Positions 1 to 53,052 of a stretch of DNA of 53,052 nt are shown piece after piece. The notes beneath the pieces were generated by a model that worked only from the letters and a program-made list of their open reading frames with translations, did not search any database and was not told the DNA's origin. The first letter of the stretch is position 1; each line of letters starts with the position of its first letter. Where the stretch lies: contig JAIXQU010000079.1 in the NCBI GenBank assembly GCA_027485575.1, positions 1 to 53,052 of the forward strand, written 5' to 3'. The DNA is from Cytophagaceae bacterium. GTDB lineage: Bacteria > Bacteroidota > Bacteroidia > Cytophagales > Flexibacteraceae. The position numbers and the translations under genes are program-made.

Positions 1-1830
1 ACCGGTATCCAATGGCAAACCTCCGGTTGGATTGGAATACCATCTTATCTGATCTGAACTAAATGCCTTCAAATTATGCGGCAAAGCACCACAAAACGAA
101 GTATCACCAACGGTCGAAGTTATTTTTGGAGATAAAATCTGAATCCCGCCTAAAAATACGGTGCTATCGCTTCCTGCACAATTCCACACTCTTAACTTTA
201 CAACATAGGTTCCCTGATTGGCGTAAATGTGTGAAGGGTTTTGAAGATTGGAAGTATCGCCATCACCAAATTCCCATTTCCAACGATTGGCAGACCCGGA
301 AAGGTCTAAAAACTTGACAGTTGTCTCACAAAGCCCGGTTTTCTTATAGCTAAACTTTGAAATTGGACTGACGGGGGCCAGGAAAAAATCTTTTACAGAA
401 GCAGGTCCGGTTCCTACCAACAAATTGTTAAATGTGACGGTTTGGTAACCGGGGGCAGAGATCTGGATATTATAGACACCTGAGGAAATAGGCCTATGGT
501 AGTTTCCCTTTACTTTTGAACTGTAGACATGAGAACTATCCTTGTCATAATTCAAAACCCTGACCTTTGCCCGTATGGGTTTACCTGTACAAACATCTTT
601 TATGGTTCCTCTAAAACCTTTAAGGCATGCCTCCATATATCCAAGCAATGGCTCATCCATATAATTCCAATGATTATTAATCTGATTTTCAGGGAGAAGC
701 TTGGTATTTGAGAGTTCAACAGTAAACTCTCTGCAGTTTTTAAACCAATTCATATAATCCTGCCGGCCACCATTTATCTCATACCATTCAAAGCCTTGCA
801 CAACTCCAGGTAAATTTGGGTATCCAAAAAGCTGGGAAAAATAATTGGCCGGTGCAGAAACCTTTGCCGAGTCAACAAACCTGACGGATTCGGCTGTCCA
901 CCAGGCTTCGTCTGCAGATCTTTTCTGCCAGGTATCCCACGGAAAATTGGCCACTTCTGCTCCGCCATGGAAATTGGCAGCCATTACAAAATCCATAGAA
1001 TCAGCAAAAGCCATAAATATTTTGGTTTCTGGTTGATACGATTCTCCATCCGGGTGTGGCCCATCTTCCGGGTCCGGATAATTGCGGTTCAGGTCAATGT
1101 TATTGGCATTAAACCGGCTTGCATTTCCAATCGAGTTATTGCCACCGCGATACGATCCATCCGGGTTGGCCAGTGGATTAATCCAGATTTCAACCTGATT
1201 GACCAAATTGGTTAATCTAGGATTGGTACCATATGAATTCAATAATAAATCTGCCAGTTTTAACATGAGTGGATATCCTGCAGTTTCATCTCCATGCATG
1301 GAGGATGTGTATAAAAACTGTGGTTCATTCTCTCTTTTGGCCAAGCTATCCGTAATTTTTAATGCAAGTATTTTTCTGCCGCTGGGCAAAGTTCCCAGAT
1401 TAACCAATTTGCAAATGGCGGGATGGTCTGTTTCAAACTGCTGCATGATTTGCTCATACTGGCTGTAAGTCGGGTAATTGTCGAATAATGAAATACTTGC
1501 CTGGCTCTTTTTCTTTTTCGATTTAGATTTCTGGTATTCTTCTGCAGAAGTTTCCAATAAACCTATTTTGGAATAGCCAAGTTCATAAAACCGTAGTAAA
1601 CCCCGCTTATTGGCAAAAGCCCAGATGGTGTCACCTTTTACATGATCAATCGAAATGGCCCTGGTGAGCTCTTTTTGATCTGATTTTGACTTCAATAAAA
1701 ACCAAAAATGTATTTCACCTTTGTTTTTAAAAAGTCTTTCTGCCCTTTTGGTTTGTGCTTTGGTTTGCCCTTTTGAAGTAAATGCGATAATGGTTAAAAC
1801 CACCACACTTAATAATCTAATCTTGAACAT
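1..1830 (-). CDS. Secreted M14 zinc carboxypeptidase with PKD domain (C-terminus beyond window)
   Basis: Metallocarboxypeptidase, expected to trim C-terminal residues of peptides outside the cell. The frame opens at ATG 1828-1830 and stays open to the left edge, so about 610 N-terminal residues are visible and the end is missing. Residues 1-22 are a signal peptide (MFKIRLLS, then a hydrophobic run ending near a Gln). A lysine-rich linker lies near residue 105. The zinc site is readable: HGDE at 179-182 and the third ligand His288 in NFHGGAEV; the catalytic Glu372 is in FTVELSN, as in the carboxypeptidase D/M-type subfamily. A regulatory-like beta-sandwich follows (about 400-463, GFRGTIKDVCTGK), then a PKD domain (about 490-550, WEFGDGD) and the start of an Ig-like stretch. 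Such proteins usually end in a T9SS sorting domain; here that is inference because the end is outside the window. Transcribed divergently from the lipoprotein gene at 2013. Confidence 0.9.
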   Translation of the reverse strand, partial: MFKIRLLSVVVLTIIAFTSKGQTKAQTKRAERLFKNKGEIHFWFLLKSKSDQKELTRAISIDHVKGDTIWAFANKRGLLRFYELGYSKIGLLETSAEEYQKSKSKKKKSQASISLFDNYPTYSQYEQIMQQFETDHPAICKLVNLGTLPSGRKILALKITDSLAKRENEPQFLYTSSMHGDETAGYPLMLKLADLLLNSYGTNPRLTNLVNQVEIWINPLANPDGSYRGGNNSIGNASRFNANNIDLNRNYPDPEDGPHPDGESYQPETKIFMAFADSMDFVMAANFHGGAEVANFPWDTWQKRSADEAWWTAESVRFVDSAKVSAPANYFSQLFGYPNLPGVVQGFEWYEINGGRQDYMNWFKNCREFTVELSNTKLLPENQINNHWNYMDEPLLGYMEACLKGFRGTIKDVCTGKPIRAKVRVLNYDKDSSHVYSSKVKGNYHRPISSGVYNIQISAPGYQTVTFNNLLVGTGPASVKDFFLAPVSPISKFSYKKTGLCETTVKFLDLSGSANRWKWEFGDGDTSNLQNPSHIYANQGTYVVKLRVWNCAGSDSTVFLGGIQILSPKITSTVGDTSFCGALPHNLKAFSSDQIRWYSNPTGGLPLDTG

Positions 1831-2012
1831 GATAAAAATTGAAAAGGCAATAAATTATTTATTAACTGGATTTCCTAAAAATGTCGACTGGCAAATTCTT
1901 CCATTCTCCATTGAAAATTCATGAAATAAGGGAAAATAAAATAATTAACTTTTTTTTAAAGCTTTTGCATCCTTTTCTCCGAATTGAGAGTTATCCATTT
2001 TTAGAGATATTT

Positions 2013-2939
2013 ATGAAGAAAATATATTATTTAATAATTCTGGTTTTTTTGGGAAGCTGTGACATAGATAAGGATACCCAGGAACCATCTAATTTTGATA
2101 AAATAGTCCTGAAGAATTTGAATATTCAATTTGAACTACTATCCGAAACAGCTTTTAATCTGGTTGACAGCAATATTTTTACCCAACCCGTTCTGTTAAA
2201 AGTGGGAGATCCGGTTTTTGGAATAATCACCAAAGGTTCGAAAGCTGGGCAATATGTATATAAACCCAATGATAAATCAATCCTCAAAGACTCAGCAGAA
2301 TACCAGATTTGTCAGGGAAATGACTGTAAAACCGGGAGGATATTATTTAACATTTCACCCAATTCCTGTATAATGGATCCCCATTCTGATAAATTTGTTG
2401 CCAATCTAAGAGATACCCTATTTCTGCCCATCATTTCAAATGACATAAGCTATTGCCCCAATGCCCATATTTCAAAAATAGATGACATCAATGTAGGACA
2501 TGGTTTTGTTCATAACGATCGTGCGGCTTTGATACTTCCTGCCTTTTTCAAAGGGGATTTACAATTTTCTTACGACATGACCAATGGATATCAAACCAAA
2601 AAAACCCCGGTCGAGCTTAAAGTTCAACTGGATCAAACCTATTGTGATGACCATTTTAAATTGAATCCGGATTCATTCATTTTCACTGGTAATCCTATAC
2701 AACCACTTGCCATTCAAAAATTACTGCTCAACGATTTTTACAGTGCCGATTTCACAGACCTAAGCAGTTTTGAGTTGATAAATGATTCATCAACCAGTAT
2801 AAATTTTTCAATTTCAGTTCCGGGAAATGAAATACAAATTCAACCCTTGCAAACCCCGGCATCAGGGTCATTTAGTTACAGGCTTTGTACCAATTCTGGC
2901 AAATGTGGAATTGGAAGAGTCTCAATTAAGATTCAATAA
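2013..2939 (+). CDS. Uncharacterised lipoprotein
   Basis: 308-residue predicted lipoprotein of unknown function. I chose ATG 2013 rather than the in-frame ATG at 1881 because translation from 2013 gives a clean lipoprotein signal: MKKIYYLIILVFLGSC, with lipobox LGSC and Cys16 as the lipidated residue; the extra 44 upstream residues lack any signal-like order. The mature part is beta-rich by appearance and contains two similar stretches of the type 'D-x-x-x-L-P-I-I-S-N-D-I' and 'L-A-I-Q-K-L-L-L-N-D-F', each preceded by a Cys-containing PDSF/PHSD segment, reminiscent of the 'N-D' strand of bacterial cadherin/Ig-like repeats; two such domains (about 125-215 and 215-308) are plausible. Six or more cysteines are spread through the protein. 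It lies 48 bp upstream of the ECF sigma gene on the same strand and could be co-transcribed. Function not recognised. Confidence 0.75.
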   Translation: MKKIYYLIILVFLGSCDIDKDTQEPSNFDKIVLKNLNIQFELLSETAFNLVDSNIFTQPVLLKVGDPVFGIITKGSKAGQYVYKPNDKSILKDSAEYQICQGNDCKTGRILFNISPNSCIMDPHSDKFVANLRDTLFLPIISNDISYCPNAHISKIDDINVGHGFVHNDRAALILPAFFKGDLQFSYDMTNGYQTKKTPVELKVQLDQTYCDDHFKLNPDSFIFTGNPIQPLAIQKLLLNDFYSADFTDLSSFELINDSSTSINFSISVPGNEIQIQPLQTPASGSFSYRLCTNSGKCGIGRVSIKIQ

Positions 2940-2987
2940 TCATTATAAACCATTCATTCTTATGTAATTAAGAATATTGCTTATCGA

Positions 2988-3521
2988 TTGAAACCTGCGC
3001 TTAATCAACTTCTGGCCGATTGCAAGGCTGGCAAATCCAAAGCTCAACGTATGTTGTTTGAAATGTACGAAAGGAAGTTTTTTGCAATGATTTTGCGCTA
3101 TGTTAGAACCACAGCTGAGGCAGAGGATGTTGTAATCCAGGCATTTACCAAAATTTTTACACGGATAGATCAATACAGGGAAGGCAGTTTTGAGGGTTGG
3201 ATGAAAACCATTGTTATCCATGAAGCCTTGAGTTTACACCGTAAAAATGAAAAGCAAACCTGGGCCAACTCTAACCAACCGAATGAATTTCTTGAGAGTC
3301 AGGATCTTTCTGTTTTCGACTCCCTATCCATGGAAGATTTAACGTCCCTGATAAAAGAATTACCCGAAGGTTCAAGAATGGTTTTTAACCTTTTTGCCAT
3401 TGAGGGATATGGCCACAAAGAAATCGCAGAGATGCTGGATATTACCGAAGGCACAAGCAAAAGCCAATTTGCCAGGGCCAAAGCACTATTAAAGAACAAA
3501 TTAACACCAACTGAATCATGA
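2988..3521 (+). CDS. ECF-type RNA polymerase sigma factor
   Basis: Extracytoplasmic-function sigma-70 factor, 177 residues. Region 2 (about 13-80) carries the core-binding/-10 recognition pattern with DVVIQAFTKIF and the aromatic GWMKTIVIHEAL; region 4 (about 115-170) has the helix-turn-helix GYGHKEIAEMLDITEGTSKSQ followed by FARAKALLK. This is the usual Bacteroidota ECF layout. The frame contains no ATG near its start: upstream in-frame stop is at 2946-2948 and the only conventional start is TTG 2988, which gives MKPALNQLLADC, the normal beginning of the family. Translation is coupled to the next gene by a 4-base ATGA overlap (ATG 3518, stop ending 3521), which makes that membrane protein its likely regulator. 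The TTG start may keep sigma output low; that is inference. Confidence 0.9.
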   Translation: MKPALNQLLADCKAGKSKAQRMLFEMYERKFFAMILRYVRTTAEAEDVVIQAFTKIFTRIDQYREGSFEGWMKTIVIHEALSLHRKNEKQTWANSNQPNEFLESQDLSVFDSLSMEDLTSLIKELPEGSRMVFNLFAIEGYGHKEIAEMLDITEGTSKSQFARAKALLKNKLTPTES

Positions 3522-5008
3522 ATGAACAAGGTGGTTTAAAAAATAAATTTCAAAATGAATCTGCCAAATCGAATAGAAATCTATGGGCAGAGGTCGACAA
3601 AAATCTTAAGCAAAAAAGACGCAGAAGAATTCTGTTTTTTTGGTGGATTGGCTTGGGTGGAATCCTGTTTTTATCCAGTATTTTTTATGCAGGCAAAACC
3701 TGGATCGAATTTCAGGAGCAAGAAAAAACCTTGGCCCAGACCGAAACTGAAGGAACCCGGGTCAATCCTGAGAAAACGGAGGAATTTCAGGCAGAAAAGC
3801 AAGCCAATTCGTTGAAATCAAACCAATTAGAAAAGATTCAGAATGAGGATGATGTTAAAGAAGTTGAACCAGTTCCAAACAATAAGGATACAGGTGAATC
3901 CGTCAATCCTCCAAAATCCGACTCTAAAGAATTAACTAGAGGCAATACCACAATAAACAAACCGAATGTTTCAAAAGAAGCAACCTTGGTTAAACAAAGA
4001 AAAAATTCTCAGAAAGCTCCTCTTTTGGCTTTAGACGAGAATCAGGAAAAACAGGAGCCTCTCAAAAACAAGGAAATCGATAAGGGAGCAAATATCCCTC
4101 AAATCGCTGAAAATGAAATTGTAGGAACAAATTCTCCAATTGTATCCGATAAAAAAGATTTTCATGGAAACGAAAAGGTAATTGTTAACCCTGAATCAAA
4201 TATAATTTCAAAGCTGGATTCTGTTGATGAATTGAGTCAGCAAATTTCCAAAATAGCAGAATTGAAAAAAGATACTTTGGTAGAACCAACCAGAGAAAAT
4301 GAAAAAGTGATTCTGGCTCAGAAAGATTCATCCCAATCAAAACCAACCAGCCGACTTCAATTTTCAGGATTTGCCGGAGTTTACTATTCTGCCAAAAACC
4401 AGGTACTTAATGTAAATGGAGAACAGGCACGCACAAAAAATCTGGCTAAGGATGAGTTTTCCAACAACCGGATTGGCTACAGCATAGATTTTTTAATTCT
4501 CTATGAAATGGGGAAAAACTGGTCTCTGTTTACTTCAATTGCCGGAAATTATATTGCCGATAAAAGCAGATTTTCAATTCGCGGAAGTAACATAAAAGGA
4601 TATTCGAACCAACCAGACCAAAACGGTTTTGACCTTATCCGTCCTGATTTTGAGGAAACAGAGAAAAAAATAAGCACACAGGTTTTTAGCCTGGAAACCC
4701 AGGTTGGAATCTGGATTAAAAAAGTGTTACCAAATGTCGGCCTTAAGCTCTCCCCGGCAATTTCATTTCCTGCTTTTACGAATGTAAAGACCGATTACGC
4801 TGGAACCTCCAAAAATGAAAATGCTTTTTTTGCAGGAAATCTGAATTTGGGGCTTCATGTTGGGCTTCCCATTTCCTTGCCATTAAAAAGTAAAGAAATT
4901 TATATTGAACCGCACTTCTCGCGGTTTTTAAATCCGGTTTTTAAACCGACAAGTGGCGTAAAAAATTCTCCTCTACTATTTGGCGTAAAAATCGGGTCAA
5001 TTTTTTAA
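3518..5008 (+). CDS. Putative membrane anti-sigma partner with beta-barrel-like C-terminal domain
   Basis: 496 residues, translationally coupled to the ECF sigma gene. Residues 1-35 are charged and end in KQKRRRR, followed by one membrane helix (about 36-58, FFWWIGLGGILFLSS), so the N-terminus should face the cytoplasm where a sigma factor could be bound. Residues about 65-270 are a long, low-complexity hydrophilic linker rich in Lys, Glu, Asn and Gln. From about 280 the composition changes to alternating aromatic/polar strands (LQFSGFAGVYYSAKN, IGYSIDFLILYEMGKN, FSLETQVGIWIKK, LNLGLHVGLPISL, FLNPVF, LFGVKIGSIF) typical of outer-membrane beta-barrel or PorT-like proteins. A cytoplasmic anchor plus an outer-membrane-like domain in one chain, joined by about 200 flexible residues, could span the envelope. 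The anti-sigma role is inferred from position; no zinc-binding anti-sigma motif is visible. Confidence 0.65.
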   Translation: MNEQGGLKNKFQNESAKSNRNLWAEVDKNLKQKRRRRILFFWWIGLGGILFLSSIFYAGKTWIEFQEQEKTLAQTETEGTRVNPEKTEEFQAEKQANSLKSNQLEKIQNEDDVKEVEPVPNNKDTGESVNPPKSDSKELTRGNTTINKPNVSKEATLVKQRKNSQKAPLLALDENQEKQEPLKNKEIDKGANIPQIAENEIVGTNSPIVSDKKDFHGNEKVIVNPESNIISKLDSVDELSQQISKIAELKKDTLVEPTRENEKVILAQKDSSQSKPTSRLQFSGFAGVYYSAKNQVLNVNGEQARTKNLAKDEFSNNRIGYSIDFLILYEMGKNWSLFTSIAGNYIADKSRFSIRGSNIKGYSNQPDQNGFDLIRPDFEETEKKISTQVFSLETQVGIWIKKVLPNVGLKLSPAISFPAFTNVKTDYAGTSKNENAFFAGNLNLGLHVGLPISLPLKSKEIYIEPHFSRFLNPVFKPTSGVKNSPLLFGVKIGSIF

Positions 5009-5022
5009 TTTCCGGATAAACA

Positions 5023-5040
5023 GGGGCCACTAAAAAATAC
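5023..5040. repeat. Solo relic of a MITE terminal repeat
   Basis: GGGGCCACTAAAAAATAC matches the left terminus of the MITE-like element at 50812 (GGGGCCACTGAAAAAGTAC) with one substitution and one missing base. It sits in the 55-bp gap between two convergent genes, with no second inverted end visible nearby, so it looks like a solo or eroded end. Confidence 0.4.
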
Positions 5041-5063
5041 ATTAACGCCTTTTGCTCAAGAGT

Positions 5064-6092
5064 TTATCGGGCATCTTTGGGAAACAAGTCACCGGATTTT
5101 AAGAATAACTTCCTCAATTTCTCTAACCCACTAAAAAGCAAAGCATCTTTTCCAAAAAGATAAAAAACAGGATGTAATAAAGAAGTTATGGTCAGGCAAA
5201 GATATTGATTTGGAATGCTAAAATGCCTTAATAACAACTGGTTGGCTTTCACCCATCCGGCTGGATCCAGGCGTAAAATGCGCACAAGCTTCTGGGAAAA
5301 TCTAATGGTAGTGTAATAGTCATTGCCAAATATTGGGTGGTAAAGGCTGAAAAGCTCCATAAACATACCCGCAATTTCCTTTTGAATTTCAGGGCTTGAT
5401 TTCTTTCTTGAAATTGAGGTGCTCAGCAACCGAACGCTTACCAAATTGTCAGGTAAATAACAAAACCTGTATCCACCTTTTGCCAGTTTTAACCAAAGTT
5501 GCCAATCTTCCCAGACATATTTCTCATCATACCCCCCTACCCTTTGGACTATTTCTCTATTCAACAAAACTGAGGGTGCAGAAATCAGAACACCCCACCC
5601 CAAATAAAGTCCCATTTTGGAACAATCAATTTCTGAAATCCCAAATTTCCTGCGCAACCAATCACTTCGGCCCGAATCTGGAATTTGAAGTCCATTCTCA
5701 TCAATCTGGATAGTGTCCGTAAAGCAACAGGCAGTCGTTTCCCCTTCTGATTCAAGCATTTGAACTTGTTTATAAATTTTTTCCGGATGCAAAATATCGT
5801 CACAGGAAATGCCTTGAAAATACTTTCCATGACAAAGATTTAACCCCAGATTCCAGTTTTTGGAGATATTGCCCGGCAGTTCATTTTGAACAGTTTTCAC
5901 TGGAAAATCAACCTTTAAAGACCATTCATTGACCCGTTGAGTGCAATCATCTTTAAGATTATTGATAAAAATGAGTTCAATGTTGGGGTAGCTTTGGTTT
6001 CGGATGCTCTCAAGTGTCTCGATAAGATACGCTTCGTGGCCATGACAAACTGCAAAAATTGAAACCAGAGGAAAACTACTTTCTTTCAGCAT
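5064..6092 (-). CDS. Family 2 glycosyltransferase
   Basis: GT-A-fold glycosyltransferase (GT2) that would transfer a sugar from a nucleotide donor to a growing surface glycan. Residues 8-50 form the Rossmann-like start (PLVSIFAVCHGHEAYL, then SIRNQSYPNIELIFINN); the metal/nucleotide-binding acidic pair is Asp98-Asp99 in YFQGISCDDILHPEK; a later WEDWQLWLKLAKGG (about 193-206) corresponds to the catalytic-base region of GT2 enzymes. I use ATG 6092 (342 residues); a GTG at 6098 would add two residues. It starts 10 bp after the flippase stop on the same strand, so the two form an operon for making and exporting a lipid-linked oligosaccharide. Sugar specificity cannot be read from the sequence. 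Confidence 0.85.
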   Translation of the reverse strand: MLKESSFPLVSIFAVCHGHEAYLIETLESIRNQSYPNIELIFINNLKDDCTQRVNEWSLKVDFPVKTVQNELPGNISKNWNLGLNLCHGKYFQGISCDDILHPEKIYKQVQMLESEGETTACCFTDTIQIDENGLQIPDSGRSDWLRRKFGISEIDCSKMGLYLGWGVLISAPSVLLNREIVQRVGGYDEKYVWEDWQLWLKLAKGGYRFCYLPDNLVSVRLLSTSISRKKSSPEIQKEIAGMFMELFSLYHPIFGNDYYTTIRFSQKLVRILRLDPAGWVKANQLLLRHFSIPNQYLCLTITSLLHPVFYLFGKDALLFSGLEKLRKLFLKSGDLFPKDAR

Positions 6093-6102
6093 ATGCACTT
6101 GC

Positions 6103-7593
6103 TTAATCCTTTTTCTTAAATCTGCCCACGACCTGATTCAATTTTTCTTTCAGGTTTATTATCTTGTTGAACTCAAACAATGAAAAAACCACAGAAAAAG
6201 TCAGGAAGATCAACTTCATAACCCAATACAACCAAATGGAAATTTCAAGGTTCATGCCAACCAAAAAGAGTGCGGTTATAGAAAAACTTAACAAAATCAG
6301 TTTGATGGAAAACGAGTCAAATTGAAATTGAATGCTTCTGTTTACAATAAAATAAATGATGATATTATAAACCACATAATTGAGAAAATAAGCAATTCCA
6401 ACCCCTTTTAAACCATAGTCTCCAAGAAGAAAACAGGCAAAAACAAGTCCGCCTAAACCGGCGCAAGCCTCAGTTATCAAATAAGTTACAGACTGTTTTT
6501 TTGCCAATAAAACAAAGGCCAATGGCCAGACAAATAATTTCAGAAGGGTCCCAAAAGCAAGCCATTGAAAAAGAGGAATGGCCGGCAAAAATTCTGAAGA
6601 GTAAAGCAAGGGAATAAGTAGATCTGCAAAGCAAATCATAAAAATTATCAAGGGGAATCCAACCAGAATGGCGATGTGTAGTTGTTGGTTGCACAAAGCA
6701 ACCATTGCCTTGTGGTCTTTTACCAATCCCGACAAATGGGGGAAATAATCTTTGCTCATGGCCTGAAACAGCATTTGCAAATACAACATTGAAAATGCCC
6801 AGCCGGCCTGGTAAATCCCTGCGGAAACAATACCCAATTGATTGGAAACCAGCAACCGAACTCCATATAAACCAGCGGTTACAAAAAGTCCCGAAAGCAT
6901 TGTTGAAAAACCAAGGGAAATCATTTCAATTGAATGCTTTTTGCCTTCGTCAAGGGTTAGTGTCCCTTTTGACAATGGAATTTTTCTGGCATAAAAAAAA
7001 GTAAAGCCAAGTGTCACAACATAGGTAATGGCGATGAGCGGAATTATGGCATTTTCCCTTAGCCAATACGTGATTGGAATGGCCAGCAGGACACTCACCA
7101 AGCCTACACCAACCTGTATTTTGGCCAACCATTTCAATCTTCGATATCCCTGGATGATTGCCCTTTGCCCAACTGAAATCTGGGACAATAGAATGGTAGC
7201 AGAAAGGACATGAAAATGAATCACATAATCATCATTCCCAAAGGCCCAATGGCTCAAAGAACCGGCAAACAAAAAACAAAATGCCATTCCGAACACTCCG
7301 GTTACCCAAACAAGCCAGCGAAGCGTAGTGATTACCTCCCCAACCTTTTGCTCGTTTCCATTTGCAACAGAAACAGCAACAGACCTGATGGCACTTGAAC
7401 CCAGGCCCAATCCTGAAAAACTTGAAATGAGCTCTATTGTCGATTGAAGAATCCCCATGACTCCAATTCCAGATGCCCCAAGCCACAAAGCCACCAGTTT
7501 CGTCCTTAACAACCGGGAGAAAATATCAATTCCCTGGGCAAGGCCGGCAATTCCTGATGATTTTATTATTTGCTTGTAGGAAGAGGATTGCAT
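6103..7593 (-). CDS. O-antigen/polysaccharide flippase (Wzx-like, MOP superfamily)
   Basis: 496-residue integral membrane protein of the oligosaccharide flippase family, expected to move undecaprenyl-linked sugar units across the inner membrane. It has about 12-14 hydrophobic helices. The N-terminus is characteristic of 'O-antigen translocase' proteins: SSGIAGLAQGIDIFSRLLRT followed by KLVALWLGASGIGVMGILQS and a Gly/Ser-rich second helix (FSGLGLGSSAIRS). The centre has the conserved region around QLGIVSAGIYQAGWAFS and a polar loop AMSKDYFPHLSGL. ATG 7593 is the only good start. The downstream GT2 gene follows after 10 bp. A TAnnTTTG element and a palindrome lie just upstream (7614-7668). Length is normal and no defect is visible. 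Confidence 0.9.
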   Translation of the reverse strand: MQSSSYKQIIKSSGIAGLAQGIDIFSRLLRTKLVALWLGASGIGVMGILQSTIELISSFSGLGLGSSAIRSVAVSVANGNEQKVGEVITTLRWLVWVTGVFGMAFCFLFAGSLSHWAFGNDDYVIHFHVLSATILLSQISVGQRAIIQGYRRLKWLAKIQVGVGLVSVLLAIPITYWLRENAIIPLIAITYVVTLGFTFFYARKIPLSKGTLTLDEGKKHSIEMISLGFSTMLSGLFVTAGLYGVRLLVSNQLGIVSAGIYQAGWAFSMLYLQMLFQAMSKDYFPHLSGLVKDHKAMVALCNQQLHIAILVGFPLIIFMICFADLLIPLLYSSEFLPAIPLFQWLAFGTLLKLFVWPLAFVLLAKKQSVTYLITEACAGLGGLVFACFLLGDYGLKGVGIAYFLNYVVYNIIIYFIVNRSIQFQFDSFSIKLILLSFSITALFLVGMNLEISIWLYWVMKLIFLTFSVVFSLFEFNKIINLKEKLNQVVGRFKKKD

Positions 7594-7613
7594 TAAAAAG
7601 TTACAAATCTCAA

Positions 7614-7668
7614 AGCCGGATTCCGGCTCAAAAAAATACTTTTTTCAAAAATTAAGTTGGCAAATATA
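7614..7668 (-). promoter_or_regulatory. Candidate promoter and palindrome upstream of the flippase operon
   Basis: On the minus strand TATATTTG (7661-7668) fits the Bacteroidota -7 element TAnnTTTG; no well-spaced -33 TTTG was found (a TTG lies only 13 bases upstream). Between it and the start codon is AGCCGGA-T-TCCGGCT (7614-7628), a perfect 7-bp inverted repeat that would lie in the 5' leader about 20 bases before ATG 7593, where an operator or a leader hairpin could act. Both roles are inferred. Confidence 0.3.
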
Positions 7669-7955
7669 GTCCTTCTTATTCCAATTGGAGGTGGACATCC
7701 AAAATACCGAACCAAAATATGGTTGACTATGCCTGTTTGATTTGAATTTTTAATTTGTTGATTCTTTGCAGGATTAAGCGGAATTTGGATAATCGTTCAA
7801 AAATTACCCTTAATGTTTCAACCTGGAATTGCCATTGGAAAATCTTTGTATGCCATTAATCCCCACATGTGCCAAAAGGGCAAATAATCTTTACTTTCTG
7901 AACCTAAAAATTGAGTCTGGAAATGGCTTCAGAATAATATACCTCAATACCGGAC
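7669..7955. other. Intergenic stretch with a coding-like 36-codon remnant
   Basis: Non-genic DNA between recJ and the flippase promoter. On the minus strand, 7818-7928 is open between two TGA stops and reads like protein (for example DYLPFWHMWGLMAYKDF then PMAIPG before the stop), but it has no ATG before the WHM and no recognisable family. It begins about 30 bases after the recJ stop, so it may be the tail of a lost gene. I see no RNA gene or terminator here. Confidence 0.3.
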
Positions 7956-9797
7956 TTAAGCCCCGGCTTCAGGCATTTCATCCTTTCTTTCTCTAATTTC
8001 CTTTACCATTAGTTGAAGTGATTTTTTTTCTCTGAAATCATTTTCCTCGATATGAAACACGATGTCAAATGGCATTCCCGAGGAAACTATTTTCCAGAAT
8101 TCGCCCATTCCAAACCCAATTCCATCAAGTGCATAAGCCACGCCATCTTGTCCAAAACCATCCTGGGTAAGGCTAAATTTAATGTGCGATTCTCCCCCAT
8201 TTTTGTTTTCCAGCAACCTGCTCTGGCCCGTATCTTTTACACCATATGCCACAAAAAGTGGGTTCATATTTTGAGGACCAAATGGACCCATTCTATTTAT
8301 CTGATTCATTAGCGGATTGTTTACCTGAATCAATTCAATTTCGGCATCAATCAAAACTCTGGGCCTGAGTTGTTCTTTGGTTAATATAGTCCGTGCATGG
8401 TTTTCAAAAGCGATTTGAAATTCCGGAAGCTGTTCCGGGTTTAAGGTTAATCCGGCAGCAAAATAATGACCACCAAATTGGATAAGGTGCGCACCGCATG
8501 CATCGAGCGCCTGATAAAGGTCAAATCCAAAAACAGAACGGCCTGAACCTGTGAGTAGTCCATTGGATTCTGTAAGCACTATTGTAGGTCTGTAAAAATG
8601 CTCTATGCAACGGGAGGCAACAATGCCTATCACGCCTTTGTGCCAGGTGGGTTGAAAAAGAACCGTAGAAAAGGCATCTACTGATTCTTGTGAAGAAGCA
8701 ATCTGTTCGAGCGCTTCTCTGGTGATATTTTTATCAAGCTCCTTTCTTTCAATGTTTTGGTCATCAACTTTTCCAACAATTCCCAGGGCTTCTTCCAGGT
8801 TTTCGGCAATGAGCAATTGAACGGCACCAAGGCCATGGCCAATCCTGCCGGCAGCATTAATTCTGGGCCCAATTCCAAAAACCAACCTATCTACTTTTAA
8901 AGAATAATGACCGTTTTCTTTGGGTTTAAAACCAGCAATCTGAAGAAGCGCCTCGATTCCGGGAGAAGGTTTTTGATTGACCTTTTCTAAACCAAAATGC
9001 ATCAAAATCCTGTTTTCACCCGTGATTGGCACGATATCTGAACCAATACTGACAGCGACCAAATCCAGAAAATCATATAAATTTTCAACGGGCCAGCCTT
9101 CATGTTGGGTCAGGGCCTGCATCAGCTTAAAACCTACCCCGCAACCTGAAAGCTCTTTATAGGGATACTGACAATCGTTTCTTTTCGGGTCAAGAACAGC
9201 AACGGCATCCGGAATGGTTTCTCCGGGAAGATGGTGGTCGCAAATGATAAAATCTATACCTAAACTTTTGGCATACTGAACTTTATCTATCGATTTTATA
9301 CCACAATCCAGGGCTACAATGAGGATAACTCCATTTGATTTGGCTATGTCGATTCCTTTGGTGGAAATCCCGTATCCCTCCTGATACCGGTCTGGAATAT
9401 AACATTCAAGATTTTTGTAATGGTTTAACAAATACTTATAAACCAGGGAAACGGATGTGGTTCCATCGACATCATAGTCTCCAAAAATCATAATTCTTTC
9501 CTCGTTCTGAATGGCAGTCAACAAGCGGCCGACTGCTTTGTCCATGTCCTTCATTAAAAAAGGGTCATGAAGGTCGTCAAGGGTCGGGTTGAAATATGCC
9601 CTTAATGCAGCTTCCGTGGCAACACCTCTTTGAAGCAACAAATTGGCTGCTACGGGATGAAGACCTTTAATATCAAGCAAACCAGACACTTCATCTTCCG
9701 TGGGTTGCGGTAACACTACCCAAAGCTTTTCCTTTTTAGGAATTACAACTTCCAGTTTGGCTGATATTTCTTCGGTTTTTGTTTTCAATTCAATCAT
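7956..9797 (-). CDS. recJ: Single-stranded-DNA-specific exonuclease RecJ
   Basis: RecJ, the 5'-3' single-strand DNA exonuclease of recombination and mismatch repair, acting in the cytoplasm on DNA ends with RecQ-type helicases. The DHH domain shows the metal site GDYDVDGTTS (Asp107, 109, 111) and the signature CDHHLPG (Asp187-His188-His189). The DHHA1 domain carries GRSVFGFDLYQALDAC and FGGHYFAAGLTL (the GGH substrate-binding motif), and a C-terminal OB-like domain follows (from about 455). At 613 residues it is slightly longer than average. I chose ATG 9797; the codon four residues upstream (9809) is TTG. The ATG overlaps the stop of the upstream ATP-grasp-like gene by 8 bases (ATGATTGA), so translation is coupled. 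It is the last gene of the plsC-gatC-ATP-grasp-recJ run. Confidence 0.97.
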   Translation of the reverse strand: MIELKTKTEEISAKLEVVIPKKEKLWVVLPQPTEDEVSGLLDIKGLHPVAANLLLQRGVATEAALRAYFNPTLDDLHDPFLMKDMDKAVGRLLTAIQNEERIMIFGDYDVDGTTSVSLVYKYLLNHYKNLECYIPDRYQEGYGISTKGIDIAKSNGVILIVALDCGIKSIDKVQYAKSLGIDFIICDHHLPGETIPDAVAVLDPKRNDCQYPYKELSGCGVGFKLMQALTQHEGWPVENLYDFLDLVAVSIGSDIVPITGENRILMHFGLEKVNQKPSPGIEALLQIAGFKPKENGHYSLKVDRLVFGIGPRINAAGRIGHGLGAVQLLIAENLEEALGIVGKVDDQNIERKELDKNITREALEQIASSQESVDAFSTVLFQPTWHKGVIGIVASRCIEHFYRPTIVLTESNGLLTGSGRSVFGFDLYQALDACGAHLIQFGGHYFAAGLTLNPEQLPEFQIAFENHARTILTKEQLRPRVLIDAEIELIQVNNPLMNQINRMGPFGPQNMNPLFVAYGVKDTGQSRLLENKNGGESHIKFSLTQDGFGQDGVAYALDGIGFGMGEFWKIVSSGMPFDIVFHIEENDFREKKSLQLMVKEIRERKDEMPEAGA

Positions 9798-10995
9798 GAT
9801 CTGGTTCAAAAAAAGCAGTACTACCCCCTACCCAGGTTTTATTTTTATTAAACTTTACGCCCATCATCACGCCCTTACTAAACCGGATTAAGTTGGTACA
9901 GGCAATGGGTCTTGGCTCACCATAAGGCCAAAGATAAAGCATCCTGATTTCAGTTTTAACGCCTTCCCCATCAGGTGCTTTTAAAGCAGGTGCATAAAAA
10001 ATCTTCTTTTGTAAAATATAGTTTTCCGGGTCTGAAATGAAAGTAACATCCTCAGGTTTAACATCATAGATGACCCCGGTTCCCGCAAAAGAAAATAAGG
10101 GTTTAAGCACATAATTTTCCAAATCAGGAGGGAATTTCCCGTTGTACTCTGACAGATACTTGGTTTCAGGGACATATTTACTTTTTACCAGAGGCATAGA
10201 AAATTTTGAAATCCTGAAAAACCAATTGGGGTGCCCAGCCCATTCCACATCCACATCATTGAGCATGTTAAAATCAAGATTAAGGTCCTTCCTGTTGTCT
10301 AATTCATCAAAAATAACCCGGTTGTAAATGCGCTTAATCTCAATCTCTCTTTCGCCAGACTTATAAAACAGCTTCCTGCCAATTCTATAAACAGCTGATA
10401 TACAAACAGAAGGAACACCAAAAAACTCCTTAACAGCATAAAAATCCACCCTGGTTTTCTGAAGATGCGGTTCAATGTCCATTAAAATAACATTTTCTGC
10501 AGGAAAACCATTGGTAATCACATGATTCAACAATTTTCTGTATTCCTCAGAATTGAGGCCACTAAACAGGTAGTCAAAGTTTTCAGGAATATTGAAATAG
10601 GTCTTGTATGCCTGACTTATTAAATCCTGAAAAGCAAAAAGAGAAGGAAATCCCTGCATTTCAATAAGTTGTGGAGTAAGTTGTCCAGCGCCATCGTGAC
10701 ATATTGCAAAGTCTATGGCCATAAACTGGGTATGCTTATCCTCATTCGGAACGGATTTACCTTTGGGAATGGCCCTTTCCGTTTTTTCCTTAAAATCCGG
10801 ACTGGTAACAACATCGATGATTTGATCGCAGGCTTCAAAAATCCTCTTTTTCAATTCTCCGGGAATAAAAACAGGCGTTTCGGCAATTCTAAATTCTATT
10901 TCATAATCGTATCGGGTATTCAGGAAATTCATAAATTCCTGATACCGCTCTTCGGTAAACTCTTTGTTGTATTTTTCTCTTAATAAGGGAATCAT
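9790..10995 (-). CDS. Uncharacterised ATP-grasp-like protein
   Basis: 401-residue soluble protein without signal peptide or membrane helices; I do not recognise a named enzyme. The C-terminal half looks like an ATP-grasp nucleotide-binding domain: YVLKPLFSFAGTGVIYDVKPED (the Lys and Gly-rich loop, about 290-311), ILQKKIFYAP (adenine-contacting hinge, about 321-330) and KTEIRMLYLWPYG (metal-ligand strand, about 340-352). The N-terminal half has FAICHDGAGQLTPQLIEMQGFPSLFAFQ, where E-M-Q-G-F-P resembles the 'E-x-N-x-x-P' strand of circularly permuted ATP-grasp proteins. An acid-amide or acid-thiol ligase is therefore possible, with unknown substrate. It is 32 bp downstream of gatC and overlaps recJ by 8 bp, so it is expressed with housekeeping genes. 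Fold assignment is moderately secure; function is not known. Confidence 0.55.
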   Translation of the reverse strand: MIPLLREKYNKEFTEERYQEFMNFLNTRYDYEIEFRIAETPVFIPGELKKRIFEACDQIIDVVTSPDFKEKTERAIPKGKSVPNEDKHTQFMAIDFAICHDGAGQLTPQLIEMQGFPSLFAFQDLISQAYKTYFNIPENFDYLFSGLNSEEYRKLLNHVITNGFPAENVILMDIEPHLQKTRVDFYAVKEFFGVPSVCISAVYRIGRKLFYKSGEREIEIKRIYNRVIFDELDNRKDLNLDFNMLNDVDVEWAGHPNWFFRISKFSMPLVKSKYVPETKYLSEYNGKFPPDLENYVLKPLFSFAGTGVIYDVKPEDVTFISDPENYILQKKIFYAPALKAPDGEGVKTEIRMLYLWPYGEPRPIACTNLIRFSKGVMMGVKFNKNKTWVGGSTAFFEPDHD

Positions 10996-11027
10996 ATTTT
11001 CAATTGTTAAATCTGATGGACTTAGGC

Positions 11028-11312
11028 TTATATTATTTTGGGAACTCTAAAGAAATTTTCATCCTTAAAAGTAGCATTTTCTAATGCTTTTTCTTTTGAA
11101 AGGTGGCTTCCTACCACATCTTCCCTAAAAACATTTACCTCCTGCGACATGTGAGTCAAGGGTTCTACTCCAGTGGTATCCAGTTCATTTAGTTTTTCCA
11201 TCCAGCTTAAAATCTGCTCCATATTGCTTTGCATTTTTTCGGTTTCAGCATCAGAAAGCTTCAGTCTTGCCAGGTGGGCTATTTTATCAACTGTGTTTTT
11301 ATCAATCTTCAT
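11028..11312 (-). CDS. gatC: Aspartyl/glutamyl-tRNA amidotransferase subunit C
   Basis: Small subunit of the GatCAB amidotransferase, which converts Glu-tRNA(Gln) (and Asp-tRNA(Asn)) to the amidated form; GatC wraps round GatA and stabilises the complex. The 94 residues match the family in order: KIAHLARLKLSDAETEK near the N-terminus, the helix MEQILSWMEKLNELDTTGVEP, the conserved PLTHM, and the C-terminal REDVVG...FFRVPKII, with P-K at the end as usual. ATG 11312 overlaps the 3' end of plsC by 11 bases. gatA and gatB are not in the window, which is common since the subunits are often scattered in this phylum. Confidence 0.97.
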   Translation of the reverse strand: MKIDKNTVDKIAHLARLKLSDAETEKMQSNMEQILSWMEKLNELDTTGVEPLTHMSQEVNVFREDVVGSHLSKEKALENATFKDENFFRVPKII

Positions 11313-12081
11313 TTTTCAGTTTTGTTAAAAGACCTTGATTCTTTTCGGCCAGGGTTTTGGAAATTAAGGCATGGACACTGGAATTTAACTCCATCAGGTT
11401 GGCATCTGTCATTCCGAGCGTTGAAATTGGTTCATGAATGATGGTCTCACAAAAGTAAAAATTTGGCAACCACTTGCCATCATCGGGCAAAATATACCAA
11501 TTAAAACAAATGGTTACAGGAACAACAGGCACTTGCCTTTGGATGGCCAATTTAAACGCACCATCCTTAAAATCAGCGACTCCGGGTTGAATCTTTTGAT
11601 GAATACTACCTTCCGGAAATATTATCAGGCTCCTTCCTTTGGCTAGTTTTTTTCTGCTTTTTTTTAAGGCCAGGGACCTACCTGCACTTGAACCTCTGTC
11701 AACCACCACATGAAGATTTCGAAACATATAACCGAAAACAGGAATTTTACCCAAAGAAGCTTTGCCCATAAATGCCGGAAAACCGGGTAAAACATAGGTC
11801 AATAAGGGTATATCTAAAAAAGAACCATGGTTGCATACGTAGATTACCGGTTGATTTTTGGGAATATTTCTTTTACCAAATGTCCGCACCCGTAAAAAAG
11901 CCATTGGAAAAAAAAGCAAACACCAAAGTTGGTTAAAGAATGCCATCCAGTTTTCTATTCTTTTAAACCAAATACAAAGACAGAAAAATGGAAATAAAAC
12001 AACAAAGCCAACCAACCACCACAAAGTAGCCCAGACTATATGAAGTCTTCTAAGTCCTTTAAGGATAGAAGATGGTTTCAT
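11302..12081 (-). CDS. plsC: 1-acyl-sn-glycerol-3-phosphate acyltransferase (PlsC-like)
   Basis: Membrane-associated acyltransferase that adds the second fatty acid to lysophosphatidic acid in phospholipid synthesis. One or two hydrophobic helices at about 14-45 (VWATLWWLVGFVVLFPFF) anchor it in the inner membrane. Motif I is NHGSFLDIP (the H-x4-D catalytic pair), motif II lies around FGYMFRNLHVVVDRG, motif III is FPEGSIH (glycerophosphate binding) and motif IV is VPVVPVTICF. I chose ATG 12081 (259 residues); the frame continues nine codons upstream to a TTG at 12108 without a better start. First gene of the run with gatC, the ATP-grasp-like gene and recJ. Homologues acting on other lipids exist, so the substrate is by family. 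Confidence 0.87.
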   Translation of the reverse strand: MKPSSILKGLRRLHIVWATLWWLVGFVVLFPFFCLCIWFKRIENWMAFFNQLWCLLFFPMAFLRVRTFGKRNIPKNQPVIYVCNHGSFLDIPLLTYVLPGFPAFMGKASLGKIPVFGYMFRNLHVVVDRGSSAGRSLALKKSRKKLAKGRSLIIFPEGSIHQKIQPGVADFKDGAFKLAIQRQVPVVPVTICFNWYILPDDGKWLPNFYFCETIIHEPISTLGMTDANLMELNSSVHALISKTLAEKNQGLLTKLKNED

Positions 12082-12228
12082 TTTTAAATTCGTGTTTGTA
12101 TTACTCAAAGAATTAATTATAAATATTCCAAGATTTTAGTTAATTTTTAAGGCTTTTTTTGTACTATTCAAATTTTGATGTATTATTGTTGACCAATTAA
12201 TCTCCCAATAAAAGTTCCAAAATTAGTC

Positions 12229-12792
12229 ATGAAAAGAATTATACTGATAGTTGTTTTTGCACTTCCCTTATTCTTAGGTAATCCATCAACCGGACAAAGC
12301 AAAGAAGCTTTGAAATCGATACTGGCAAACTCCTGGGTAAAGAAGTACAAAAAATTAAAAAAGGACCTTGAAGAAAAGGCATCTTTTGTCAAAAACATGA
12401 AAAACATTTCAGAATCTGATTTGAAAATCATGGAAACAAGTTATTCAAAAACAAGTGAAAGGCTTGACGCATGGTTGTCACATTTTGCTGAATCCATTGA
12501 GAATGATGAAAAAACAATAACCTACCTTAATGAGGGAAGTATCAGTCCGGAATTGAAAACTGAGCTTGTTGGGATATTTACCTATTATGCAAATGAATAC
12601 AGTACTAAATTTGAGGACCTCACCGGAATTCAAACCAAAACCCTGATTACCCATCAGGTCTTAAATGGCGAAGAAAAATCGGAAGACAACTCTAAAATAG
12701 AAATGCCTACAAATAGTAAAATAGACAAAAACTATTTATTAGCCAATGTTATCAAACCATTGAAACCATCAGCCTGGAATTCAATTTTTTAG
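12229..12792 (+). CDS. Small secreted protein of unknown function
   Basis: 187 residues, not recognised. Residues 1-22 form a signal peptide (MKRIILIVVFALPLFLG, cleavage near STGQS). The mature part is mainly helical and highly charged: WVKKYKKLKKDLEEKASFVKNM (about 36-57) has a heptad-like pattern suggesting a short coiled coil, followed by helices separated by NEGSISPE and DLTGIQTK. No cysteines and no known motif were seen. It probably acts in the periplasm. It is expressed alone from the short region divergent from plsC and is followed directly by a strong bidirectional terminator shared with the convergent aldehyde dehydrogenase gene. Confidence 0.7.
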   Translation: MKRIILIVVFALPLFLGNPSTGQSKEALKSILANSWVKKYKKLKKDLEEKASFVKNMKNISESDLKIMETSYSKTSERLDAWLSHFAESIENDEKTITYLNEGSISPELKTELVGIFTYYANEYSTKFEDLTGIQTKTLITHQVLNGEEKSEDNSKIEMPTNSKIDKNYLLANVIKPLKPSAWNSIF

Positions 12793-12804
12793 TCATTCTT
12801 TTAT

Positions 12805-12842
12805 AAAAAAAAGGCCAGCAGTAACCCTGTTGGCCTTTTTTT
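12805..12842. terminator. Bidirectional rho-independent terminator
   Basis: Stem GGCCAGCAG (12813-12821) and CTGTTGGCC (12827-12835), with one G-U pair and a 5-base loop, flanked by an A tract on the left and a T tract on the right. It serves both the small secreted protein gene and the convergent aldehyde dehydrogenase gene. Confidence 0.9.
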
Positions 12843-12852
12843 ATGTTCGATA

Positions 12853-14217
12853 TTAACCGATGGTTATTGTTTTTGCATTTGAAAATTCCAACAGCCCCAA
12901 CCTTGAAAGCTCTCTACCATACCCGGAAGCTTTTATCCCGCCAAATGGCAAGGCTGGCTTTGAACGTACCATAGAATTTAAAGATACTGTACCGCAATCA
13001 AGTTGAAGTGCCATTTCCAGTGCCTTGTTTTCATTGCCTGAATAAATGCTGGCCCCCAATCCATATTTTGTAGAATTGGCAAGAACAATTGCTTCAGATT
13101 CTTCAGTAAATGTACTGATAGAGGCTACCGGCCCAAAAACCTCTTCATCAAAAGTTGCCATTCCTGGCTTAACATTTTTCAACAAAACGGGTAAGAAAAA
13201 ATACCCTGAATCGAATGGGTCTATAGATTGGTATACAAGCTGGGCACCCTGCTCCACAGATTTTGAAACCTGTGCTTCCAAAGCTGTAACCAGATCTGGT
13301 CTGGCCTGAGGTCCCAAAAGACTGGATTCCAGCAACGGATCGGCTGGAGTGTACTTTTTCAGATTTTCTACAAACAAAGGAATAAATTCATTTTCAACGG
13401 ATTGATGGACCAAAAATCGCTTTGCCGCGATGCAGCTTTGTCCATTGTTAATCATCCTTGCTTTGGCTGCCATTTCGGCCGCAAACATCAGATTGGCATC
13501 GGGCAAAACTATAAATGGATCACTGCCACCCAATTCCAAAACACATTTTTTGAGGTATTTTCCTGCAAGTGAAGCCATAGATCTACCCGCTCTTTCACTT
13601 CCTGTTAAGGAAACTGCGGCAACAGATTCACTCGATGTAACCTGCTCTAAATCTGAAACTTCGATTATCAAATTTTCAAATACACCTTCCGGGAATCCGG
13701 CTTTTTGAAACAGTTCTTCAATTAAAACAGAATACCCAAAAACATTTGAAGCATGTTTTAAAAGAACAACATTACCCACGCAAAGTGCAGGAACTGCGGC
13801 CCTTAAAACTTGCCACAATGGGAAATTCCATGGCATGACAAGCAGGATTCCACCCAGAGGCTGGTGGTAAATAAATGAAGATTTGGCCTCCGATTTCACG
13901 GTTTCAAATTGAAGCCATTCCGGGCTTTTTTCTATGAAAAACCGAATTCCTGTTACGCATTTGGATACCTCCGCCTTAGCTTCAGAAATGGTTTTTCCCA
14001 TTTCTTCCACCATGGCGATGGACAACTTTTCATGTTCTATTTCTATCAGCTTTGCCAGATTTTCCAGTAATCCAAGGCGATAAGTTAAGGCTGAATTTTT
14101 CCAATGGGCATAGGCACTGGCTGATCTTTTAAGCTTAAAATCAATCTCGCCTGGTGTAAGCGATTGAAAATCAGCAATTTTTTTTGTATTAAAAGGATTA
14201 ATGCTTTCGAAAATCAT
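12853..14217 (-). CDS. Aldehyde dehydrogenase, succinate-semialdehyde-type
   Basis: NAD(P)-dependent aldehyde dehydrogenase, 454 residues, closest by eye to the NAD-type succinate-semialdehyde dehydrogenases (GabD/Sad group). Visible landmarks: MPWNFPLWQVLRAAVPAL (128-145) and KHASN (cofactor site), SLTGSERAGRSMA (203-215), the general base Glu228 in CVLELGGSDP, the catalytic Cys262 in NNGQSCIAAKR, EEVFGPV (about 369-375) and the C-terminal PFGGIKASGYGREL. All catalytic residues are present. Its ATG (14217) overlaps the KirBac stop in a 4-base ATGA, so the two are co-translated, an unusual pairing. It ends the kinase-regulator-GT-C-channel run and is followed by the shared terminator. Substrate is by family only. 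Confidence 0.88.
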   Translation of the reverse strand: MIFESINPFNTKKIADFQSLTPGEIDFKLKRSASAYAHWKNSALTYRLGLLENLAKLIEIEHEKLSIAMVEEMGKTISEAKAEVSKCVTGIRFFIEKSPEWLQFETVKSEAKSSFIYHQPLGGILLVMPWNFPLWQVLRAAVPALCVGNVVLLKHASNVFGYSVLIEELFQKAGFPEGVFENLIIEVSDLEQVTSSESVAAVSLTGSERAGRSMASLAGKYLKKCVLELGGSDPFIVLPDANLMFAAEMAAKARMINNGQSCIAAKRFLVHQSVENEFIPLFVENLKKYTPADPLLESSLLGPQARPDLVTALEAQVSKSVEQGAQLVYQSIDPFDSGYFFLPVLLKNVKPGMATFDEEVFGPVASISTFTEESEAIVLANSTKYGLGASIYSGNENKALEMALQLDCGTVSLNSMVRSKPALPFGGIKASGYGRELSRLGLLEFSNAKTITIG

Positions 14218-15206
14218 ACGGTTTTATCGTGTACTGATTCAGTTTTTGGTTCCAGCACGTCGAAGTCACTTAACTGATCTAGTTCAATGATTGTTTGACG
14301 GCCATTTTCACTTCTCTTAAAACCAGGTTTAAACTTTGCATTCCAGACCACATCAGTGAAATGATAAGAATGCCTGGAATAGACGGTTTGAGAAAATGTG
14401 GTATCAACACCCTTGATTGAAACGAGAAATTCTGCTTCATGCTCCTCCATCATTTGTGGCGTTAGATTGTAAATCGGGCTTTTCTCATCAATGGGATGAA
14501 CCACTGTCCATGTTAAAGCCAGTGCATTTACACTTTTTCGTTCTAAATCGAGGCCATAATATCTTCGGATGAATTTACCTTCCTCAAATAAAACAAGGCC
14601 TAAAAGAACCTGGGCTTCTACTTCCGCCATGTCATTTGTTTTTGAGTTGGCTACTCTAAACATAAAAGCAGTGTTATCCTTGTAAGGCGATATAAGGCCT
14701 TTGTCGCTAAAAATCAACCTGGCAACAGGTCGTGAAAACCGACCGTAAATCAAACCGGTAATGATGGCAAAAAACATCAATCCCAACAATGCTTCGAATG
14801 AAGCAATTAAATTGGGCAAGAGTCCCATTGGGTTGATTCGACCATACCCCACAGTGGTTATGGTTTGTGCTGAAAAGAAAAACGCTTCTTTAAACTGATC
14901 CCATTCCGAAACCCCATTCATACCCATAAATTGGTCCATACCAATGATATAGTAAACCGCAGCAAAGAGGAGATTTGTGATTATATAAAAGCCATTCACT
15001 ATCAGGAGAAAAGTGACCCAGGGCATGGTAATAAGTTCATGGGCAATGCTTAACTGCTGTAAGTAATGCCTGCCAGTTCTTTTGATGTTAAATGTTCCAT
15101 CCTCTTTCAACAAACGGTTGCCCTGACTTCCTACCTGATTACTAAACCCACTATCGGTAAATTCCTTTGCACTGGGTCGAAAACGCTGAAAAACACTTTT
15201 TGCCAT
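14214..15206 (-). CDS. KirBac-type inward-rectifier potassium channel
   Basis: Prokaryotic homologue of eukaryotic Kir channels, a tetrameric K+ channel of the inner membrane. Order of parts: slide helix (about 48-60, YLQQLSIAHELI), outer helix TM1 (about 62-90, FLLIVNGFYIITNLLF), pore helix and selectivity filter TTVGYG at 117-122, inner helix TM2 (about 130-160, SFEALLGLMFFAIITGLIYG with the gating region before RFSRP), then the cytoplasmic immunoglobulin-like Kir domain (about 165-320; FMFRVANSKTND, the core strand after the inner helix, is plain). The 330-residue length is normal. Start ATG 15206 lies 12 bp after the GT-C-like gene stop, and the end overlaps the aldehyde dehydrogenase start. 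Rectification or ligand control cannot be read here. Confidence 0.95.
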   Translation of the reverse strand: MAKSVFQRFRPSAKEFTDSGFSNQVGSQGNRLLKEDGTFNIKRTGRHYLQQLSIAHELITMPWVTFLLIVNGFYIITNLLFAAVYYIIGMDQFMGMNGVSEWDQFKEAFFFSAQTITTVGYGRINPMGLLPNLIASFEALLGLMFFAIITGLIYGRFSRPVARLIFSDKGLISPYKDNTAFMFRVANSKTNDMAEVEAQVLLGLVLFEEGKFIRRYYGLDLERKSVNALALTWTVVHPIDEKSPIYNLTPQMMEEHEAEFLVSIKGVDTTFSQTVYSRHSYHFTDVVWNAKFKPGFKRSENGRQTIIELDQLSDFDVLEPKTESVHDKTV

Positions 15207-15218
15207 TTCAATTCATCA

Positions 15219-16805
15219 TTAAGGGTAGAAAATACTTTTTACTGTTTTGGGAAGTGAGGGGTCAAATTTAATAAGATTCTGGCGAAGCCGAATCCTGTCA
15301 TCCGGATTGATGGCAATAAAATCAATGGTATCGGCAGAACAAACGGCATTATTAAGCATGACCCAACTGGCTATTTTAACCCAGGAAGGATGACCAAGTT
15401 TTTTTTTATATACCACCGCCATTTCCATTTTCTTTTTCCTGCAAAGGTGGTCAACAGGGCCTGCCAAATATCTGCCTTTAATTTTCAGCATAGCCATCTC
15501 CATACTACCCAAACCCCAGATATCCAATAATTTACAATCTGAATAGTATGCAATAGCCCCAACATCTATTGCCCCGACAGAAGCTGTATTATAATATTGA
15601 TGGATAAACCTGGCCGATTGAACCTGCTGCTCAAAAATATTAACCATAGCCCTTGTCCCAACTGAAAAACTATCCAATGACCTGTAAAGCGGACTAAAAA
15701 GGAATATAAGACCGATGAGTGGCTGAGGGTATTTGGACCGAAAAAAACCAACCAAATCTGCTGTGCTTTTTATCCATTGGCTTTGGCAGATTACTTTCCA
15801 TATAACCAGCCATCCCATGGCCATGAGATAGGCTTCGTAACGATAGACATGATTGTATCTTGCAAAAATGAAATGTAAAATACTGGCTAGCATAACCAAA
15901 GAAATCCAAATCTGATTTTTATGCTTAGAAGATTCTTTATAACCGGAAATCAGATACAGCATAACAACCGGAATGATTACATGGGGATGGTTGGCTGCTT
16001 TCATTACAATGGACCAGAGATATCCCCAAACACTCCTTGTCTCCTGAATATTCATACCATATCCCTTCAGAATCAACGAGTTTGGAAGAAAAAACCAACC
16101 TTGGGAAATTGAGTAAATCCCTAACCATAGCACAGGAAATGACAATCCGAGACCAAACACAAAACCCAAAAACCATTTTTTATTCTTCCAAAACCACAAG
16201 ACAATAACACCCCCTTCAAATAAACCTTCATACCTTATTCCTGAAAGGCAGGCACCCATCAGAAATAATAAAAACGGATTTAATTTATCTTCATTCTCAA
16301 TGACTTGCTGAAGGCAAAATAAGGCAATCCAGGTATGGAGGATATGCTCCATGCTCCCAAAAAGCAGAACCGGAATGGGCATAAAATAAAACAAGCCCAT
16401 TAACATAATCCAGATTTGCCACTGGTTAAAACCCCAGATTCTGCATTTTAATGCCACCCATATAAAAAAACCCGTGAGTGCAAAAATATTGATGGCCAAA
16501 GGCATCCAGACATGGTCTCCAAAAAGCCAGATAAAACCAGCCAGAATAACCGTAAAAAGTGGAGAGGATGCTGTGGAACTAAACTCATGTTGGGTCAGGC
16601 CCCAAACATTATGAAAAGCTAAATTTTTAGAAATAGCCATCATAATAAATGAATCGTCTAAGGCGTAGCAAAACTCTCCATTGACCAAAAAGGCCTGAAT
16701 AAATCCTATGGAGGAAAAAAGTATTGAGAAGAGAACGGCCAGCAAGGCCACTTTAAGGGAAATATTTCTGGAAATCAAATTTGAATTTAGTAGAACCTGA
16801 GCCAT
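15219..16805 (-). CDS. Polytopic membrane protein, GT-C glycosyltransferase-like
   Basis: 528-residue integral membrane protein with about 11-12 hydrophobic segments and a soluble C-terminal domain of about 130 residues. The first periplasmic loop carries an acidic pair, Asp50-Asp51 in CYALDDSFIMM, followed by HNVWGLTQHEFSSTASSPL; a D-D or D-E pair in this loop is the hallmark of polyprenyl-phosphate-dependent GT-C transferases, and the C-terminal domain has YNTASVGAIDVGAIAYYSD and LDIWGLGS, seen in such proteins. I infer a GT-C enzyme moving sugars from a lipid carrier outside the inner membrane. I chose ATG 16805: the frame runs upstream to a TTG at 16916, but that would overlap the response-regulator gene and precede the first helix with 37 residues lacking a signal-like order. 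Flanked tightly by the regulator (94 bp) and the K+ channel (12 bp). Confidence 0.6.
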   Translation of the reverse strand: MAQVLLNSNLISRNISLKVALLAVLFSILFSSIGFIQAFLVNGEFCYALDDSFIMMAISKNLAFHNVWGLTQHEFSSTASSPLFTVILAGFIWLFGDHVWMPLAINIFALTGFFIWVALKCRIWGFNQWQIWIMLMGLFYFMPIPVLLFGSMEHILHTWIALFCLQQVIENEDKLNPFLLFLMGACLSGIRYEGLFEGGVIVLWFWKNKKWFLGFVFGLGLSFPVLWLGIYSISQGWFFLPNSLILKGYGMNIQETRSVWGYLWSIVMKAANHPHVIIPVVMLYLISGYKESSKHKNQIWISLVMLASILHFIFARYNHVYRYEAYLMAMGWLVIWKVICQSQWIKSTADLVGFFRSKYPQPLIGLIFLFSPLYRSLDSFSVGTRAMVNIFEQQVQSARFIHQYYNTASVGAIDVGAIAYYSDCKLLDIWGLGSMEMAMLKIKGRYLAGPVDHLCRKKKMEMAVVYKKKLGHPSWVKIASWVMLNNAVCSADTIDFIAINPDDRIRLRQNLIKFDPSLPKTVKSIFYP

Positions 16806-16899
16806 TTCAGGTTCCAAATTAAAGCGGGATAAAACCGAAATGAAAGAAACAAACGGTAAAAGTTTGAAATTCCCTTTTAATGAGGCTGCAATGGCATTT

Positions 16900-17559
16900 T
16901 TAAAATTTACCGGCAAGTTTGTTTAATGCCTCTGTCCGGTTGCTCACATGAAGTTTTTCGTAAATGTTATGCACATGCCGTCTCACAGTTTCTACAGAGA
17001 TATTAAGGGTTGAAGCAATTTCTTTATACAAAAATCCTTTTTCCAATTGTTTAACTATTTCCATTTCCCTTGGGGACAATGTTTGAATTTCCTGATTCTG
17101 ATTTGAATTTCTGGCATTGAAGGACTGGACGACCCTTCTGGCAATTTCGCTGCTCATCGGTGCCCCACCATTGTAAATTTCTCTAACGGCTTCTAAAATC
17201 TGGGGAGCAGAAGATTTTTTCAATAAGTAGCCATTCGCTCCCGCTTCCAATGCCTTAAATATTCTGTCGCTGTCTTCGTAGATGGTGCACATGAGGCATT
17301 GTGTTTTTGGAAACTGATCCTTGATTTTTTCAACCAATTCGATACCGTTTAGCCCGGGCATATCAATGTCCAGCAAAGCTACATCCACCACTTCATTGGT
17401 TTTGCTTATCCAATCCCAGGCTGAAAGCCCATCTGAAAAAACATTAAGACACTCCAATTGTGGATCAAAGGAAACATAGGCCTGCAAAGCCATTCTGATA
17501 TCTTCTTGATCTTCAGCGATTATTACCCTGATTTTTGTTTTATTTCCTTGATCGTTCAT
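16900..17559 (-). CDS. LuxR/NarL-family response regulator
   Basis: Two-component response regulator, 219 residues. The receiver domain (about 9-128) has the acidic pocket AEDQED (15-20), the phospho-acceptor Asp64 in VALLDIDMPGLNG, the switch Thr in CTIYEDSD and the lysine in GYLLKKSS. After a short Asn/Gln-rich linker a GerE helix-turn-helix occupies about 155-215 (LSPREMEIVKQLEKGFLYKEIA, then SVETVRRHVHNIYEKL). It should bind DNA once phosphorylated. It lies 42 bp downstream of the propeller histidine kinase gene, its obvious partner. Targets are unknown; the downstream GT-C, channel and dehydrogenase genes are on the same strand and may be co-transcribed. Confidence 0.95.
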   Translation of the reverse strand: MNDQGNKTKIRVIIAEDQEDIRMALQAYVSFDPQLECLNVFSDGLSAWDWISKTNEVVDVALLDIDMPGLNGIELVEKIKDQFPKTQCLMCTIYEDSDRIFKALEAGANGYLLKKSSAPQILEAVREIYNGGAPMSSEIARRVVQSFNARNSNQNQEIQTLSPREMEIVKQLEKGFLYKEIASTLNISVETVRRHVHNIYEKLHVSNRTEALNKLAGKF

Positions 17560-17601
17560 CTTTCAAAAAAGCAATTGATTTATTGGAAATAAAATAACAC
17601 T

Positions 17602-20600
17602 TTAGTTGTAGTCCAACCTTTGAAAGTTGACCTGAAACCCATTTTCACTTTTAAATTCGATCTTACCGCCAATGGCCAATGCCCTGTTTTTCATGTTTTT
17701 GAGGCCGTTTCCTATTTTTTGTTCTCCCAAATTTGCCCCTTTTCCATTGTCTTTTATTTCCATGGCAAGGCCGGAAGGAAGAAACAAAATTTTGATATAA
17801 GCATGGGTGGCACCAGAATGCTTGAAAATATTATGCGTAGATTCCTTTAAAATTAAAAATATGTTTCTCCTTAACTCTCCTGATACTTCAATCGACTCAA
17901 TTTCAGGATCTACCTTCACTTCCAAAGACAAATCCAGGCCCCTTTCCTCAAATTGCTTTTTGCAAAACAACCGAAAGTATGCAGCCATGTGGACCAATTG
18001 ATCATTTTCATTGTTCAATGCCCAAACTATGGTATTGAGGCTATCAATTAACTCTTCTGACCTGCTTGAAATTTTCTCGAGCTCAGGGTCATCCCCTTTT
18101 CCGGATTTTATCTTGATTACCTCGCTGAGCATTTTAATTGAGGTAAGGCCTGAACCTAAATCATCGTGCATTTCGGCTGAAATCCTGCTCCTTTCCTGCT
18201 TCACGGCTTGCTGCTTCTCCAGAATCAAAATTTGATTTCTGATTCTGGATTTAATGTAGAATCTGGCAATGAGGAAAAGAATGAAAATGGTAGCAAGAGC
18301 AATAAGGGCCTTAAACCAATCGGTTTTCCAAAAATGTGGTTGCACCACGATTTTAATCTCGAGTGGTTTGACATTCCATAATTCTTCATTGTTGCTTGCA
18401 AAAATTTTCAGGGTAAATGTGCCCGGCTGCAGTTTGACCAGATTGAGTCTGCTTTTTTCTCCAAGTTCGATGCGTTCGCTTTTCAGACTCGAGTAAGAAT
18501 AGGCATACTTGTTTTTCTCCGGCATCAGGTAGTTTAAGGCTGAAAATTCAATTTCCAGATTTTCTTCTCCTGGCCTTAGCTCCCAGATTCTTTTTTCTAT
18601 TGGCAATTCCCTCTTTCCTGAATCGGTATAAATGCTTGCCTTTGAAATGGCAATTTTTGGAAGATTGTTGTTTTCAGGACTCAGAAAAGAACTTGCCTCA
18701 TCAAATCCATACAAACCCCCAAAGTAGATTTTCTGAGATTCTTTGTTCTTAAAGGATGAAAAATGGTTGAATTCATTGCTCTGAAGTCCATCACCTTCTG
18801 TAAAAGTCCGGATTTTTCTGTTTTTTTTATCAATCAAACAAAGCCCCTTATTGGTTGAAGCCCAGACCTTTTCGTTTTGAACCTGAAGTTGATACACAGA
18901 TTCGTTAGGCAACCCTTCTTTTAACCCAAGATGAGAATAGGTTCTTCTTTCTTTGTTAAAGATTATAATCCCTGTTCCAAAAGTTGCGATCCATAATTCA
19001 TCCTTAAAATTGGCAAAATCATAAACCAAAGGAGAAAACTCCCCTTTTTCAAAAATTTTCTCCCAGACGTGGTTATCAAATCTTTTTTTAACCGGGTCAA
19101 AGAGTGAAAGTCCTTTGTCAGTGCCAATCCACACCTTTCCAAAATCATCTTTTTCCATACAATTGATGGAACTACTGATTAATCCCGTTGGTCTTTTTGG
19201 GTTGATTTGAAATTTGCTCGTTTTTGAGAAATCGCCTGAAATCTCATACAAGCCCCTTTCATCATAGCAACCAATCAATATTTTGCCATCCGAAAGTTCT
19301 TCCATGCAACCGATGAGTCCAATCAACTCTGGTAAAATTTTGAAAATCTTATATTTACCTCCAACCAACCGGGCTTCAAACAACCCTTGGGAAGAACCCA
19401 GAAGCAGTTTTCCGGTTTTGGTCTTGAGAAAACTATAAATGATTTTACTTTCCTGAGTCCCGGGAAAAGGAATTTTTTCCATGTGAAAAGTTCTGGTATT
19501 AAAGGAGTACAAACCATATTCTGACCCAAGTAGAAAATTTTTATCATCATCGGTATATATAGACCAGGTGAGGTTTAGTCCATTTTCCTCATCGACTCTG
19601 GCATTGGAATAGGAATTGAATTTACTCAATTGAGGGTGGGTATAGCTAAGACCTTTTGTGCTTCCAATCCAAATTCCGCCTACTTTATCCTGAAAAATGT
19701 CATTGATTTTTCCGCCTGAAAACGAACCTTTATACGGAAATTGAACCTCAATCTCATTTCCTGAAGGATCGAAAAGAAAGTAACCCGATTTTCCACCGGC
19801 CACCCAGGTGCGGCCTGCGGCGTCCTTTAAAAACGCAGAAGTCATCCCGGAAAAATTTCGACTTTTCCCGTTTTCTGAAAATTCCTTTTTCCTGAATTCG
19901 ATTTTACCGTTTTTCAATCGAAATTGTAGAAGGCCTATTTGGGTACAGGCCAGAATTTCATCTTTTTGGGCATACATTTTAAAAAAGAAGGTAAGGCCTT
20001 CCGGATTTTTTTTAAAAACCTGAAAAGGCAAACCTGCCAATAATTTAAAATCAGAATTCAATTGATAGGCATAAATTCCATCAAAGGGTGTAGAAAGAAA
20101 TGCATGGTTTTCATTGTCAAATTCAATCTGAATTACAGAAAACGCACCTTTTTTAAATGGAAGTGTATCTAAGGTTGAAAGGGTCTTTTTCCGGGGATCG
20201 TAAACCGCCAGTCCTTCATAGCAACCAATCCAAATCCTGCCCAATTTGTCCTCTTTCAGGCAATTTACCTGCGACCAATTCAGTTTTTTAAATTGCTCAG
20301 GCAGCGGTAGAAAAGTCTGGGAAGAAGGATCGAGTCTGTTGACACCTCCCCCATAAGTTCCAATCCAGAGAATTCCATTCTGGTCGCAAATAATATCGCT
20401 GATGGCACTTTGATTCAGACCATTGGTCATGCTCTGGTAAAAATTCTTAAAGAAATTTCCGTAAAAACAATTGAGACCATCATGAGTGCCTATCCAAATC
20501 TTTCCTTCTTTATCCTGGCATATTTTGGTGATGGATGAGGTGGATAGACCTTGCTCAATTCCAAAATACCTGAAACGAGGCAAGGTGTTTTGGCTAAAAG

Positions 20601-20682
20601 CTTGACCGCAATACAGAAAAACAAGAATTGCCCATTTGGTACAAGACTTGAATTTGAAAAAGGAAAAAGTTTGATCAGCCAA
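17602..20682 (-). CDS. Two-component sensor histidine kinase with periplasmic beta-propellers
   Basis: 1026-residue membrane sensor kinase. The start is a TTG (20682): upstream the frame is open back to a TAA but has no ATG or GTG. It gives a signal peptide/anchor (TKWAILVFLYCGQAFSQ, about 16-32). Residues about 35-690 are many Reg_prop blades of the form 'D-x-x-G-x-I-W-I-G-T' (KEGKIWIGTHDGLNCF, QNGILWIGTYGGGVNR, LGRIWIGCYEGLAVY, FGKVWIGTDKGLSLF and others), making two periplasmic propellers, then a Y_Y_Y domain (about 715-785) and one membrane helix (about 795-815). The cytoplasmic part is NarX-like: HisKA_3 with phospho-acceptor His839 in EMHDDLGSGLTS, and HATPase with the N box ILKESTHNIFKHS and G boxes DNGKGANLG and GNGLKNMKNR. 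Unlike polysaccharide-utilisation hybrid sensors it has no receiver or AraC domain; the separate LuxR regulator 42 bp downstream receives the signal. Ligand unknown. Confidence 0.93.
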   Translation of the reverse strand: MADQTFSFFKFKSCTKWAILVFLYCGQAFSQNTLPRFRYFGIEQGLSTSSITKICQDKEGKIWIGTHDGLNCFYGNFFKNFYQSMTNGLNQSAISDIICDQNGILWIGTYGGGVNRLDPSSQTFLPLPEQFKKLNWSQVNCLKEDKLGRIWIGCYEGLAVYDPRKKTLSTLDTLPFKKGAFSVIQIEFDNENHAFLSTPFDGIYAYQLNSDFKLLAGLPFQVFKKNPEGLTFFFKMYAQKDEILACTQIGLLQFRLKNGKIEFRKKEFSENGKSRNFSGMTSAFLKDAAGRTWVAGGKSGYFLFDPSGNEIEVQFPYKGSFSGGKINDIFQDKVGGIWIGSTKGLSYTHPQLSKFNSYSNARVDEENGLNLTWSIYTDDDKNFLLGSEYGLYSFNTRTFHMEKIPFPGTQESKIIYSFLKTKTGKLLLGSSQGLFEARLVGGKYKIFKILPELIGLIGCMEELSDGKILIGCYDERGLYEISGDFSKTSKFQINPKRPTGLISSSINCMEKDDFGKVWIGTDKGLSLFDPVKKRFDNHVWEKIFEKGEFSPLVYDFANFKDELWIATFGTGIIIFNKERRTYSHLGLKEGLPNESVYQLQVQNEKVWASTNKGLCLIDKKNRKIRTFTEGDGLQSNEFNHFSSFKNKESQKIYFGGLYGFDEASSFLSPENNNLPKIAISKASIYTDSGKRELPIEKRIWELRPGEENLEIEFSALNYLMPEKNKYAYSYSSLKSERIELGEKSRLNLVKLQPGTFTLKIFASNNEELWNVKPLEIKIVVQPHFWKTDWFKALIALATIFILFLIARFYIKSRIRNQILILEKQQAVKQERSRISAEMHDDLGSGLTSIKMLSEVIKIKSGKGDDPELEKISSRSEELIDSLNTIVWALNNENDQLVHMAAYFRLFCKKQFEERGLDLSLEVKVDPEIESIEVSGELRRNIFLILKESTHNIFKHSGATHAYIKILFLPSGLAMEIKDNGKGANLGEQKIGNGLKNMKNRALAIGGKIEFKSENGFQVNFQRLDYN

Positions 20683-20942
20683 TATTTCTTTGGAATAAAC
20701 GACAACAATTTTACCAAAAAGATATGAATGAGCACAAAAGATTAATATTCTTAAGAAGAAAAAATGAATGAAACCGTAAACAGGACAGGTGAAACAAAAT
20801 AAAAAGGAACCTTAAATAAATTAAGCATTAAATTGGTCCGGAACTAAAAACCCGTAAGACAAAACCCCAACAGCCTTATTCAAAAGAAATGGGGAAAAAT
20901 TATATTTTTTTCATTAAACATATTAAATTATTAAATTTTTCA

Positions 20943-20950
20943 TAATTTTG
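20943..20950 (+). promoter_or_regulatory. Candidate -7 element for the alpha-glucan operon
   Basis: TAATTTTG fits the Bacteroidota consensus TAnnTTTG and lies 33 bases before ATG 20983, which leaves a leader of about 25 bases. No clear TTTG -33 partner is present in the very AT-rich DNA upstream. The rest of the 300-base gap between the divergent kinase and this operon (20683-20982) shows no further feature. Confidence 0.4.
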
Positions 20951-20982
20951 AGGCTTAATTATTACTTTTTCATCAATACCCT

Positions 20983-22266
20983 ATGTCAAGAACCAAAGTT
21001 TTAATGTTGGGATGGGAATTCCCACCAGTGCTCACCGGAGGACTAGGAACCGCCTGTTATGGCCTTGTGAAAGCATTAAGCAAATATGCTGACATCCAAC
21101 TTATTGTTCCGCAGGCAAACAGGAATCATTTGATAGAAAATGTAAAGATAAAAGGACTAAACTACTATGGCATTTCAGGCGAAGATGCCGTCGAGGTACC
21201 AGAAATACCTTTGGAAGAATACGCAAAGGTTCACAATGTACCAGCTGAATTTTCAAATCCATATCCGGTTGGAATTGGATTTGCGAAAGAAGCGGCAGCC
21301 CTCGTGGCACCGGAAGCGATTCGGGCATTGTATTCAACCAATGAGCCTTATGGCCCAAACATTATGCAGAAAGTTGCGACCTATGCAGAAGTAGTGAGCA
21401 GAATGGCCTTGGAAATGGATTTTGATGTCATCCATGCCCACGATTGGATAACTTATCCGGCAGCCGTTAAAATAAAGGAAATGACTGGAAAACCATTGGT
21501 TGTCCATGTGCACTCGCTTGAAACAGATAGGGTTGGAGAAAAAGCCAAAGGAGAATGGAATAAAGTATTTGAGGTAGAATACAAAGGAATGCTCAAAGCA
21601 GACCGGGTTATTCCTGTCAGCAGATATACCCAGGAATGTGCCATGGAGCATTATGGAATTGAAGAGTCAAAATTCTTCCCTGTGCACAATGCCATTGATC
21701 CTGCAGAAACTTTCAGAATTCCCAATAAATCCGGAGAAAAGCTGGTCTTGTTTTTAGGCAGGGTTACTTTTCAAAAAGGACCGGAGTTTATGGTTGAAAC
21801 TGCATGGAAACTCCTGCAGGTGTATCCGAATGTGATGTTTTTTGTAGCTGGCGTGGGCGATATGATGGAAGACCTTAAGCTAAAAGTGCTTGAAAGAAGA
21901 ATCGACCATAAATTTGTATTTGCAGGATTCTTAAGCAAAACCAACGTGAAACGAATCCTCGCCCAGGCAGATGTTTACTTCATGCCTTCAGTTTCTGAAC
22001 CCTTTGGACTTTCGGCATTGGAGGCAGCTCAATTTGATGTGCCTTGCGTGATTTCCAGACAGTCTGGTGTAGCAGAAGTACTGCCAAATGCCTTAAATGC
22101 AGATTTTTGGGATACCGAGAAATTTGCAAACTACATTTATGGCCTGCTTAATTATGAGGGCATAAGGGAAGATATGATTAATAAAACCAAAAAGGACATT
22201 GAACAATTAAGCTGGGACGATTCTGCCCGGGATGTAATGGAGGTGTATCAGTCGCTTGGTGTATAG
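20983..22266 (+). CDS. Family 4 glycosyltransferase, glycogen-synthase-like
   Basis: GT-B-fold retaining glycosyltransferase, 427 residues, of the GT4 group often annotated as glycogen synthase in this phylum. The N-terminal domain opens with VLMLGWEFPPVLTGGLGTAC, the G-G-L-G loop of starch/glycogen synthase-type enzymes; DVIHAHDWITYPAA (about 148-161) is the matching acceptor-side motif. The C-terminal donor domain has LFLGRVTFQKGPEFM, the nucleotide-binding region VFAGFLSKTNVK, and the E-x7-E pair Glu339/Glu347 in SEPFGLSALEAAQ, then PCVISRQSGVAEVL. Followed after 57 bp by a GH57 glucanase gene and then a GT2 gene, so the set very probably makes or remodels an intracellular alpha-glucan. 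Donor (UDP- or ADP-glucose) cannot be decided here. Confidence 0.85.
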   Translation: MSRTKVLMLGWEFPPVLTGGLGTACYGLVKALSKYADIQLIVPQANRNHLIENVKIKGLNYYGISGEDAVEVPEIPLEEYAKVHNVPAEFSNPYPVGIGFAKEAAALVAPEAIRALYSTNEPYGPNIMQKVATYAEVVSRMALEMDFDVIHAHDWITYPAAVKIKEMTGKPLVVHVHSLETDRVGEKAKGEWNKVFEVEYKGMLKADRVIPVSRYTQECAMEHYGIEESKFFPVHNAIDPAETFRIPNKSGEKLVLFLGRVTFQKGPEFMVETAWKLLQVYPNVMFFVAGVGDMMEDLKLKVLERRIDHKFVFAGFLSKTNVKRILAQADVYFMPSVSEPFGLSALEAAQFDVPCVISRQSGVAEVLPNALNADFWDTEKFANYIYGLLNYEGIREDMINKTKKDIEQLSWDDSARDVMEVYQSLGV

Positions 22267-22323
22267 CCAGAATCTCATTAATTCCTGTTAACATTGGGCC
22301 GAAAACCCTGATTGATTTCATTT

Positions 22324-23502
22324 ATGGCAGCCATTTGTTTTTATTTTCAGGTTCATCAACCCTATCGGTTAAAGAACTTTAGTTTTGTTAAAATAGGGAA
22401 GGACCATTTTTATGAAGCCACAGCCCAAAATGTAGAAATTCTAAATCGGGTTTCAGACCGTTGTTACCTTCCTGCCAATAATTTATTTCTGAAGCTAATT
22501 AAGGAAAATGAAGGAAAATTTAAGATAAGCTATTCTATATCAGGAACCTGTCTTGAACAATTGCATCGCCATAGACCAGATGTAATTGCCTCTTTCAGAA
22601 AGCTATATGAAACAAATTGTGTAGAATTTCTATCAGAGACCTATTACCATTCTTTGGCTGCACTGTATTCCTTGCCGGAATTTGAACGCCAGGTAAAGCT
22701 TCATGAAAAGGCCATGAACAATATTCTGGGTGTAAAAACCAAAGTTTTCAGAAATACGGAACTCATGTATCAGAATGGCCTGGCCGATATCCTTGATGAA
22801 ATGGGTTATAAAATGGTTTTGGCTGAAGGTTCTAAAAAATATCTGGGAAAGGAAAGTTCAAACCAGATTTTTCTGGCTAAAAATCAAAAAACCAAAATAC
22901 TCCCCAGAAATTATATCCTTTCAGATGATATAGCTTTCCGGTTTTCCGATCCAGCATGGAGTGAATTTCCGTTAATGGCAGAAACATTTGCCAACTGGCT
23001 TCATAAAATAGATGACTCTACCGGAAGCATCAATATGTTCATGGACTATGAGACTTTTGGCGAACATAGAAAAACAGAAACCGGTATTTTTGAGTTCATG
23101 AGACACCTCCCGGCTCAAATCCTGAAAGACCCAAACTTTCATTTTGCTACCCCCTCTGACCTTTTAAAAATAAAAAAACCAAATGCACCCCTTTACGATT
23201 CACCTGCATGGAGTTCCTGGGCAGATGAAGACAAGGATGCCAGTGCATGGACGGAAGACAATATGCAAAAGGATGCTTTGAGAAAGGTTTATGCTTTGGA
23301 AAGACCTTTAAAGGCCCTTAATAAACCTGATTTGATTGATGTCTGGGGAAAACTCCTGACCAGCGATCACTTCTATTACATGAGCACAAGATACAGAAGC
23401 GACCCGACGCATCAATCGTTTACCCCCTACAATTCACCCTATGACGCCTATCTCAATTACATGAATGTGCTAAGCGACTTTGGAGGTTTGTTAGGAATTT
23501 AA
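22324..23502 (+). CDS. Glycoside hydrolase family 57 (alpha-amylase/glucanotransferase type)
   Basis: 392-residue cytoplasmic enzyme (no signal peptide) of GH57, a retaining alpha-glucan-acting family. The family start is clear: CFYFQVHQPYRL. The nucleophile is Glu146 in FRNTELMYQNG and the acid/base is Asp241 in NMFMDYETFGEH; SETYYHSLAAL is the third conserved block. I chose ATG 22324; a TTG four codons upstream (22312) is less likely. It lies between the GT4 glycogen-synthase-like gene and a GT2 gene, spaced 57 and 36 bp, and the three are read as one operon. Hydrolysis, branching and 4-alpha-glucan transfer all occur in GH57; the length of about 390 residues fits the short alpha-amylase-like subgroup rather than branching enzymes. 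Confidence 0.9.
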   Translation: MAAICFYFQVHQPYRLKNFSFVKIGKDHFYEATAQNVEILNRVSDRCYLPANNLFLKLIKENEGKFKISYSISGTCLEQLHRHRPDVIASFRKLYETNCVEFLSETYYHSLAALYSLPEFERQVKLHEKAMNNILGVKTKVFRNTELMYQNGLADILDEMGYKMVLAEGSKKYLGKESSNQIFLAKNQKTKILPRNYILSDDIAFRFSDPAWSEFPLMAETFANWLHKIDDSTGSINMFMDYETFGEHRKTETGIFEFMRHLPAQILKDPNFHFATPSDLLKIKKPNAPLYDSPAWSSWADEDKDASAWTEDNMQKDALRKVYALERPLKALNKPDLIDVWGKLLTSDHFYYMSTRYRSDPTHQSFTPYNSPYDAYLNYMNVLSDFGGLLGI

Positions 23503-23538
23503 CCTCTGAAAGATAACTTTGCATCTTTAGCGTATCCA

Positions 23539-24300
23539 ATGTATTTCAATAACAATTGGGCTGTCATAATCCCAATGGCGAACGAATCTTCTGATTTTCA
23601 AGAACTTACTTCTGTTTTGACATTCGTTTTGGATAAACTTGAAAGTGGAAAAGTGTATTATATCGTAGACAATGCATCAAGGGACAATACCCGGGCATTG
23701 TGCGATGCACAGGCTGGGAAAGATGCACGGTTTGTATCCATCTGGGCACCGGAAAATAAAAATGTGGTAGATGCCTATCTGGCCGGCTACAGAAAAGCAC
23801 TTGAAAATAACCATAAATTCATCATTGAAATGGACGCCGGACTTTCCCATGACCCGAGAGCGATCCCCATGTTTCTCAGGGTATTAAATGAAGGAAATGA
23901 ATGCGCCTTTGGCAGTAGAAATATCAATGGGGGATCAAATGCAGATTCACCTTTGAAAAGAAGAATGATTTCTCTTTTGGGCACCTACCTGGCGAATATT
24001 TTTTTAGGAACCAGTATGAGTGATATGACCTCTGGTTTTCAGGGATTTCATGCCAATGTGGTTAAAGCCTTTTTAGATTATGGGCTGGAGTCCAAAGCGC
24101 ATTTTTACCAAACCGAACTTCGATATTTACTTCGAAGAACCCGCTATATGGAAGTTCCAATACATTATCGGGCACCTTCACCAAGTGTTTCTGATTCAGC
24201 CATAAAGGATAGTCTGAAGGTTTTTGGTAGTTATATCTGGAAAAACCTGAAAGGTGATGGACCCTGGATTAAGATAGACTTCGATTATCACCTGAAGTGA
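23539..24300 (+). CDS. Family 2 glycosyltransferase, polyprenol-phosphate-mannose-synthase-like
   Basis: 253-residue GT2 enzyme resembling dolichol/polyprenol-phosphate mannosyl- or glucosyltransferases, which charge a lipid carrier with one sugar for GT-C enzymes. Landmarks: WAVIIPMANESSDF (7-20), YYIVDNASRDNT (40-51, where the usual DD is D-N), the metal site EMDAGLSHDP (97-106), CAFGSRNINGG, and DMTSGFQGFHANV (the D-x-x-S-G-F block of this subgroup). No membrane helices follow, so it is the short soluble form. It is third in the operon with the GT4 and GH57 genes. Its presence with alpha-glucan enzymes is curious; it could instead supply the polytopic GT-C-like proteins encoded nearby. Followed by 170 bp of DNA in which I see nothing. 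Confidence 0.85.
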   Translation: MYFNNNWAVIIPMANESSDFQELTSVLTFVLDKLESGKVYYIVDNASRDNTRALCDAQAGKDARFVSIWAPENKNVVDAYLAGYRKALENNHKFIIEMDAGLSHDPRAIPMFLRVLNEGNECAFGSRNINGGSNADSPLKRRMISLLGTYLANIFLGTSMSDMTSGFQGFHANVVKAFLDYGLESKAHFYQTELRYLLRRTRYMEVPIHYRAPSPSVSDSAIKDSLKVFGSYIWKNLKGDGPWIKIDFDYHLK

Positions 24301-24472
24301 TGAAACAGAATTAACCCACCCAATCAACACCATTATTCTGATTCAAATCCGCCATTCTGAAACGCAAGCTTATCCAACACGCTGAAGATTTTATCATGGG
24401 AACTGTTTACCAGAATTTTAAAAAGAAAAAAATCAAATTATCATAAACAAAAATAAGACCCGGAAAAAAGAA

Positions 24473-26110
24473 ATGACCGTTTTTTCAGTGCCTAAAAATC
24501 TCAGCAAGGCTAATGAAATTTTTATTTCACTGTTCATTCCGTTGTTTACGATTCTGGTTTTCCTTTTGTTTTTCAAAACACACTATGTAGAAAATGACGA
24601 TGTTCTGATGGCATCCATCAGTTCTGGTTCTTACTCCGGAAAACCATCCGAATACCTGGTTTTTACAAATTTTTTAATTGGCTTTTTCCTAAAAGGGATT
24701 AACGAGATTACGAATACAATCAACTGGTATACAGTCTATTTATACCTAACACATTCGCTTTCGCTTTCGGTTATTTTCTACTGTTTACTTCAAAATAGTA
24801 AAAGTTTAATTTCGGCAACCTTATTCTTCCTGACTGCTTTTGCGCTTATAAACGTCAACCTGCTTCAAGACCTTCAATTTACGACTACATCTGCTGTTGC
24901 CGGAGTAGCCGGATTAAGTCTTTTTTTCATGGGCAGAGATCATATTTCAGAAAAAGTGCTTTCTGTTTTTCTGATAGTATTTTCAAGCCTGATTCGGTTT
25001 GAAACGACCGTTTTGCTGCTCCTTTCCACAATCCCCGTAATCTTTGTGGTTTTGAAACGAAGTCAAAAAAACAAAATCATAGTTTTGGCCATTGCCTTGA
25101 CAGGGGTTTTGGGCTGCCAACTTGCCAACAACCAATATTACCAATCTAATTCAGAATGGAGTAATTTCTTGAAATACAACAAGATAAGAGGCGATATTCA
25201 GGAAAATAAGTATTTTTATAATTACCAGCAGGTAGCTTCTACTTTGAAAGAACTGAACTGGTCTGAAGATGATTTTTACTTGTTCAAAGGCTTTTCTTTT
25301 GACAATTCCACCAAATACTCTTTGAGCAATCTGGACAAAATTTACAAAGAAGTAAACCAATTGAAGGTTAGTTCTTTACAAAAGGAATTGAATTTCTCTA
25401 CCATTTACAATGGCTTTGTTCATATCCTTTTTAAATTTAAGGGACCCTTTTTTCTATCCTTTCTGCTTTTCGGATTTAACAGGCAATGGAGGAGAATGTT
25501 GTTTATTCAAGGTGCAATTTTAACGCCCATTTTAATCCTTACGGGTTTAGAACTTTTGGGGTATCCGGTAAAAGAAAGAGTAATTCAAATCAACCTGGTT
25601 TCAACAACGGTACTGTGTATTTTTACCTTTATTGAAGGCGTGAAATTGAATTGGCTCATTGCAGTTCTTGCCGGTTTGTTTTTCTCTTACTCAATGTACA
25701 TCACCTGGATAAAAGGACTTTCCATTGAAAAAGAAAGGACCAAAAATGAGATGGCCTATTCGGAGATTTTGGCATTGACAAAAAACAAACTCACCGTAAT
25801 TTCCAATTATGTTTTCAAACCTGAAGCCCTCTCTCCTTTTCAATCCAATGTGTATCCCTATCATTTTTACATAACGGGCTGGACATCGGGAATTCCATTT
25901 AATTCACACAAGATTAAAGATTTTACCAATTCGCCTGAAATCGAAAACCTCAATTGCCTTTCCAAATCTTCAGATTTTCAATGGATTTTTAATTCGAAAA
26001 TAGAAATGAACAATTTCCTTCAATCCCTTCTTAAAAAGAATTATCCCCTTGGACAAAACCGGCTTTTCAAGATAAAAAATTCAAATTCAGGGATTTATAT
26101 TATTAAATAA
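24473..26110 (+). CDS. Polytopic membrane protein of unknown function, GT-C-like
   Basis: 545 residues with about 9-11 hydrophobic segments and a soluble C-terminal tail of about 130 residues (from about 415). The first loop after helix 1 contains an acidic pair, Asp42-Asp43 in YVENDDVLMASIS, followed by GSYSGKPSEYLVFTN; an acidic pair here is typical of GT-C lipid-linked sugar transferases, as also seen in the protein encoded at 15219-16805. The tail has YPYHFYITGWTSG. I cannot assign a family with confidence. It lies 11 bp upstream of uppP, so co-expression with undecaprenyl-phosphate recycling supports a lipid-carrier-related role. Composition is more AT-rich than its neighbours. Confidence 0.55.
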   Translation: MTVFSVPKNLSKANEIFISLFIPLFTILVFLLFFKTHYVENDDVLMASISSGSYSGKPSEYLVFTNFLIGFFLKGINEITNTINWYTVYLYLTHSLSLSVIFYCLLQNSKSLISATLFFLTAFALINVNLLQDLQFTTTSAVAGVAGLSLFFMGRDHISEKVLSVFLIVFSSLIRFETTVLLLLSTIPVIFVVLKRSQKNKIIVLAIALTGVLGCQLANNQYYQSNSEWSNFLKYNKIRGDIQENKYFYNYQQVASTLKELNWSEDDFYLFKGFSFDNSTKYSLSNLDKIYKEVNQLKVSSLQKELNFSTIYNGFVHILFKFKGPFFLSFLLFGFNRQWRRMLFIQGAILTPILILTGLELLGYPVKERVIQINLVSTTVLCIFTFIEGVKLNWLIAVLAGLFFSYSMYITWIKGLSIEKERTKNEMAYSEILALTKNKLTVISNYVFKPEALSPFQSNVYPYHFYITGWTSGIPFNSHKIKDFTNSPEIENLNCLSKSSDFQWIFNSKIEMNNFLQSLLKKNYPLGQNRLFKIKNSNSGIYIIK

Positions 26111-26121
26111 AAAATTAAAAA

Positions 26122-26916
26122 ATGTCAATTTTAGAAGTTGTAATTCTGGCCATAGTTGAAGGCATTACAGAGTTTTTGCCTATATCATCAACCGGGCATA
26201 TGATCATTACCTCGACTCTCCTTGGAATCCAACAGGAACCATTCGTTAAAGTTTTTGAGGTTTGTATTCAGTTTGGGGCAATTCTTGCCGTGGTTGTTTT
26301 GTATTTCAAACGATTTTTTAAAGACCTGAAATTCTACAAAACCTTGATTGTAGGCTTTATACCTACCGGAGTGTTGGGCCTTTTATTGAAAAAGAAGATT
26401 GACATGTTGCTTGAAAATGTGGGTGTTGTTGCCGTTTCTCTTTTATTGGGAGGCATTGTTTTGATTTTTATTGACAAGTATTTTTCAAGCGATGAAAAGG
26501 ATGATAAGACTGAAGTGGATTACAAAACCGCATTTTGGATTGGTTTCATTCAATCCATTTCCATGATTCCTGGCGTGAGCAGATCTGCGGCCACAATTAT
26601 TGGAGGTCTTACCCAAAAGCTGACAAGAAAAACAGCTGCCGAATTTTCCTTTTTTCTGGCGGTCCCTACCATGTTTGCCGCCACGGCAAAAAGCCTTTTA
26701 GATGAAAGGGAATTGATTATGAATTCTTTGGACCAAGTATGGCTTTTGGCTTTAGGAAATGTGATTGCTTTTATTGTTGCCTATTTTGCAATGAATGGTT
26801 TTGTCAACTACCTGAACAAAAATGGATTTAAAGTTTTTGGTTACTATCGTATCGCCTTAGGACTAACCATTCTGGTATTGCTCTTTTTGGGTGTACCGCT
26901 AAAAATTGTAGATTAA
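26122..26916 (+). CDS. uppP: Undecaprenyl-diphosphatase
   Basis: UppP (BacA), which dephosphorylates undecaprenyl diphosphate so that the lipid carrier can be reused for peptidoglycan and surface glycans; inner membrane, about eight helices. 264 residues, the usual length. Both active-site motifs are intact: [15 protein letters not shown] (13-27) and [13 protein letters not shown] (150-162). A third typical region, [12 protein letters not shown], follows. It is 11 bp downstream of the polytopic membrane gene and 22 bp upstream of truB, so the three probably form one transcript. Confidence 0.98.
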
Positions 26917-26938
26917 AAATTTCAAACACGAAAACACA

Positions 26939-27646
26939 ATGGCAATAGAGATTGAGGATGGATTCATTTTTTTATTGGATAAGGCCCTGCATTGGACCTC
27001 ATTTGATGTAGTAAAAAAAATCAGAAACACCCTGAAAGATAAAAAAGTGGGTCATGCAGGCACTTTAGACCCACTGGCTTCTGGTCTGGTAATTGTTTGC
27101 ACCGGGAAAGGAACCAAAAAAATTGAGGGCTTAATGGGCGTTGACAAGGAGTACACCGGAACCATTGGCCTGGGTTTTACCACACCAAGTTACGATTTGG
27201 AAACAGAAGCCAACGCCACCTTTCCAACCGACCATATCACAATTGAATTGATATTTGAAACTGCAAAAAGCTTTTTGGGTCCACAAATGCAAATTCCACC
27301 CATGTTTTCTGCTTTAAAAGTGGATGGAAAAAAATTGTATGACCTTGCCCGAAAAGGCCTGGAAATCAAAATTGAATCCAGACCCATTGAAATCAAAGAA
27401 TTTGAAATCACCGGAATCCGAATGCCTTATGTAGACTTTCGGGTGGTGGTTACCAAGGGGACTTATATCCGAAGTCTGGCATATGATTTTGGAATGGCCT
27501 GTGGGAGTGGTGGCCATTTGGCAGGTTTAAGAAGAACCAGAGTTGGGGATTTTCACATTGAAGAAGCCCAAACCATAGAACAATGGATGGACTGGTGGAG
27601 AGAAAGAAAAGCCCTGCAACTGGAAATGCCGCAAAGCCTGGATTAG
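26939..27646 (+). CDS. truB: tRNA pseudouridine(55) synthase
   Basis: TruB makes pseudouridine 55 in the T loop of tRNAs. 235 residues, the short bacterial form. The catalytic Asp44 is in GHAGTLDPLASGL; other landmarks are DKEYTGTIGLGFTTPSYD (about 63-80), PPMFSALKVDGKKLYDLARKG and GTYIRSLAYDFG. The gene ends convergently with the UGM-like gene: their last four bases overlap (27643-27646), so no separate terminator fits between them. The uppP-truB order is common in this phylum. Confidence 0.98.
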   Translation: MAIEIEDGFIFLLDKALHWTSFDVVKKIRNTLKDKKVGHAGTLDPLASGLVIVCTGKGTKKIEGLMGVDKEYTGTIGLGFTTPSYDLETEANATFPTDHITIELIFETAKSFLGPQMQIPPMFSALKVDGKKLYDLARKGLEIKIESRPIEIKEFEITGIRMPYVDFRVVVTKGTYIRSLAYDFGMACGSGGHLAGLRRTRVGDFHIEEAQTIEQWMDWWRERKALQLEMPQSLD

Positions 27647-28893
27647 GAAATTTCCCGTTCCAATAGCATGGCTGCTTCTATGGCTTTGTCCATATTGTAG
27701 TACTCCCATTCGGCAAATCGGCCCAGTAGAAATATCTGCTCCTTTTTCAGAATTTCCCTGGATTCATTTATCAATTCTTTTGACCCGCTGGAATGCAAAA
27801 TATAGGAGTTTGGCTCATGGTTGAACCCCAATGGAGTGAGATTTCCCGGCAGCTTTTTAATCTGGTCACTCATAAATTCAAAAGAGTAGTTCCCGGAAAA
27901 CTCTACGACGCAGGTTTGCCTATTGGAACCTCTGCTGTTGGTTTCAGCAAAATTGCCGGTATAAATAATCCGATGTGCTTTTACATCCGGGTCGGGCAGA
28001 TAAAGCCATGAAATATCGCCTGGATCTGTTTCGCAAAAAATATTGGAAGTGCCATTGGAAGGGAGATTTTTCAGAGATTTCGGGAGATTTTCTCCGACTC
28101 CTGTTTCAGATAAAATCGCACCGATTTTCCGGATATCTCCGGTATAAATCAGAGTATCAAAAGGACCACTGCCGCTTAACCAGAATTTGCCTTCCCTTTT
28201 TTGAATATGGCTTATTTCTGCATTGTAATGAATTTTCAATCCTTCAGCAAGCCGATTGGCGATGAACTGAGAACCATTTTCTTTGGCATAATAAAAGGTG
28301 GAATGCACCATTTCTGTTTCCTCCTGAAGCACAATATTGCTCAGCAACATCTCTTTCAGATTTGGCATAGGCAATTTGCCTTCCAGCCAATGCAAGGGAA
28401 TATTGGTTAAATCGGTGTTCCAGATTTTCTCATTGTAAGGCTTGAAATAAAGCTCATAAAGAGTGGAACCGAAATTTGATTTCAGAAATTCTGCAAAATT
28501 GGAATAGGAAAAAGGGTCTTTGGGCTGATAATCATTTGAAAGAAAGTCATCCAGAATTTTTGACACCAAACCTTTGTCCAATTGATGTAAAAAGTTTTCC
28601 AACGGATAGCCAATGACCTTTCCATTGAGTAAAATCCTGGCATTTCTTTTGGCCTTGATAAACTCTTTGTCTCTGTCAAAAAAATTCCAGAACCAATCCA
28701 AAACTGCCTGATTTCTGGAATTAAACACATGCCCTCCAACCTTGTGAAACAAATTGTCATTGATCCTGTCACATTTTACCAGGCCACCCGGCTTGGAGGC
28801 TTTATCAAAGATTTCAACCTGATGTTTTTTGCCAAGTATCTGGCCTGCAGCTAAACCTGAAATTCCAGCACCAATAATTGCGATTTTAGCCAT
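27643..28893 (-). CDS. FAD-dependent oxidoreductase, UDP-galactopyranose-mutase-like
   Basis: 416-residue flavoprotein. The N-terminal dinucleotide-binding motif is AIIGAGISGLAAG (5-17), followed by the acidic FDKASKPGG, then a conserved HKVGGHVFN. The central region FKPYNEKIWNTDLTNIPLHW resembles the K-Y-x-x-K-I-W-G segment of UDP-galactopyranose mutase and the related NAD(P)-binding/protoporphyrinogen-oxidase-like proteins found in glycan loci. The C-terminus has LLGRFAEWEYYNMDKAIEAA, which closes the FAD site in this superfamily. It starts directly at the base after the GT2 stop, so the two are co-translated and probably act on the same glycan. Whether it is a true mutase (galactofuranose formation) or a sister oxidoreductase cannot be settled by eye. 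Confidence 0.72.
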   Translation of the reverse strand: MAKIAIIGAGISGLAAGQILGKKHQVEIFDKASKPGGLVKCDRINDNLFHKVGGHVFNSRNQAVLDWFWNFFDRDKEFIKAKRNARILLNGKVIGYPLENFLHQLDKGLVSKILDDFLSNDYQPKDPFSYSNFAEFLKSNFGSTLYELYFKPYNEKIWNTDLTNIPLHWLEGKLPMPNLKEMLLSNIVLQEETEMVHSTFYYAKENGSQFIANRLAEGLKIHYNAEISHIQKREGKFWLSGSGPFDTLIYTGDIRKIGAILSETGVGENLPKSLKNLPSNGTSNIFCETDPGDISWLYLPDPDVKAHRIIYTGNFAETNSRGSNRQTCVVEFSGNYSFEFMSDQIKKLPGNLTPLGFNHEPNSYILHSSGSKELINESREILKKEQIFLLGRFAEWEYYNMDKAIEAAMLLEREIS

Positions 28894-29856
28894 TTAAAGT
28901 GTTTTTATCAATTTTTGAAATATCTCTTTTGATCCATTCGGACCATGCATTGGTTCCCACAAAGTGCCGGTGGCATTCCTCATTCTGTTGTTGTAAATGC
29001 GGTAAATGGTTTCAAATACAAAATCCATTGGGGAAACAAATCCTGAATACCGCCTTTTGTCAACCCCCTGTTTTTCTAAAAATTTATAGTTCTGGGCCAT
29101 CCGGCCTTTGAACAAAATCTTACTGAAAAAATCAGCATTAGATTCAGGCAAAAGACTTCTTATTTCGGAAAGGACCTCCATTTTATCCTGTGCCCTTGCC
29201 ATGTTATGTGTCTGGTGGTCTGTACTTTGCTGCCCGTGCTGCCGATAGATTACCGTCTCTTCAGGCACGAAAACACATTTTGGATCCAAAAGACTAAGTT
29301 TGAAAAGATATAAGTAATCCTCATGGGTAATGAGCTGCTCATTCCAGGGCAACCCTTTGTCAATGAAGTCTTTCCGAAACAAACATGCCTGGGTTAGAAT
29401 ATTCCATCCACGAAGCATCCATTCAGTCAAAGAATGAGCGTTATCAAATCCTTCCCATTGCATGATCACATCTTTCTGCAACCATCCTGTATCTGTCTCT
29501 GTAGCCTGAACATAAGGTCCATAGGCCATGTCAGCGCCTGAAGACTCAAGTGCATCAAACTGTTTTTCAATTTTTTGAGGGGTAAGCAAATCATCAGAAT
29601 CAAAAAACTGAATGTATTTGCCCGTTGCGACTGAAAGCCCAAGATTTCTTGCAGCTCCCGGACCTTTTCCCTTATTGTTTAGAAAAATACAGTCCGTTAT
29701 GTAATCGAAGATCACCAATTGAATCCCATCGGTAGAATGGTCATCAACTACAATGATTTCTTCCGGTTTTTTACTTTGAGCCAGCAGATTATCAAGCGTT
29801 TTTCTTAATAATTCAGCCCTGTTTTTAACTGGAATAATTACTGAAACTCCACCCAC
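28894..29856 (-). CDS. Family 2 glycosyltransferase
   Basis: 320-residue GT-A glycosyltransferase. Landmarks: VSVIIPVKNRAELL (4-17), IIVVDDHSTDG (34-44), the metal-binding YIQFFDSDDLLTPQK (DSDD at 86-89), and HEDYLYLFKLSLL (the catalytic-base region). The start codon is GTG (29856); no ATG is nearer. It begins 6 bp after lolD and ends flush against the UGM-like gene. Together with that gene it suggests a step adding an unusual hexose, but donor and acceptor are unknown. Confidence 0.87.
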   Translation of the reverse strand: MGGVSVIIPVKNRAELLRKTLDNLLAQSKKPEEIIVVDDHSTDGIQLVIFDYITDCIFLNNKGKGPGAARNLGLSVATGKYIQFFDSDDLLTPQKIEKQFDALESSGADMAYGPYVQATETDTGWLQKDVIMQWEGFDNAHSLTEWMLRGWNILTQACLFRKDFIDKGLPWNEQLITHEDYLYLFKLSLLDPKCVFVPEETVIYRQHGQQSTDHQTHNMARAQDKMEVLSEIRSLLPESNADFFSKILFKGRMAQNYKFLEKQGVDKRRYSGFVSPMDFVFETIYRIYNNRMRNATGTLWEPMHGPNGSKEIFQKLIKTL

Positions 29857-29862
29857 TTTTCC

Positions 29863-30534
29863 TTAAATTATTTTGGATTTATCGGTAAGCAAACCGTCTT
29901 TCATTTCAAGAACCCTGTCAGCCAGATCAGATAAGGCTGAATTGTGGGTCACTATCACAAAGGTTTGATTGAGTTCTTTTTTTAATTCTAAAAAGACTTT
30001 GTGAAGCTCATTAGCATTTTGACTGTCGAGATTTCCAGTAGGCTCATCAGCCAAAACAATTCCCGGCTGGTTCATCAATGCCCTTGCTACGGAGGCCCTT
30101 TGCTGTTCACCACCTGAAAGTTCTGTGGGTTTGTGATGCAACCTGCTACCGAGCCCCATTCTTTCCAGCAATTCAGTTGCCCTGTTTTTTACTTCAGAAT
30201 TAGACTTTCCAGCAATCCAACCTGGAAATGAAACATTTTCCAAGGCTGTAAACTCAGGCAAAAGATGATGAAACTGGAAAACAAAACCAATGTTTTTATT
30301 CCTGAATGCAGCCAAACCTTTGGAATCTAAACCAGCCGGACTTTTACCCAGGATCTCTAATGACCCGGAATCTGCCTTGTCCAAAGTACCCAAAATCTGC
30401 AAAAGGGTGCTCTTTCCTGCACCAGAAGGCCCGATAATGGCTACCAATTCTCCCCGATCTATCTCAATATCCACTGATTTTAAAATCTGGAGTGCTCCAT
30501 ATTTTTTTGCCAGCTGTTTTCCTACTAGAACCAT
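29863..30534 (-). CDS. lolD: Lipoprotein-releasing ABC transporter ATPase LolD-like
   Basis: 223-residue ATP-binding subunit of the MacB/LolD group; LolD powers release of lipoproteins from the inner membrane towards the outer membrane with LolC/E-type permeases. Walker A GPSGAGKS (35-42), Q loop FQFHHLLPEF (87-96, the 'F-Q-x-H-x-L-L-P' typical of LolD), signature LSGGEQQR (139-146), Walker B IVLADEP (159-165) with TGNLD. I chose ATG 30534 (MVLVGKQL); a TTG three codons upstream exists. No permease gene is adjacent, which is common in this phylum because lolC/E-like genes lie elsewhere. Upstream are 168 bp of AT-rich DNA before thiL. Confidence 0.88.
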   Translation of the reverse strand: MVLVGKQLAKKYGALQILKSVDIEIDRGELVAIIGPSGAGKSTLLQILGTLDKADSGSLEILGKSPAGLDSKGLAAFRNKNIGFVFQFHHLLPEFTALENVSFPGWIAGKSNSEVKNRATELLERMGLGSRLHHKPTELSGGEQQRASVARALMNQPGIVLADEPTGNLDSQNANELHKVFLELKKELNQTFVIVTHNSALSDLADRVLEMKDGLLTDKSKII

Positions 30535-30702
30535 GAACGGCAAAAATAGGAAGCTATTCCGAAATAAAATTTCGTTATTTTATTTAAAAGGGACTTGTTG
30601 GAGACTTTAATAAAAATTCTGCGAACTCCCTTTCAGCATTTTCATTCCAAAAAGCTTCAAATCCAAAAAACCTGAAAACAGATAGAACATTAGGATTTCT
30701 GC

Positions 30703-31737
30703 CTAAAAATGAGTCCAGCCCTGGGCAGTAATTTCAATAACCTGGTCACTTCTTAAAACCAGTTTTTTTCCGGATGCTGCTTCCCGAATGACGCCGATAA
30801 TGCTCACATCTTCCATTTTTTTTACTTTCTCAAAATCAGATTGAGGAACCGTAAACAACAATTCGTAATCCTCACCTCCATTCAAAGCACAGGTAATGGG
30901 AGAAAGACCGAAGTCGCTGGCTGCCAATCGGGTTAAGTTCTCAATGGGAAGTTTATCCTCAAAAATCTGTATGCCCACATTACTGCTTTTTGCAATGTGT
31001 AAAAGCTCTGAAGCAAGTCCATCTGAAATGTCAATCATGGCATTTGGAACGACGCCGATTTCCGCCAGTTCATGAACGATATCTGTTCTTGCTTCGGCTT
31101 TCAACTGCCTCTGAATCAAATAGGCATGGTCTTCTTTTAACTCCGGCTGCATATCCGGATCGACTTCAAAAACCTTTTTTTCACGACTTAAAATCTGGAG
31201 ACCCATGTAGGCTGCACCCAAATCGCCACTTACACAAATGAGATCCCCAACTTTCGCACCGGATCTCTTCACAATTTTTTCCGGAACCTGGCTGCCCAAA
31301 GCTGTAATTGAAATAATTAGTCCAGCCCTTGAAGTAGTTGTATCCCCTCCTACCAAATCCACATTGTATTCTTTGCAGGCCTGGTTGATTCCCAAGTAAA
31401 GGGCATCAATGGCTTCTATCGAAAACCGATTGCTTAAGGCCAAAGAGATCACAATTTGTCTCGGAATGGCGTTCATTGCCGCGATGTCAGAAAGATTGAC
31501 CGCCACCGCTTTGTAGCCCAATAAATGCAAAGGTGTAAAGCCCAGATCAAAATGAATTCCCTCAGCCAACATATCTGTGGAAACCAATAGCTGCTCACCT
31601 TGAGGTATTTCCAGAACTGCTGCATCATCTCCGATTCCAAGTTGGGTCCCTGATTGATAATGAACGGTTTGGGCTGAAATCCTTTCGATTAAGCCAAACT
31701 CACCAATGGTGGAAAGTTCTGTTCGTTTTTCTGACAT
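30703..31737 (-). CDS. thiL: Thiamine-monophosphate kinase
   Basis: ThiL phosphorylates thiamine monophosphate to thiamine diphosphate, the cofactor needed by, among others, the E1 dehydrogenase encoded just upstream. Landmarks: GEFGLIERI, GIGDDAAVLE (Mg-ATP aspartates), STDMLAEGIHFD, the conserved VNLSDIAAMNA, VGGDTTTS, MIDISDGLASELLHI and NGGEDYELLFTVP, with the usual ending ITAQGW. I chose ATG 31737 (344 residues); a TTG nine codons upstream (31764) would give a longer, atypical start. It is 103 bp downstream of the E1 gene on the same strand. No TPP riboswitch pattern was seen in that gap. Confidence 0.97.
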   Translation of the reverse strand: MSEKRTELSTIGEFGLIERISAQTVHYQSGTQLGIGDDAAVLEIPQGEQLLVSTDMLAEGIHFDLGFTPLHLLGYKAVAVNLSDIAAMNAIPRQIVISLALSNRFSIEAIDALYLGINQACKEYNVDLVGGDTTTSRAGLIISITALGSQVPEKIVKRSGAKVGDLICVSGDLGAAYMGLQILSREKKVFEVDPDMQPELKEDHAYLIQRQLKAEARTDIVHELAEIGVVPNAMIDISDGLASELLHIAKSSNVGIQIFEDKLPIENLTRLAASDFGLSPITCALNGGEDYELLFTVPQSDFEKVKKMEDVSIIGVIREAASGKKLVLRSDQVIEITAQGWTHF

Positions 31738-31840
31738 GTTTATTTTTTGATGAAAATCCGCCAAAGCTTTAATTTAAGATTCATTGAATCAACAGATTAA
31801 AGCCAGAAGGATATTTTTAAATGATTGAAAATTGATATTT

Positions 31841-33835
31841 CTAATAGGCCAGCAATGCTTTCAGCTTTTCACCAATTTTCTGAACAGGTAAAAATCCTTG
31901 TTCCAAGGTGGCAGCAAAAGGTATGGCAGTATCTAAAGACCCCAACCTAACAACCGGGGCATCCAAAAATTGAAATAGATCTTCAGAAATCCAGGCTGCA
32001 ATTTCTGCACCGATACCACCTGTGATGGTGTCTTCATGCAGCACCATTACCCGGTTGGTTTTCTTTACCGAAGCTGCAATGGACTCTTTATCATAAGGCA
32101 ACAAAGTTCTCAAATCAATGATTTCTACATCCAAACCAAGTTTTTCAACTTCGGCATTTGCCCAATGAACAGCCGCTCCGTATGTTACTATCGTTGCTTT
32201 TGATCCCGGTTTCACGATTCTGGCTTTCCCAAATGGAATGGTATAAAACTCGGTAGGCACCTTTGAACTCACAGACCGGTACATGGCTTTATGCTCGAAG
32301 AAGATGACCGGATTGGGATCTTCAAAAGACATATTGAGCAAACCTTTCGCATCAAATGGCGTAGATGGATAGGCTATTTTTAGCCCGGGCGTATGGAAAA
32401 ACCAGGCTTCATTGCTTTGGGAGTGAAATGGGCCGGCGGCAACACCTGCTCCGGTTGGCATTCTCACAACGACATCTGCATTTTGCTGCCAGCGGTAGTG
32501 ACTTTTTGCTAAATTATTGATAATCTGATTGAAACCACAGGTAACAAAATCTGCAAACTGCATTTCAACCATGGCTTTCATCCCTTTAATGGAAAGTCCA
32601 AGTCCGGTGCCGATAATGGCCGATTCACACAACGGCGTGTTGCGCACCCTTGCCTTACCAAATCTTGCAACAAAACCCTCTGTTGCCTTAAAAACTCCTC
32701 CATAATCTGCAATGTCCTGCCCCATCAAAACCAACTCCGGATGTCTTTCCATACTTTGGCCAAGACCTTCCTGAATGGCGTCAATCAGCCTTTTTTCTTC
32801 CCCTGAATTTCTATCAGGTTCACTTTGATCTTGCTGATAAGGCATATACATATCCGCCATTTCTTCCTCAACATCGGGCTGGGGCATTGGTTCAGCAAAA
32901 GCTTCTTCCAAACCCAATTCAATTTCTTTTTTTATGCCGGCCCTTATTTTCCTGATTTTTTCTTCTGATAAAATGCCGGTTTCCAGAAGCCAGTTTTCGA
33001 AATTTTCAACCGGATCTTTCTGTTTCCATTCCTCAAAAAGATGTGCTGGCACATATTTGGTTCCTGAAGCTTCTTCATGCCCCCGCATTCTGAATGTAAT
33101 GGCCTCCAGCAAAAGTGGCCTTGGATTTTCACGAAGGTCTGCGGCCCATTTTTTTACAGTATGGTAGACTTCCAGCAAATTATTACCATCCACTTTAACC
33201 ACATCTATTCCATATCCCGGACCTTTGTCGATGAAGTTTTTAAAACGGAATTGCTCATCAGAAGGTGTGCTCAAGCCATATCCATTGTTTTCAATCACAA
33301 AAATGACAGGTAGTTGCCAAACTGCTGCCACATTGATGGATTCATGAAAATCTCCTTCTGAAGAACCTCCATCACCAGAAAAAACAACCGTTACCTTTTT
33401 CTCCGCTTTGAGTTTGTGGGCAAGGGCAATGCCATCTGCAACTCCCATTTGCGGACCGAGATGAGAAATCATGCCTACAATGTGGTGGGGATTTGTGCCG
33501 AAGTGAAATGACCTGTCTCTTCCTTTTGTGAAGCCTCCTTTTTTTCCTTCCCATTGCTTAAACAATTGGGAAAGTGAAATGTCTCTACCTGTAAAAATTC
33601 CAAGATTCCTGTGCATGGGCAGAATGTATTCATCCTTTTCCAGGGCTTGAACCACCCCAACAGAAATCGCCTCCTGCCCTATTCCTGAAAACCATTTGCT
33701 GATTCTGTTTTGCCGAAGTAAAATCAACATTTTTTCCTCAATCATTCTGGGCTTTAACAAGTCCTGATACAAAGAGACAAGCTGTTTTTCTGATAGATCC
33801 TTTCTATCAAATTGCATGGATATGGTGCTGGTCAT
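31841..33835 (-). CDS. Fused alpha/beta E1 component of a 2-oxoacid (branched-chain type) dehydrogenase
   Basis: 664-residue fusion of the two E1 subunits of a thiamine-diphosphate-dependent 2-oxoacid dehydrogenase complex, which decarboxylates 2-oxo acids and passes the acyl group to E2. The alpha part (about 1-330) contains the ThDP motif GDG (154-156) to NN (183-184) in FSGDGGSSEGDFHESINVA...IENNGYG, and YILPMHRNLG. A short acidic linker (about 325-348) leads to the beta part (about 350-664) with LMGQDIADYGGVFKATEGF, NTPLCESAIIGTGLG, MPTGAGVAAGPFHSQSNEAW and VLHEDTITGGIGAEIA. Both halves look intact, so one chain forms the heterotetramer equivalent. Such fusions are frequent in Bacteroidota and usually labelled 2-oxoisovalerate or pyruvate dehydrogenase E1; substrate is not decided here. 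E2 and E3 genes are not in the window. Confidence 0.93.
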   Translation of the reverse strand: MTSTISMQFDRKDLSEKQLVSLYQDLLKPRMIEEKMLILLRQNRISKWFSGIGQEAISVGVVQALEKDEYILPMHRNLGIFTGRDISLSQLFKQWEGKKGGFTKGRDRSFHFGTNPHHIVGMISHLGPQMGVADGIALAHKLKAEKKVTVVFSGDGGSSEGDFHESINVAAVWQLPVIFVIENNGYGLSTPSDEQFRFKNFIDKGPGYGIDVVKVDGNNLLEVYHTVKKWAADLRENPRPLLLEAITFRMRGHEEASGTKYVPAHLFEEWKQKDPVENFENWLLETGILSEEKIRKIRAGIKKEIELGLEEAFAEPMPQPDVEEEMADMYMPYQQDQSEPDRNSGEEKRLIDAIQEGLGQSMERHPELVLMGQDIADYGGVFKATEGFVARFGKARVRNTPLCESAIIGTGLGLSIKGMKAMVEMQFADFVTCGFNQIINNLAKSHYRWQQNADVVVRMPTGAGVAAGPFHSQSNEAWFFHTPGLKIAYPSTPFDAKGLLNMSFEDPNPVIFFEHKAMYRSVSSKVPTEFYTIPFGKARIVKPGSKATIVTYGAAVHWANAEVEKLGLDVEIIDLRTLLPYDKESIAASVKKTNRVMVLHEDTITGGIGAEIAAWISEDLFQFLDAPVVRLGSLDTAIPFAATLEQGFLPVQKIGEKLKALLAY

Positions 33836-33978
33836 AAGGTGTAATCGAATTTCTCACCTGCCTGGCAGGAAGAATATTTTCTCTTTAAAACGCAATTAAT
33901 TTCTGGCTGCAAATCTGACAAAACAAAACCAGAGGGACAAAACTGTTTGCCAGTTTATTCATTAAGTCTTTACGGTTT

Positions 33979-34083
33979 TTAAAACCTTTGGGAAAGTCCA
34001 AAACCAAACTGTTTCATAGACAAGGCCTGGACGTGCATTTGGATTTCAACTTCAGGTAAAAATTTATCCGGAATCCTGTCCAT
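33979..34083 (-). CDS. Possible 34-residue small protein
   Basis: Within the 290-bp gap between the divergent E1 and outer-membrane genes, the minus strand is open from ATG 34083 to a TAA: MDRIPDKFLPEVEIQMHVQ followed by ALSMKQFGFGLSQRF. The amino-acid order and codon use look protein-like, but there is no clear ribosome-binding site and I know no homologue. It would precede the E1 gene on the same strand by 143 bp. A chance open frame is quite possible. The remainder of the gap shows only a short palindrome (CCTGCC-T-GGCAGG near 33860). Confidence 0.22.
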   Translation of the reverse strand: MDRIPDKFLPEVEIQMHVQALSMKQFGFGLSQRF

Positions 34084-34128
34084 AAATGATTAGTTAAGAT
34101 GGTTTTTTTCCTCTTAAAAGTTAAGATT

Positions 34129-35049
34129 ATGAAGAAAATCAGTTATATCCTGTTTCTATGCCTTTTTGCCAAGGCTGGAACAGGATTTGCCCAAACCGAT
34201 GTCGATGGTTTGATGATGGCCAAACGCAATTTATGCGGCGGGTTTATGTATGGATATTCTTCCTGGAATCAGTATTGGGAAGGAACCTTTTTAAGAAAAA
34301 ATGGCAACATCGGAACCGTATCGTCTCAAAGTGTAATGGCGATGGCCAACTACGGCATTACCAACAATTTGAACATCATTGCCATGGCGCCATGGATTTC
34401 TAACAAGGCTTCGGCTGGAACGCTAATTGGTCAATCAGGCATTCAGGATTTAACCTTGTTGTTGAAGTATCAATTTTTATCGAAAACAGTTTTTGGCATG
34501 GATGTGAGCATGTTGGCTTTGGGTGGTGGTTCTATTCCGCTTACAAATTATGTAGCAGATTACCTGCCCTTGTCGTTGGGAATGCATAGCAAAAATGCAT
34601 TTGGAAGGTTGATGATAGATGCCCAGAAAGGCCACTGGTATGGAACTGCATCTACCAACTATATGATAAGAAGTAATGTAACCATAGACCGGACAGCATA
34701 TTACACAACCGAAATGATTTACAGCAATCAGGTGGCATTGCCTGAAGTTTTTGGATACAACCTCAGGGCGGGCTGGAGAGATGGTGCAGATTTGGTTGCA
34801 GAAATTGTCTTCGATCAAATGAATACCCTTGGAGGATTTGATATCAGAAAAAACGATATGCCCTTTTTAAGCAATAAAATGGAAGCGAGCAGGTTGGGCG
34901 TAAATTTTAAATTGCCTGTTCCCAAAACCAATGGTTTGAGTGTGATGGCATCGGGCATGTTCACCCTTGCGGGTCGGAATATGGGAAAGGCAAATATGAT
35001 TTCGGGAGGATTGGTATATCAGGCTATGTTTAACAAAAAGGATAAATAA
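34129..35049 (+). CDS. Outer-membrane beta-barrel (transporter-like) protein
   Basis: 306 residues with a signal peptide from ATG 34129 (MKKISYILFLCLFAKAGTGFAQ); an in-frame ATG at 34099 would add ten residues that spoil the signal. The mature part consists of alternating amphipathic strands rich in Gly, Tyr, Trp and Met (GGFMYGYSSWNQYWEG, NLNIIAMAPWISN, LLLKYQFLSKT, HWYGTASTNYMIR, YNLRAGWRDGADLV, RLGVNFKLP) and resembles the 'transporter'/phenol-degradation MetA-like outer-membrane barrels. It is followed after a single base by the haloperoxidase-like lipoprotein gene, so the two are co-translated and may function together at the outer membrane, for example as a channel plus a surface or periplasmic enzyme. 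Substrate unknown. 'Met-Ala/Met-Gly' richness in the strands is notable. Confidence 0.72.
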   Translation: MKKISYILFLCLFAKAGTGFAQTDVDGLMMAKRNLCGGFMYGYSSWNQYWEGTFLRKNGNIGTVSSQSVMAMANYGITNNLNIIAMAPWISNKASAGTLIGQSGIQDLTLLLKYQFLSKTVFGMDVSMLALGGGSIPLTNYVADYLPLSLGMHSKNAFGRLMIDAQKGHWYGTASTNYMIRSNVTIDRTAYYTTEMIYSNQVALPEVFGYNLRAGWRDGADLVAEIVFDQMNTLGGFDIRKNDMPFLSNKMEASRLGVNFKLPVPKTNGLSVMASGMFTLAGRNMGKANMISGGLVYQAMFNKKDK

Positions 35050-35050
35050 A

Positions 35051-36598
35051 ATGAAATTTTCAAACCTAATCCTTTCAGGAATTATCATAAGTGCATTGGC
35101 TTTCAGTGGATGTGAAAAGGAAATCGTGTCCAGAAATATGGAATTTGAAGCCTTAAATCCAGCCAAGACAGACACAGCTTCCTGGCGTTGGAAAACCATT
35201 TTACTTACCAAAGCAGATGAGTTTCCGGTTACCAGCCCAATCGCCATCACTGCTCCAGACTACAAACTGGAATTGCTTGAAATAAAAAGCTGGCAAAACA
35301 AAATGACCGACAAAGAAAAAGATATTGTAAAATACTGGAGCGCTGGCGTGGTATTGAGATGGAATGAAATCATGCGGGAACTGGTAGCAAAATACAATTT
35401 GCCTCCCTATCAAAATGAGGACAATACCTATCCGATTCCAAACGCAGCGAACCCTTTGGCGTATCCATATTTTCCTTTTTCAAATCCCCCTTATGCAGCC
35501 AGGGCATATGCTTATCTATCTACAGCACAGTATGATGCATTGGTTTCAGCATCATATTACAAAAGTTTTTACAAAAGACAAAGACCTTCAGTCAACGACC
35601 CATCCATTTCTACTTTAATCCCGGTTACAACGGACTTTTCCTATCCATGCGAAGAAGCTGTGGCAGCGGGAGCATCGGCAACAATTTTAAGATTGATGTT
35701 TCCTGGTGAGCAGGATTTTATTCAGCAAAAACTAACGGAATGCAAAAACTACCGCATCATGGTTGGCGCAAATGTTCGCAGCGAGGTAGAAGCTGGTGAA
35801 GCCTTAGGCAAGTTGGTAGCTTCTAAATTTGTGGCCAGAGCCAGAGCAGACAGAGCTGGCAAATCGGTAGGCACGCCCGCAGATTGGGCAAATATGGAAA
35901 CCAACACTTCTGCAAAAGGAGAATTGGCCTGGGTGAGTCAGGAAAGCCCGAAGCGACCTCCGATGCTTCCCTTTTTTGGAAAGACAATTGGTTTTTTACT
36001 GGATACAAATCAGGTAGTTCTGGGTAGGCCCGCTCCTCCCCCATCTACCAATTCGGAACAATTCAAAAAGGAGCTGGATGAAGTACTGTACCACAGCAAA
36101 AACCCAACCAGAGAAAAAATGAAAATTGTTCATTTCTGGGGTGATGGCGTTGGCACTTACACACCTCCGGGACATTGGAATGCCATAGCTTGCGAAGACT
36201 TTGTTGGACTAAGACTAAGTGAGGTCCGCTGGGCAAGAAACCTGGCTCTGCTGAATATGAGCCTGATGGATGCTGCCATTTGCTGCTGGGATGCCAAATA
36301 CTACTACTTCAACCCAAGGCCAAGTCAGGTAAATTCAGAAATCAAAACTTTAACCGGATTGCCAAACTTTCCAGCTTATCTCAGTGGTCATAGCACTTTT
36401 AGTGGTGCCGCATCAACCATTTTGGGACATCTTAATCCGGGAAGGGCGACCGCATATTCTGCCATGGCAGAAGAAGCAAGTTTGAGCCGTTTATATGGTG
36501 CCATTCACTACAGAAGTGATATTGAAGTGGGTATAACCATGGGCAATTCCATTGGCCAGAAGGCAATTGAGCGGGCAAAGGCTGACGGGGCGGAATAA
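35051..36598 (+). CDS. PAP2/vanadium-dependent haloperoxidase-like lipoprotein
   Basis: 515-residue lipoprotein (lipobox FSGC, Cys21) of the PAP2 superfamily, which includes vanadium haloperoxidases and acid phosphatases that share one phosphate/vanadate pocket. The three motifs are readable: K-x6-R-P as KYYYFNPRP (416-424), SGH as YLSGHSTFSG (Ser445-His447), and S-R-x5-H-x3-D as SRLYGAIHYRSD (Arg480, His486, Asp490). These are all pocket residues, so the site looks intact. The N-terminal 400 residues are helical with FPFSNPPYAARAYAYLSTA and KSFYKRQRPS, as in secreted haloperoxidase-like proteins of this phylum. Its start lies one base after the outer-membrane barrel gene stop. Whether it is a phosphatase or a haloperoxidase is not decidable by eye. 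A terminator follows at 36627. Confidence 0.85.
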   Translation: MKFSNLILSGIIISALAFSGCEKEIVSRNMEFEALNPAKTDTASWRWKTILLTKADEFPVTSPIAITAPDYKLELLEIKSWQNKMTDKEKDIVKYWSAGVVLRWNEIMRELVAKYNLPPYQNEDNTYPIPNAANPLAYPYFPFSNPPYAARAYAYLSTAQYDALVSASYYKSFYKRQRPSVNDPSISTLIPVTTDFSYPCEEAVAAGASATILRLMFPGEQDFIQQKLTECKNYRIMVGANVRSEVEAGEALGKLVASKFVARARADRAGKSVGTPADWANMETNTSAKGELAWVSQESPKRPPMLPFFGKTIGFLLDTNQVVLGRPAPPPSTNSEQFKKELDEVLYHSKNPTREKMKIVHFWGDGVGTYTPPGHWNAIACEDFVGLRLSEVRWARNLALLNMSLMDAAICCWDAKYYYFNPRPSQVNSEIKTLTGLPNFPAYLSGHSTFSGAASTILGHLNPGRATAYSAMAEEASLSRLYGAIHYRSDIEVGITMGNSIGQKAIERAKADGAE

Positions 36599-36626
36599 GT
36601 TCTCAGGCGGTTCGATTTAGAAACTC

Positions 36627-36657
36627 AAAAAAGGATTCATTTTTGAATCCTTTTTTT
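36627..36657. terminator. Rho-independent terminator after the haloperoxidase-like gene
   Basis: Stem GGATTCA (36633-36639) and TGAATCC (36644-36650) with a TTTT-type loop, extended by six A on the left pairing with T on the right, followed by seven T. Works for the plus strand; the symmetrical A/T tracts allow either direction. Confidence 0.88.
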
Positions 36658-36723
36658 ATTCCTGATCAAGCAATAGGATGTAAGTGATTGATTTACTATG
36701 CTTTACAACCTGACCTGAATCAT

Positions 36724-36762
36724 CCCGAAGCCAGTTCGGGACAAGTCCTCCAAGGTAGAGGA
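36724..36762. repeat. Two tandem intergenic hairpins
   Basis: CCCGAA-GCCAG-TTCGGG (36724-36740) is followed six bases later by TCCTC-CAAGGTA-GAGGA (36746-36762). Neither is followed by a T tract, so they are not terminators. They may be an interspersed repeat or part of a structured leader/ncRNA; only this copy is seen in the window. Confidence 0.4.
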
Positions 36763-36834
36763 ATTAAGGTAAAAATCAATTATCCATAAACCAAAAGCTT
36801 TTTCTATTGAGGATTTTGGGTTTATGACTGATTT

Positions 36835-37041
36835 TTAATCCCATGTTGTCTTCTTATTTTTCAGAATACGCATGCGTTCCTTGTCTTCAGGTGTTTGAAA
36901 CGCATGGAGGAAACGTGCATATTCTTCAATCCATTCCAGAATTTCTTCCGGGGTTTTCTTTTGGTGCTCCCGGATTTGCTCCATGGTAACGTGGTACCTG
37001 AAACCAACATTTTCGTTTTCTTTTTTGGGTGCCTGACTCAT
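36835..37041 (-). CDS. Small protein paired with nucleotidyltransferase-like gene
   Basis: 68 residues, not a named family: MSQAPKKENENVGFRYHVT, then MEQIREHQKKTPEEILEWIEEYARFLHAF and a basic end RMRILKNKKTTWD. The middle is one long amphipathic helix ('P-E-E-I-L-E-W-I-E-E'), of the type seen in small antitoxin-like or accessory proteins that accompany nucleotidyltransferase genes in this phylum. Its ATG overlaps the stop of the upstream nucleotidyltransferase-like gene in a 4-base ATGA (37038-37041), so the two are made together and probably bind each other. A toxin-antitoxin or regulatory role is inference. Confidence 0.6.
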   Translation of the reverse strand: MSQAPKKENENVGFRYHVTMEQIREHQKKTPEEILEWIEEYARFLHAFQTPEDKERMRILKNKKTTWD

Positions 37042-37532
37042 AGAAACTTTTCAGGAAAAATCTTTTTGAGTGAGGCAATATCCAAAATATCCTGCTCTCT
37101 GTTTGAATAGGTTTTTAAGGCAATCAGGTCTTCAACTGAAACCAGTAATACTTCGGTGATTTTTGTTTTCCGGATTTGTTTCCTTTGCCAAAGTTCATTA
37201 AAACTGAATGGCATATCCATTAAAATATCCAAGGTAACAAACTGATAAATAGTACTATAAAAAGAAAATGCAATCAGGTTTCTTTCCTGAACCATCATTT
37301 TTCTTTTGTTTTCATCTGCAAATTCCAGCAATGAAACCGGCAATGCATTCTGATAACCAAAGGTAGAAATGGCTTTTAAAAATAAAGCAATGTTATCTTC
37401 GGTCAATTCAAGGATTATATCCATGTCTGCTGTCGATCTTGGCACTCCATACATATTGATGGCCAGACCACCACAAAGTAAATATCGAACTTTGTGGTCC
37501 TGAAGAGACTTATATAATTCAATAAGGTGCAT
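37038..37532 (-). CDS. Nucleotidyltransferase-fold protein (MNT/AbiEii-like)
   Basis: 164-residue protein with the minimal nucleotidyltransferase signature: CGGLAINMYGVPRSTADMDI, where Gly21-Gly22 form the GS/GG loop and Asp36 and Asp38 the metal-binding pair. A third acidic strand (FVTLDILMDMPF, about 100-111) completes the usual triad. The C-terminal part VSVEDLIALKTYSNREQDILDIA is the 'L-I-A-x-K-x-x-x-x-R-x-x-D-x-x-D' region typical of AbiEii/DUF6036-like proteins. Such enzymes nucleotidylate proteins or tRNA, and several act as toxins or defence components. Upstream of and overlapping a 68-residue partner. No transcription terminator was seen between this pair and the surface-protein gene. 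Confidence 0.75.
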   Translation of the reverse strand: MHLIELYKSLQDHKVRYLLCGGLAINMYGVPRSTADMDIILELTEDNIALFLKAISTFGYQNALPVSLLEFADENKRKMMVQERNLIAFSFYSTIYQFVTLDILMDMPFSFNELWQRKQIRKTKITEVLLVSVEDLIALKTYSNREQDILDIASLKKIFPEKFL

Positions 37533-37701
37533 TCCGCAAAATCTTAATTTTAAGCAAATTAAATGAAAACTTAATTGGGATAAACCAACTAAATTTTTGA
37601 TTCTTAAGAAAAATACCTGATTCTAAAACACTCACTTTTCTGAATTGCCTGCTTAAATCTCTGGTGAAAACCTTCGCTATCCATGGAAATTTCCTGTGCC
37701 A

Positions 37702-37733
37702 CAAAAAAGAACCGCCTTTTCCGGACGGCTCTC
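37702..37733 (-). terminator. Rho-independent terminator of the surface-protein gene
   Basis: Read on the minus strand: AGAGCCGTCC, loop GGAAAA, GGCGGTTCT (37708-37732, with G-U pairs), followed by six T. It lies 40 bp downstream of the stop of the 1160-residue surface protein and probably ends transcription of the array region. Confidence 0.85.
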
Positions 37734-37772
37734 TTTTCTTATTATTGACACGGTCATTTGCCTGTAAATGGT

Positions 37773-40700
37773 TTACCTCTTCACCACCTTTACCACTTTG
37801 TTAAAGTTATTTCCTTCAATCCGGAAGAAGTACGTGGCAGAAGGCATGCGGCTGAGTTCAACCTGCGTTTCGTTCATCTGGATTTCGGTACGTAGAATTT
37901 CGCGACCCAACATATCGGTAACACGTAGATGACTGCCCTCCAATCCTGCAGTGCGCACATGGAAGATGTCTTTGCCCGGGTTTGGATAAACCAACACACT
38001 GGCTTCTTCTGTTGGCTCCTCTCCTAAGCGACAAGCAGCGAGTGCAACGGCATAGGTTCTGGCCGTGGCATTGGTTCCGCAGGCATTCACTGATTTTACG
38101 CTGACAGATCCAGCAATTGTTCCCCATTTAACTATAATGGAACTTGTGCCCGTTCCTGCTGTGATGCTGGCTCCGGTTGGAACTGTCCATGCATAAGAAG
38201 TGGCGCCCGTTACCGCAGGTGTACTGAAAATTAATCCAGATGCGGATGGACAAACTGAAGCTGGTCCGGTAATGGATGCTGGTGTTGCCGGTGCGCCGAG
38301 TAAGGCTAAAGTGCGGGAAACACTTGCCCCACAGGCATTGTTGGCCACAACGGACAAAGTTCCACTCACAAATCCTGCTGGTACAACAAGGCTCACCGAA
38401 GTTCCGGTGCTTGAGCCAGAGAAGCTGCATCCTGCTGGGGCTGTCCACGTGTAGGATGTGGCACCGGTTACGGCCGCAATGCTGTAAGTGAAAGAGCCAC
38501 CGGCACAAAGATTGGTTGTTGTGCCGGTGATGGTTCCGGGTTGGGCTGTCGTGGATGCAATGCTAAGAGATTTAGCGGTCGAAGATCCGCAGACGGAGTT
38601 TGCCGTTACGCTTACAGTGCCCGAAGCAAAGGTAGCCGGGAAAGTAACCGAAACGGAGTTTGTCCCCTGACCACTGTTGATCACGGCTCCGGCTGGAACA
38701 GCCCAGGTATAGGATGTGGCATTGGCCATGGCCGTACAGGAATAGGTCTGAGTACTGCTGGCACAAACTGCGGCAGCCGGACCGGTAATGGTGGTTGGGG
38801 TTGACGGAATCTTGCTGAGAGCCAAAGTTTTGGCAGCGCCAGTTCCGCAGGCATTGACGGCAGCCACAGAAACGGAACCTGTCGTAAAGCTGGCTGGATT
38901 CACTGCCACAGTAATGGTGTTGGTGCTGGACGTTCCGGTCAGGCCTGATGGAAGTACCCATGCATAACCGGTAGCGCCCGTAACCGCAGTGGCAGTGTAG
39001 GTGGCACTTGTAAGTCCGCATATGGAAGCCGGACCGCTGAGCGTGGTAACAGCCGCCAGTACTTTGGTAAGCGCCAGTGTTTTGGCTCCCGAACTTGCGC
39101 AGCTGTTAACGGCCTGCACGCTCACACTTCCGCTGGTGTAAAGCGATGGATTCACCGCTACTGTAATGCTGTTGGTGGTGGAAGTACCGGTTAAGCCAGC
39201 TGGCAATACCCAGTTGTAAGATGTGGCGCCGGTCATGGCCGTGCAGGTGTAGGTGGCAGTTGTTAATCCACAAATCTGTGCCGGACCGGTAATGGTAGTT
39301 GGTGTGAATGGCGCCTTGCTCAATGTGAGAGATTTGGCTGCAGATGAACCACAGGCATTGTTGGCTTTCGCTGTAATGCTGCCGGATACGAATACCGAAT
39401 TGTCGATGCTCACGGTAATCACATTGGTGGTGGAAGTTCCGGTAATGCCGGCAGGAAGGGTCCAGGTGTAGGAACTCACATTACTGCCGGTGGCGGCGGT
39501 ATATGTCGCCGTTGTGAGACCGCAGGTTATCGTTGGACCGGAAATACTGGAAGGTACAAAAGGCACCTTGCTTACCGAAAGCGATTTAGCCCCGGAGATG
39601 CCGCAGATATTGCCGGCTTTTACAGTAATGCTGCCGCTGGTGAACACGCTGTTGTTAATGCTGGTGTTGATGCTGTTGGTGGCAGATGTTCCGCTGTATC
39701 CGGTTGGAAGTGTCCAGCTGTAATAGGTTGCACCGATGGAGGTAGAAGAAGTGTAAGAACCGGTAGTAATGCCGCAGGTTACGGTTGGGCTGCCGGTAAG
39801 CGAGGACGGTGTCGCCGGAACCTTCGCAATAGTGAGTGATTTGGCAGCCGAGGTGCAAAACGCCGTGTTGGCTTTTACCGTAACCGCACCGCTGGTAAAG
39901 GCAAGATCGTTAATGGCCACCGCAATGCTGTTGGTCGTAGAAGTTCCGGTTAATCCGGAAGGCAGCGTCCAGCTGTAGGAAACAGCGCCCGTTACGGTCG
40001 AGGCCGTATAAGTTCCAGAAGTGAGGGTACAAATCATGGTTGGACCGGTAAGGGTGCTTGGCGTTGCCGGGATGGCATTCAGGGTAACCACCGAGGATGA
40101 AGAAGTTGTGGCACAACCGGCGGCCGAGGTAACCGTTACCGAGTAAGAACCGGCGGCACTTGCGGTATAAGAATTGGATGTTGCACCGGTAATGGCCGTG
40201 CCGTTGTTCCTCCACACATAGGTCTGGCCGGAAACTGCCGGGGTGCTGAGTGTAACCGAACCACCCGTACAAATGTTAAGCGTGCCGGAGGCGGAAACCG
40301 TGGCCGAAGGTGGTGTATTTACAGTTACTACGGTTGAGGGAGATGTGGCAGAACAGTTGCCAGCTTTGGTAACCGTTACAGAGTAAGAACCAGCCGTTGA
40401 CGCAGTGTAGCTTGCTGATGTGGCGCCTGAAATGGCAGCACCGTTTAATCTCCATACATAGGTTAAGCCGGTACCTGTATTGGCATTCAGAACAACCGAA
40501 CCTCCTGTGCAGAAACTGGTAGAAGTTGCTGCCGTGATGTTAGCTGTTGGAGGTGTATTAACCGTTACAACCGTTGCCAAAGAAGTTGCAGAACAGGCAC
40601 TTGCATTGGTAACCGTTACCGAATAAGACCCAGCTGCGCTGGCCGTATAACTCGCTGAAGTAGCGCCGGTAATGGCAGTACCGTTTAACCTCCAGACATA

Positions 40701-41255
40701 GGTTAAGCCGGTACCCGTATTGGCATTGAGCACAACAGAACCTCCGGTACAGAAACTGGTGGAAGTAGCGGGTGTGATGGTGGCCGTTGGTGCAGCGTTG
40801 GCTGTAAGGATTCTGGAAACAGAGACGCTACAACCCGATCCATTGCTGATGGTGCAGGTATAAGTACCAGCTACGGTCAGATTTGGAATGGCGGCTGTAC
40901 TTGCTGTAAAGCCATTTGGGCCTGTCCAGCTGTAGGTGGTGGTAGCTAAAATTCCGCTGGCGGCTGTGGCAGTGAAAGAGGTATTTCCTCCGGTGCAGAT
41001 GGCATTGGTGCCGGTGACGGAAGGGGTAACCGGTGCGGTGCAGGCCACCACGGCAGGCTGCTGAAAACCTTGCGTGAGCATGGCATTTCCGTTGACCAGG
41101 GTTTGGGTGAATGTTTCGCCGAGTGTCCAGGAAACCTGAAGGCTGGCGCCCGAATAATTGCCACCAGCCGAGGCTATGACCGAAGGCTTAAGGCTTTGCG
41201 CCTGCAGCAAACCAATTGCTGAAAAGGCAAAAAGAAAGAGGAAGAACTTTTTCAT
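37773..41255 (-). CDS. Giant T9SS-secreted surface protein with Ig-like and PKD-like repeats
   Basis: 1160 residues. Signal peptide 1-19 (MKKFFLFLFAFSAIGLLQA). Residues 20-70 are the common module SVIASAGGNYSG...SWTLGETFTQTL...LTQGFQQP found in T9SS cargo. About 71-400 hold four Ig-like domains with the repeated core ICTGGSV...YVWRLNGTAITGATS...GSYSVTVT; about 400-1080 hold eight PKD-like repeats of roughly 82 residues (ITGPA-x-ICGLTTATYT...WTLPAGLTGTSTTN...NACGSSAAKSL). The last 75 residues are a type A sorting domain (VLVYPNPGKDIFHV...GREILRTEI...TYFFRIEGNNFNKVVKVVKR), so the protein is exported by T9SS and anchored at the surface. No enzymatic domain is visible; adhesion or matrix function is inferred. 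The gene is clearly more GC-rich than the housekeeping part of the window, and long open frames on the other strand here are shadows of its repeats. Confidence 0.92.
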   Translation of the reverse strand: MKKFFLFLFAFSAIGLLQAQSLKPSVIASAGGNYSGASLQVSWTLGETFTQTLVNGNAMLTQGFQQPAVVACTAPVTPSVTGTNAICTGGNTSFTATAASGILATTTYSWTGPNGFTASTAAIPNLTVAGTYTCTISNGSGCSVSVSRILTANAAPTATITPATSTSFCTGGSVVLNANTGTGLTYVWRLNGTAITGATSASYTASAAGSYSVTVTNASACSATSLATVVTVNTPPTANITAATSTSFCTGGSVVLNANTGTGLTYVWRLNGAAISGATSASYTASTAGSYSVTVTKAGNCSATSPSTVVTVNTPPSATVSASGTLNICTGGSVTLSTPAVSGQTYVWRNNGTAITGATSNSYTASAAGSYSVTVTSAAGCATTSSSSVVTLNAIPATPSTLTGPTMICTLTSGTYTASTVTGAVSYSWTLPSGLTGTSTTNSIAVAINDLAFTSGAVTVKANTAFCTSAAKSLTIAKVPATPSSLTGSPTVTCGITTGSYTSSTSIGATYYSWTLPTGYSGTSATNSINTSINNSVFTSGSITVKAGNICGISGAKSLSVSKVPFVPSSISGPTITCGLTTATYTAATGSNVSSYTWTLPAGITGTSTTNVITVSIDNSVFVSGSITAKANNACGSSAAKSLTLSKAPFTPTTITGPAQICGLTTATYTCTAMTGATSYNWVLPAGLTGTSTTNSITVAVNPSLYTSGSVSVQAVNSCASSGAKTLALTKVLAAVTTLSGPASICGLTSATYTATAVTGATGYAWVLPSGLTGTSSTNTITVAVNPASFTTGSVSVAAVNACGTGAAKTLALSKIPSTPTTITGPAAAVCASSTQTYSCTAMANATSYTWAVPAGAVINSGQGTNSVSVTFPATFASGTVSVTANSVCGSSTAKSLSIASTTAQPGTITGTTTNLCAGGSFTYSIAAVTGATSYTWTAPAGCSFSGSSTGTSVSLVVPAGFVSGTLSVVANNACGASVSRTLALLGAPATPASITGPASVCPSASGLIFSTPAVTGATSYAWTVPTGASITAGTGTSSIIVKWGTIAGSVSVKSVNACGTNATARTYAVALAACRLGEEPTEEASVLVYPNPGKDIFHVRTAGLEGSHLRVTDMLGREILRTEIQMNETQVELSRMPSATYFFRIEGNNFNKVVKVVKR
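38006..40055 (-). repeat. Eight tandem PKD-like coding repeats (about 245 bp each)
   Basis: In-frame tandem repeats inside the surface-protein gene, with units starting at the codons for 'T-P-x-x-(I/L)-(T/S)-G-P'. The central five units are the most alike, the outer ones drift, which fits expansion by unequal recombination. This also makes the locus prone to assembly collapse, so the repeat count should be treated with care. Confidence 0.8.
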
Positions 41256-41302
41256 GGTTACTTAATTAGATTTTTAATTTTATGTTGATTTGATTTTAAG
41301 GA

Positions 41303-42433
41303 TTAGTCTTTTAGGCAGCGGACGGAGAAGCCGCTCTTTTTGAGATTTGCTCCTCTATTAGAACCAGCTGAGTCATAATAAAGCGATCTTAACCAGGAAT
41401 CTGTTGAAGAAAATGAAGTAGAAGACCACCAATAACCATTTGAACCGAGGATTGTGTAAACCCCCTGATCATTCCGATTTCCACCAGGAATTGCTCCAAA
41501 TCCACTCAAATTAGTTGCGCCCGTATTAGGGCTTAACCAAGCAGTTGATACAGCTTTTAACTGCCCTCCTGCATTAATGCCACGAGTTCCTATTGAAGTA
41601 GGATTAGAAATCGATGGTTCAAGATATTTTTCAAGCGTAAACCATTCCGGATCCGACGGCACATGCCATCCTGTTGGACATAATCCTCTTAAATCAGAGA
41701 CAGAAAACCAATTATATAACTTCCCATAAATTACATTATTGGCCTGATCATTATTATAAACTGAATAAGCTCCGCTTGCTGTGCTGCTCCACTGAATATC
41801 GGTTAAGCCTGTTGGAATAGGATTACTATTCCTGTATTTACTAACCTTCAAATTCTCTGCCATCCAAACTTGTGTTCCAATGCGAACAGTTTGATAGACA
41901 TTTCCATCGATGTCGGTTACAGGTGCTTCGGGTTGGTTCAAAATCGGATTTGCTGCCGATAAGCCAGGAATAATCAGGTAATTCCCATTACCAGTAAACA
42001 GTGTATCCCCAATAGCGCTGGTTTTCATTTTAATACCATTCGCCTGCAACGCATACGGCACACTCATCATCTGGGTAGTTCCCAAATCGGTATAGGTTGT
42101 ACCACCCGCCGGATCCATTTCTACCTGCAAAAACTTGGCATTCTTGCCCCAGTTGATGCCGGAGAAGGTTCCACTTACCACCGTGCCCATGCCCACATTG
42201 ACCGAAAACAAACCCAGCGCCGAGGTGGTTGGGTTGTGGGTTTCCTGGTATTTGATGGCGCCGGTGGCGATGCTGTCCCGGATGGAGAAACGCACCTTCA
42301 CAGGCGTGCTGGCAATGGCCTGTCCGCTTGCATTTCGGGCGATGGCCTGGTAGGGGATGCCTTGAGGGGCTTGGGCGAAAAGTAAAAAGGAAGAAGTAAA
42401 AAGTAAAAAGGAGAAGAGAAAGAGCTTTTTCAT
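41303..42433 (-). CDS. Secreted N-module + FISUMP protein (array copy 1)
   Basis: 376 residues from ATG 42433, chosen because it gives a signal peptide (MKKLFLFSFLLFTSSFLLFA|QAPQG); the frame stays open upstream into the tail of the preceding gene without a signal. Residues about 21-135 are the array's constant module. A short linker with GDTLFTGNGNYLIIPG follows, then a FISUMP domain (about 175-376): DIDGNVYQTVRIGTQVWMAE, NLKVSKYRN, YGKLYNWFSVSDLRGLCP, GWHVPSDPEW, GYWWSSTSFS and the closing GFSVRCLKD. FISUMP domains are thought to have a C-type-lectin-like fold and to sit at the cell surface; ligand unknown. No T9SS sorting domain is present. It is 47 bp upstream of the giant surface-protein gene. 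Confidence 0.85.
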   Translation of the reverse strand: MKKLFLFSFLLFTSSFLLFAQAPQGIPYQAIARNASGQAIASTPVKVRFSIRDSIATGAIKYQETHNPTTSALGLFSVNVGMGTVVSGTFSGINWGKNAKFLQVEMDPAGGTTYTDLGTTQMMSVPYALQANGIKMKTSAIGDTLFTGNGNYLIIPGLSAANPILNQPEAPVTDIDGNVYQTVRIGTQVWMAENLKVSKYRNSNPIPTGLTDIQWSSTASGAYSVYNNDQANNVIYGKLYNWFSVSDLRGLCPTGWHVPSDPEWFTLEKYLEPSISNPTSIGTRGINAGGQLKAVSTAWLSPNTGATNLSGFGAIPGGNRNDQGVYTILGSNGYWWSSTSFSSTDSWLRSLYYDSAGSNRGANLKKSGFSVRCLKD

Positions 42434-42482
42434 TTTGTAGAAAGGTAAAGTAATGTGGTATTTTTTTAAGATTGATGAAGGA

Positions 42483-43604
42483 TTAGTCTTTGAGGCAGCG
42501 GACGGAGAAGCCTCCTTTATTGGAGAATCCATTACGGTTTGAAGCTGCGTTGGCAGTATGACTGAAATGAAACCATCCCAAGTTTGAAGAATACGGTGAT
42601 GAAGTCCACCAATAACTTCCAGAATTAAGGTCGAAATAGGAAGATGTTTCGGCTCTGGCACCTCCGGGAAGACCTGAAAAACCTAGGCTATTCGAAGCAC
42701 CTGAATTAGGAGAAGCCCATAAAGAAGTTAGGCTTTTCAGTTTACCGCCAGCAACAAGATAGCCCCCCAAATAATCTTCCAGGCTTGACCATTCCGGATC
42801 TGTAGGAACATGCCATCCAGCTGGGCAGAGACCCCGTGAATCTGAAACCGCATACCAATTGTACAGCTTACCGAAGGTGGAATTATTGGTTGCATTGTTG
42901 CCGTAAATGGCATAAGCACCAATCGTAGCATTTTGCCATTCTAAATCAGTAAAGTTCGTCGTTATGGCGGTACCGTTTCGATATTTGCTTACTTTCAAAT
43001 TCTCCGCCATCCAGGTTTGATTGCCTATTGTGATAGTTTTATAGCTATTTCCTTCCACATCGCTTATCGTGCTATAAGTTAAATTTGGATTGAATACACC
43101 TAAATTTAAGATGGAAACTCCGGGAATAATTAAATAATTTCCACCACCAGTGTAAAGGGTATCACCAGTTGCGCTGGTTTTCATTTTAATCCCATTCGCC
43201 TGCAACGCATACGGCACACTCATCATCTGCGTCGTGCCCAAATCGGTGTAAGTGGTACCTCCAGTGGTGTTCAGTTCCACCTGCAGAAACTTGGCATTTT
43301 TACCCCAGTTGATGCCGGAGAAAGTGCCGCTTACCGCTGTGCCCATGCCCACATTTACCGAGAACAACCCGAGCACCGAGGTGGTGGGGTTGTGGGTTTC
43401 CTGGTATTTGATGGCGCCAGTGGCGATGCTGTCCCGAATGGAGAAACGTACTTTTACTGCGGTATTAGAAATGGCCACTCCGCTGGCATTTCGTGCGATG
43501 GCCTGGTAAGGGATGCCTTGGGGAGCTTGGGCAATGCAAGTAGTTGGTGCAAAGTAGTTAGTAATTAGTGTGATGGCTAAAGCGCTGAGGATATGATTTT
43601 TCAT
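42483..43604 (-). CDS. Secreted N-module + FISUMP protein (array copy 2)
   Basis: 373 residues from ATG 43604 (signal MKNHILSALAITLITNYFA, then TTCIAQAPQG). An upstream in-frame start at 43682 lies inside the previous gene and was rejected. Constant module about 27-142, the linker GDTLYTGGGNYLIIPG shared with copies 1 and 5, and a FISUMP domain with DVEGNSYKTITIGNQTWMAE, LYNWYAVSDSRGLCPAGW, SLEDYLGG, FSGLPGGARAE, YWWTSSPYSS and GFSVRCLKD. The cassette is similar to that of copy 1 in framework but differs strongly in the strand/loop residues between GYWW/SYWW and the end (FHFSHTANAASNRNGFSNK here versus LRSLYYDSAGSNRGANLKK), the part that forms the binding face in C-type-lectin-like folds. Confidence 0.85.
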   Translation of the reverse strand: MKNHILSALAITLITNYFAPTTCIAQAPQGIPYQAIARNASGVAISNTAVKVRFSIRDSIATGAIKYQETHNPTTSVLGLFSVNVGMGTAVSGTFSGINWGKNAKFLQVELNTTGGTTYTDLGTTQMMSVPYALQANGIKMKTSATGDTLYTGGGNYLIIPGVSILNLGVFNPNLTYSTISDVEGNSYKTITIGNQTWMAENLKVSKYRNGTAITTNFTDLEWQNATIGAYAIYGNNATNNSTFGKLYNWYAVSDSRGLCPAGWHVPTDPEWSSLEDYLGGYLVAGGKLKSLTSLWASPNSGASNSLGFSGLPGGARAETSSYFDLNSGSYWWTSSPYSSNLGWFHFSHTANAASNRNGFSNKGGFSVRCLKD

Positions 43605-43621
43605 TAGTGAAATTTGAAATA

Positions 43622-44428
43622 TTATCGGACACAAATTGCTGGAAGACTGGATGGGGCTTGGCCTCCCGGATGGGTAATCCATGCAGCACTATTTAATGTA
43701 GTAAAGGTTGAAGCACCAACTCCATTGCCAAAACCTAATACTTGTTGTTCTGAGGATTTTGTCCAATAATCAAATGACAACTTTAAACCAACGATATCTC
43801 TCAAATATTCAACTTCTTGAATTGAAGGAATCCTCCAATCTGAATAACCACTTTCAACTAGGTTGAAACAATAATTAACAGCTTCAGTGTAGAAAAAAGT
43901 GGCTCCTTGCGAAGGCTGACTGTAAATGGAGGGTTTAGTATAATAATTACTTTCTGAAGCACCTGCAACAGTATTTCCAGCATACAGAGCATACGGCACA
44001 CTCATCATCTGCGTTGTTCCCAAATCAGTGAAGGTCGTGCCTCCCGTGGTATTCAATTCCACCTGCAAAAACTTAGCATTTTTACCCCAGTTGATGCCGG
44101 AAAAGGTGCCGCTTACCACCGTACCCATACCCACATTCACCGAGAACAAACCTAGGGCCGATGTGGTTGGGTTGTGGGTTTCCTGGTATTTGATGGCGCC
44201 GATGGCGATGCTGTCCCGGATCGAGAAGCGCACCATCACAGGCGTGCTGGCAATGGCTACGCCGCTTGCGTTGCGGGCGATGGCCTGGTAGGGGATGCCT
44301 TGTGGGGCCTGGGCTTTTATAAAGAAGTCAAAAGTAAGAAGTTGAGTGGCGCAAAGCGCTACGAAATGGCGACGAAAGCGCCAGCAAAAGAAAAACAGGA
44401 GTGATTGCCTGGGTATTTGATTTTTCAT
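43622..44428 (-). CDS. Secreted N-module + DUF1566/Lcl-like protein (array copy 3)
   Basis: 268 residues. The constant module (about 39-155) is joined to a shorter C-terminal cassette with the DUF1566/Lcl pattern: AVNYCFNLVESGYSDWRIPS, IQEVEYL, FDYWTKSSEQ and the final Cys-Val-Arg (ICVR). DUF1566 is also C-type-lectin-like and is found on surface and phage-receptor proteins. The signal sequence is odd: from ATG 44428 it reads MKNQIPRQSLLFFFCWRFRRHF before the usual hydrophobic LLTFDFFIKA|QAPQG, so the core is broken by five charged or polar residues encoded by a GC-rich stretch (GGCGC...GCGCC, 44347-44381). Export may be impaired or start elsewhere. It ends 17 bp before copy 2 begins. Confidence 0.8.
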   Translation of the reverse strand: MKNQIPRQSLLFFFCWRFRRHFVALCATQLLTFDFFIKAQAPQGIPYQAIARNASGVAIASTPVMVRFSIRDSIAIGAIKYQETHNPTTSALGLFSVNVGMGTVVSGTFSGINWGKNAKFLQVELNTTGGTTFTDLGTTQMMSVPYALYAGNTVAGASESNYYTKPSIYSQPSQGATFFYTEAVNYCFNLVESGYSDWRIPSIQEVEYLRDIVGLKLSFDYWTKSSEQQVLGFGNGVGASTFTTLNSAAWITHPGGQAPSSLPAICVR

Positions 44429-44459
44429 GAGAACAATATCGGATTATCTTATACTTTAA

Positions 44460-44567
44460 TTAATTTTCTTGTAATGGTAAATTGGCTTTGGCCATAGCAG
44501 GGGATACTTCTGCAACTCTTAAGGACACGTGAGCATATGAACCGGGACGGGGGATGTTGATTTTCAT
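44460..44567 (-). CDS. Possible 35-residue small ORF downstream of the PIN pair
   Basis: Open from ATG 44567 to TAA 44460: MKINIPRPGSYAHVSLRVAE then VSPAMAKANLPLQEN. Protein-like in composition but not recognised and without a clear ribosome-binding site. It lies in the 205-bp gap between the antitoxin-like gene and array copy 3 and may be a remnant of the segment that came with the PIN pair. The rest of the gap shows nothing. Confidence 0.22.
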   Translation of the reverse strand: MKINIPRPGSYAHVSLRVAEVSPAMAKANLPLQEN

Positions 44568-44633
44568 GTAGTAGTGTGGTTTTATGCGGTAAAATTATAC
44601 ATTATGCTTTCATAAAAATAGTTCCTTTCTGTT

Positions 44634-44804
44634 CTAGTGTGCATTTTTGTCTGCAGCTTCCAATCTTCGCTTTTTAAAATAAGCAATCAGCTCTTCAAAA
44701 CTCATGTCCTGAATATCTATTGAAATTCTGTCCCGAACCTCACGCATGTATTTCACTGCCCGGAAACCTTCCGGTACAGCATCCTGTTTTTTATTGGTCA
44801 TCAT
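44634..44804 (-). CDS. Small antitoxin-like protein partner of the PIN toxin
   Basis: 56 residues (MMTNKKQDAVPEGFRAVKYM, then REVRDRISIDIQDMSFEELI and a basic tail AYFKKRRLEAADKNAH). This matches by eye the small 'x-D-A-V-x-x-M-R-E-I-R-D-x-I-S-x-x-I-x-D-M-S-x-E-E' proteins that sit next to PIN-domain genes in bacteria and are presumed antitoxins. Start ATG 44804 or 44801; it overlaps the 3' end of the PIN gene by 14 bp, so the two are co-translated. Unusually for vapBC-like pairs the toxin gene comes first. No DNA-binding motif is evident, so it may act only by binding the PIN protein. Confidence 0.65.
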   Translation of the reverse strand: MMTNKKQDAVPEGFRAVKYMREVRDRISIDIQDMSFEELIAYFKKRRLEAADKNAH

Positions 44805-45264
44805 AGTTGATAAGTTCTTTTGGCGATCTTATATCAAGGGTCTTATATCCAAACTTCAAATTAACCATATTGTATCCTCGGATCCGAAAAATATTCACGA
44901 TGTGTTTGAAGTTCCAGCTTACCAGCACATCTGCATGATGCAGGGTGGCCAGCGCAATGTGCAGACAATCTTCCCGGCTGGTTTTTCCAACAACTTTTTC
45001 AGCAATGTAGGCATCCGCAAGAAGGACAGCCTCCCTGCTTAATTCAACCCTGATTTTAAGGTTATCGGGGATTTGGCCAAGAAGCTCTTGGACTTGCTGC
45101 GGGGCATTAAGCAGCTCATCTTCTGTTACCGATGAATACATGACCACAAAATTCGAATGGTGAAGGTTATCGAGCAGCAACCTCGTCTCAGTCAGAAATT
45201 CCTGATCGAAATATCCACCAATTACAGAAGTATCAATGTAAAGAGTTGTTTTCTTTATTTCCAT
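44791..45264 (-). CDS. PIN-domain ribonuclease toxin (VapC-like)
   Basis: 157-residue PIN-domain protein, expected to be a Mg-dependent RNase of the VapC type. Acidic site residues are visible in order: Asp11 in LYIDTSVIGGYFD, Glu50 in VTEDELLNAP, Asp99 in TSREDCLHIALAT, and VSWNFKHIVN (115-124), in which Asn118 replaces the fourth Asp as is usual for this subgroup. It is co-encoded with a 56-residue antitoxin-like protein. The start ATG 45264 lies 15 bp after the stop of a truncated array copy, so the module occupies the spot where that copy lost its 3' part. Codon composition is plainer and more AT-rich than that of the flanking N-modules. Confidence 0.88.
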   Translation of the reverse strand: MEIKKTTLYIDTSVIGGYFDQEFLTETRLLLDNLHHSNFVVMYSSVTEDELLNAPQQVQELLGQIPDNLKIRVELSREAVLLADAYIAEKVVGKTSREDCLHIALATLHHADVLVSWNFKHIVNIFRIRGYNMVNLKFGYKTLDIRSPKELINYDDQ

Positions 45265-45278
45265 GCTATTGAACCGAA

Positions 45279-45530
45279 CTATTTGTCAGGTGAAATACAA
45301 TAAAGACGCGAGGCATCCAGCGCCGAGGTGGTTGGGTTGTGGGTTTCCTGATATTTCACCGGCCCGGTGGCAATGCTGTCCCGGATAGAGAAGCGCACTT
45401 TTACTGCGGTATTAGAGATTGCCACACCGCTGGCATTCCGGGCAATGGCCTGGTAGGGGATGCCTTGGGGAGCCTGGGCCGAAGATGCAGCCGAGGCGAG
45501 GTAAAATAGAAGGTAGAATATCTTTTTCAT
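45279..45530 (-). pseudogene. Truncated array copy 4 (signal peptide plus half of the N-module)
   Basis: Starts normally (ATG 45530, MKKIFYLLFYLASAASSAQAPQG) and follows the constant module exactly up to YQETHNPTTSAL, then diverges at once to DASRLYCISPDK and a stop. In the intact copies this point continues GLFSVNVGMG. The break is therefore at about 45319 inside the module, and DNA to its left is unrelated, leading within 55 bp into the PIN/antitoxin pair. No matching 3' half is found nearby, so this is a deletion or insertion-deletion, not a simple insertion. The 83-residue product could still be made and exported but is unlikely to fold. Confidence 0.85.
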
Positions 45531-45574
45531 TTGGTTGATTTTGTAGATTCTTTGTTAATTAATAATTTGGGGGA

Positions 45575-46651
45575 TTAGTCTTTTAGGCAGCGGACTGAGT
45601 AGCCAAATTGTTTATTGTCGCCACTTATATGATTAAAATTGCTATCAAAAGAACTTGTGTATCCATAATAGGCATTGTTATCGAAATACCACCAATATCC
45701 ATAATCACCCTCAAGATTAGCAGCTCCAACATCGTTTAGATAACCTCCAGGTAAACCAGAGAAACCACTTTCATTAGAGGCTCCGGCATTTGGGCTTTTC
45801 CATAAAGCAGAGACTAATCTCATTTTACCTCCAGCAATCGAAGTACCTCCAAGATAGGAGGTCAAAACAATCCATTCATTTTTACTAGGAACATGCCATC
45901 CGTTAGGACATAACCCTCTAGAATCTTTTACTGCATACCAATTATATAATTTGCCATAAGTGACATTATTTCCGTTGTAATTATTATAAACTCCAAATGC
46001 GCCTGAGGTAGTGCTCTGCCAAACACCTCCCGAAAGACCAGTTGGGACATTATCGCCATTCTTATATTTTGAAACTTTCAAATTCTCTTTCATCCAAACC
46101 TGGTTTCCGATTCGGACGGTTTGATATACATTTCCATCTATATCTGTAACGGGCAATTCATATTGTTGATTGGAAGCAGAAATTCCCGGAATTATCAGAA
46201 AATTCCCTCCACCGGAATAAAGGGTATCACCACTAAAGCTTGTTATAAATTTAATTGCATTCGCATGCAATGCATAAGGTACACTCATCATCTGCGTTGT
46301 ACCCAAATTGGTATAAGCTGTGCCTCCCGCCGGATCCAGTTCCACCTGCAAAAACTTGGCATTTTTACCCCAGTTGATGCCGGAGAACGTACCGCTTACA
46401 ATTGTGCCCAAGCCCACATTGACCGAAAACAAACCCAGCGTCGAGGTGGTCGGGTTGTGGGTTTCCTGATATTTTATGGCGCCTGTGGCGATGCTATCAC
46501 GGATGGAGAAACGCACTTTTACCGCCGTGCTGGCAATGGCCTGTCCACTGGCATTTCGGGCGACGGCCTGGTACGGAATGCCTTGCGGCGCTTGCGCAAG
46601 AAGTAAAAAGTCAGAAGTTAGAAGCAGGCAAAAAGTGTATAGGGTTTTCAT
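45575..46651 (-). CDS. Secreted N-module + FISUMP protein (array copy 5)
   Basis: 358 residues, start ATG 46651 with signal MKTLYTFCLLLTSDFLLLA. Constant module about 20-134 (small changes: QAVARNASG, STLGLFSVNVGLG), linker GDTLYSGGGNFLIIPG, then a FISUMP domain from about 165: DIDGNVYQTVRIGNQVWMKE, NLKVSKYKNGDNVPT, LYNWYAVKDSRGLCPNGW, VLTSYLGGTSIAGGKMRL, FSGLPGGYLNDVG, YGYWWYFDNN and the end GYSVRCLKD. The framework is again that of copies 1 and 2, while the segment after YGYWW (YYGYTSSFDSNFNHISGDN) is different. It lies 2 bp downstream of the stand-alone W-K-I domain gene at 46654, so it may be the last gene of a local transcript. Confidence 0.87.
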   Translation of the reverse strand: MKTLYTFCLLLTSDFLLLAQAPQGIPYQAVARNASGQAIASTAVKVRFSIRDSIATGAIKYQETHNPTTSTLGLFSVNVGLGTIVSGTFSGINWGKNAKFLQVELDPAGGTAYTNLGTTQMMSVPYALHANAIKFITSFSGDTLYSGGGNFLIIPGISASNQQYELPVTDIDGNVYQTVRIGNQVWMKENLKVSKYKNGDNVPTGLSGGVWQSTTSGAFGVYNNYNGNNVTYGKLYNWYAVKDSRGLCPNGWHVPSKNEWIVLTSYLGGTSIAGGKMRLVSALWKSPNAGASNESGFSGLPGGYLNDVGAANLEGDYGYWWYFDNNAYYGYTSSFDSNFNHISGDNKQFGYSVRCLKD

Positions 46652-46653
46652 AG

Positions 46654-47052
46654 TTAGGGGATGATATTGTATTCGATGACATTCAAGGAAATTATTGCTC
46701 CTGTAACTGGATTGGGCACATAAGCTTTCAACTGGTAATCACCAGATGAAAGCCAGTATGGAAGATTTGTTATACTTTCCATTCCACTACCAACTGATTT
46801 TAATGCTGAATTGCCAAGGAGAATCGAGAAAATTCCAAACTCACCAGAGGATCCGTTTGAAATAAAGCTTGCTGCCTCAATTTTCCAGATTTTCCCAACC
46901 GGAACAATTAATGATTTAACCACATTTGGACCGTTGGTAATTGTTGCTGGAGCAGATTCCAATGTGAATACCCGATTAAATTGTAAATTTCCCTGCGCCC
47001 GCAAGCCAATTGAAATTAGTAAAAAAGGAATGATAAGGAGTAGCTTTTTCAT
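46654..47052 (-). CDS. Small secreted protein with stand-alone 'VPVGKxWKI' domain (a)
   Basis: 132 residues from ATG 47052 (signal MKKLLLIIPFLLISIGLRA); an in-frame start 12 codons upstream would lie inside the previous gene. The mature part starts QGNLQFNRVFTLES and contains VVKSLIVPVGKIWKIEAASF, ILLGNSALKSVGSG, LPYWLSSGDYQLKAY and the ending VIEYNIIP. It is a paralogue of the next gene (47049-47444), sharing QGNLQFN, V-P-V-G-K-x-W-K-I-E, W-L-x-S-G-D and Y-N-I-I-P. It resembles the C-terminal cassette of copy 7 in this array. The ATG overlaps the upstream stop in ATGA. Function unknown; a compact beta-sandwich is likely. Confidence 0.72.
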   Translation of the reverse strand: MKKLLLIIPFLLISIGLRAQGNLQFNRVFTLESAPATITNGPNVVKSLIVPVGKIWKIEAASFISNGSSGEFGIFSILLGNSALKSVGSGMESITNLPYWLSSGDYQLKAYVPNPVTGAIISLNVIEYNIIP

Positions 47053-47444
47053 GGGATGATGTTGTATTCGATTATCGATATGAGCCATGTGCCATCTAAA
47101 CGATAAGTGGATTGTGAAGCGTAATAATAGCCATAATTCTGGTAGGCAATAGTATCACCTGATTTTAGCCAAATGGGGCTTGAATCTGCATCAATTTCCA
47201 TTGGAGTTCCATTAATTACTGGTGCCAAATAAGGGTATCCTGTACCATTCCTAAACTTAGATTTAGTCAGATATTCAATTTTCCAAACCTTTCCTACTGG
47301 TACTGTATAGGTTGTTGAAAACTCAGGGCTTCCTATTATGAATTCTCCTTTAAATGTCAAAACCTGATTAAACTGCAAATTTCCTTGCCCAAATCCCTCA
47401 AATCCAATGAGTAGAAAGGCTATAATACAGACATATTTTTTCAT
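47049..47444 (-). CDS. Small secreted protein with stand-alone 'VPVGKxWKI' domain (b)
   Basis: 131 residues, signal peptide MKKYVCIIAFLLIGFEGFG, mature start QGNLQFNQVLTFKG. Contains TYTVPVGKVWKIEYLTKSKF, LAPVINGTPMEID, SSPIWLKSGDTIAYQ and ends LISIIEYNIIP. Paralogue of the gene at 46654-47052 and related to the C-terminal part of array copy 7. It starts 2 bp after the stop of array copy 6, which consists of little more than the constant module; copy 6 plus these two genes therefore look like the domains of a single fusion protein encoded separately. No known family name comes to mind. Confidence 0.72.
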   Translation of the reverse strand: MKKYVCIIAFLLIGFEGFGQGNLQFNQVLTFKGEFIIGSPEFSTTYTVPVGKVWKIEYLTKSKFRNGTGYPYLAPVINGTPMEIDADSSPIWLKSGDTIAYQNYGYYYASQSTYRLDGTWLISIIEYNIIP

Positions 47445-47446
47445 TT

Positions 47447-47911
47447 TTAAAATCCGGTGGAAAGGTATAATAGACTGGTAAGATTCTTTATTGTGCTTTC
47501 TCCAACAACCGGGTCAACGCTTCCAGCCCGGATTGCGTAGGGAACCGATAACATTTGCTGTGTGCCCAGGTCAACGTAGTTGGCTCCTCCGGCGGCATCC
47601 ATTTCCACCTGCAGAAACTTGGCATTTTTGCCCCAGTTGATGCCGGAGAAGGTACCGCTTACCACCATGCCCATACCCACATTTACCGAAAACAAACCCA
47701 GCGCCGAGGTGGTCGGGTTGTGGGTTTCCTGGTAACGCACCGGCCCGTTGGCTATGCTGTCCCGGATGGAGAAGCGCACTTTCACTGCCGTGTTGGCAAT
47801 GGCTACCCCGCTGGCATTCCGGGCGATGGCCTGATAAGGGATGCCCTGGGGGGCTTGGGCGAAAACTGCAGCCGAAACGAGGCATAAAAGGAGTAAGAGT
47901 ATCTTTTCCAT
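47447..47911 (-). CDS. Secreted N-module-only protein (array copy 6)
   Basis: 154 residues: signal peptide MEKILLLLLCLVSAAVFA, the complete constant module (QAPQGIPYQAIARNASG to LSVPYAIRAG, about 19-134), and only about 20 further residues (SVDPVVGESTIKNLTSLLYL). It thus lacks any C-terminal cassette. Small differences from the consensus (ANGPVRYQE, DAAGGANYVDLGTQQMLS) make it one of the more divergent heads. Two base pairs separate it from the next gene, a stand-alone W-K-I-domain protein, so head and cassette may be supplied as separate chains. Whether the short tail is original or the result of a lost cassette cannot be told. Confidence 0.8.
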   Translation of the reverse strand: MEKILLLLLCLVSAAVFAQAPQGIPYQAIARNASGVAIANTAVKVRFSIRDSIANGPVRYQETHNPTTSALGLFSVNVGMGMVVSGTFSGINWGKNAKFLQVEMDAAGGANYVDLGTQQMLSVPYAIRAGSVDPVVGESTIKNLTSLLYLSTGF

Positions 47912-47994
47912 ATTGATGATTAAAGTTCTGAGTTGATTTATTGTTGAATGGATTTTGGGTATTAGTCTTTTAGGCAGAAATCAGAGATATTCTT

Positions 47995-48867
47995 TTATCG
48001 GTATTTTTCAACATAAACTAAAAATAATCTTCCAATAGAAATCAATTCACCCCCATTTGCCCATAATGGCAATTGAAGACTTGAATATCCACTAGAAATG
48101 TAACCCGGCCAAGGTTTTACAATATAAGGCGGACATTCACTACAATTAGTGGCGGACTGACTGTAACCAGGCGAAATCTTTTCAGAATACTGTACTTGAC
48201 CGATTTTTATACTAAATAAATACGAATTTGCTTCATACAAACAGTTTGCCGAAGTTGAAGAAATAGTATTACATCCCGTTTTATTAATTCTAAATTCAGT
48301 AGAGTTAACTTCTTTTGGAACAGTAATGGAAACAATCTTCCAAGTTTCATTTGCTGGAACTGCATAGCTTCCTTCAGGCAATTTAGTAACTCCCACTAAT
48401 GTCAAAACCGAATCAGCAGAGGGAGTGTAACTTGGATTTATTTGACTAGAACTCCCTGCGACGCCCGCATACATCGCATACGGCACACTCATCATCTGCG
48501 TGGTTCCCAAATCAGTATAAGTAGTTCCTCCTGTTGTATTCAATTCCACCTGCAGAAACTTGCCGTTCTTGCCCCAGTTGATGCCAGAGAACGTTCCGCT
48601 TAACACCGTTCCCATACCCACATTTACCGAAAACAAACCCAAGGCCGAGGTCGTGGCATTATGGGTTTCCTGGTATTTGATGGCGCCTGTTACGATGCTG
48701 TCCCGGATGGAGAAGCGCACGTTTACCGCCGTGCTGGCAATGACTACGCCGCTTGCGTTACGGGCAATGGCCTGGTAGGGGATGCCTTGGGGGGCCTGGG
48801 CGAGAAGTAAAAAGTCAAAACTTAGAAGGCAAAATAAAATAAATGTTTTGAGGAAATTAGTAATCAT
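47995..48867 (-). CDS. Secreted N-module + 'VPxxxxWKI' cassette protein (array copy 7)
   Basis: 290 residues, signal MITNFLKTFILFCLLSFDFLLLA. Constant module about 24-138, then linker MYAGVAGSSSQINPSYTPSA and a cassette of about 130 residues: VLTLVGVTKLPEGSYAVPA, NETWKIVSITVPKE, a Cys-containing loop (NKTGCNTISSTSANCLYEAN), YSQSATNCSECPPYIVKPW and LQLPLWANGGELISIGRLFLVYVEKYR. The segment V-P-A-N-E-T-W-K-I-V corresponds to V-P-V-G-K-x-W-K-I-E of the stand-alone genes at 46654 and 47049, and L-P-L-W-A-N-G-G to W-L-x-S-G-D. So this is the fused form of what those genes encode alone. Four cysteines in the loop may make disulphides. 84 bp separate it from copy 6. Confidence 0.8.
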   Translation of the reverse strand: MITNFLKTFILFCLLSFDFLLLAQAPQGIPYQAIARNASGVVIASTAVNVRFSIRDSIVTGAIKYQETHNATTSALGLFSVNVGMGTVLSGTFSGINWGKNGKFLQVELNTTGGTTYTDLGTTQMMSVPYAMYAGVAGSSSQINPSYTPSADSVLTLVGVTKLPEGSYAVPANETWKIVSITVPKEVNSTEFRINKTGCNTISSTSANCLYEANSYLFSIKIGQVQYSEKISPGYSQSATNCSECPPYIVKPWPGYISSGYSSLQLPLWANGGELISIGRLFLVYVEKYR

Positions 48868-48915
48868 ACCATTAAGTATCTATTGTAAAAAATATTCTCA
48901 TAAAAAAATTGAAAT

Positions 48916-49665
48916 TTATCTTACACATTTGATCTGATTATTCCCTCCTGAGGACGATCCGTTTGTAATTCCGTCATTAATCATCCACCATTGGTTAGAA
49001 TAGCCAACTTGTGTAAGTGTGAAGCCATAGTAACGTGGACTACCATCAGCTAACGTAGTACCATTAAGTGTAAAATCTGTTTTTATCTCTTCAAGAGTGG
49101 GCAACCTCCAGTCACTGTACCCACCCTCAACTAGATTATAACAATAATCAATTGACTCTTTTAAATTATAATATGATAAGGTCTGATTTACAATTTTTGG
49201 TGGAGAAAAGTTTGAAATCATTGTAAACCCATTGCCTAGATTATTTCCAGCAAGTGAAGTTGCGGCCTGCCCGGCAAACAATGCATACGGCACACTCATC
49301 ATCTGCGTAGTACCCAAATCGGTATAAGTTGTGCCACCTGTTGTATTCAATTCCACCTGCAAAAACTTGGCATTCTTACCCCAATTGATGCCGGAGAACG
49401 TACCACTTACCACCGTGCCCATGCCCACATTCACCGAAAACAAACCCAGCGCCGACGTGGTGGCACTATGGGTTTCCTGGTATTTGATGGCGCCGGTGGC
49501 GATGCTGTCCCGGATGGAGAAACGTACTTTTACCGCTGTGTTGGCTATGGCTACCCCGCTGGCATTCCGGGCGATGGCCTGATAAGGAATGCCTTGGGGG
49601 GCCTGGGCGAAAAGTAAAAAGTCAAAAGTTAGAAGACAAAAGGCAAATAGGAAGATTTTTTTCAT
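48916..49665 (-). CDS. Secreted N-module + DUF1566/Lcl-like protein (array copy 8, first of the array)
   Basis: 249 residues, signal MKKIFLFAFCLLTFDFLLFA. Constant module about 21-135 (HSATTSALGLFSVN instead of HNPTTSAL), then a DUF1566/Lcl-like cassette related to that of copy 3: ESIDYCYNLVEGGYSDWRLPTLEEI, an aromatic core YYGFTLTQVGYSNQWWMI, and the final Lys-Cys-Val-Arg. It is the first gene in transcriptional order, and the region to its right (49666 on) has no gene for 1.8 kb, so the array's main promoter should lie just upstream; I found no convincing TAnnTTTG element, only a 10-bp palindrome CTCTGCAGAG near 49692. Confidence 0.83.
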   Translation of the reverse strand: MKKIFLFAFCLLTFDFLLFAQAPQGIPYQAIARNASGVAIANTAVKVRFSIRDSIATGAIKYQETHSATTSALGLFSVNVGMGTVVSGTFSGINWGKNAKFLQVELNTTGGTTYTDLGTTQMMSVPYALFAGQAATSLAGNNLGNGFTMISNFSPPKIVNQTLSYYNLKESIDYCYNLVEGGYSDWRLPTLEEIKTDFTLNGTTLADGSPRYYGFTLTQVGYSNQWWMINDGITNGSSSGGNNQIKCVR

Positions 49666-50160
49666 TGGTTCTTGGTTTTCCCTGCACTGTCCCTCTGCAG
49701 AGTGGGCTTAAAAAAAATCAGTGTAAGACAGTAGTTTGTTTTTGCCCAGGAGGTTGGTATACACAAGAAATGAAATAAACCAATGCCAACACATATTGTG
49801 GGTATCTAAGTTTTTTCTTTTTTGTTTATAAAATTACCAGTTTTAAGAAGCAGGAATAAACTAACGCTGATTATATTATTTCAGACATTAAGAATGTTGT
49901 GGTCTATGTCATTGGTTTTTTTTCGCTGGCAAAAGTAAATTAAATTATGAAAATGCAAACATAAACCCATAAGATTTTATAAATCGTTGAGGTTTATTGC
50001 AATCTAAAGTCAAGGTTAAATCAAATTTTAAAATTAAAAATCAAGAAAGACTTCTTAAACCCGGATTACTCATTTGAAACTTTAAAGCTTCGCAATGCCT
50101 TGATTCCGTTTTTTTTATACCCCAAACCCCGGAGGTGTTTTTTTATTGTGATTCCTGGCA
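49666..50160. other. AT-rich non-coding stretch upstream of the array
   Basis: About 500 bases with no gene. It contains the palindrome CTCTGCAGAG (near 49692) in the leader region of array copy 8 and long A/T runs. A plus-strand frame open from about 50040 to 50201 reads partly like protein but has no start and no family, and overlaps the relic on the other strand; I treat it as chance. No RNA gene was recognised. Confidence 0.5.
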
Positions 50161-50571
50161 TTAAAAACCTATTGGATAATCCGTATGAAAATGTTCAATA
50201 AACATTCTTAAATTTTTTATTAACCAGGTTCCTTTCCCGAAACCGCCATCTGCCGCCAAAGTCACCACTTCGCTGAAGTTTTTGCAGGTGAAAATATGAA
50301 CAATGGCTTGCATTCTGGTATCAGCTTCAGCAAACACATTTAATTGGGTTTTCCGGATTTTAACGCTGAATTGCCGTTAAGAAATACATGGCTGCCAACA
50401 GGCGGTTTTGCCGGGTCTAAACTAAGGCCAGAGAAAAAAGCTGGGGAGGAAATTTTCTATCGGGTCTGACCACCAAGCCAATGGGTTGCCCTGAAATATC
50501 CAGATTTTGACATTCCAGATTTTGTGACCTGCAGCAACATTGTTTTGCTTTGACCCCAGCGGGGTAAAAAA
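50161..50571 (-). pseudogene. Decayed relic of a W-K-I-domain secreted protein gene
   Basis: Minus-strand DNA with protein-like text broken by frameshifts and stops. Segment 50425-50571 reads KQNNVAAGHKIWNVKIWIF, resembling V-P-V-G-K-I-W-K-I-E of the array's small proteins; then, in another frame, SGLSLDPAKPPVGSHVFLNG and NSALKSGKPN before a stop (compare LLGNSALKSVGSG in the gene at 46654); finally, back in the first frame, 50164-50376 is open for 71 codons (LNVFAEADTRMQAIVHIFT, SEVVTLAADGGFGKGTW). The similarity is short and judged by eye. If correct, this is a dead ninth member at the edge of the array. A hairpin ACCCC-AGC-GGGGT lies at 50553-50565. Confidence 0.32.
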
Positions 50572-50811
50572 TCAATAGCTCGAAGAAATACCATAAAAAG
50601 CTTCAGAGAAGCGATATGATTTATTTACCAACTAAAATATCTAACACCCCATTTACAAACCCTTTGTTCATTTTGTTTTCGCTGTTTAAAGGGAGGCAAC
50701 GCCATTCACGCTGAATGAAATGCCTGACCAGGTTCATATTCTGGTTGGAATCAAACCCGACAAATACTGGTCTGGTTCGGGATTTAACATCACAGGCATC
50801 ATAATTAATTA

Positions 50812-51063
50812 GGGGCCACTGAAAAAGTACAACATGGCCCTCAATTGTTCGCCGTAGATTTTTTAAGTGCGCATGTTATTAACTATCAAGCCCATCTCCT
50901 CTGGAGAGGGGTTGGGGTGAGGTTAGGATAGGAAAAGAGAAACGAAAATTTAAAATACAAGTGCAATACTTTTGGCTGTTTCGGTGTAAAATCATGCACT
51001 TGATTATAAAAAAGATCCATATAATATTTAAAATAAGCTACTTGTAACTTTTTCAGCAGGCCC
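50812..51063. mobile_element. 252-bp MITE-like element with terminal inverted repeats
   Basis: Left end GGGGCCACTGAAAAAGTACAA (from 50812) and right end, read inverted, GGGCCTGCTGAAAAAGTTAC (to 51063) are imperfect inverted repeats of about 22 bases. The element is flanked on both sides by TAATTA (50806-50811 and 51064-51069), a likely 6-bp target duplication, although the flanks are also partly palindromic. It has no open frame, so it would depend on a transposase elsewhere. Inside are CAAGTGCA/TGCACTTG (near 50960 and 50993) and the hairpin CCTCT-GG-AGAGG (near 50897). A solo end-like copy occurs at 5023. The insertion-sequence family was not identified. Confidence 0.65.
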
Positions 51064-51090
51064 TAATTAATAATAAGCCCATTATGTGAC

Positions 51091-51191
51091 GCTCCTCCGG
51101 AGCTTTGTCCGGTCTTTTTTCTATTTCTAATTACATTGGGCACCCCTGGTGCCGGAAATGCAGATTTCTGTTGTTTTCGGACCGAAGCTCC
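51091..51191. repeat. Structured intergenic repeat with nested hairpins
   Basis: Contains GCTCC-TCC-GGAGC (51091-51103), GGCACC-CCT-GGTGCC (51139-51153) and TTCGG-A-CCGAA (51176-51186). In addition GGAGCTTTGTCCGG on the left is an imperfect inverted match to CGGACCGAAGCTCC on the right, so the whole can fold on itself. The 'GCTCC...GGAGC / GGCACC...GGTGCC' pattern resembles short interspersed repeats found in many Bacteroidota genomes. It lies 27 bases from the MITE-like element. The remaining 278 bases up to the next gene show nothing. Confidence 0.5.
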
Positions 51192-51469
51192 ACCCGGAAA
51201 TTGATTCCCTAAACCTGATTTTTCCCTTCGATTGGCTTATTTTCATTCTCTCCTGGTTGGGCTTTCAGTTTTCCAATTTATAGAAATTTCTTCCAAAAAC
51301 TGGAAACTATTTCATTCTCCACACAAAAACAAAGTGTACGAATTTTGTTAAATGCTGTACTCATAGGGAATTCAAACAACTAATTTACAGTCACTTCCGG
51401 AATTTATACAAGAATAAAACCTTGGTCGATTTCTAACTGGCCCAGTCTTTGCTCTTTATTCTCTGAGTA

Positions 51470-51931
51470 GTGTTTCAAAATTTCGAAAATCATTTGCTTG
51501 CCGAGGCCAGCCGATTGTTACAAACATTTGTGGCAAATTCTAAGGCATTCCTCATTTCTTCATTCAAAACCAATGGCTGGCCATTGGTGGCTGGCCTGAT
51601 TTTACTTTTCATTTTCTCCAAAGAAGTAATGGTGGTGGCAGGAAGCCCAAAATTTGAATCCTATCATTCCATCCTTAAAGAGATTTTGGTTTTGTTCACC
51701 TGCATTTTTGTGGGAAATCCCGTTCGTGTGGCCATTCGGATGGGAATCCTAAATCAAACTACATTCATAGTTTTTGTACTTGCATTCGCTTTCAGCATGC
51801 TCATTTTCAGATTTTTACATGGGCATTTTCAGTTCTGGGGTATTTTAACAGGTTTGGTGATTAATCAACTTTTCATGCTGACTTGCTGGAACAAAACCTT
51901 GGTCAGCAAGCAAATTATTTTATGGAAATAA
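51470..51931 (+). CDS. Small integral membrane protein of unknown function
   Basis: 153 residues with four predicted membrane segments: WPLVAGLILLFIFSKEVMVV (about 37-56), ILKEILVLFTCIFVG (about 68-82), TFIVFVLAFAFSMLIFRFL (about 97-115) and FWGILTGLVINQLFMLTCW (about 121-139), preceded by an amphipathic N-terminal helix. No motif or family is recognised. The start is GTG 51470; there is no ATG before the first helix. Its stop overlaps the next gene's ATG by 10 bp, so it is translated with a GT4 glycosyltransferase and probably belongs to a surface-polysaccharide locus continuing to the right. Confidence 0.6.
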   Translation: MFQNFENHLLAEASRLLQTFVANSKAFLISSFKTNGWPLVAGLILLFIFSKEVMVVAGSPKFESYHSILKEILVLFTCIFVGNPVRVAIRMGILNQTTFIVFVLAFAFSMLIFRFLHGHFQFWGILTGLVINQLFMLTCWNKTLVSKQIILWK

Positions 51932-53037
51932 TACATATCGTAATTGGTAAAGCCAAGCCCGACCGTATGACCGGGGTAAACAAAGTTGTGTATCAACTGG
52001 CCACCCGACAGGCAAAAAATGGCCAATCGGTTTCGGTATGGGGAATAGCAAAAGACCTTTCTGAGAATTATGAAGACAGAAAATTTAAAACAAAACTCTT
52101 CAAAGCTTCAGTCAATCCATTTTCAGTTCCTTCGGGTTTAAACGCTGCCTTACAAGAGAAAAAAGGGAAAGCCATAGTTCACATTCATGGCGGCTGGATT
52201 CCGGTTTTTGCGGCCATTTCCGGGATATTGAAAACCATTGGGATTCCCTTTGTTTTTACACCCCATGGTGCCTATAACATGGTGGCCATGAAAAGAAGCA
52301 AGCTGCTTAAAAAGCTGTATTTCAAATATTTTGAAAAAAAGCTGCTTCAAAACGCCACTAAAATCCATTGCCTTGGGTCATCTGAGATGAAAGGATTACA
52401 AACAATTTTTAAAACCGAAAAATCGGTGATTTTGCCTTATGGTTTCGAGAAGGAAGGATTTGATTTCGAGCCTGATCCTTTTGAGGACCGGAAATTCACC
52501 ATAGGGTTTGTAGGAAATCTTGATGTGTACACCAAAGGACTTGATTTATTGGTAGATGCCTTTGAGAAATTCAACAAAGAACAACCCGATTCTGTCCTTT
52601 GGATAGTGGGCGATGGTCCTGAAAAAGAAAAGTTTGAAAAGGTAGTTGAATCCAAAGGACTTTGTAAAAAAGTAAAATTCTGGGGCAGCCGTTTTGGTAT
52701 TGACAAGGAAAACATTCTAACCCAAATGGATATTTTTGCCCATCCCTCCCGCAGCGAAGGATTACCGGCTTCCATCCTTGAAGCTGCAGGCTATGGTTTA
52801 CCCGTTTTGGTAACCGAGGCCACCAATCTTGCGGAGCTGGTTCTACAATACGATTGTGGAATTGCCGTTCCGGATAGCAATAGAGAAGCCATTGAAATTG
52901 CGCTCCAAAACCTGTATCTTCAATGGAAACAGGGGAAATTTAAAGCCATGAGCGAGCGTGCAAAAATGATGGTGCAAACTGAGTTTAACTGGAATACAAT
53001 TCTTCAAAGATTCGAAAATCTTTACACAAGTCTTTAA
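51922..53037 (+). CDS. Family 4 glycosyltransferase
   Basis: 371-residue GT-B retaining glycosyltransferase, expected to add a sugar to a lipid-linked glycan at the inner membrane. N-terminal domain: RMTGVNKVVYQLATRQAKNG (the Gly-rich loop, about 13-32), HIHGGWIP and FTPHGAYNMVAMKRS. C-terminal donor domain: IGFVGNLDVYTKGLDLLVD, WIVGDGPEKEKF, VKFWGSRFG and the E-x7-E motif in HPSRSEGLPASILEAAGYGLPV. I chose ATG 51922; the longer frame from 51883 begins inside the preceding gene. Complete, ending 15 bases before the window edge. Donor sugar cannot be read from the sequence. Confidence 0.92.
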   Translation: MEIIHIVIGKAKPDRMTGVNKVVYQLATRQAKNGQSVSVWGIAKDLSENYEDRKFKTKLFKASVNPFSVPSGLNAALQEKKGKAIVHIHGGWIPVFAAISGILKTIGIPFVFTPHGAYNMVAMKRSKLLKKLYFKYFEKKLLQNATKIHCLGSSEMKGLQTIFKTEKSVILPYGFEKEGFDFEPDPFEDRKFTIGFVGNLDVYTKGLDLLVDAFEKFNKEQPDSVLWIVGDGPEKEKFEKVVESKGLCKKVKFWGSRFGIDKENILTQMDIFAHPSRSEGLPASILEAAGYGLPVLVTEATNLAELVLQYDCGIAVPDSNREAIEIALQNLYLQWKQGKFKAMSERAKMMVQTEFNWNTILQRFENLYTSL

Positions 53038-53052
53038 AAAACCTAGCCAGAT

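Follow-up and report, generated by a model that had tools for sequence, protein, structure and literature searches.

An array of secreted proteins in a Cytophagaceae bacterium with a head related to the Bdellovibrio MAT N-domain, differing C-terminal ends and a T9SS-sorted neighbour

A row of neighbouring genes whose products share an N-terminal head and end in unrelated C-terminal domains raises the question of what the head does and of how different ends come to be joined to it. Such an array is found in the window analysed here, a stretch of 53,052 nucleotides from a Cytophagaceae bacterium (Bacteroidota). A comparable layout has been described for the mosaic adhesive trimer (MAT) proteins of the predator Bdellovibrio, which form trimeric fibres and exchange C-terminal ends between members (Caulton 2024, PMC10769870). 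In that paper, a conserved beta-rich domain of about 130 amino acids follows directly after the signal peptide and is without clear relatives in the PDB, and the tips include C-type lectin (Bd2740) and TNF-like domains (PMC10769870). We propose, with a probability of roughly 0.6, that the array encodes secreted display proteins that would dock through a MAT-N-related head on a T9SS-sorted neighbour and whose tips would be exchanged at the head/tail border.

The array consists of eight genes on the minus strand (41303-49665, Table 1), as a sequence-only reading of this DNA had described, and common to all of them are a signal peptide, judged by eye, and a head of about 111 residues, which is cut short in g5. 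The tails belong to FISUMP in three genes, are Lcl_C-like in two and W-K-I in one, and are missing from two; the family names FISUMP (PF09603) and Lcl_C (PF07603) cover only the ends of the array proteins. The three FISUMP tails of that reading were confirmed by Pfam (Fib_succ_major, E 1e-40 to 1e-44; 140-153 bits, above the gathering score). For the two tails called DUF1566/Lcl-like the word "Lcl-like" stands, whereas membership of Lcl_C is not established at 25.4 and 25.1 bits (E 2e-5) vs the gathering score of 34.9. The one W-K-I domain noticed earlier is indeed fused to a head (g2), but the count has to be corrected, as two further copies are separate secreted proteins (h1 and h2). The two genes regarded as tailless are different in kind: g3 is a complete head-only gene, while g5 retains the head only up to about residue 71 of the protein and is followed by a PIN-domain gene. 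The C-terminus of g3 (TSLLYLSTGF) is similar to the ends of head-only genes in three other genomes (NTMLYLSDGF, NTLLYTTNGF and NTLIYLSDGF), and the unit of a head-only gene with W-K-I genes, of which g3, h1 and h2 are the copy here, recurs in three other genomes. Foldseek gave nothing at E ≤ 1e-3 for the W-K-I model, and a C1q/TNF-like assignment was rejected, the C1q/TNF rows (Z 5.4-6.1) lying among other jelly rolls with Z up to 6.8.

Table 1. Features of the array and of the adjoining gene (positions in the window)
Feature	Position	Strand	Basis
g1: signal peptide, head and Lcl_C-like tail	48916..49665	(-)	ORF, Pfam, head search
g2: signal peptide, head and W-K-I tail	47995..48867	(-)	ORF, head search
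g3: head-only, opens the unit of head-only gene and W-K-I genes	47447..47911	(-)	ORF, comparison with other genomes
h1: standalone secreted W-K-I protein	47049..47444	(-)	predicted all-beta, jelly-roll-like
h2: standalone secreted W-K-I protein	46654..47088	(-)	likely start at 47052
g4: signal peptide, head, linker and FISUMP	45575..46651	(-)	ORF, Pfam
g5: head truncated after TSAL, then 12 unrelated residues	45279..45530	(-)	head search
PIN-domain gene at the g5 break	44791..45264	(-)	Pfam PIN E 9e-4, below gathering score
ORF of 55 codons that overlaps the PIN gene at the latter's end, putative antitoxin	44634..44801	(-)	read from sequence
g6: signal peptide, head and Lcl_C-like tail	43622..44428	(-)	ORF, Pfam
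g7: signal peptide, head, linker and FISUMP	42483..43604	(-)	Pfam
g8: signal peptide, head, linker and FISUMP	41303..42433	(-)	Pfam
Head module of g8	42041..42373	(-)	head search
Other full array head modules	43197-43529, 43979-44311, 46262-46594, 47525-47857, 48469-48798, 49276-49605	(-)	
Partial array head module	45312-45476	(-)	
FISUMP 3'-end fossil after the g2 stop, CTGCCTAAAAGACTAAT	47961..47979	(-)	19-mer search with at most 2 mismatches
Next gene past the array, candidate anchor/partner of the heads	37773..41255	(-)	N-domain, repeats, T9SS type A

A composite head query had twelve matches in the genome: all seven complete heads of the array (86-95% identity), the shortened head of g5 (89% over 55 aa), an intermediate head on contig C61 (52%) and distant heads on C187, C51 and C126 (28-31%). 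Heads do occur outside the array, where the sequence-only reading had suggested they be sought. Pairwise DNA identity among the seven full array heads is 78-88%, and selection on the head is strong, pN in heads being low (0.01-0.12). Of 158 distinct heads, all but two (156) start no further than 130 residues into the open frame. The profile of the MAT N-domain (NF053851, Bdello_MAT_N) matched all five array head proteins submitted (E 6e-9 to 8e-11) and, at E ≤ 1e-3, 59 of 62 Bacteroidota head proteins (best 1e-16), these 62 being the ORFs free of a locus-end cut and no longer than 900 aa among the top 80 of the 580 relatives confirmed; it had nine matches in the own genome and none in 14 control genomes. 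No head of this genome reaches the curated cut-off of 60 bits (36-42 bits, and 18-34 in a second search), and it is for this reason that we file the array head as a remote relative, and not a member, of the Bdellovibrio MAT N-domain family. The earlier impression that the function of the head is undescribed is not supported as it stood, in view of this relation (PMC10769870).

The head as predicted in a monomer model of g8 is beta-rich, with block means of pLDDT of at least 90 over residues 1-100. The sequence-only reading had called both FISUMP and DUF1566 C-type-lectin-like; for the FISUMP and Lcl-like tails of the array such a fold is not established, the FISUMP part of the same model having a pLDDT of about 30-50. 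Nothing in the PDB matched the head model at E ≤ 1e-3, the highest Z being 6.9 in a group of tied generic rows, and kinship with a PDB structure was rejected for want of a clear relative, which is also how the MAT head is presented. Like the MAT proteins, then, the array proteins combine a beta-rich homologous domain after the signal peptide with interchangeable C-terminal tips. They differ in coming from Bacteroidota, in heads that score below the curated cut-off, in being short (249-376 aa for those with tails) and showing no fibre shaft, and in the pairing of their heads with a T9SS-sorted protein; a predatory lifestyle is a feature of Bdellovibrio.

The array had been taken to end at 41303, but the system extends beyond this point, the next gene being of the partner type: its product has an N-domain (41046-41207) with the pattern ASAGG..SWTLGE..LTQGFQQP, PKD/Ig-like repeats and a T9SS type A sorting domain. 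Among head genes flanked by at least 700 bp at either end, 43/92 have a T9SS-tailed neighbour on the same strand within 200 bp, vs 1/132 of the other genes in the same loci (p 4e-19); the partner and T9SS profiles derive for the most part from genes next to heads and are biased towards detecting such genes. Among the 49 head genes without this neighbour six are array genes that share one partner, and the partner profile alone gives a neighbour for only 34 of the 92. A set of 118 genomes contains 55 partner domains, and 39 of them have a head no more than 5 kb away, where about 0.5 would be expected; of these 39, 38 are on the same strand and 36 upstream, mostly in one T9SS-sorted protein; heads and partner occur together in 29 genomes, heads only in six, partner only in six and neither in 77. 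In the own genome the partner domain occurs three times, each time next to a head or to a piece of one. The sorting domains of 52 partners are of type A in 47 and type B in two cases, and the partner-domain proteins behind the head-only units of loci L088 and L090 are without a T9SS tail. Whereas the partner proteins carry the sorting domain of T9SS cargo (TIGR04183/PF18962), none of the 62 head proteins does, and a purpose-built profile found no T9SS signal in any of 169 head ORFs, 120 of which are not cut by a locus end. Since the genes are paired while the head proteins are without a T9SS signal, the T9SS-sorted neighbour can be regarded, from gene order, as a candidate docking partner of the heads.

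The head might instead be a folding or trimerisation module without a specific partner, paired with T9SS genes through co-regulation of surface genes, a reading that we consider rather unlikely. Collagen repeats and S74 domains are both trimeric, and among Pfam tails of the 62 Bacteroidota head proteins they number 23 and 7, next to 8 FISUMP and 4 Lcl_C, but for the array, modelled as a monomer, these counts in relatives are indirect. Trimerisation would also agree with the trimeric MAT fibres (PMC10769870) and with the more than half of head genes that have no adjacent T9SS gene. The head precedes tips both with and without such shafts, however, and the pairing is specific in protein, strand and position and holds for every partner domain of the own genome, all of which speaks against a module without a partner.

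The notion of a fixed head with exchangeable ends gains support from a FISUMP scar, from cross-combined genes and from synonymous sites that are saturated in the tails and unsaturated in the heads. A 17-bp remnant of a FISUMP 3' end is located behind the W-K-I gene g2; the 19-mer of this end was found, with at most two mismatches, at four sites in the 3.9 Mb genome, the other three being the FISUMP stops of g4, g7 and g8. Allowing three mismatches added one site, and the reversed pattern, as a control, gave one hit. Read from the sequence, this fossil is the mark of a replaced tail. In other genes of the genome heads and tails are combined crosswise: from the upstream region through signal peptide and head to the start of the collagen repeats C187, C51 and C126 are 87-89% identical in DNA, and their C-terminal ends differ (FGE on C187, FISUMP on C51 and C126), while the FGE ends of C187 and C61 are 85.5% identical over 736 nt and the heads before them only 34% alike in protein. 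Seven of the 12 FISUMP loci above cut-off in the genome have no head at E 1e-3.

Because the synonymous sites of the tails are saturated, the exchanges may be old. The PHI test for recombination inside the heads was negative (p 0.69-0.80 for all nine, 0.10-0.16 for the own seven, third positions likewise), and recent shuffling is not established. A triplet test, with a best p of 5e-5 at the resampling floor for 504 ordered triplets, comes to about 0.025 after Bonferroni correction and was set aside as proof of recombination, being weak. GC3 is 60-71% in the own heads and 23-38% in the own tails against a window background of 38.8 (sd 2.5, n=22); it is also raised in heads elsewhere in the genome (50-58%), and for this reason it is only suggestive of gene conversion and was rejected as proof. 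Gene x2 of the sister species G001 has a g7-like signal peptide and was rejected as a clean cassette swap, its tail being cut by the contig end and equally saturated vs g4, g7 and g8 (pS 0.71, 0.78 and 0.74). By identity the two sister-species heads form no cluster of their own, and therefore the array duplications probably predate the species split.

These data bear on another explanation, namely an old tandem duplication family in which tails diverged or were lost without exchange and selection kept the heads alike. Such a family would fit the early duplications, the negative PHI test, the low pN of the heads and the homology of the FISUMP tails, and of the Lcl tails, among themselves. It is nevertheless unlikely, in view of tail families so unrelated that 11 of 15 tail pairs in the window have no match at E 1e-3, of the FISUMP fossil behind g2, and of the cross-combination on other contigs at 85-89% DNA identity.

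In the reading that we favour, the array products would be secreted display proteins made up of signal peptide, constant head and exchangeable tip. The head, which belongs to the MAT N-domain superfamily as a branch in Bacteroidota, would be the cell-proximal docking module, and the binding would be done by the tips (FISUMP, Lcl-like and W-K-I here; in relatives also FGE, S74 or ends borne on collagen repeats). The head would most likely dock on the adjoining T9SS-sorted protein, so that proteins that have no T9SS signal themselves would reach the surface. New tips would arrive where head and tail meet, via recombination for which the homology would come from the heads and the FISUMP 3' ends that the genes have in common.

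A wider reading, which we put forward tentatively and as possible rather than probable, is a two-piece display system of Bacteroidota, in which a T9SS-sorted socket would carry and anchor plugs that lack a T9SS signal by binding their MAT-N-like heads, with tips that would be swapped by recombination, supplied in trans (a head-only gene plus W-K-I proteins made separately) and, in certain cases, rewritten by a diversity-generating retroelement (DGR). If this were true, there would be a counterpart here, open to testing, of the surface element to which MAT heads bind and which the work on Bdellovibrio leaves open. Gene order in Bacteroidota gives a specific candidate for head binding, the T9SS-sorted protein, and makes the question accessible to a two-protein binding assay. 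Docking could also account for the arrival at the surface of secreted Bacteroidota proteins that have no T9SS signal. We found no account of a MAT-like head in combination with T9SS, DGR and collagen in the open-access literature, a search outside which lay the supplementary tables of the MAT paper on other bacteria.

Rhs/CdiA toxins likewise have a constant core with variable and orphan ends, and the headless W-K-I genes and the PIN gene between heads recall this layout, but that the array is a comparable set of cassettes, with a constant export head, variable effector ends and orphan ends behind, is highly improbable, as the Pfam scan of the eight array proteins detected no toxin family above cut-off, the W-K-I proteins have signal peptides of their own and, unlike orphan ends, form a unit that recurs in three other genomes, and the head in front of the PIN gene is a broken one.

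The sequence-only reading had also linked the array to DGRs and proposed a search of the genome for a reverse transcriptase and a template repeat. Both were found, and the genome holds a real DGR with A-specific variable repeats at the C-termini of secreted proteins, as in DGRs described earlier (Roux 2021, PMC8144416). The template repeat (C111:1785-1921) reads like an FGE-type end, and relative to it the variable repeats on C61, C187 and at the contig edge of C111 are changed at 53/94 A sites and 3/230 non-A sites. The two readable targets (C61 and C187) both carry heads of the array head superfamily, and a retroelement that would rewrite binding surfaces is thereby tied to the same modular heads as the array. 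To this extent the link stood. That the array tails were themselves diversified by this element, as a display reservoir, is very improbable: unlike DGR targets, which are on other contigs, they have no template match, the four matches in the genome being the template itself and the three variable repeats, with none on the array contig, and the variable repeats sit in FGE-type ends whereas the array has FISUMP, Lcl-like and W-K-I ends. For the known template, a DGR origin of the array tail diversity is largely refuted. A FISUMP fragment behind the reverse transcriptase (C111:1987-2136, 24 bits, two stops) was rejected as template in favour of the repeat above. The genome encodes PorP/SprF, and a contig-end FGE gene on C115 that adjoins it, in which only some 70 residues precede the FGE part, was rejected as a third headed target. 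The reverse transcriptase gene is preceded by a gene with an HRDC domain.

The array is a real, well-formed family in which a constant head is combined with variable tips. Its genes carry a signal peptide (called by eye in all eight) followed by a shared head, about 111 residues long (QAPQGIPYQA...SVPYAL). Pfam confirms FISUMP in three of them, while Lcl_C in two scores under the gathering score. The seven full heads share 81-95% identity in protein and 78-88% in DNA, and both heads of the sister species (G001) lie within roughly the same range, forming no separate group. In the 198 contigs (3.9 Mb) of the own genome, every near-identical head lies on the array contig; the remaining ones are one intermediate head on contig C61 and three distant heads on C187, C51 and C126. 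The constant-head, variable-tip principle is already known from Bdellovibrio; new, so far as the literature was searched, are the Bacteroidota form, the pairing with a T9SS gene, the in-trans W-K-I unit and the use of the head by targets of a diversity-generating retroelement (DGR).

Features of the array, its flanks and related loci (array genes in transcription order)
Feature	Position	Strand	Description
Upstream of g1	50000-51000		short pieces resembling a decayed transposase (EMPDQVHILVGIKPDKYWSGSG), presumably IS200-type
Array, eight genes	49665 to 41303	minus	signal peptide and common head
g1		minus	Lcl-like tail
g2		minus	W-K-I tail fused to head
g3		minus	head-only gene
h1, h2		minus	two separate W-K-I genes
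g4		minus	FISUMP tail
g5		minus	truncated head, with PIN-domain gene following
g6		minus	Lcl-like tail
g7, g8		minus	FISUMP tails
Partner gene, after g8	37773-41255	minus	T9SS-sorted repeat protein, 1160 aa; sorting domain found by profile scan
Just downstream of partner gene	37038-37532		nucleotidyltransferase of DUF6036/AbiEii kind
L027 (own contig C111)	4927-5139, 5239-5517, 5514-5717, 5760-6221	minus	second truncated head, PIN/DUF2281 gene pair, T9SS partner gene
L027 (own contig C111)	4059-4841		Fic-domain protein
L072 (G001)	4871-5647		Fic-domain protein
L090	757-4914, 6677-8677		1386-aa open frame with head-like domain; partner-domain protein

The head is a relative of the Bdellovibrio mosaic adhesive trimers (MATs), not a member of them. 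The NCBIfam model of the MAT N-domain, NF053851, hits each of the five array head proteins scanned (E 6e-9 to 8e-11) and 59 out of 62 head proteins from Bacteroidota (taken from the best 80 of 580 relatives); the own-genome heads score under its 60-bit cut-off. The predicted head structure is confident and beta-rich, and its comparison with the PDB gave no clear relative. Passages of Caulton 2024 (PMC10769870) place the N-domain right after the signal peptide in all 21 MATs and describe ends that are exchanged between proteins, tips that include TNF-like and C-type-lectin folds, and a C-type-lectin tip trimerising in the manner of Mtd, a DGR variable protein by the title of a reference therein; the surface element to which the N-domain binds, they state, is yet to be identified. 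In the L090 open frame the head-like domain lies near the C-terminus, as against its usual N-terminal place, and the partner-domain protein ends FISUMP-like. Heads at 39-40% identity were also found on three IMG/VR contigs labelled viral (L175, L176, L177); the T9SS-tailed gene directly upstream of the head in L176 and L177 suggests bacterial or prophage DNA.

Heads and tails of the array have, to judge from their sequences, different histories. Nine FISUMP or Lcl pairs, drawn from the own genes plus both G001 genes, differ at synonymous sites by 0.38-0.53 in the head and by 0.67-0.78 in the tail. Own heads have a GC3 of 60-71% and own tails one of 23-38%, with a window background of 38.8 (sd 2.5, 22 genes). 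The 3'-end sequence of FISUMP, CGCTGCCTAAAAGACTAAT, occurs genome-wide at four sites with at most 2 mismatches, three being the stops of g4, g7 and g8 and the fourth lying in the space behind g2, a gene that today has a W-K-I tail; a fifth site, on C67, has 3 mismatches, and a 17-mer of this end is expected 0.02 times in the window. The fossil behind g2 records one tail replacement. Since the tails are saturated at synonymous sites, the exchanges may be old. A PHI test for recombination inside the heads gave no significant signal.

Cross-combination is also seen on other contigs. From the upstream region through signal peptide and head, as far as the beginning of the collagen part, the genes on C187, C51 and C126 are 87-89% identical in DNA, with heads 97-100% identical in protein; they end in an FGE-type domain (C187) or FISUMP (C51, C126). 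The FGE ends of C187 and C61 are 85.5% identical over 736 nt, and the C61 head is array-like (49-54% to array heads, only 34% to that of C187); thus one head occurs with different tails, and one tail with different heads. In the 26 fetched loci that have at least two heads, 22 of 49 tail pairs (excluding those with a tail under 50 residues) are unmatched in protein at E 1e-3, namely 11 of 15 pairs in the window and 11 of 34 elsewhere, so that part of the arrays are simple duplications and part mosaic. L079 and L118 are four-head tandem arrays without a partner-domain gene, though one head in L079 and two in L118 adjoin a T9SS-tailed gene; the L079 tails are mutually homologous, with an S74-like motif seen by regular expression only, and four of six tail pairs in L118 are unmatched.

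The head would dock on a T9SS-sorted partner. A protein that has a domain of the form S.GG...W.LGE...LTQGFQQP, and usually a T9SS sorting tail (type A in 47 and type B in 2 of the 52 scanned, out of 63 found), directly adjoins many heads. Among 59 non-redundant partner ORFs at head loci, 52 lie at most 200 bp from a head gene, against 13.1 (sd 2.7) under random placement, and 58 share its strand. The 118 genomes hold 98 heads and 55 partners; 39 partners have a head no more than 5 kb away, where about 0.5 would be expected, and of these 38 share the head's strand and 36 lie upstream of it. Both occur in 29 genomes and one only in 12. Besides that of the window, the own genome has two partners, one preceding the DGR target of C61 and one next to a truncated head of C111. 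Of 92 head genes flanked by 700 bp on each side, 43 have a neighbour with any T9SS tail, leaving 49 without one, versus 1 of 132 control genes, with both profiles derived mostly from head-adjacent genes; the partner profile alone gave 34 of 92, overlooking the neighbour in L176. No sorting tail was found in the 62 head proteins from the best 80 relatives.

In three different metagenome-assembled genomes (L088, L089, L090) a head-only gene ending in NT-L/M-L/I-Y-L/T-S/T-D/N-GF precedes one to three secreted W-K-I proteins of the GNLQFN...EYNIIP type, after which comes a partner-domain protein, T9SS-tailed in L089 only. The same layout is formed by g3 (C-terminus TSLLYLSTGF), h1 and h2. W-K-I is seldom met: a search with h2 at E 1e-3 finds it in 2 of 118 genomes, one of them the own. 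Its occurrence both split from the head and fused to it, as in g2, suggests that the two act together.

The sequence-only reading had linked the array to a retroelement, which holds for the genome and not for the array. The single RVT_1 match lies on C111, in the order HRDC-domain gene, reverse transcriptase, template repeat; apart from itself, the template has three matches, all variable repeats (C61, C187 and the C111 edge), with no match on the array contig. Changes affect 53 of 94 aligned template A positions and 3 of 230 other bases. Both readable targets (C61, C187) are head proteins, that of C187 being interrupted by the contig edge inside its repeat; of the third only the repeat end is present, as C111 starts within it. 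Similar reverse transcriptases (E <= 1e-40) occur in four genomes out of 118, counting the own one, and in none of the genus's four other genomes.

PIN cassettes sit at broken heads twice in the own genome, in the window and on C111, the DGR contig. The Fic-domain proteins of both species are similar and encoded on head-bearing contigs; one species has a head about 3 kb away, the other a head fragment next to the gene.
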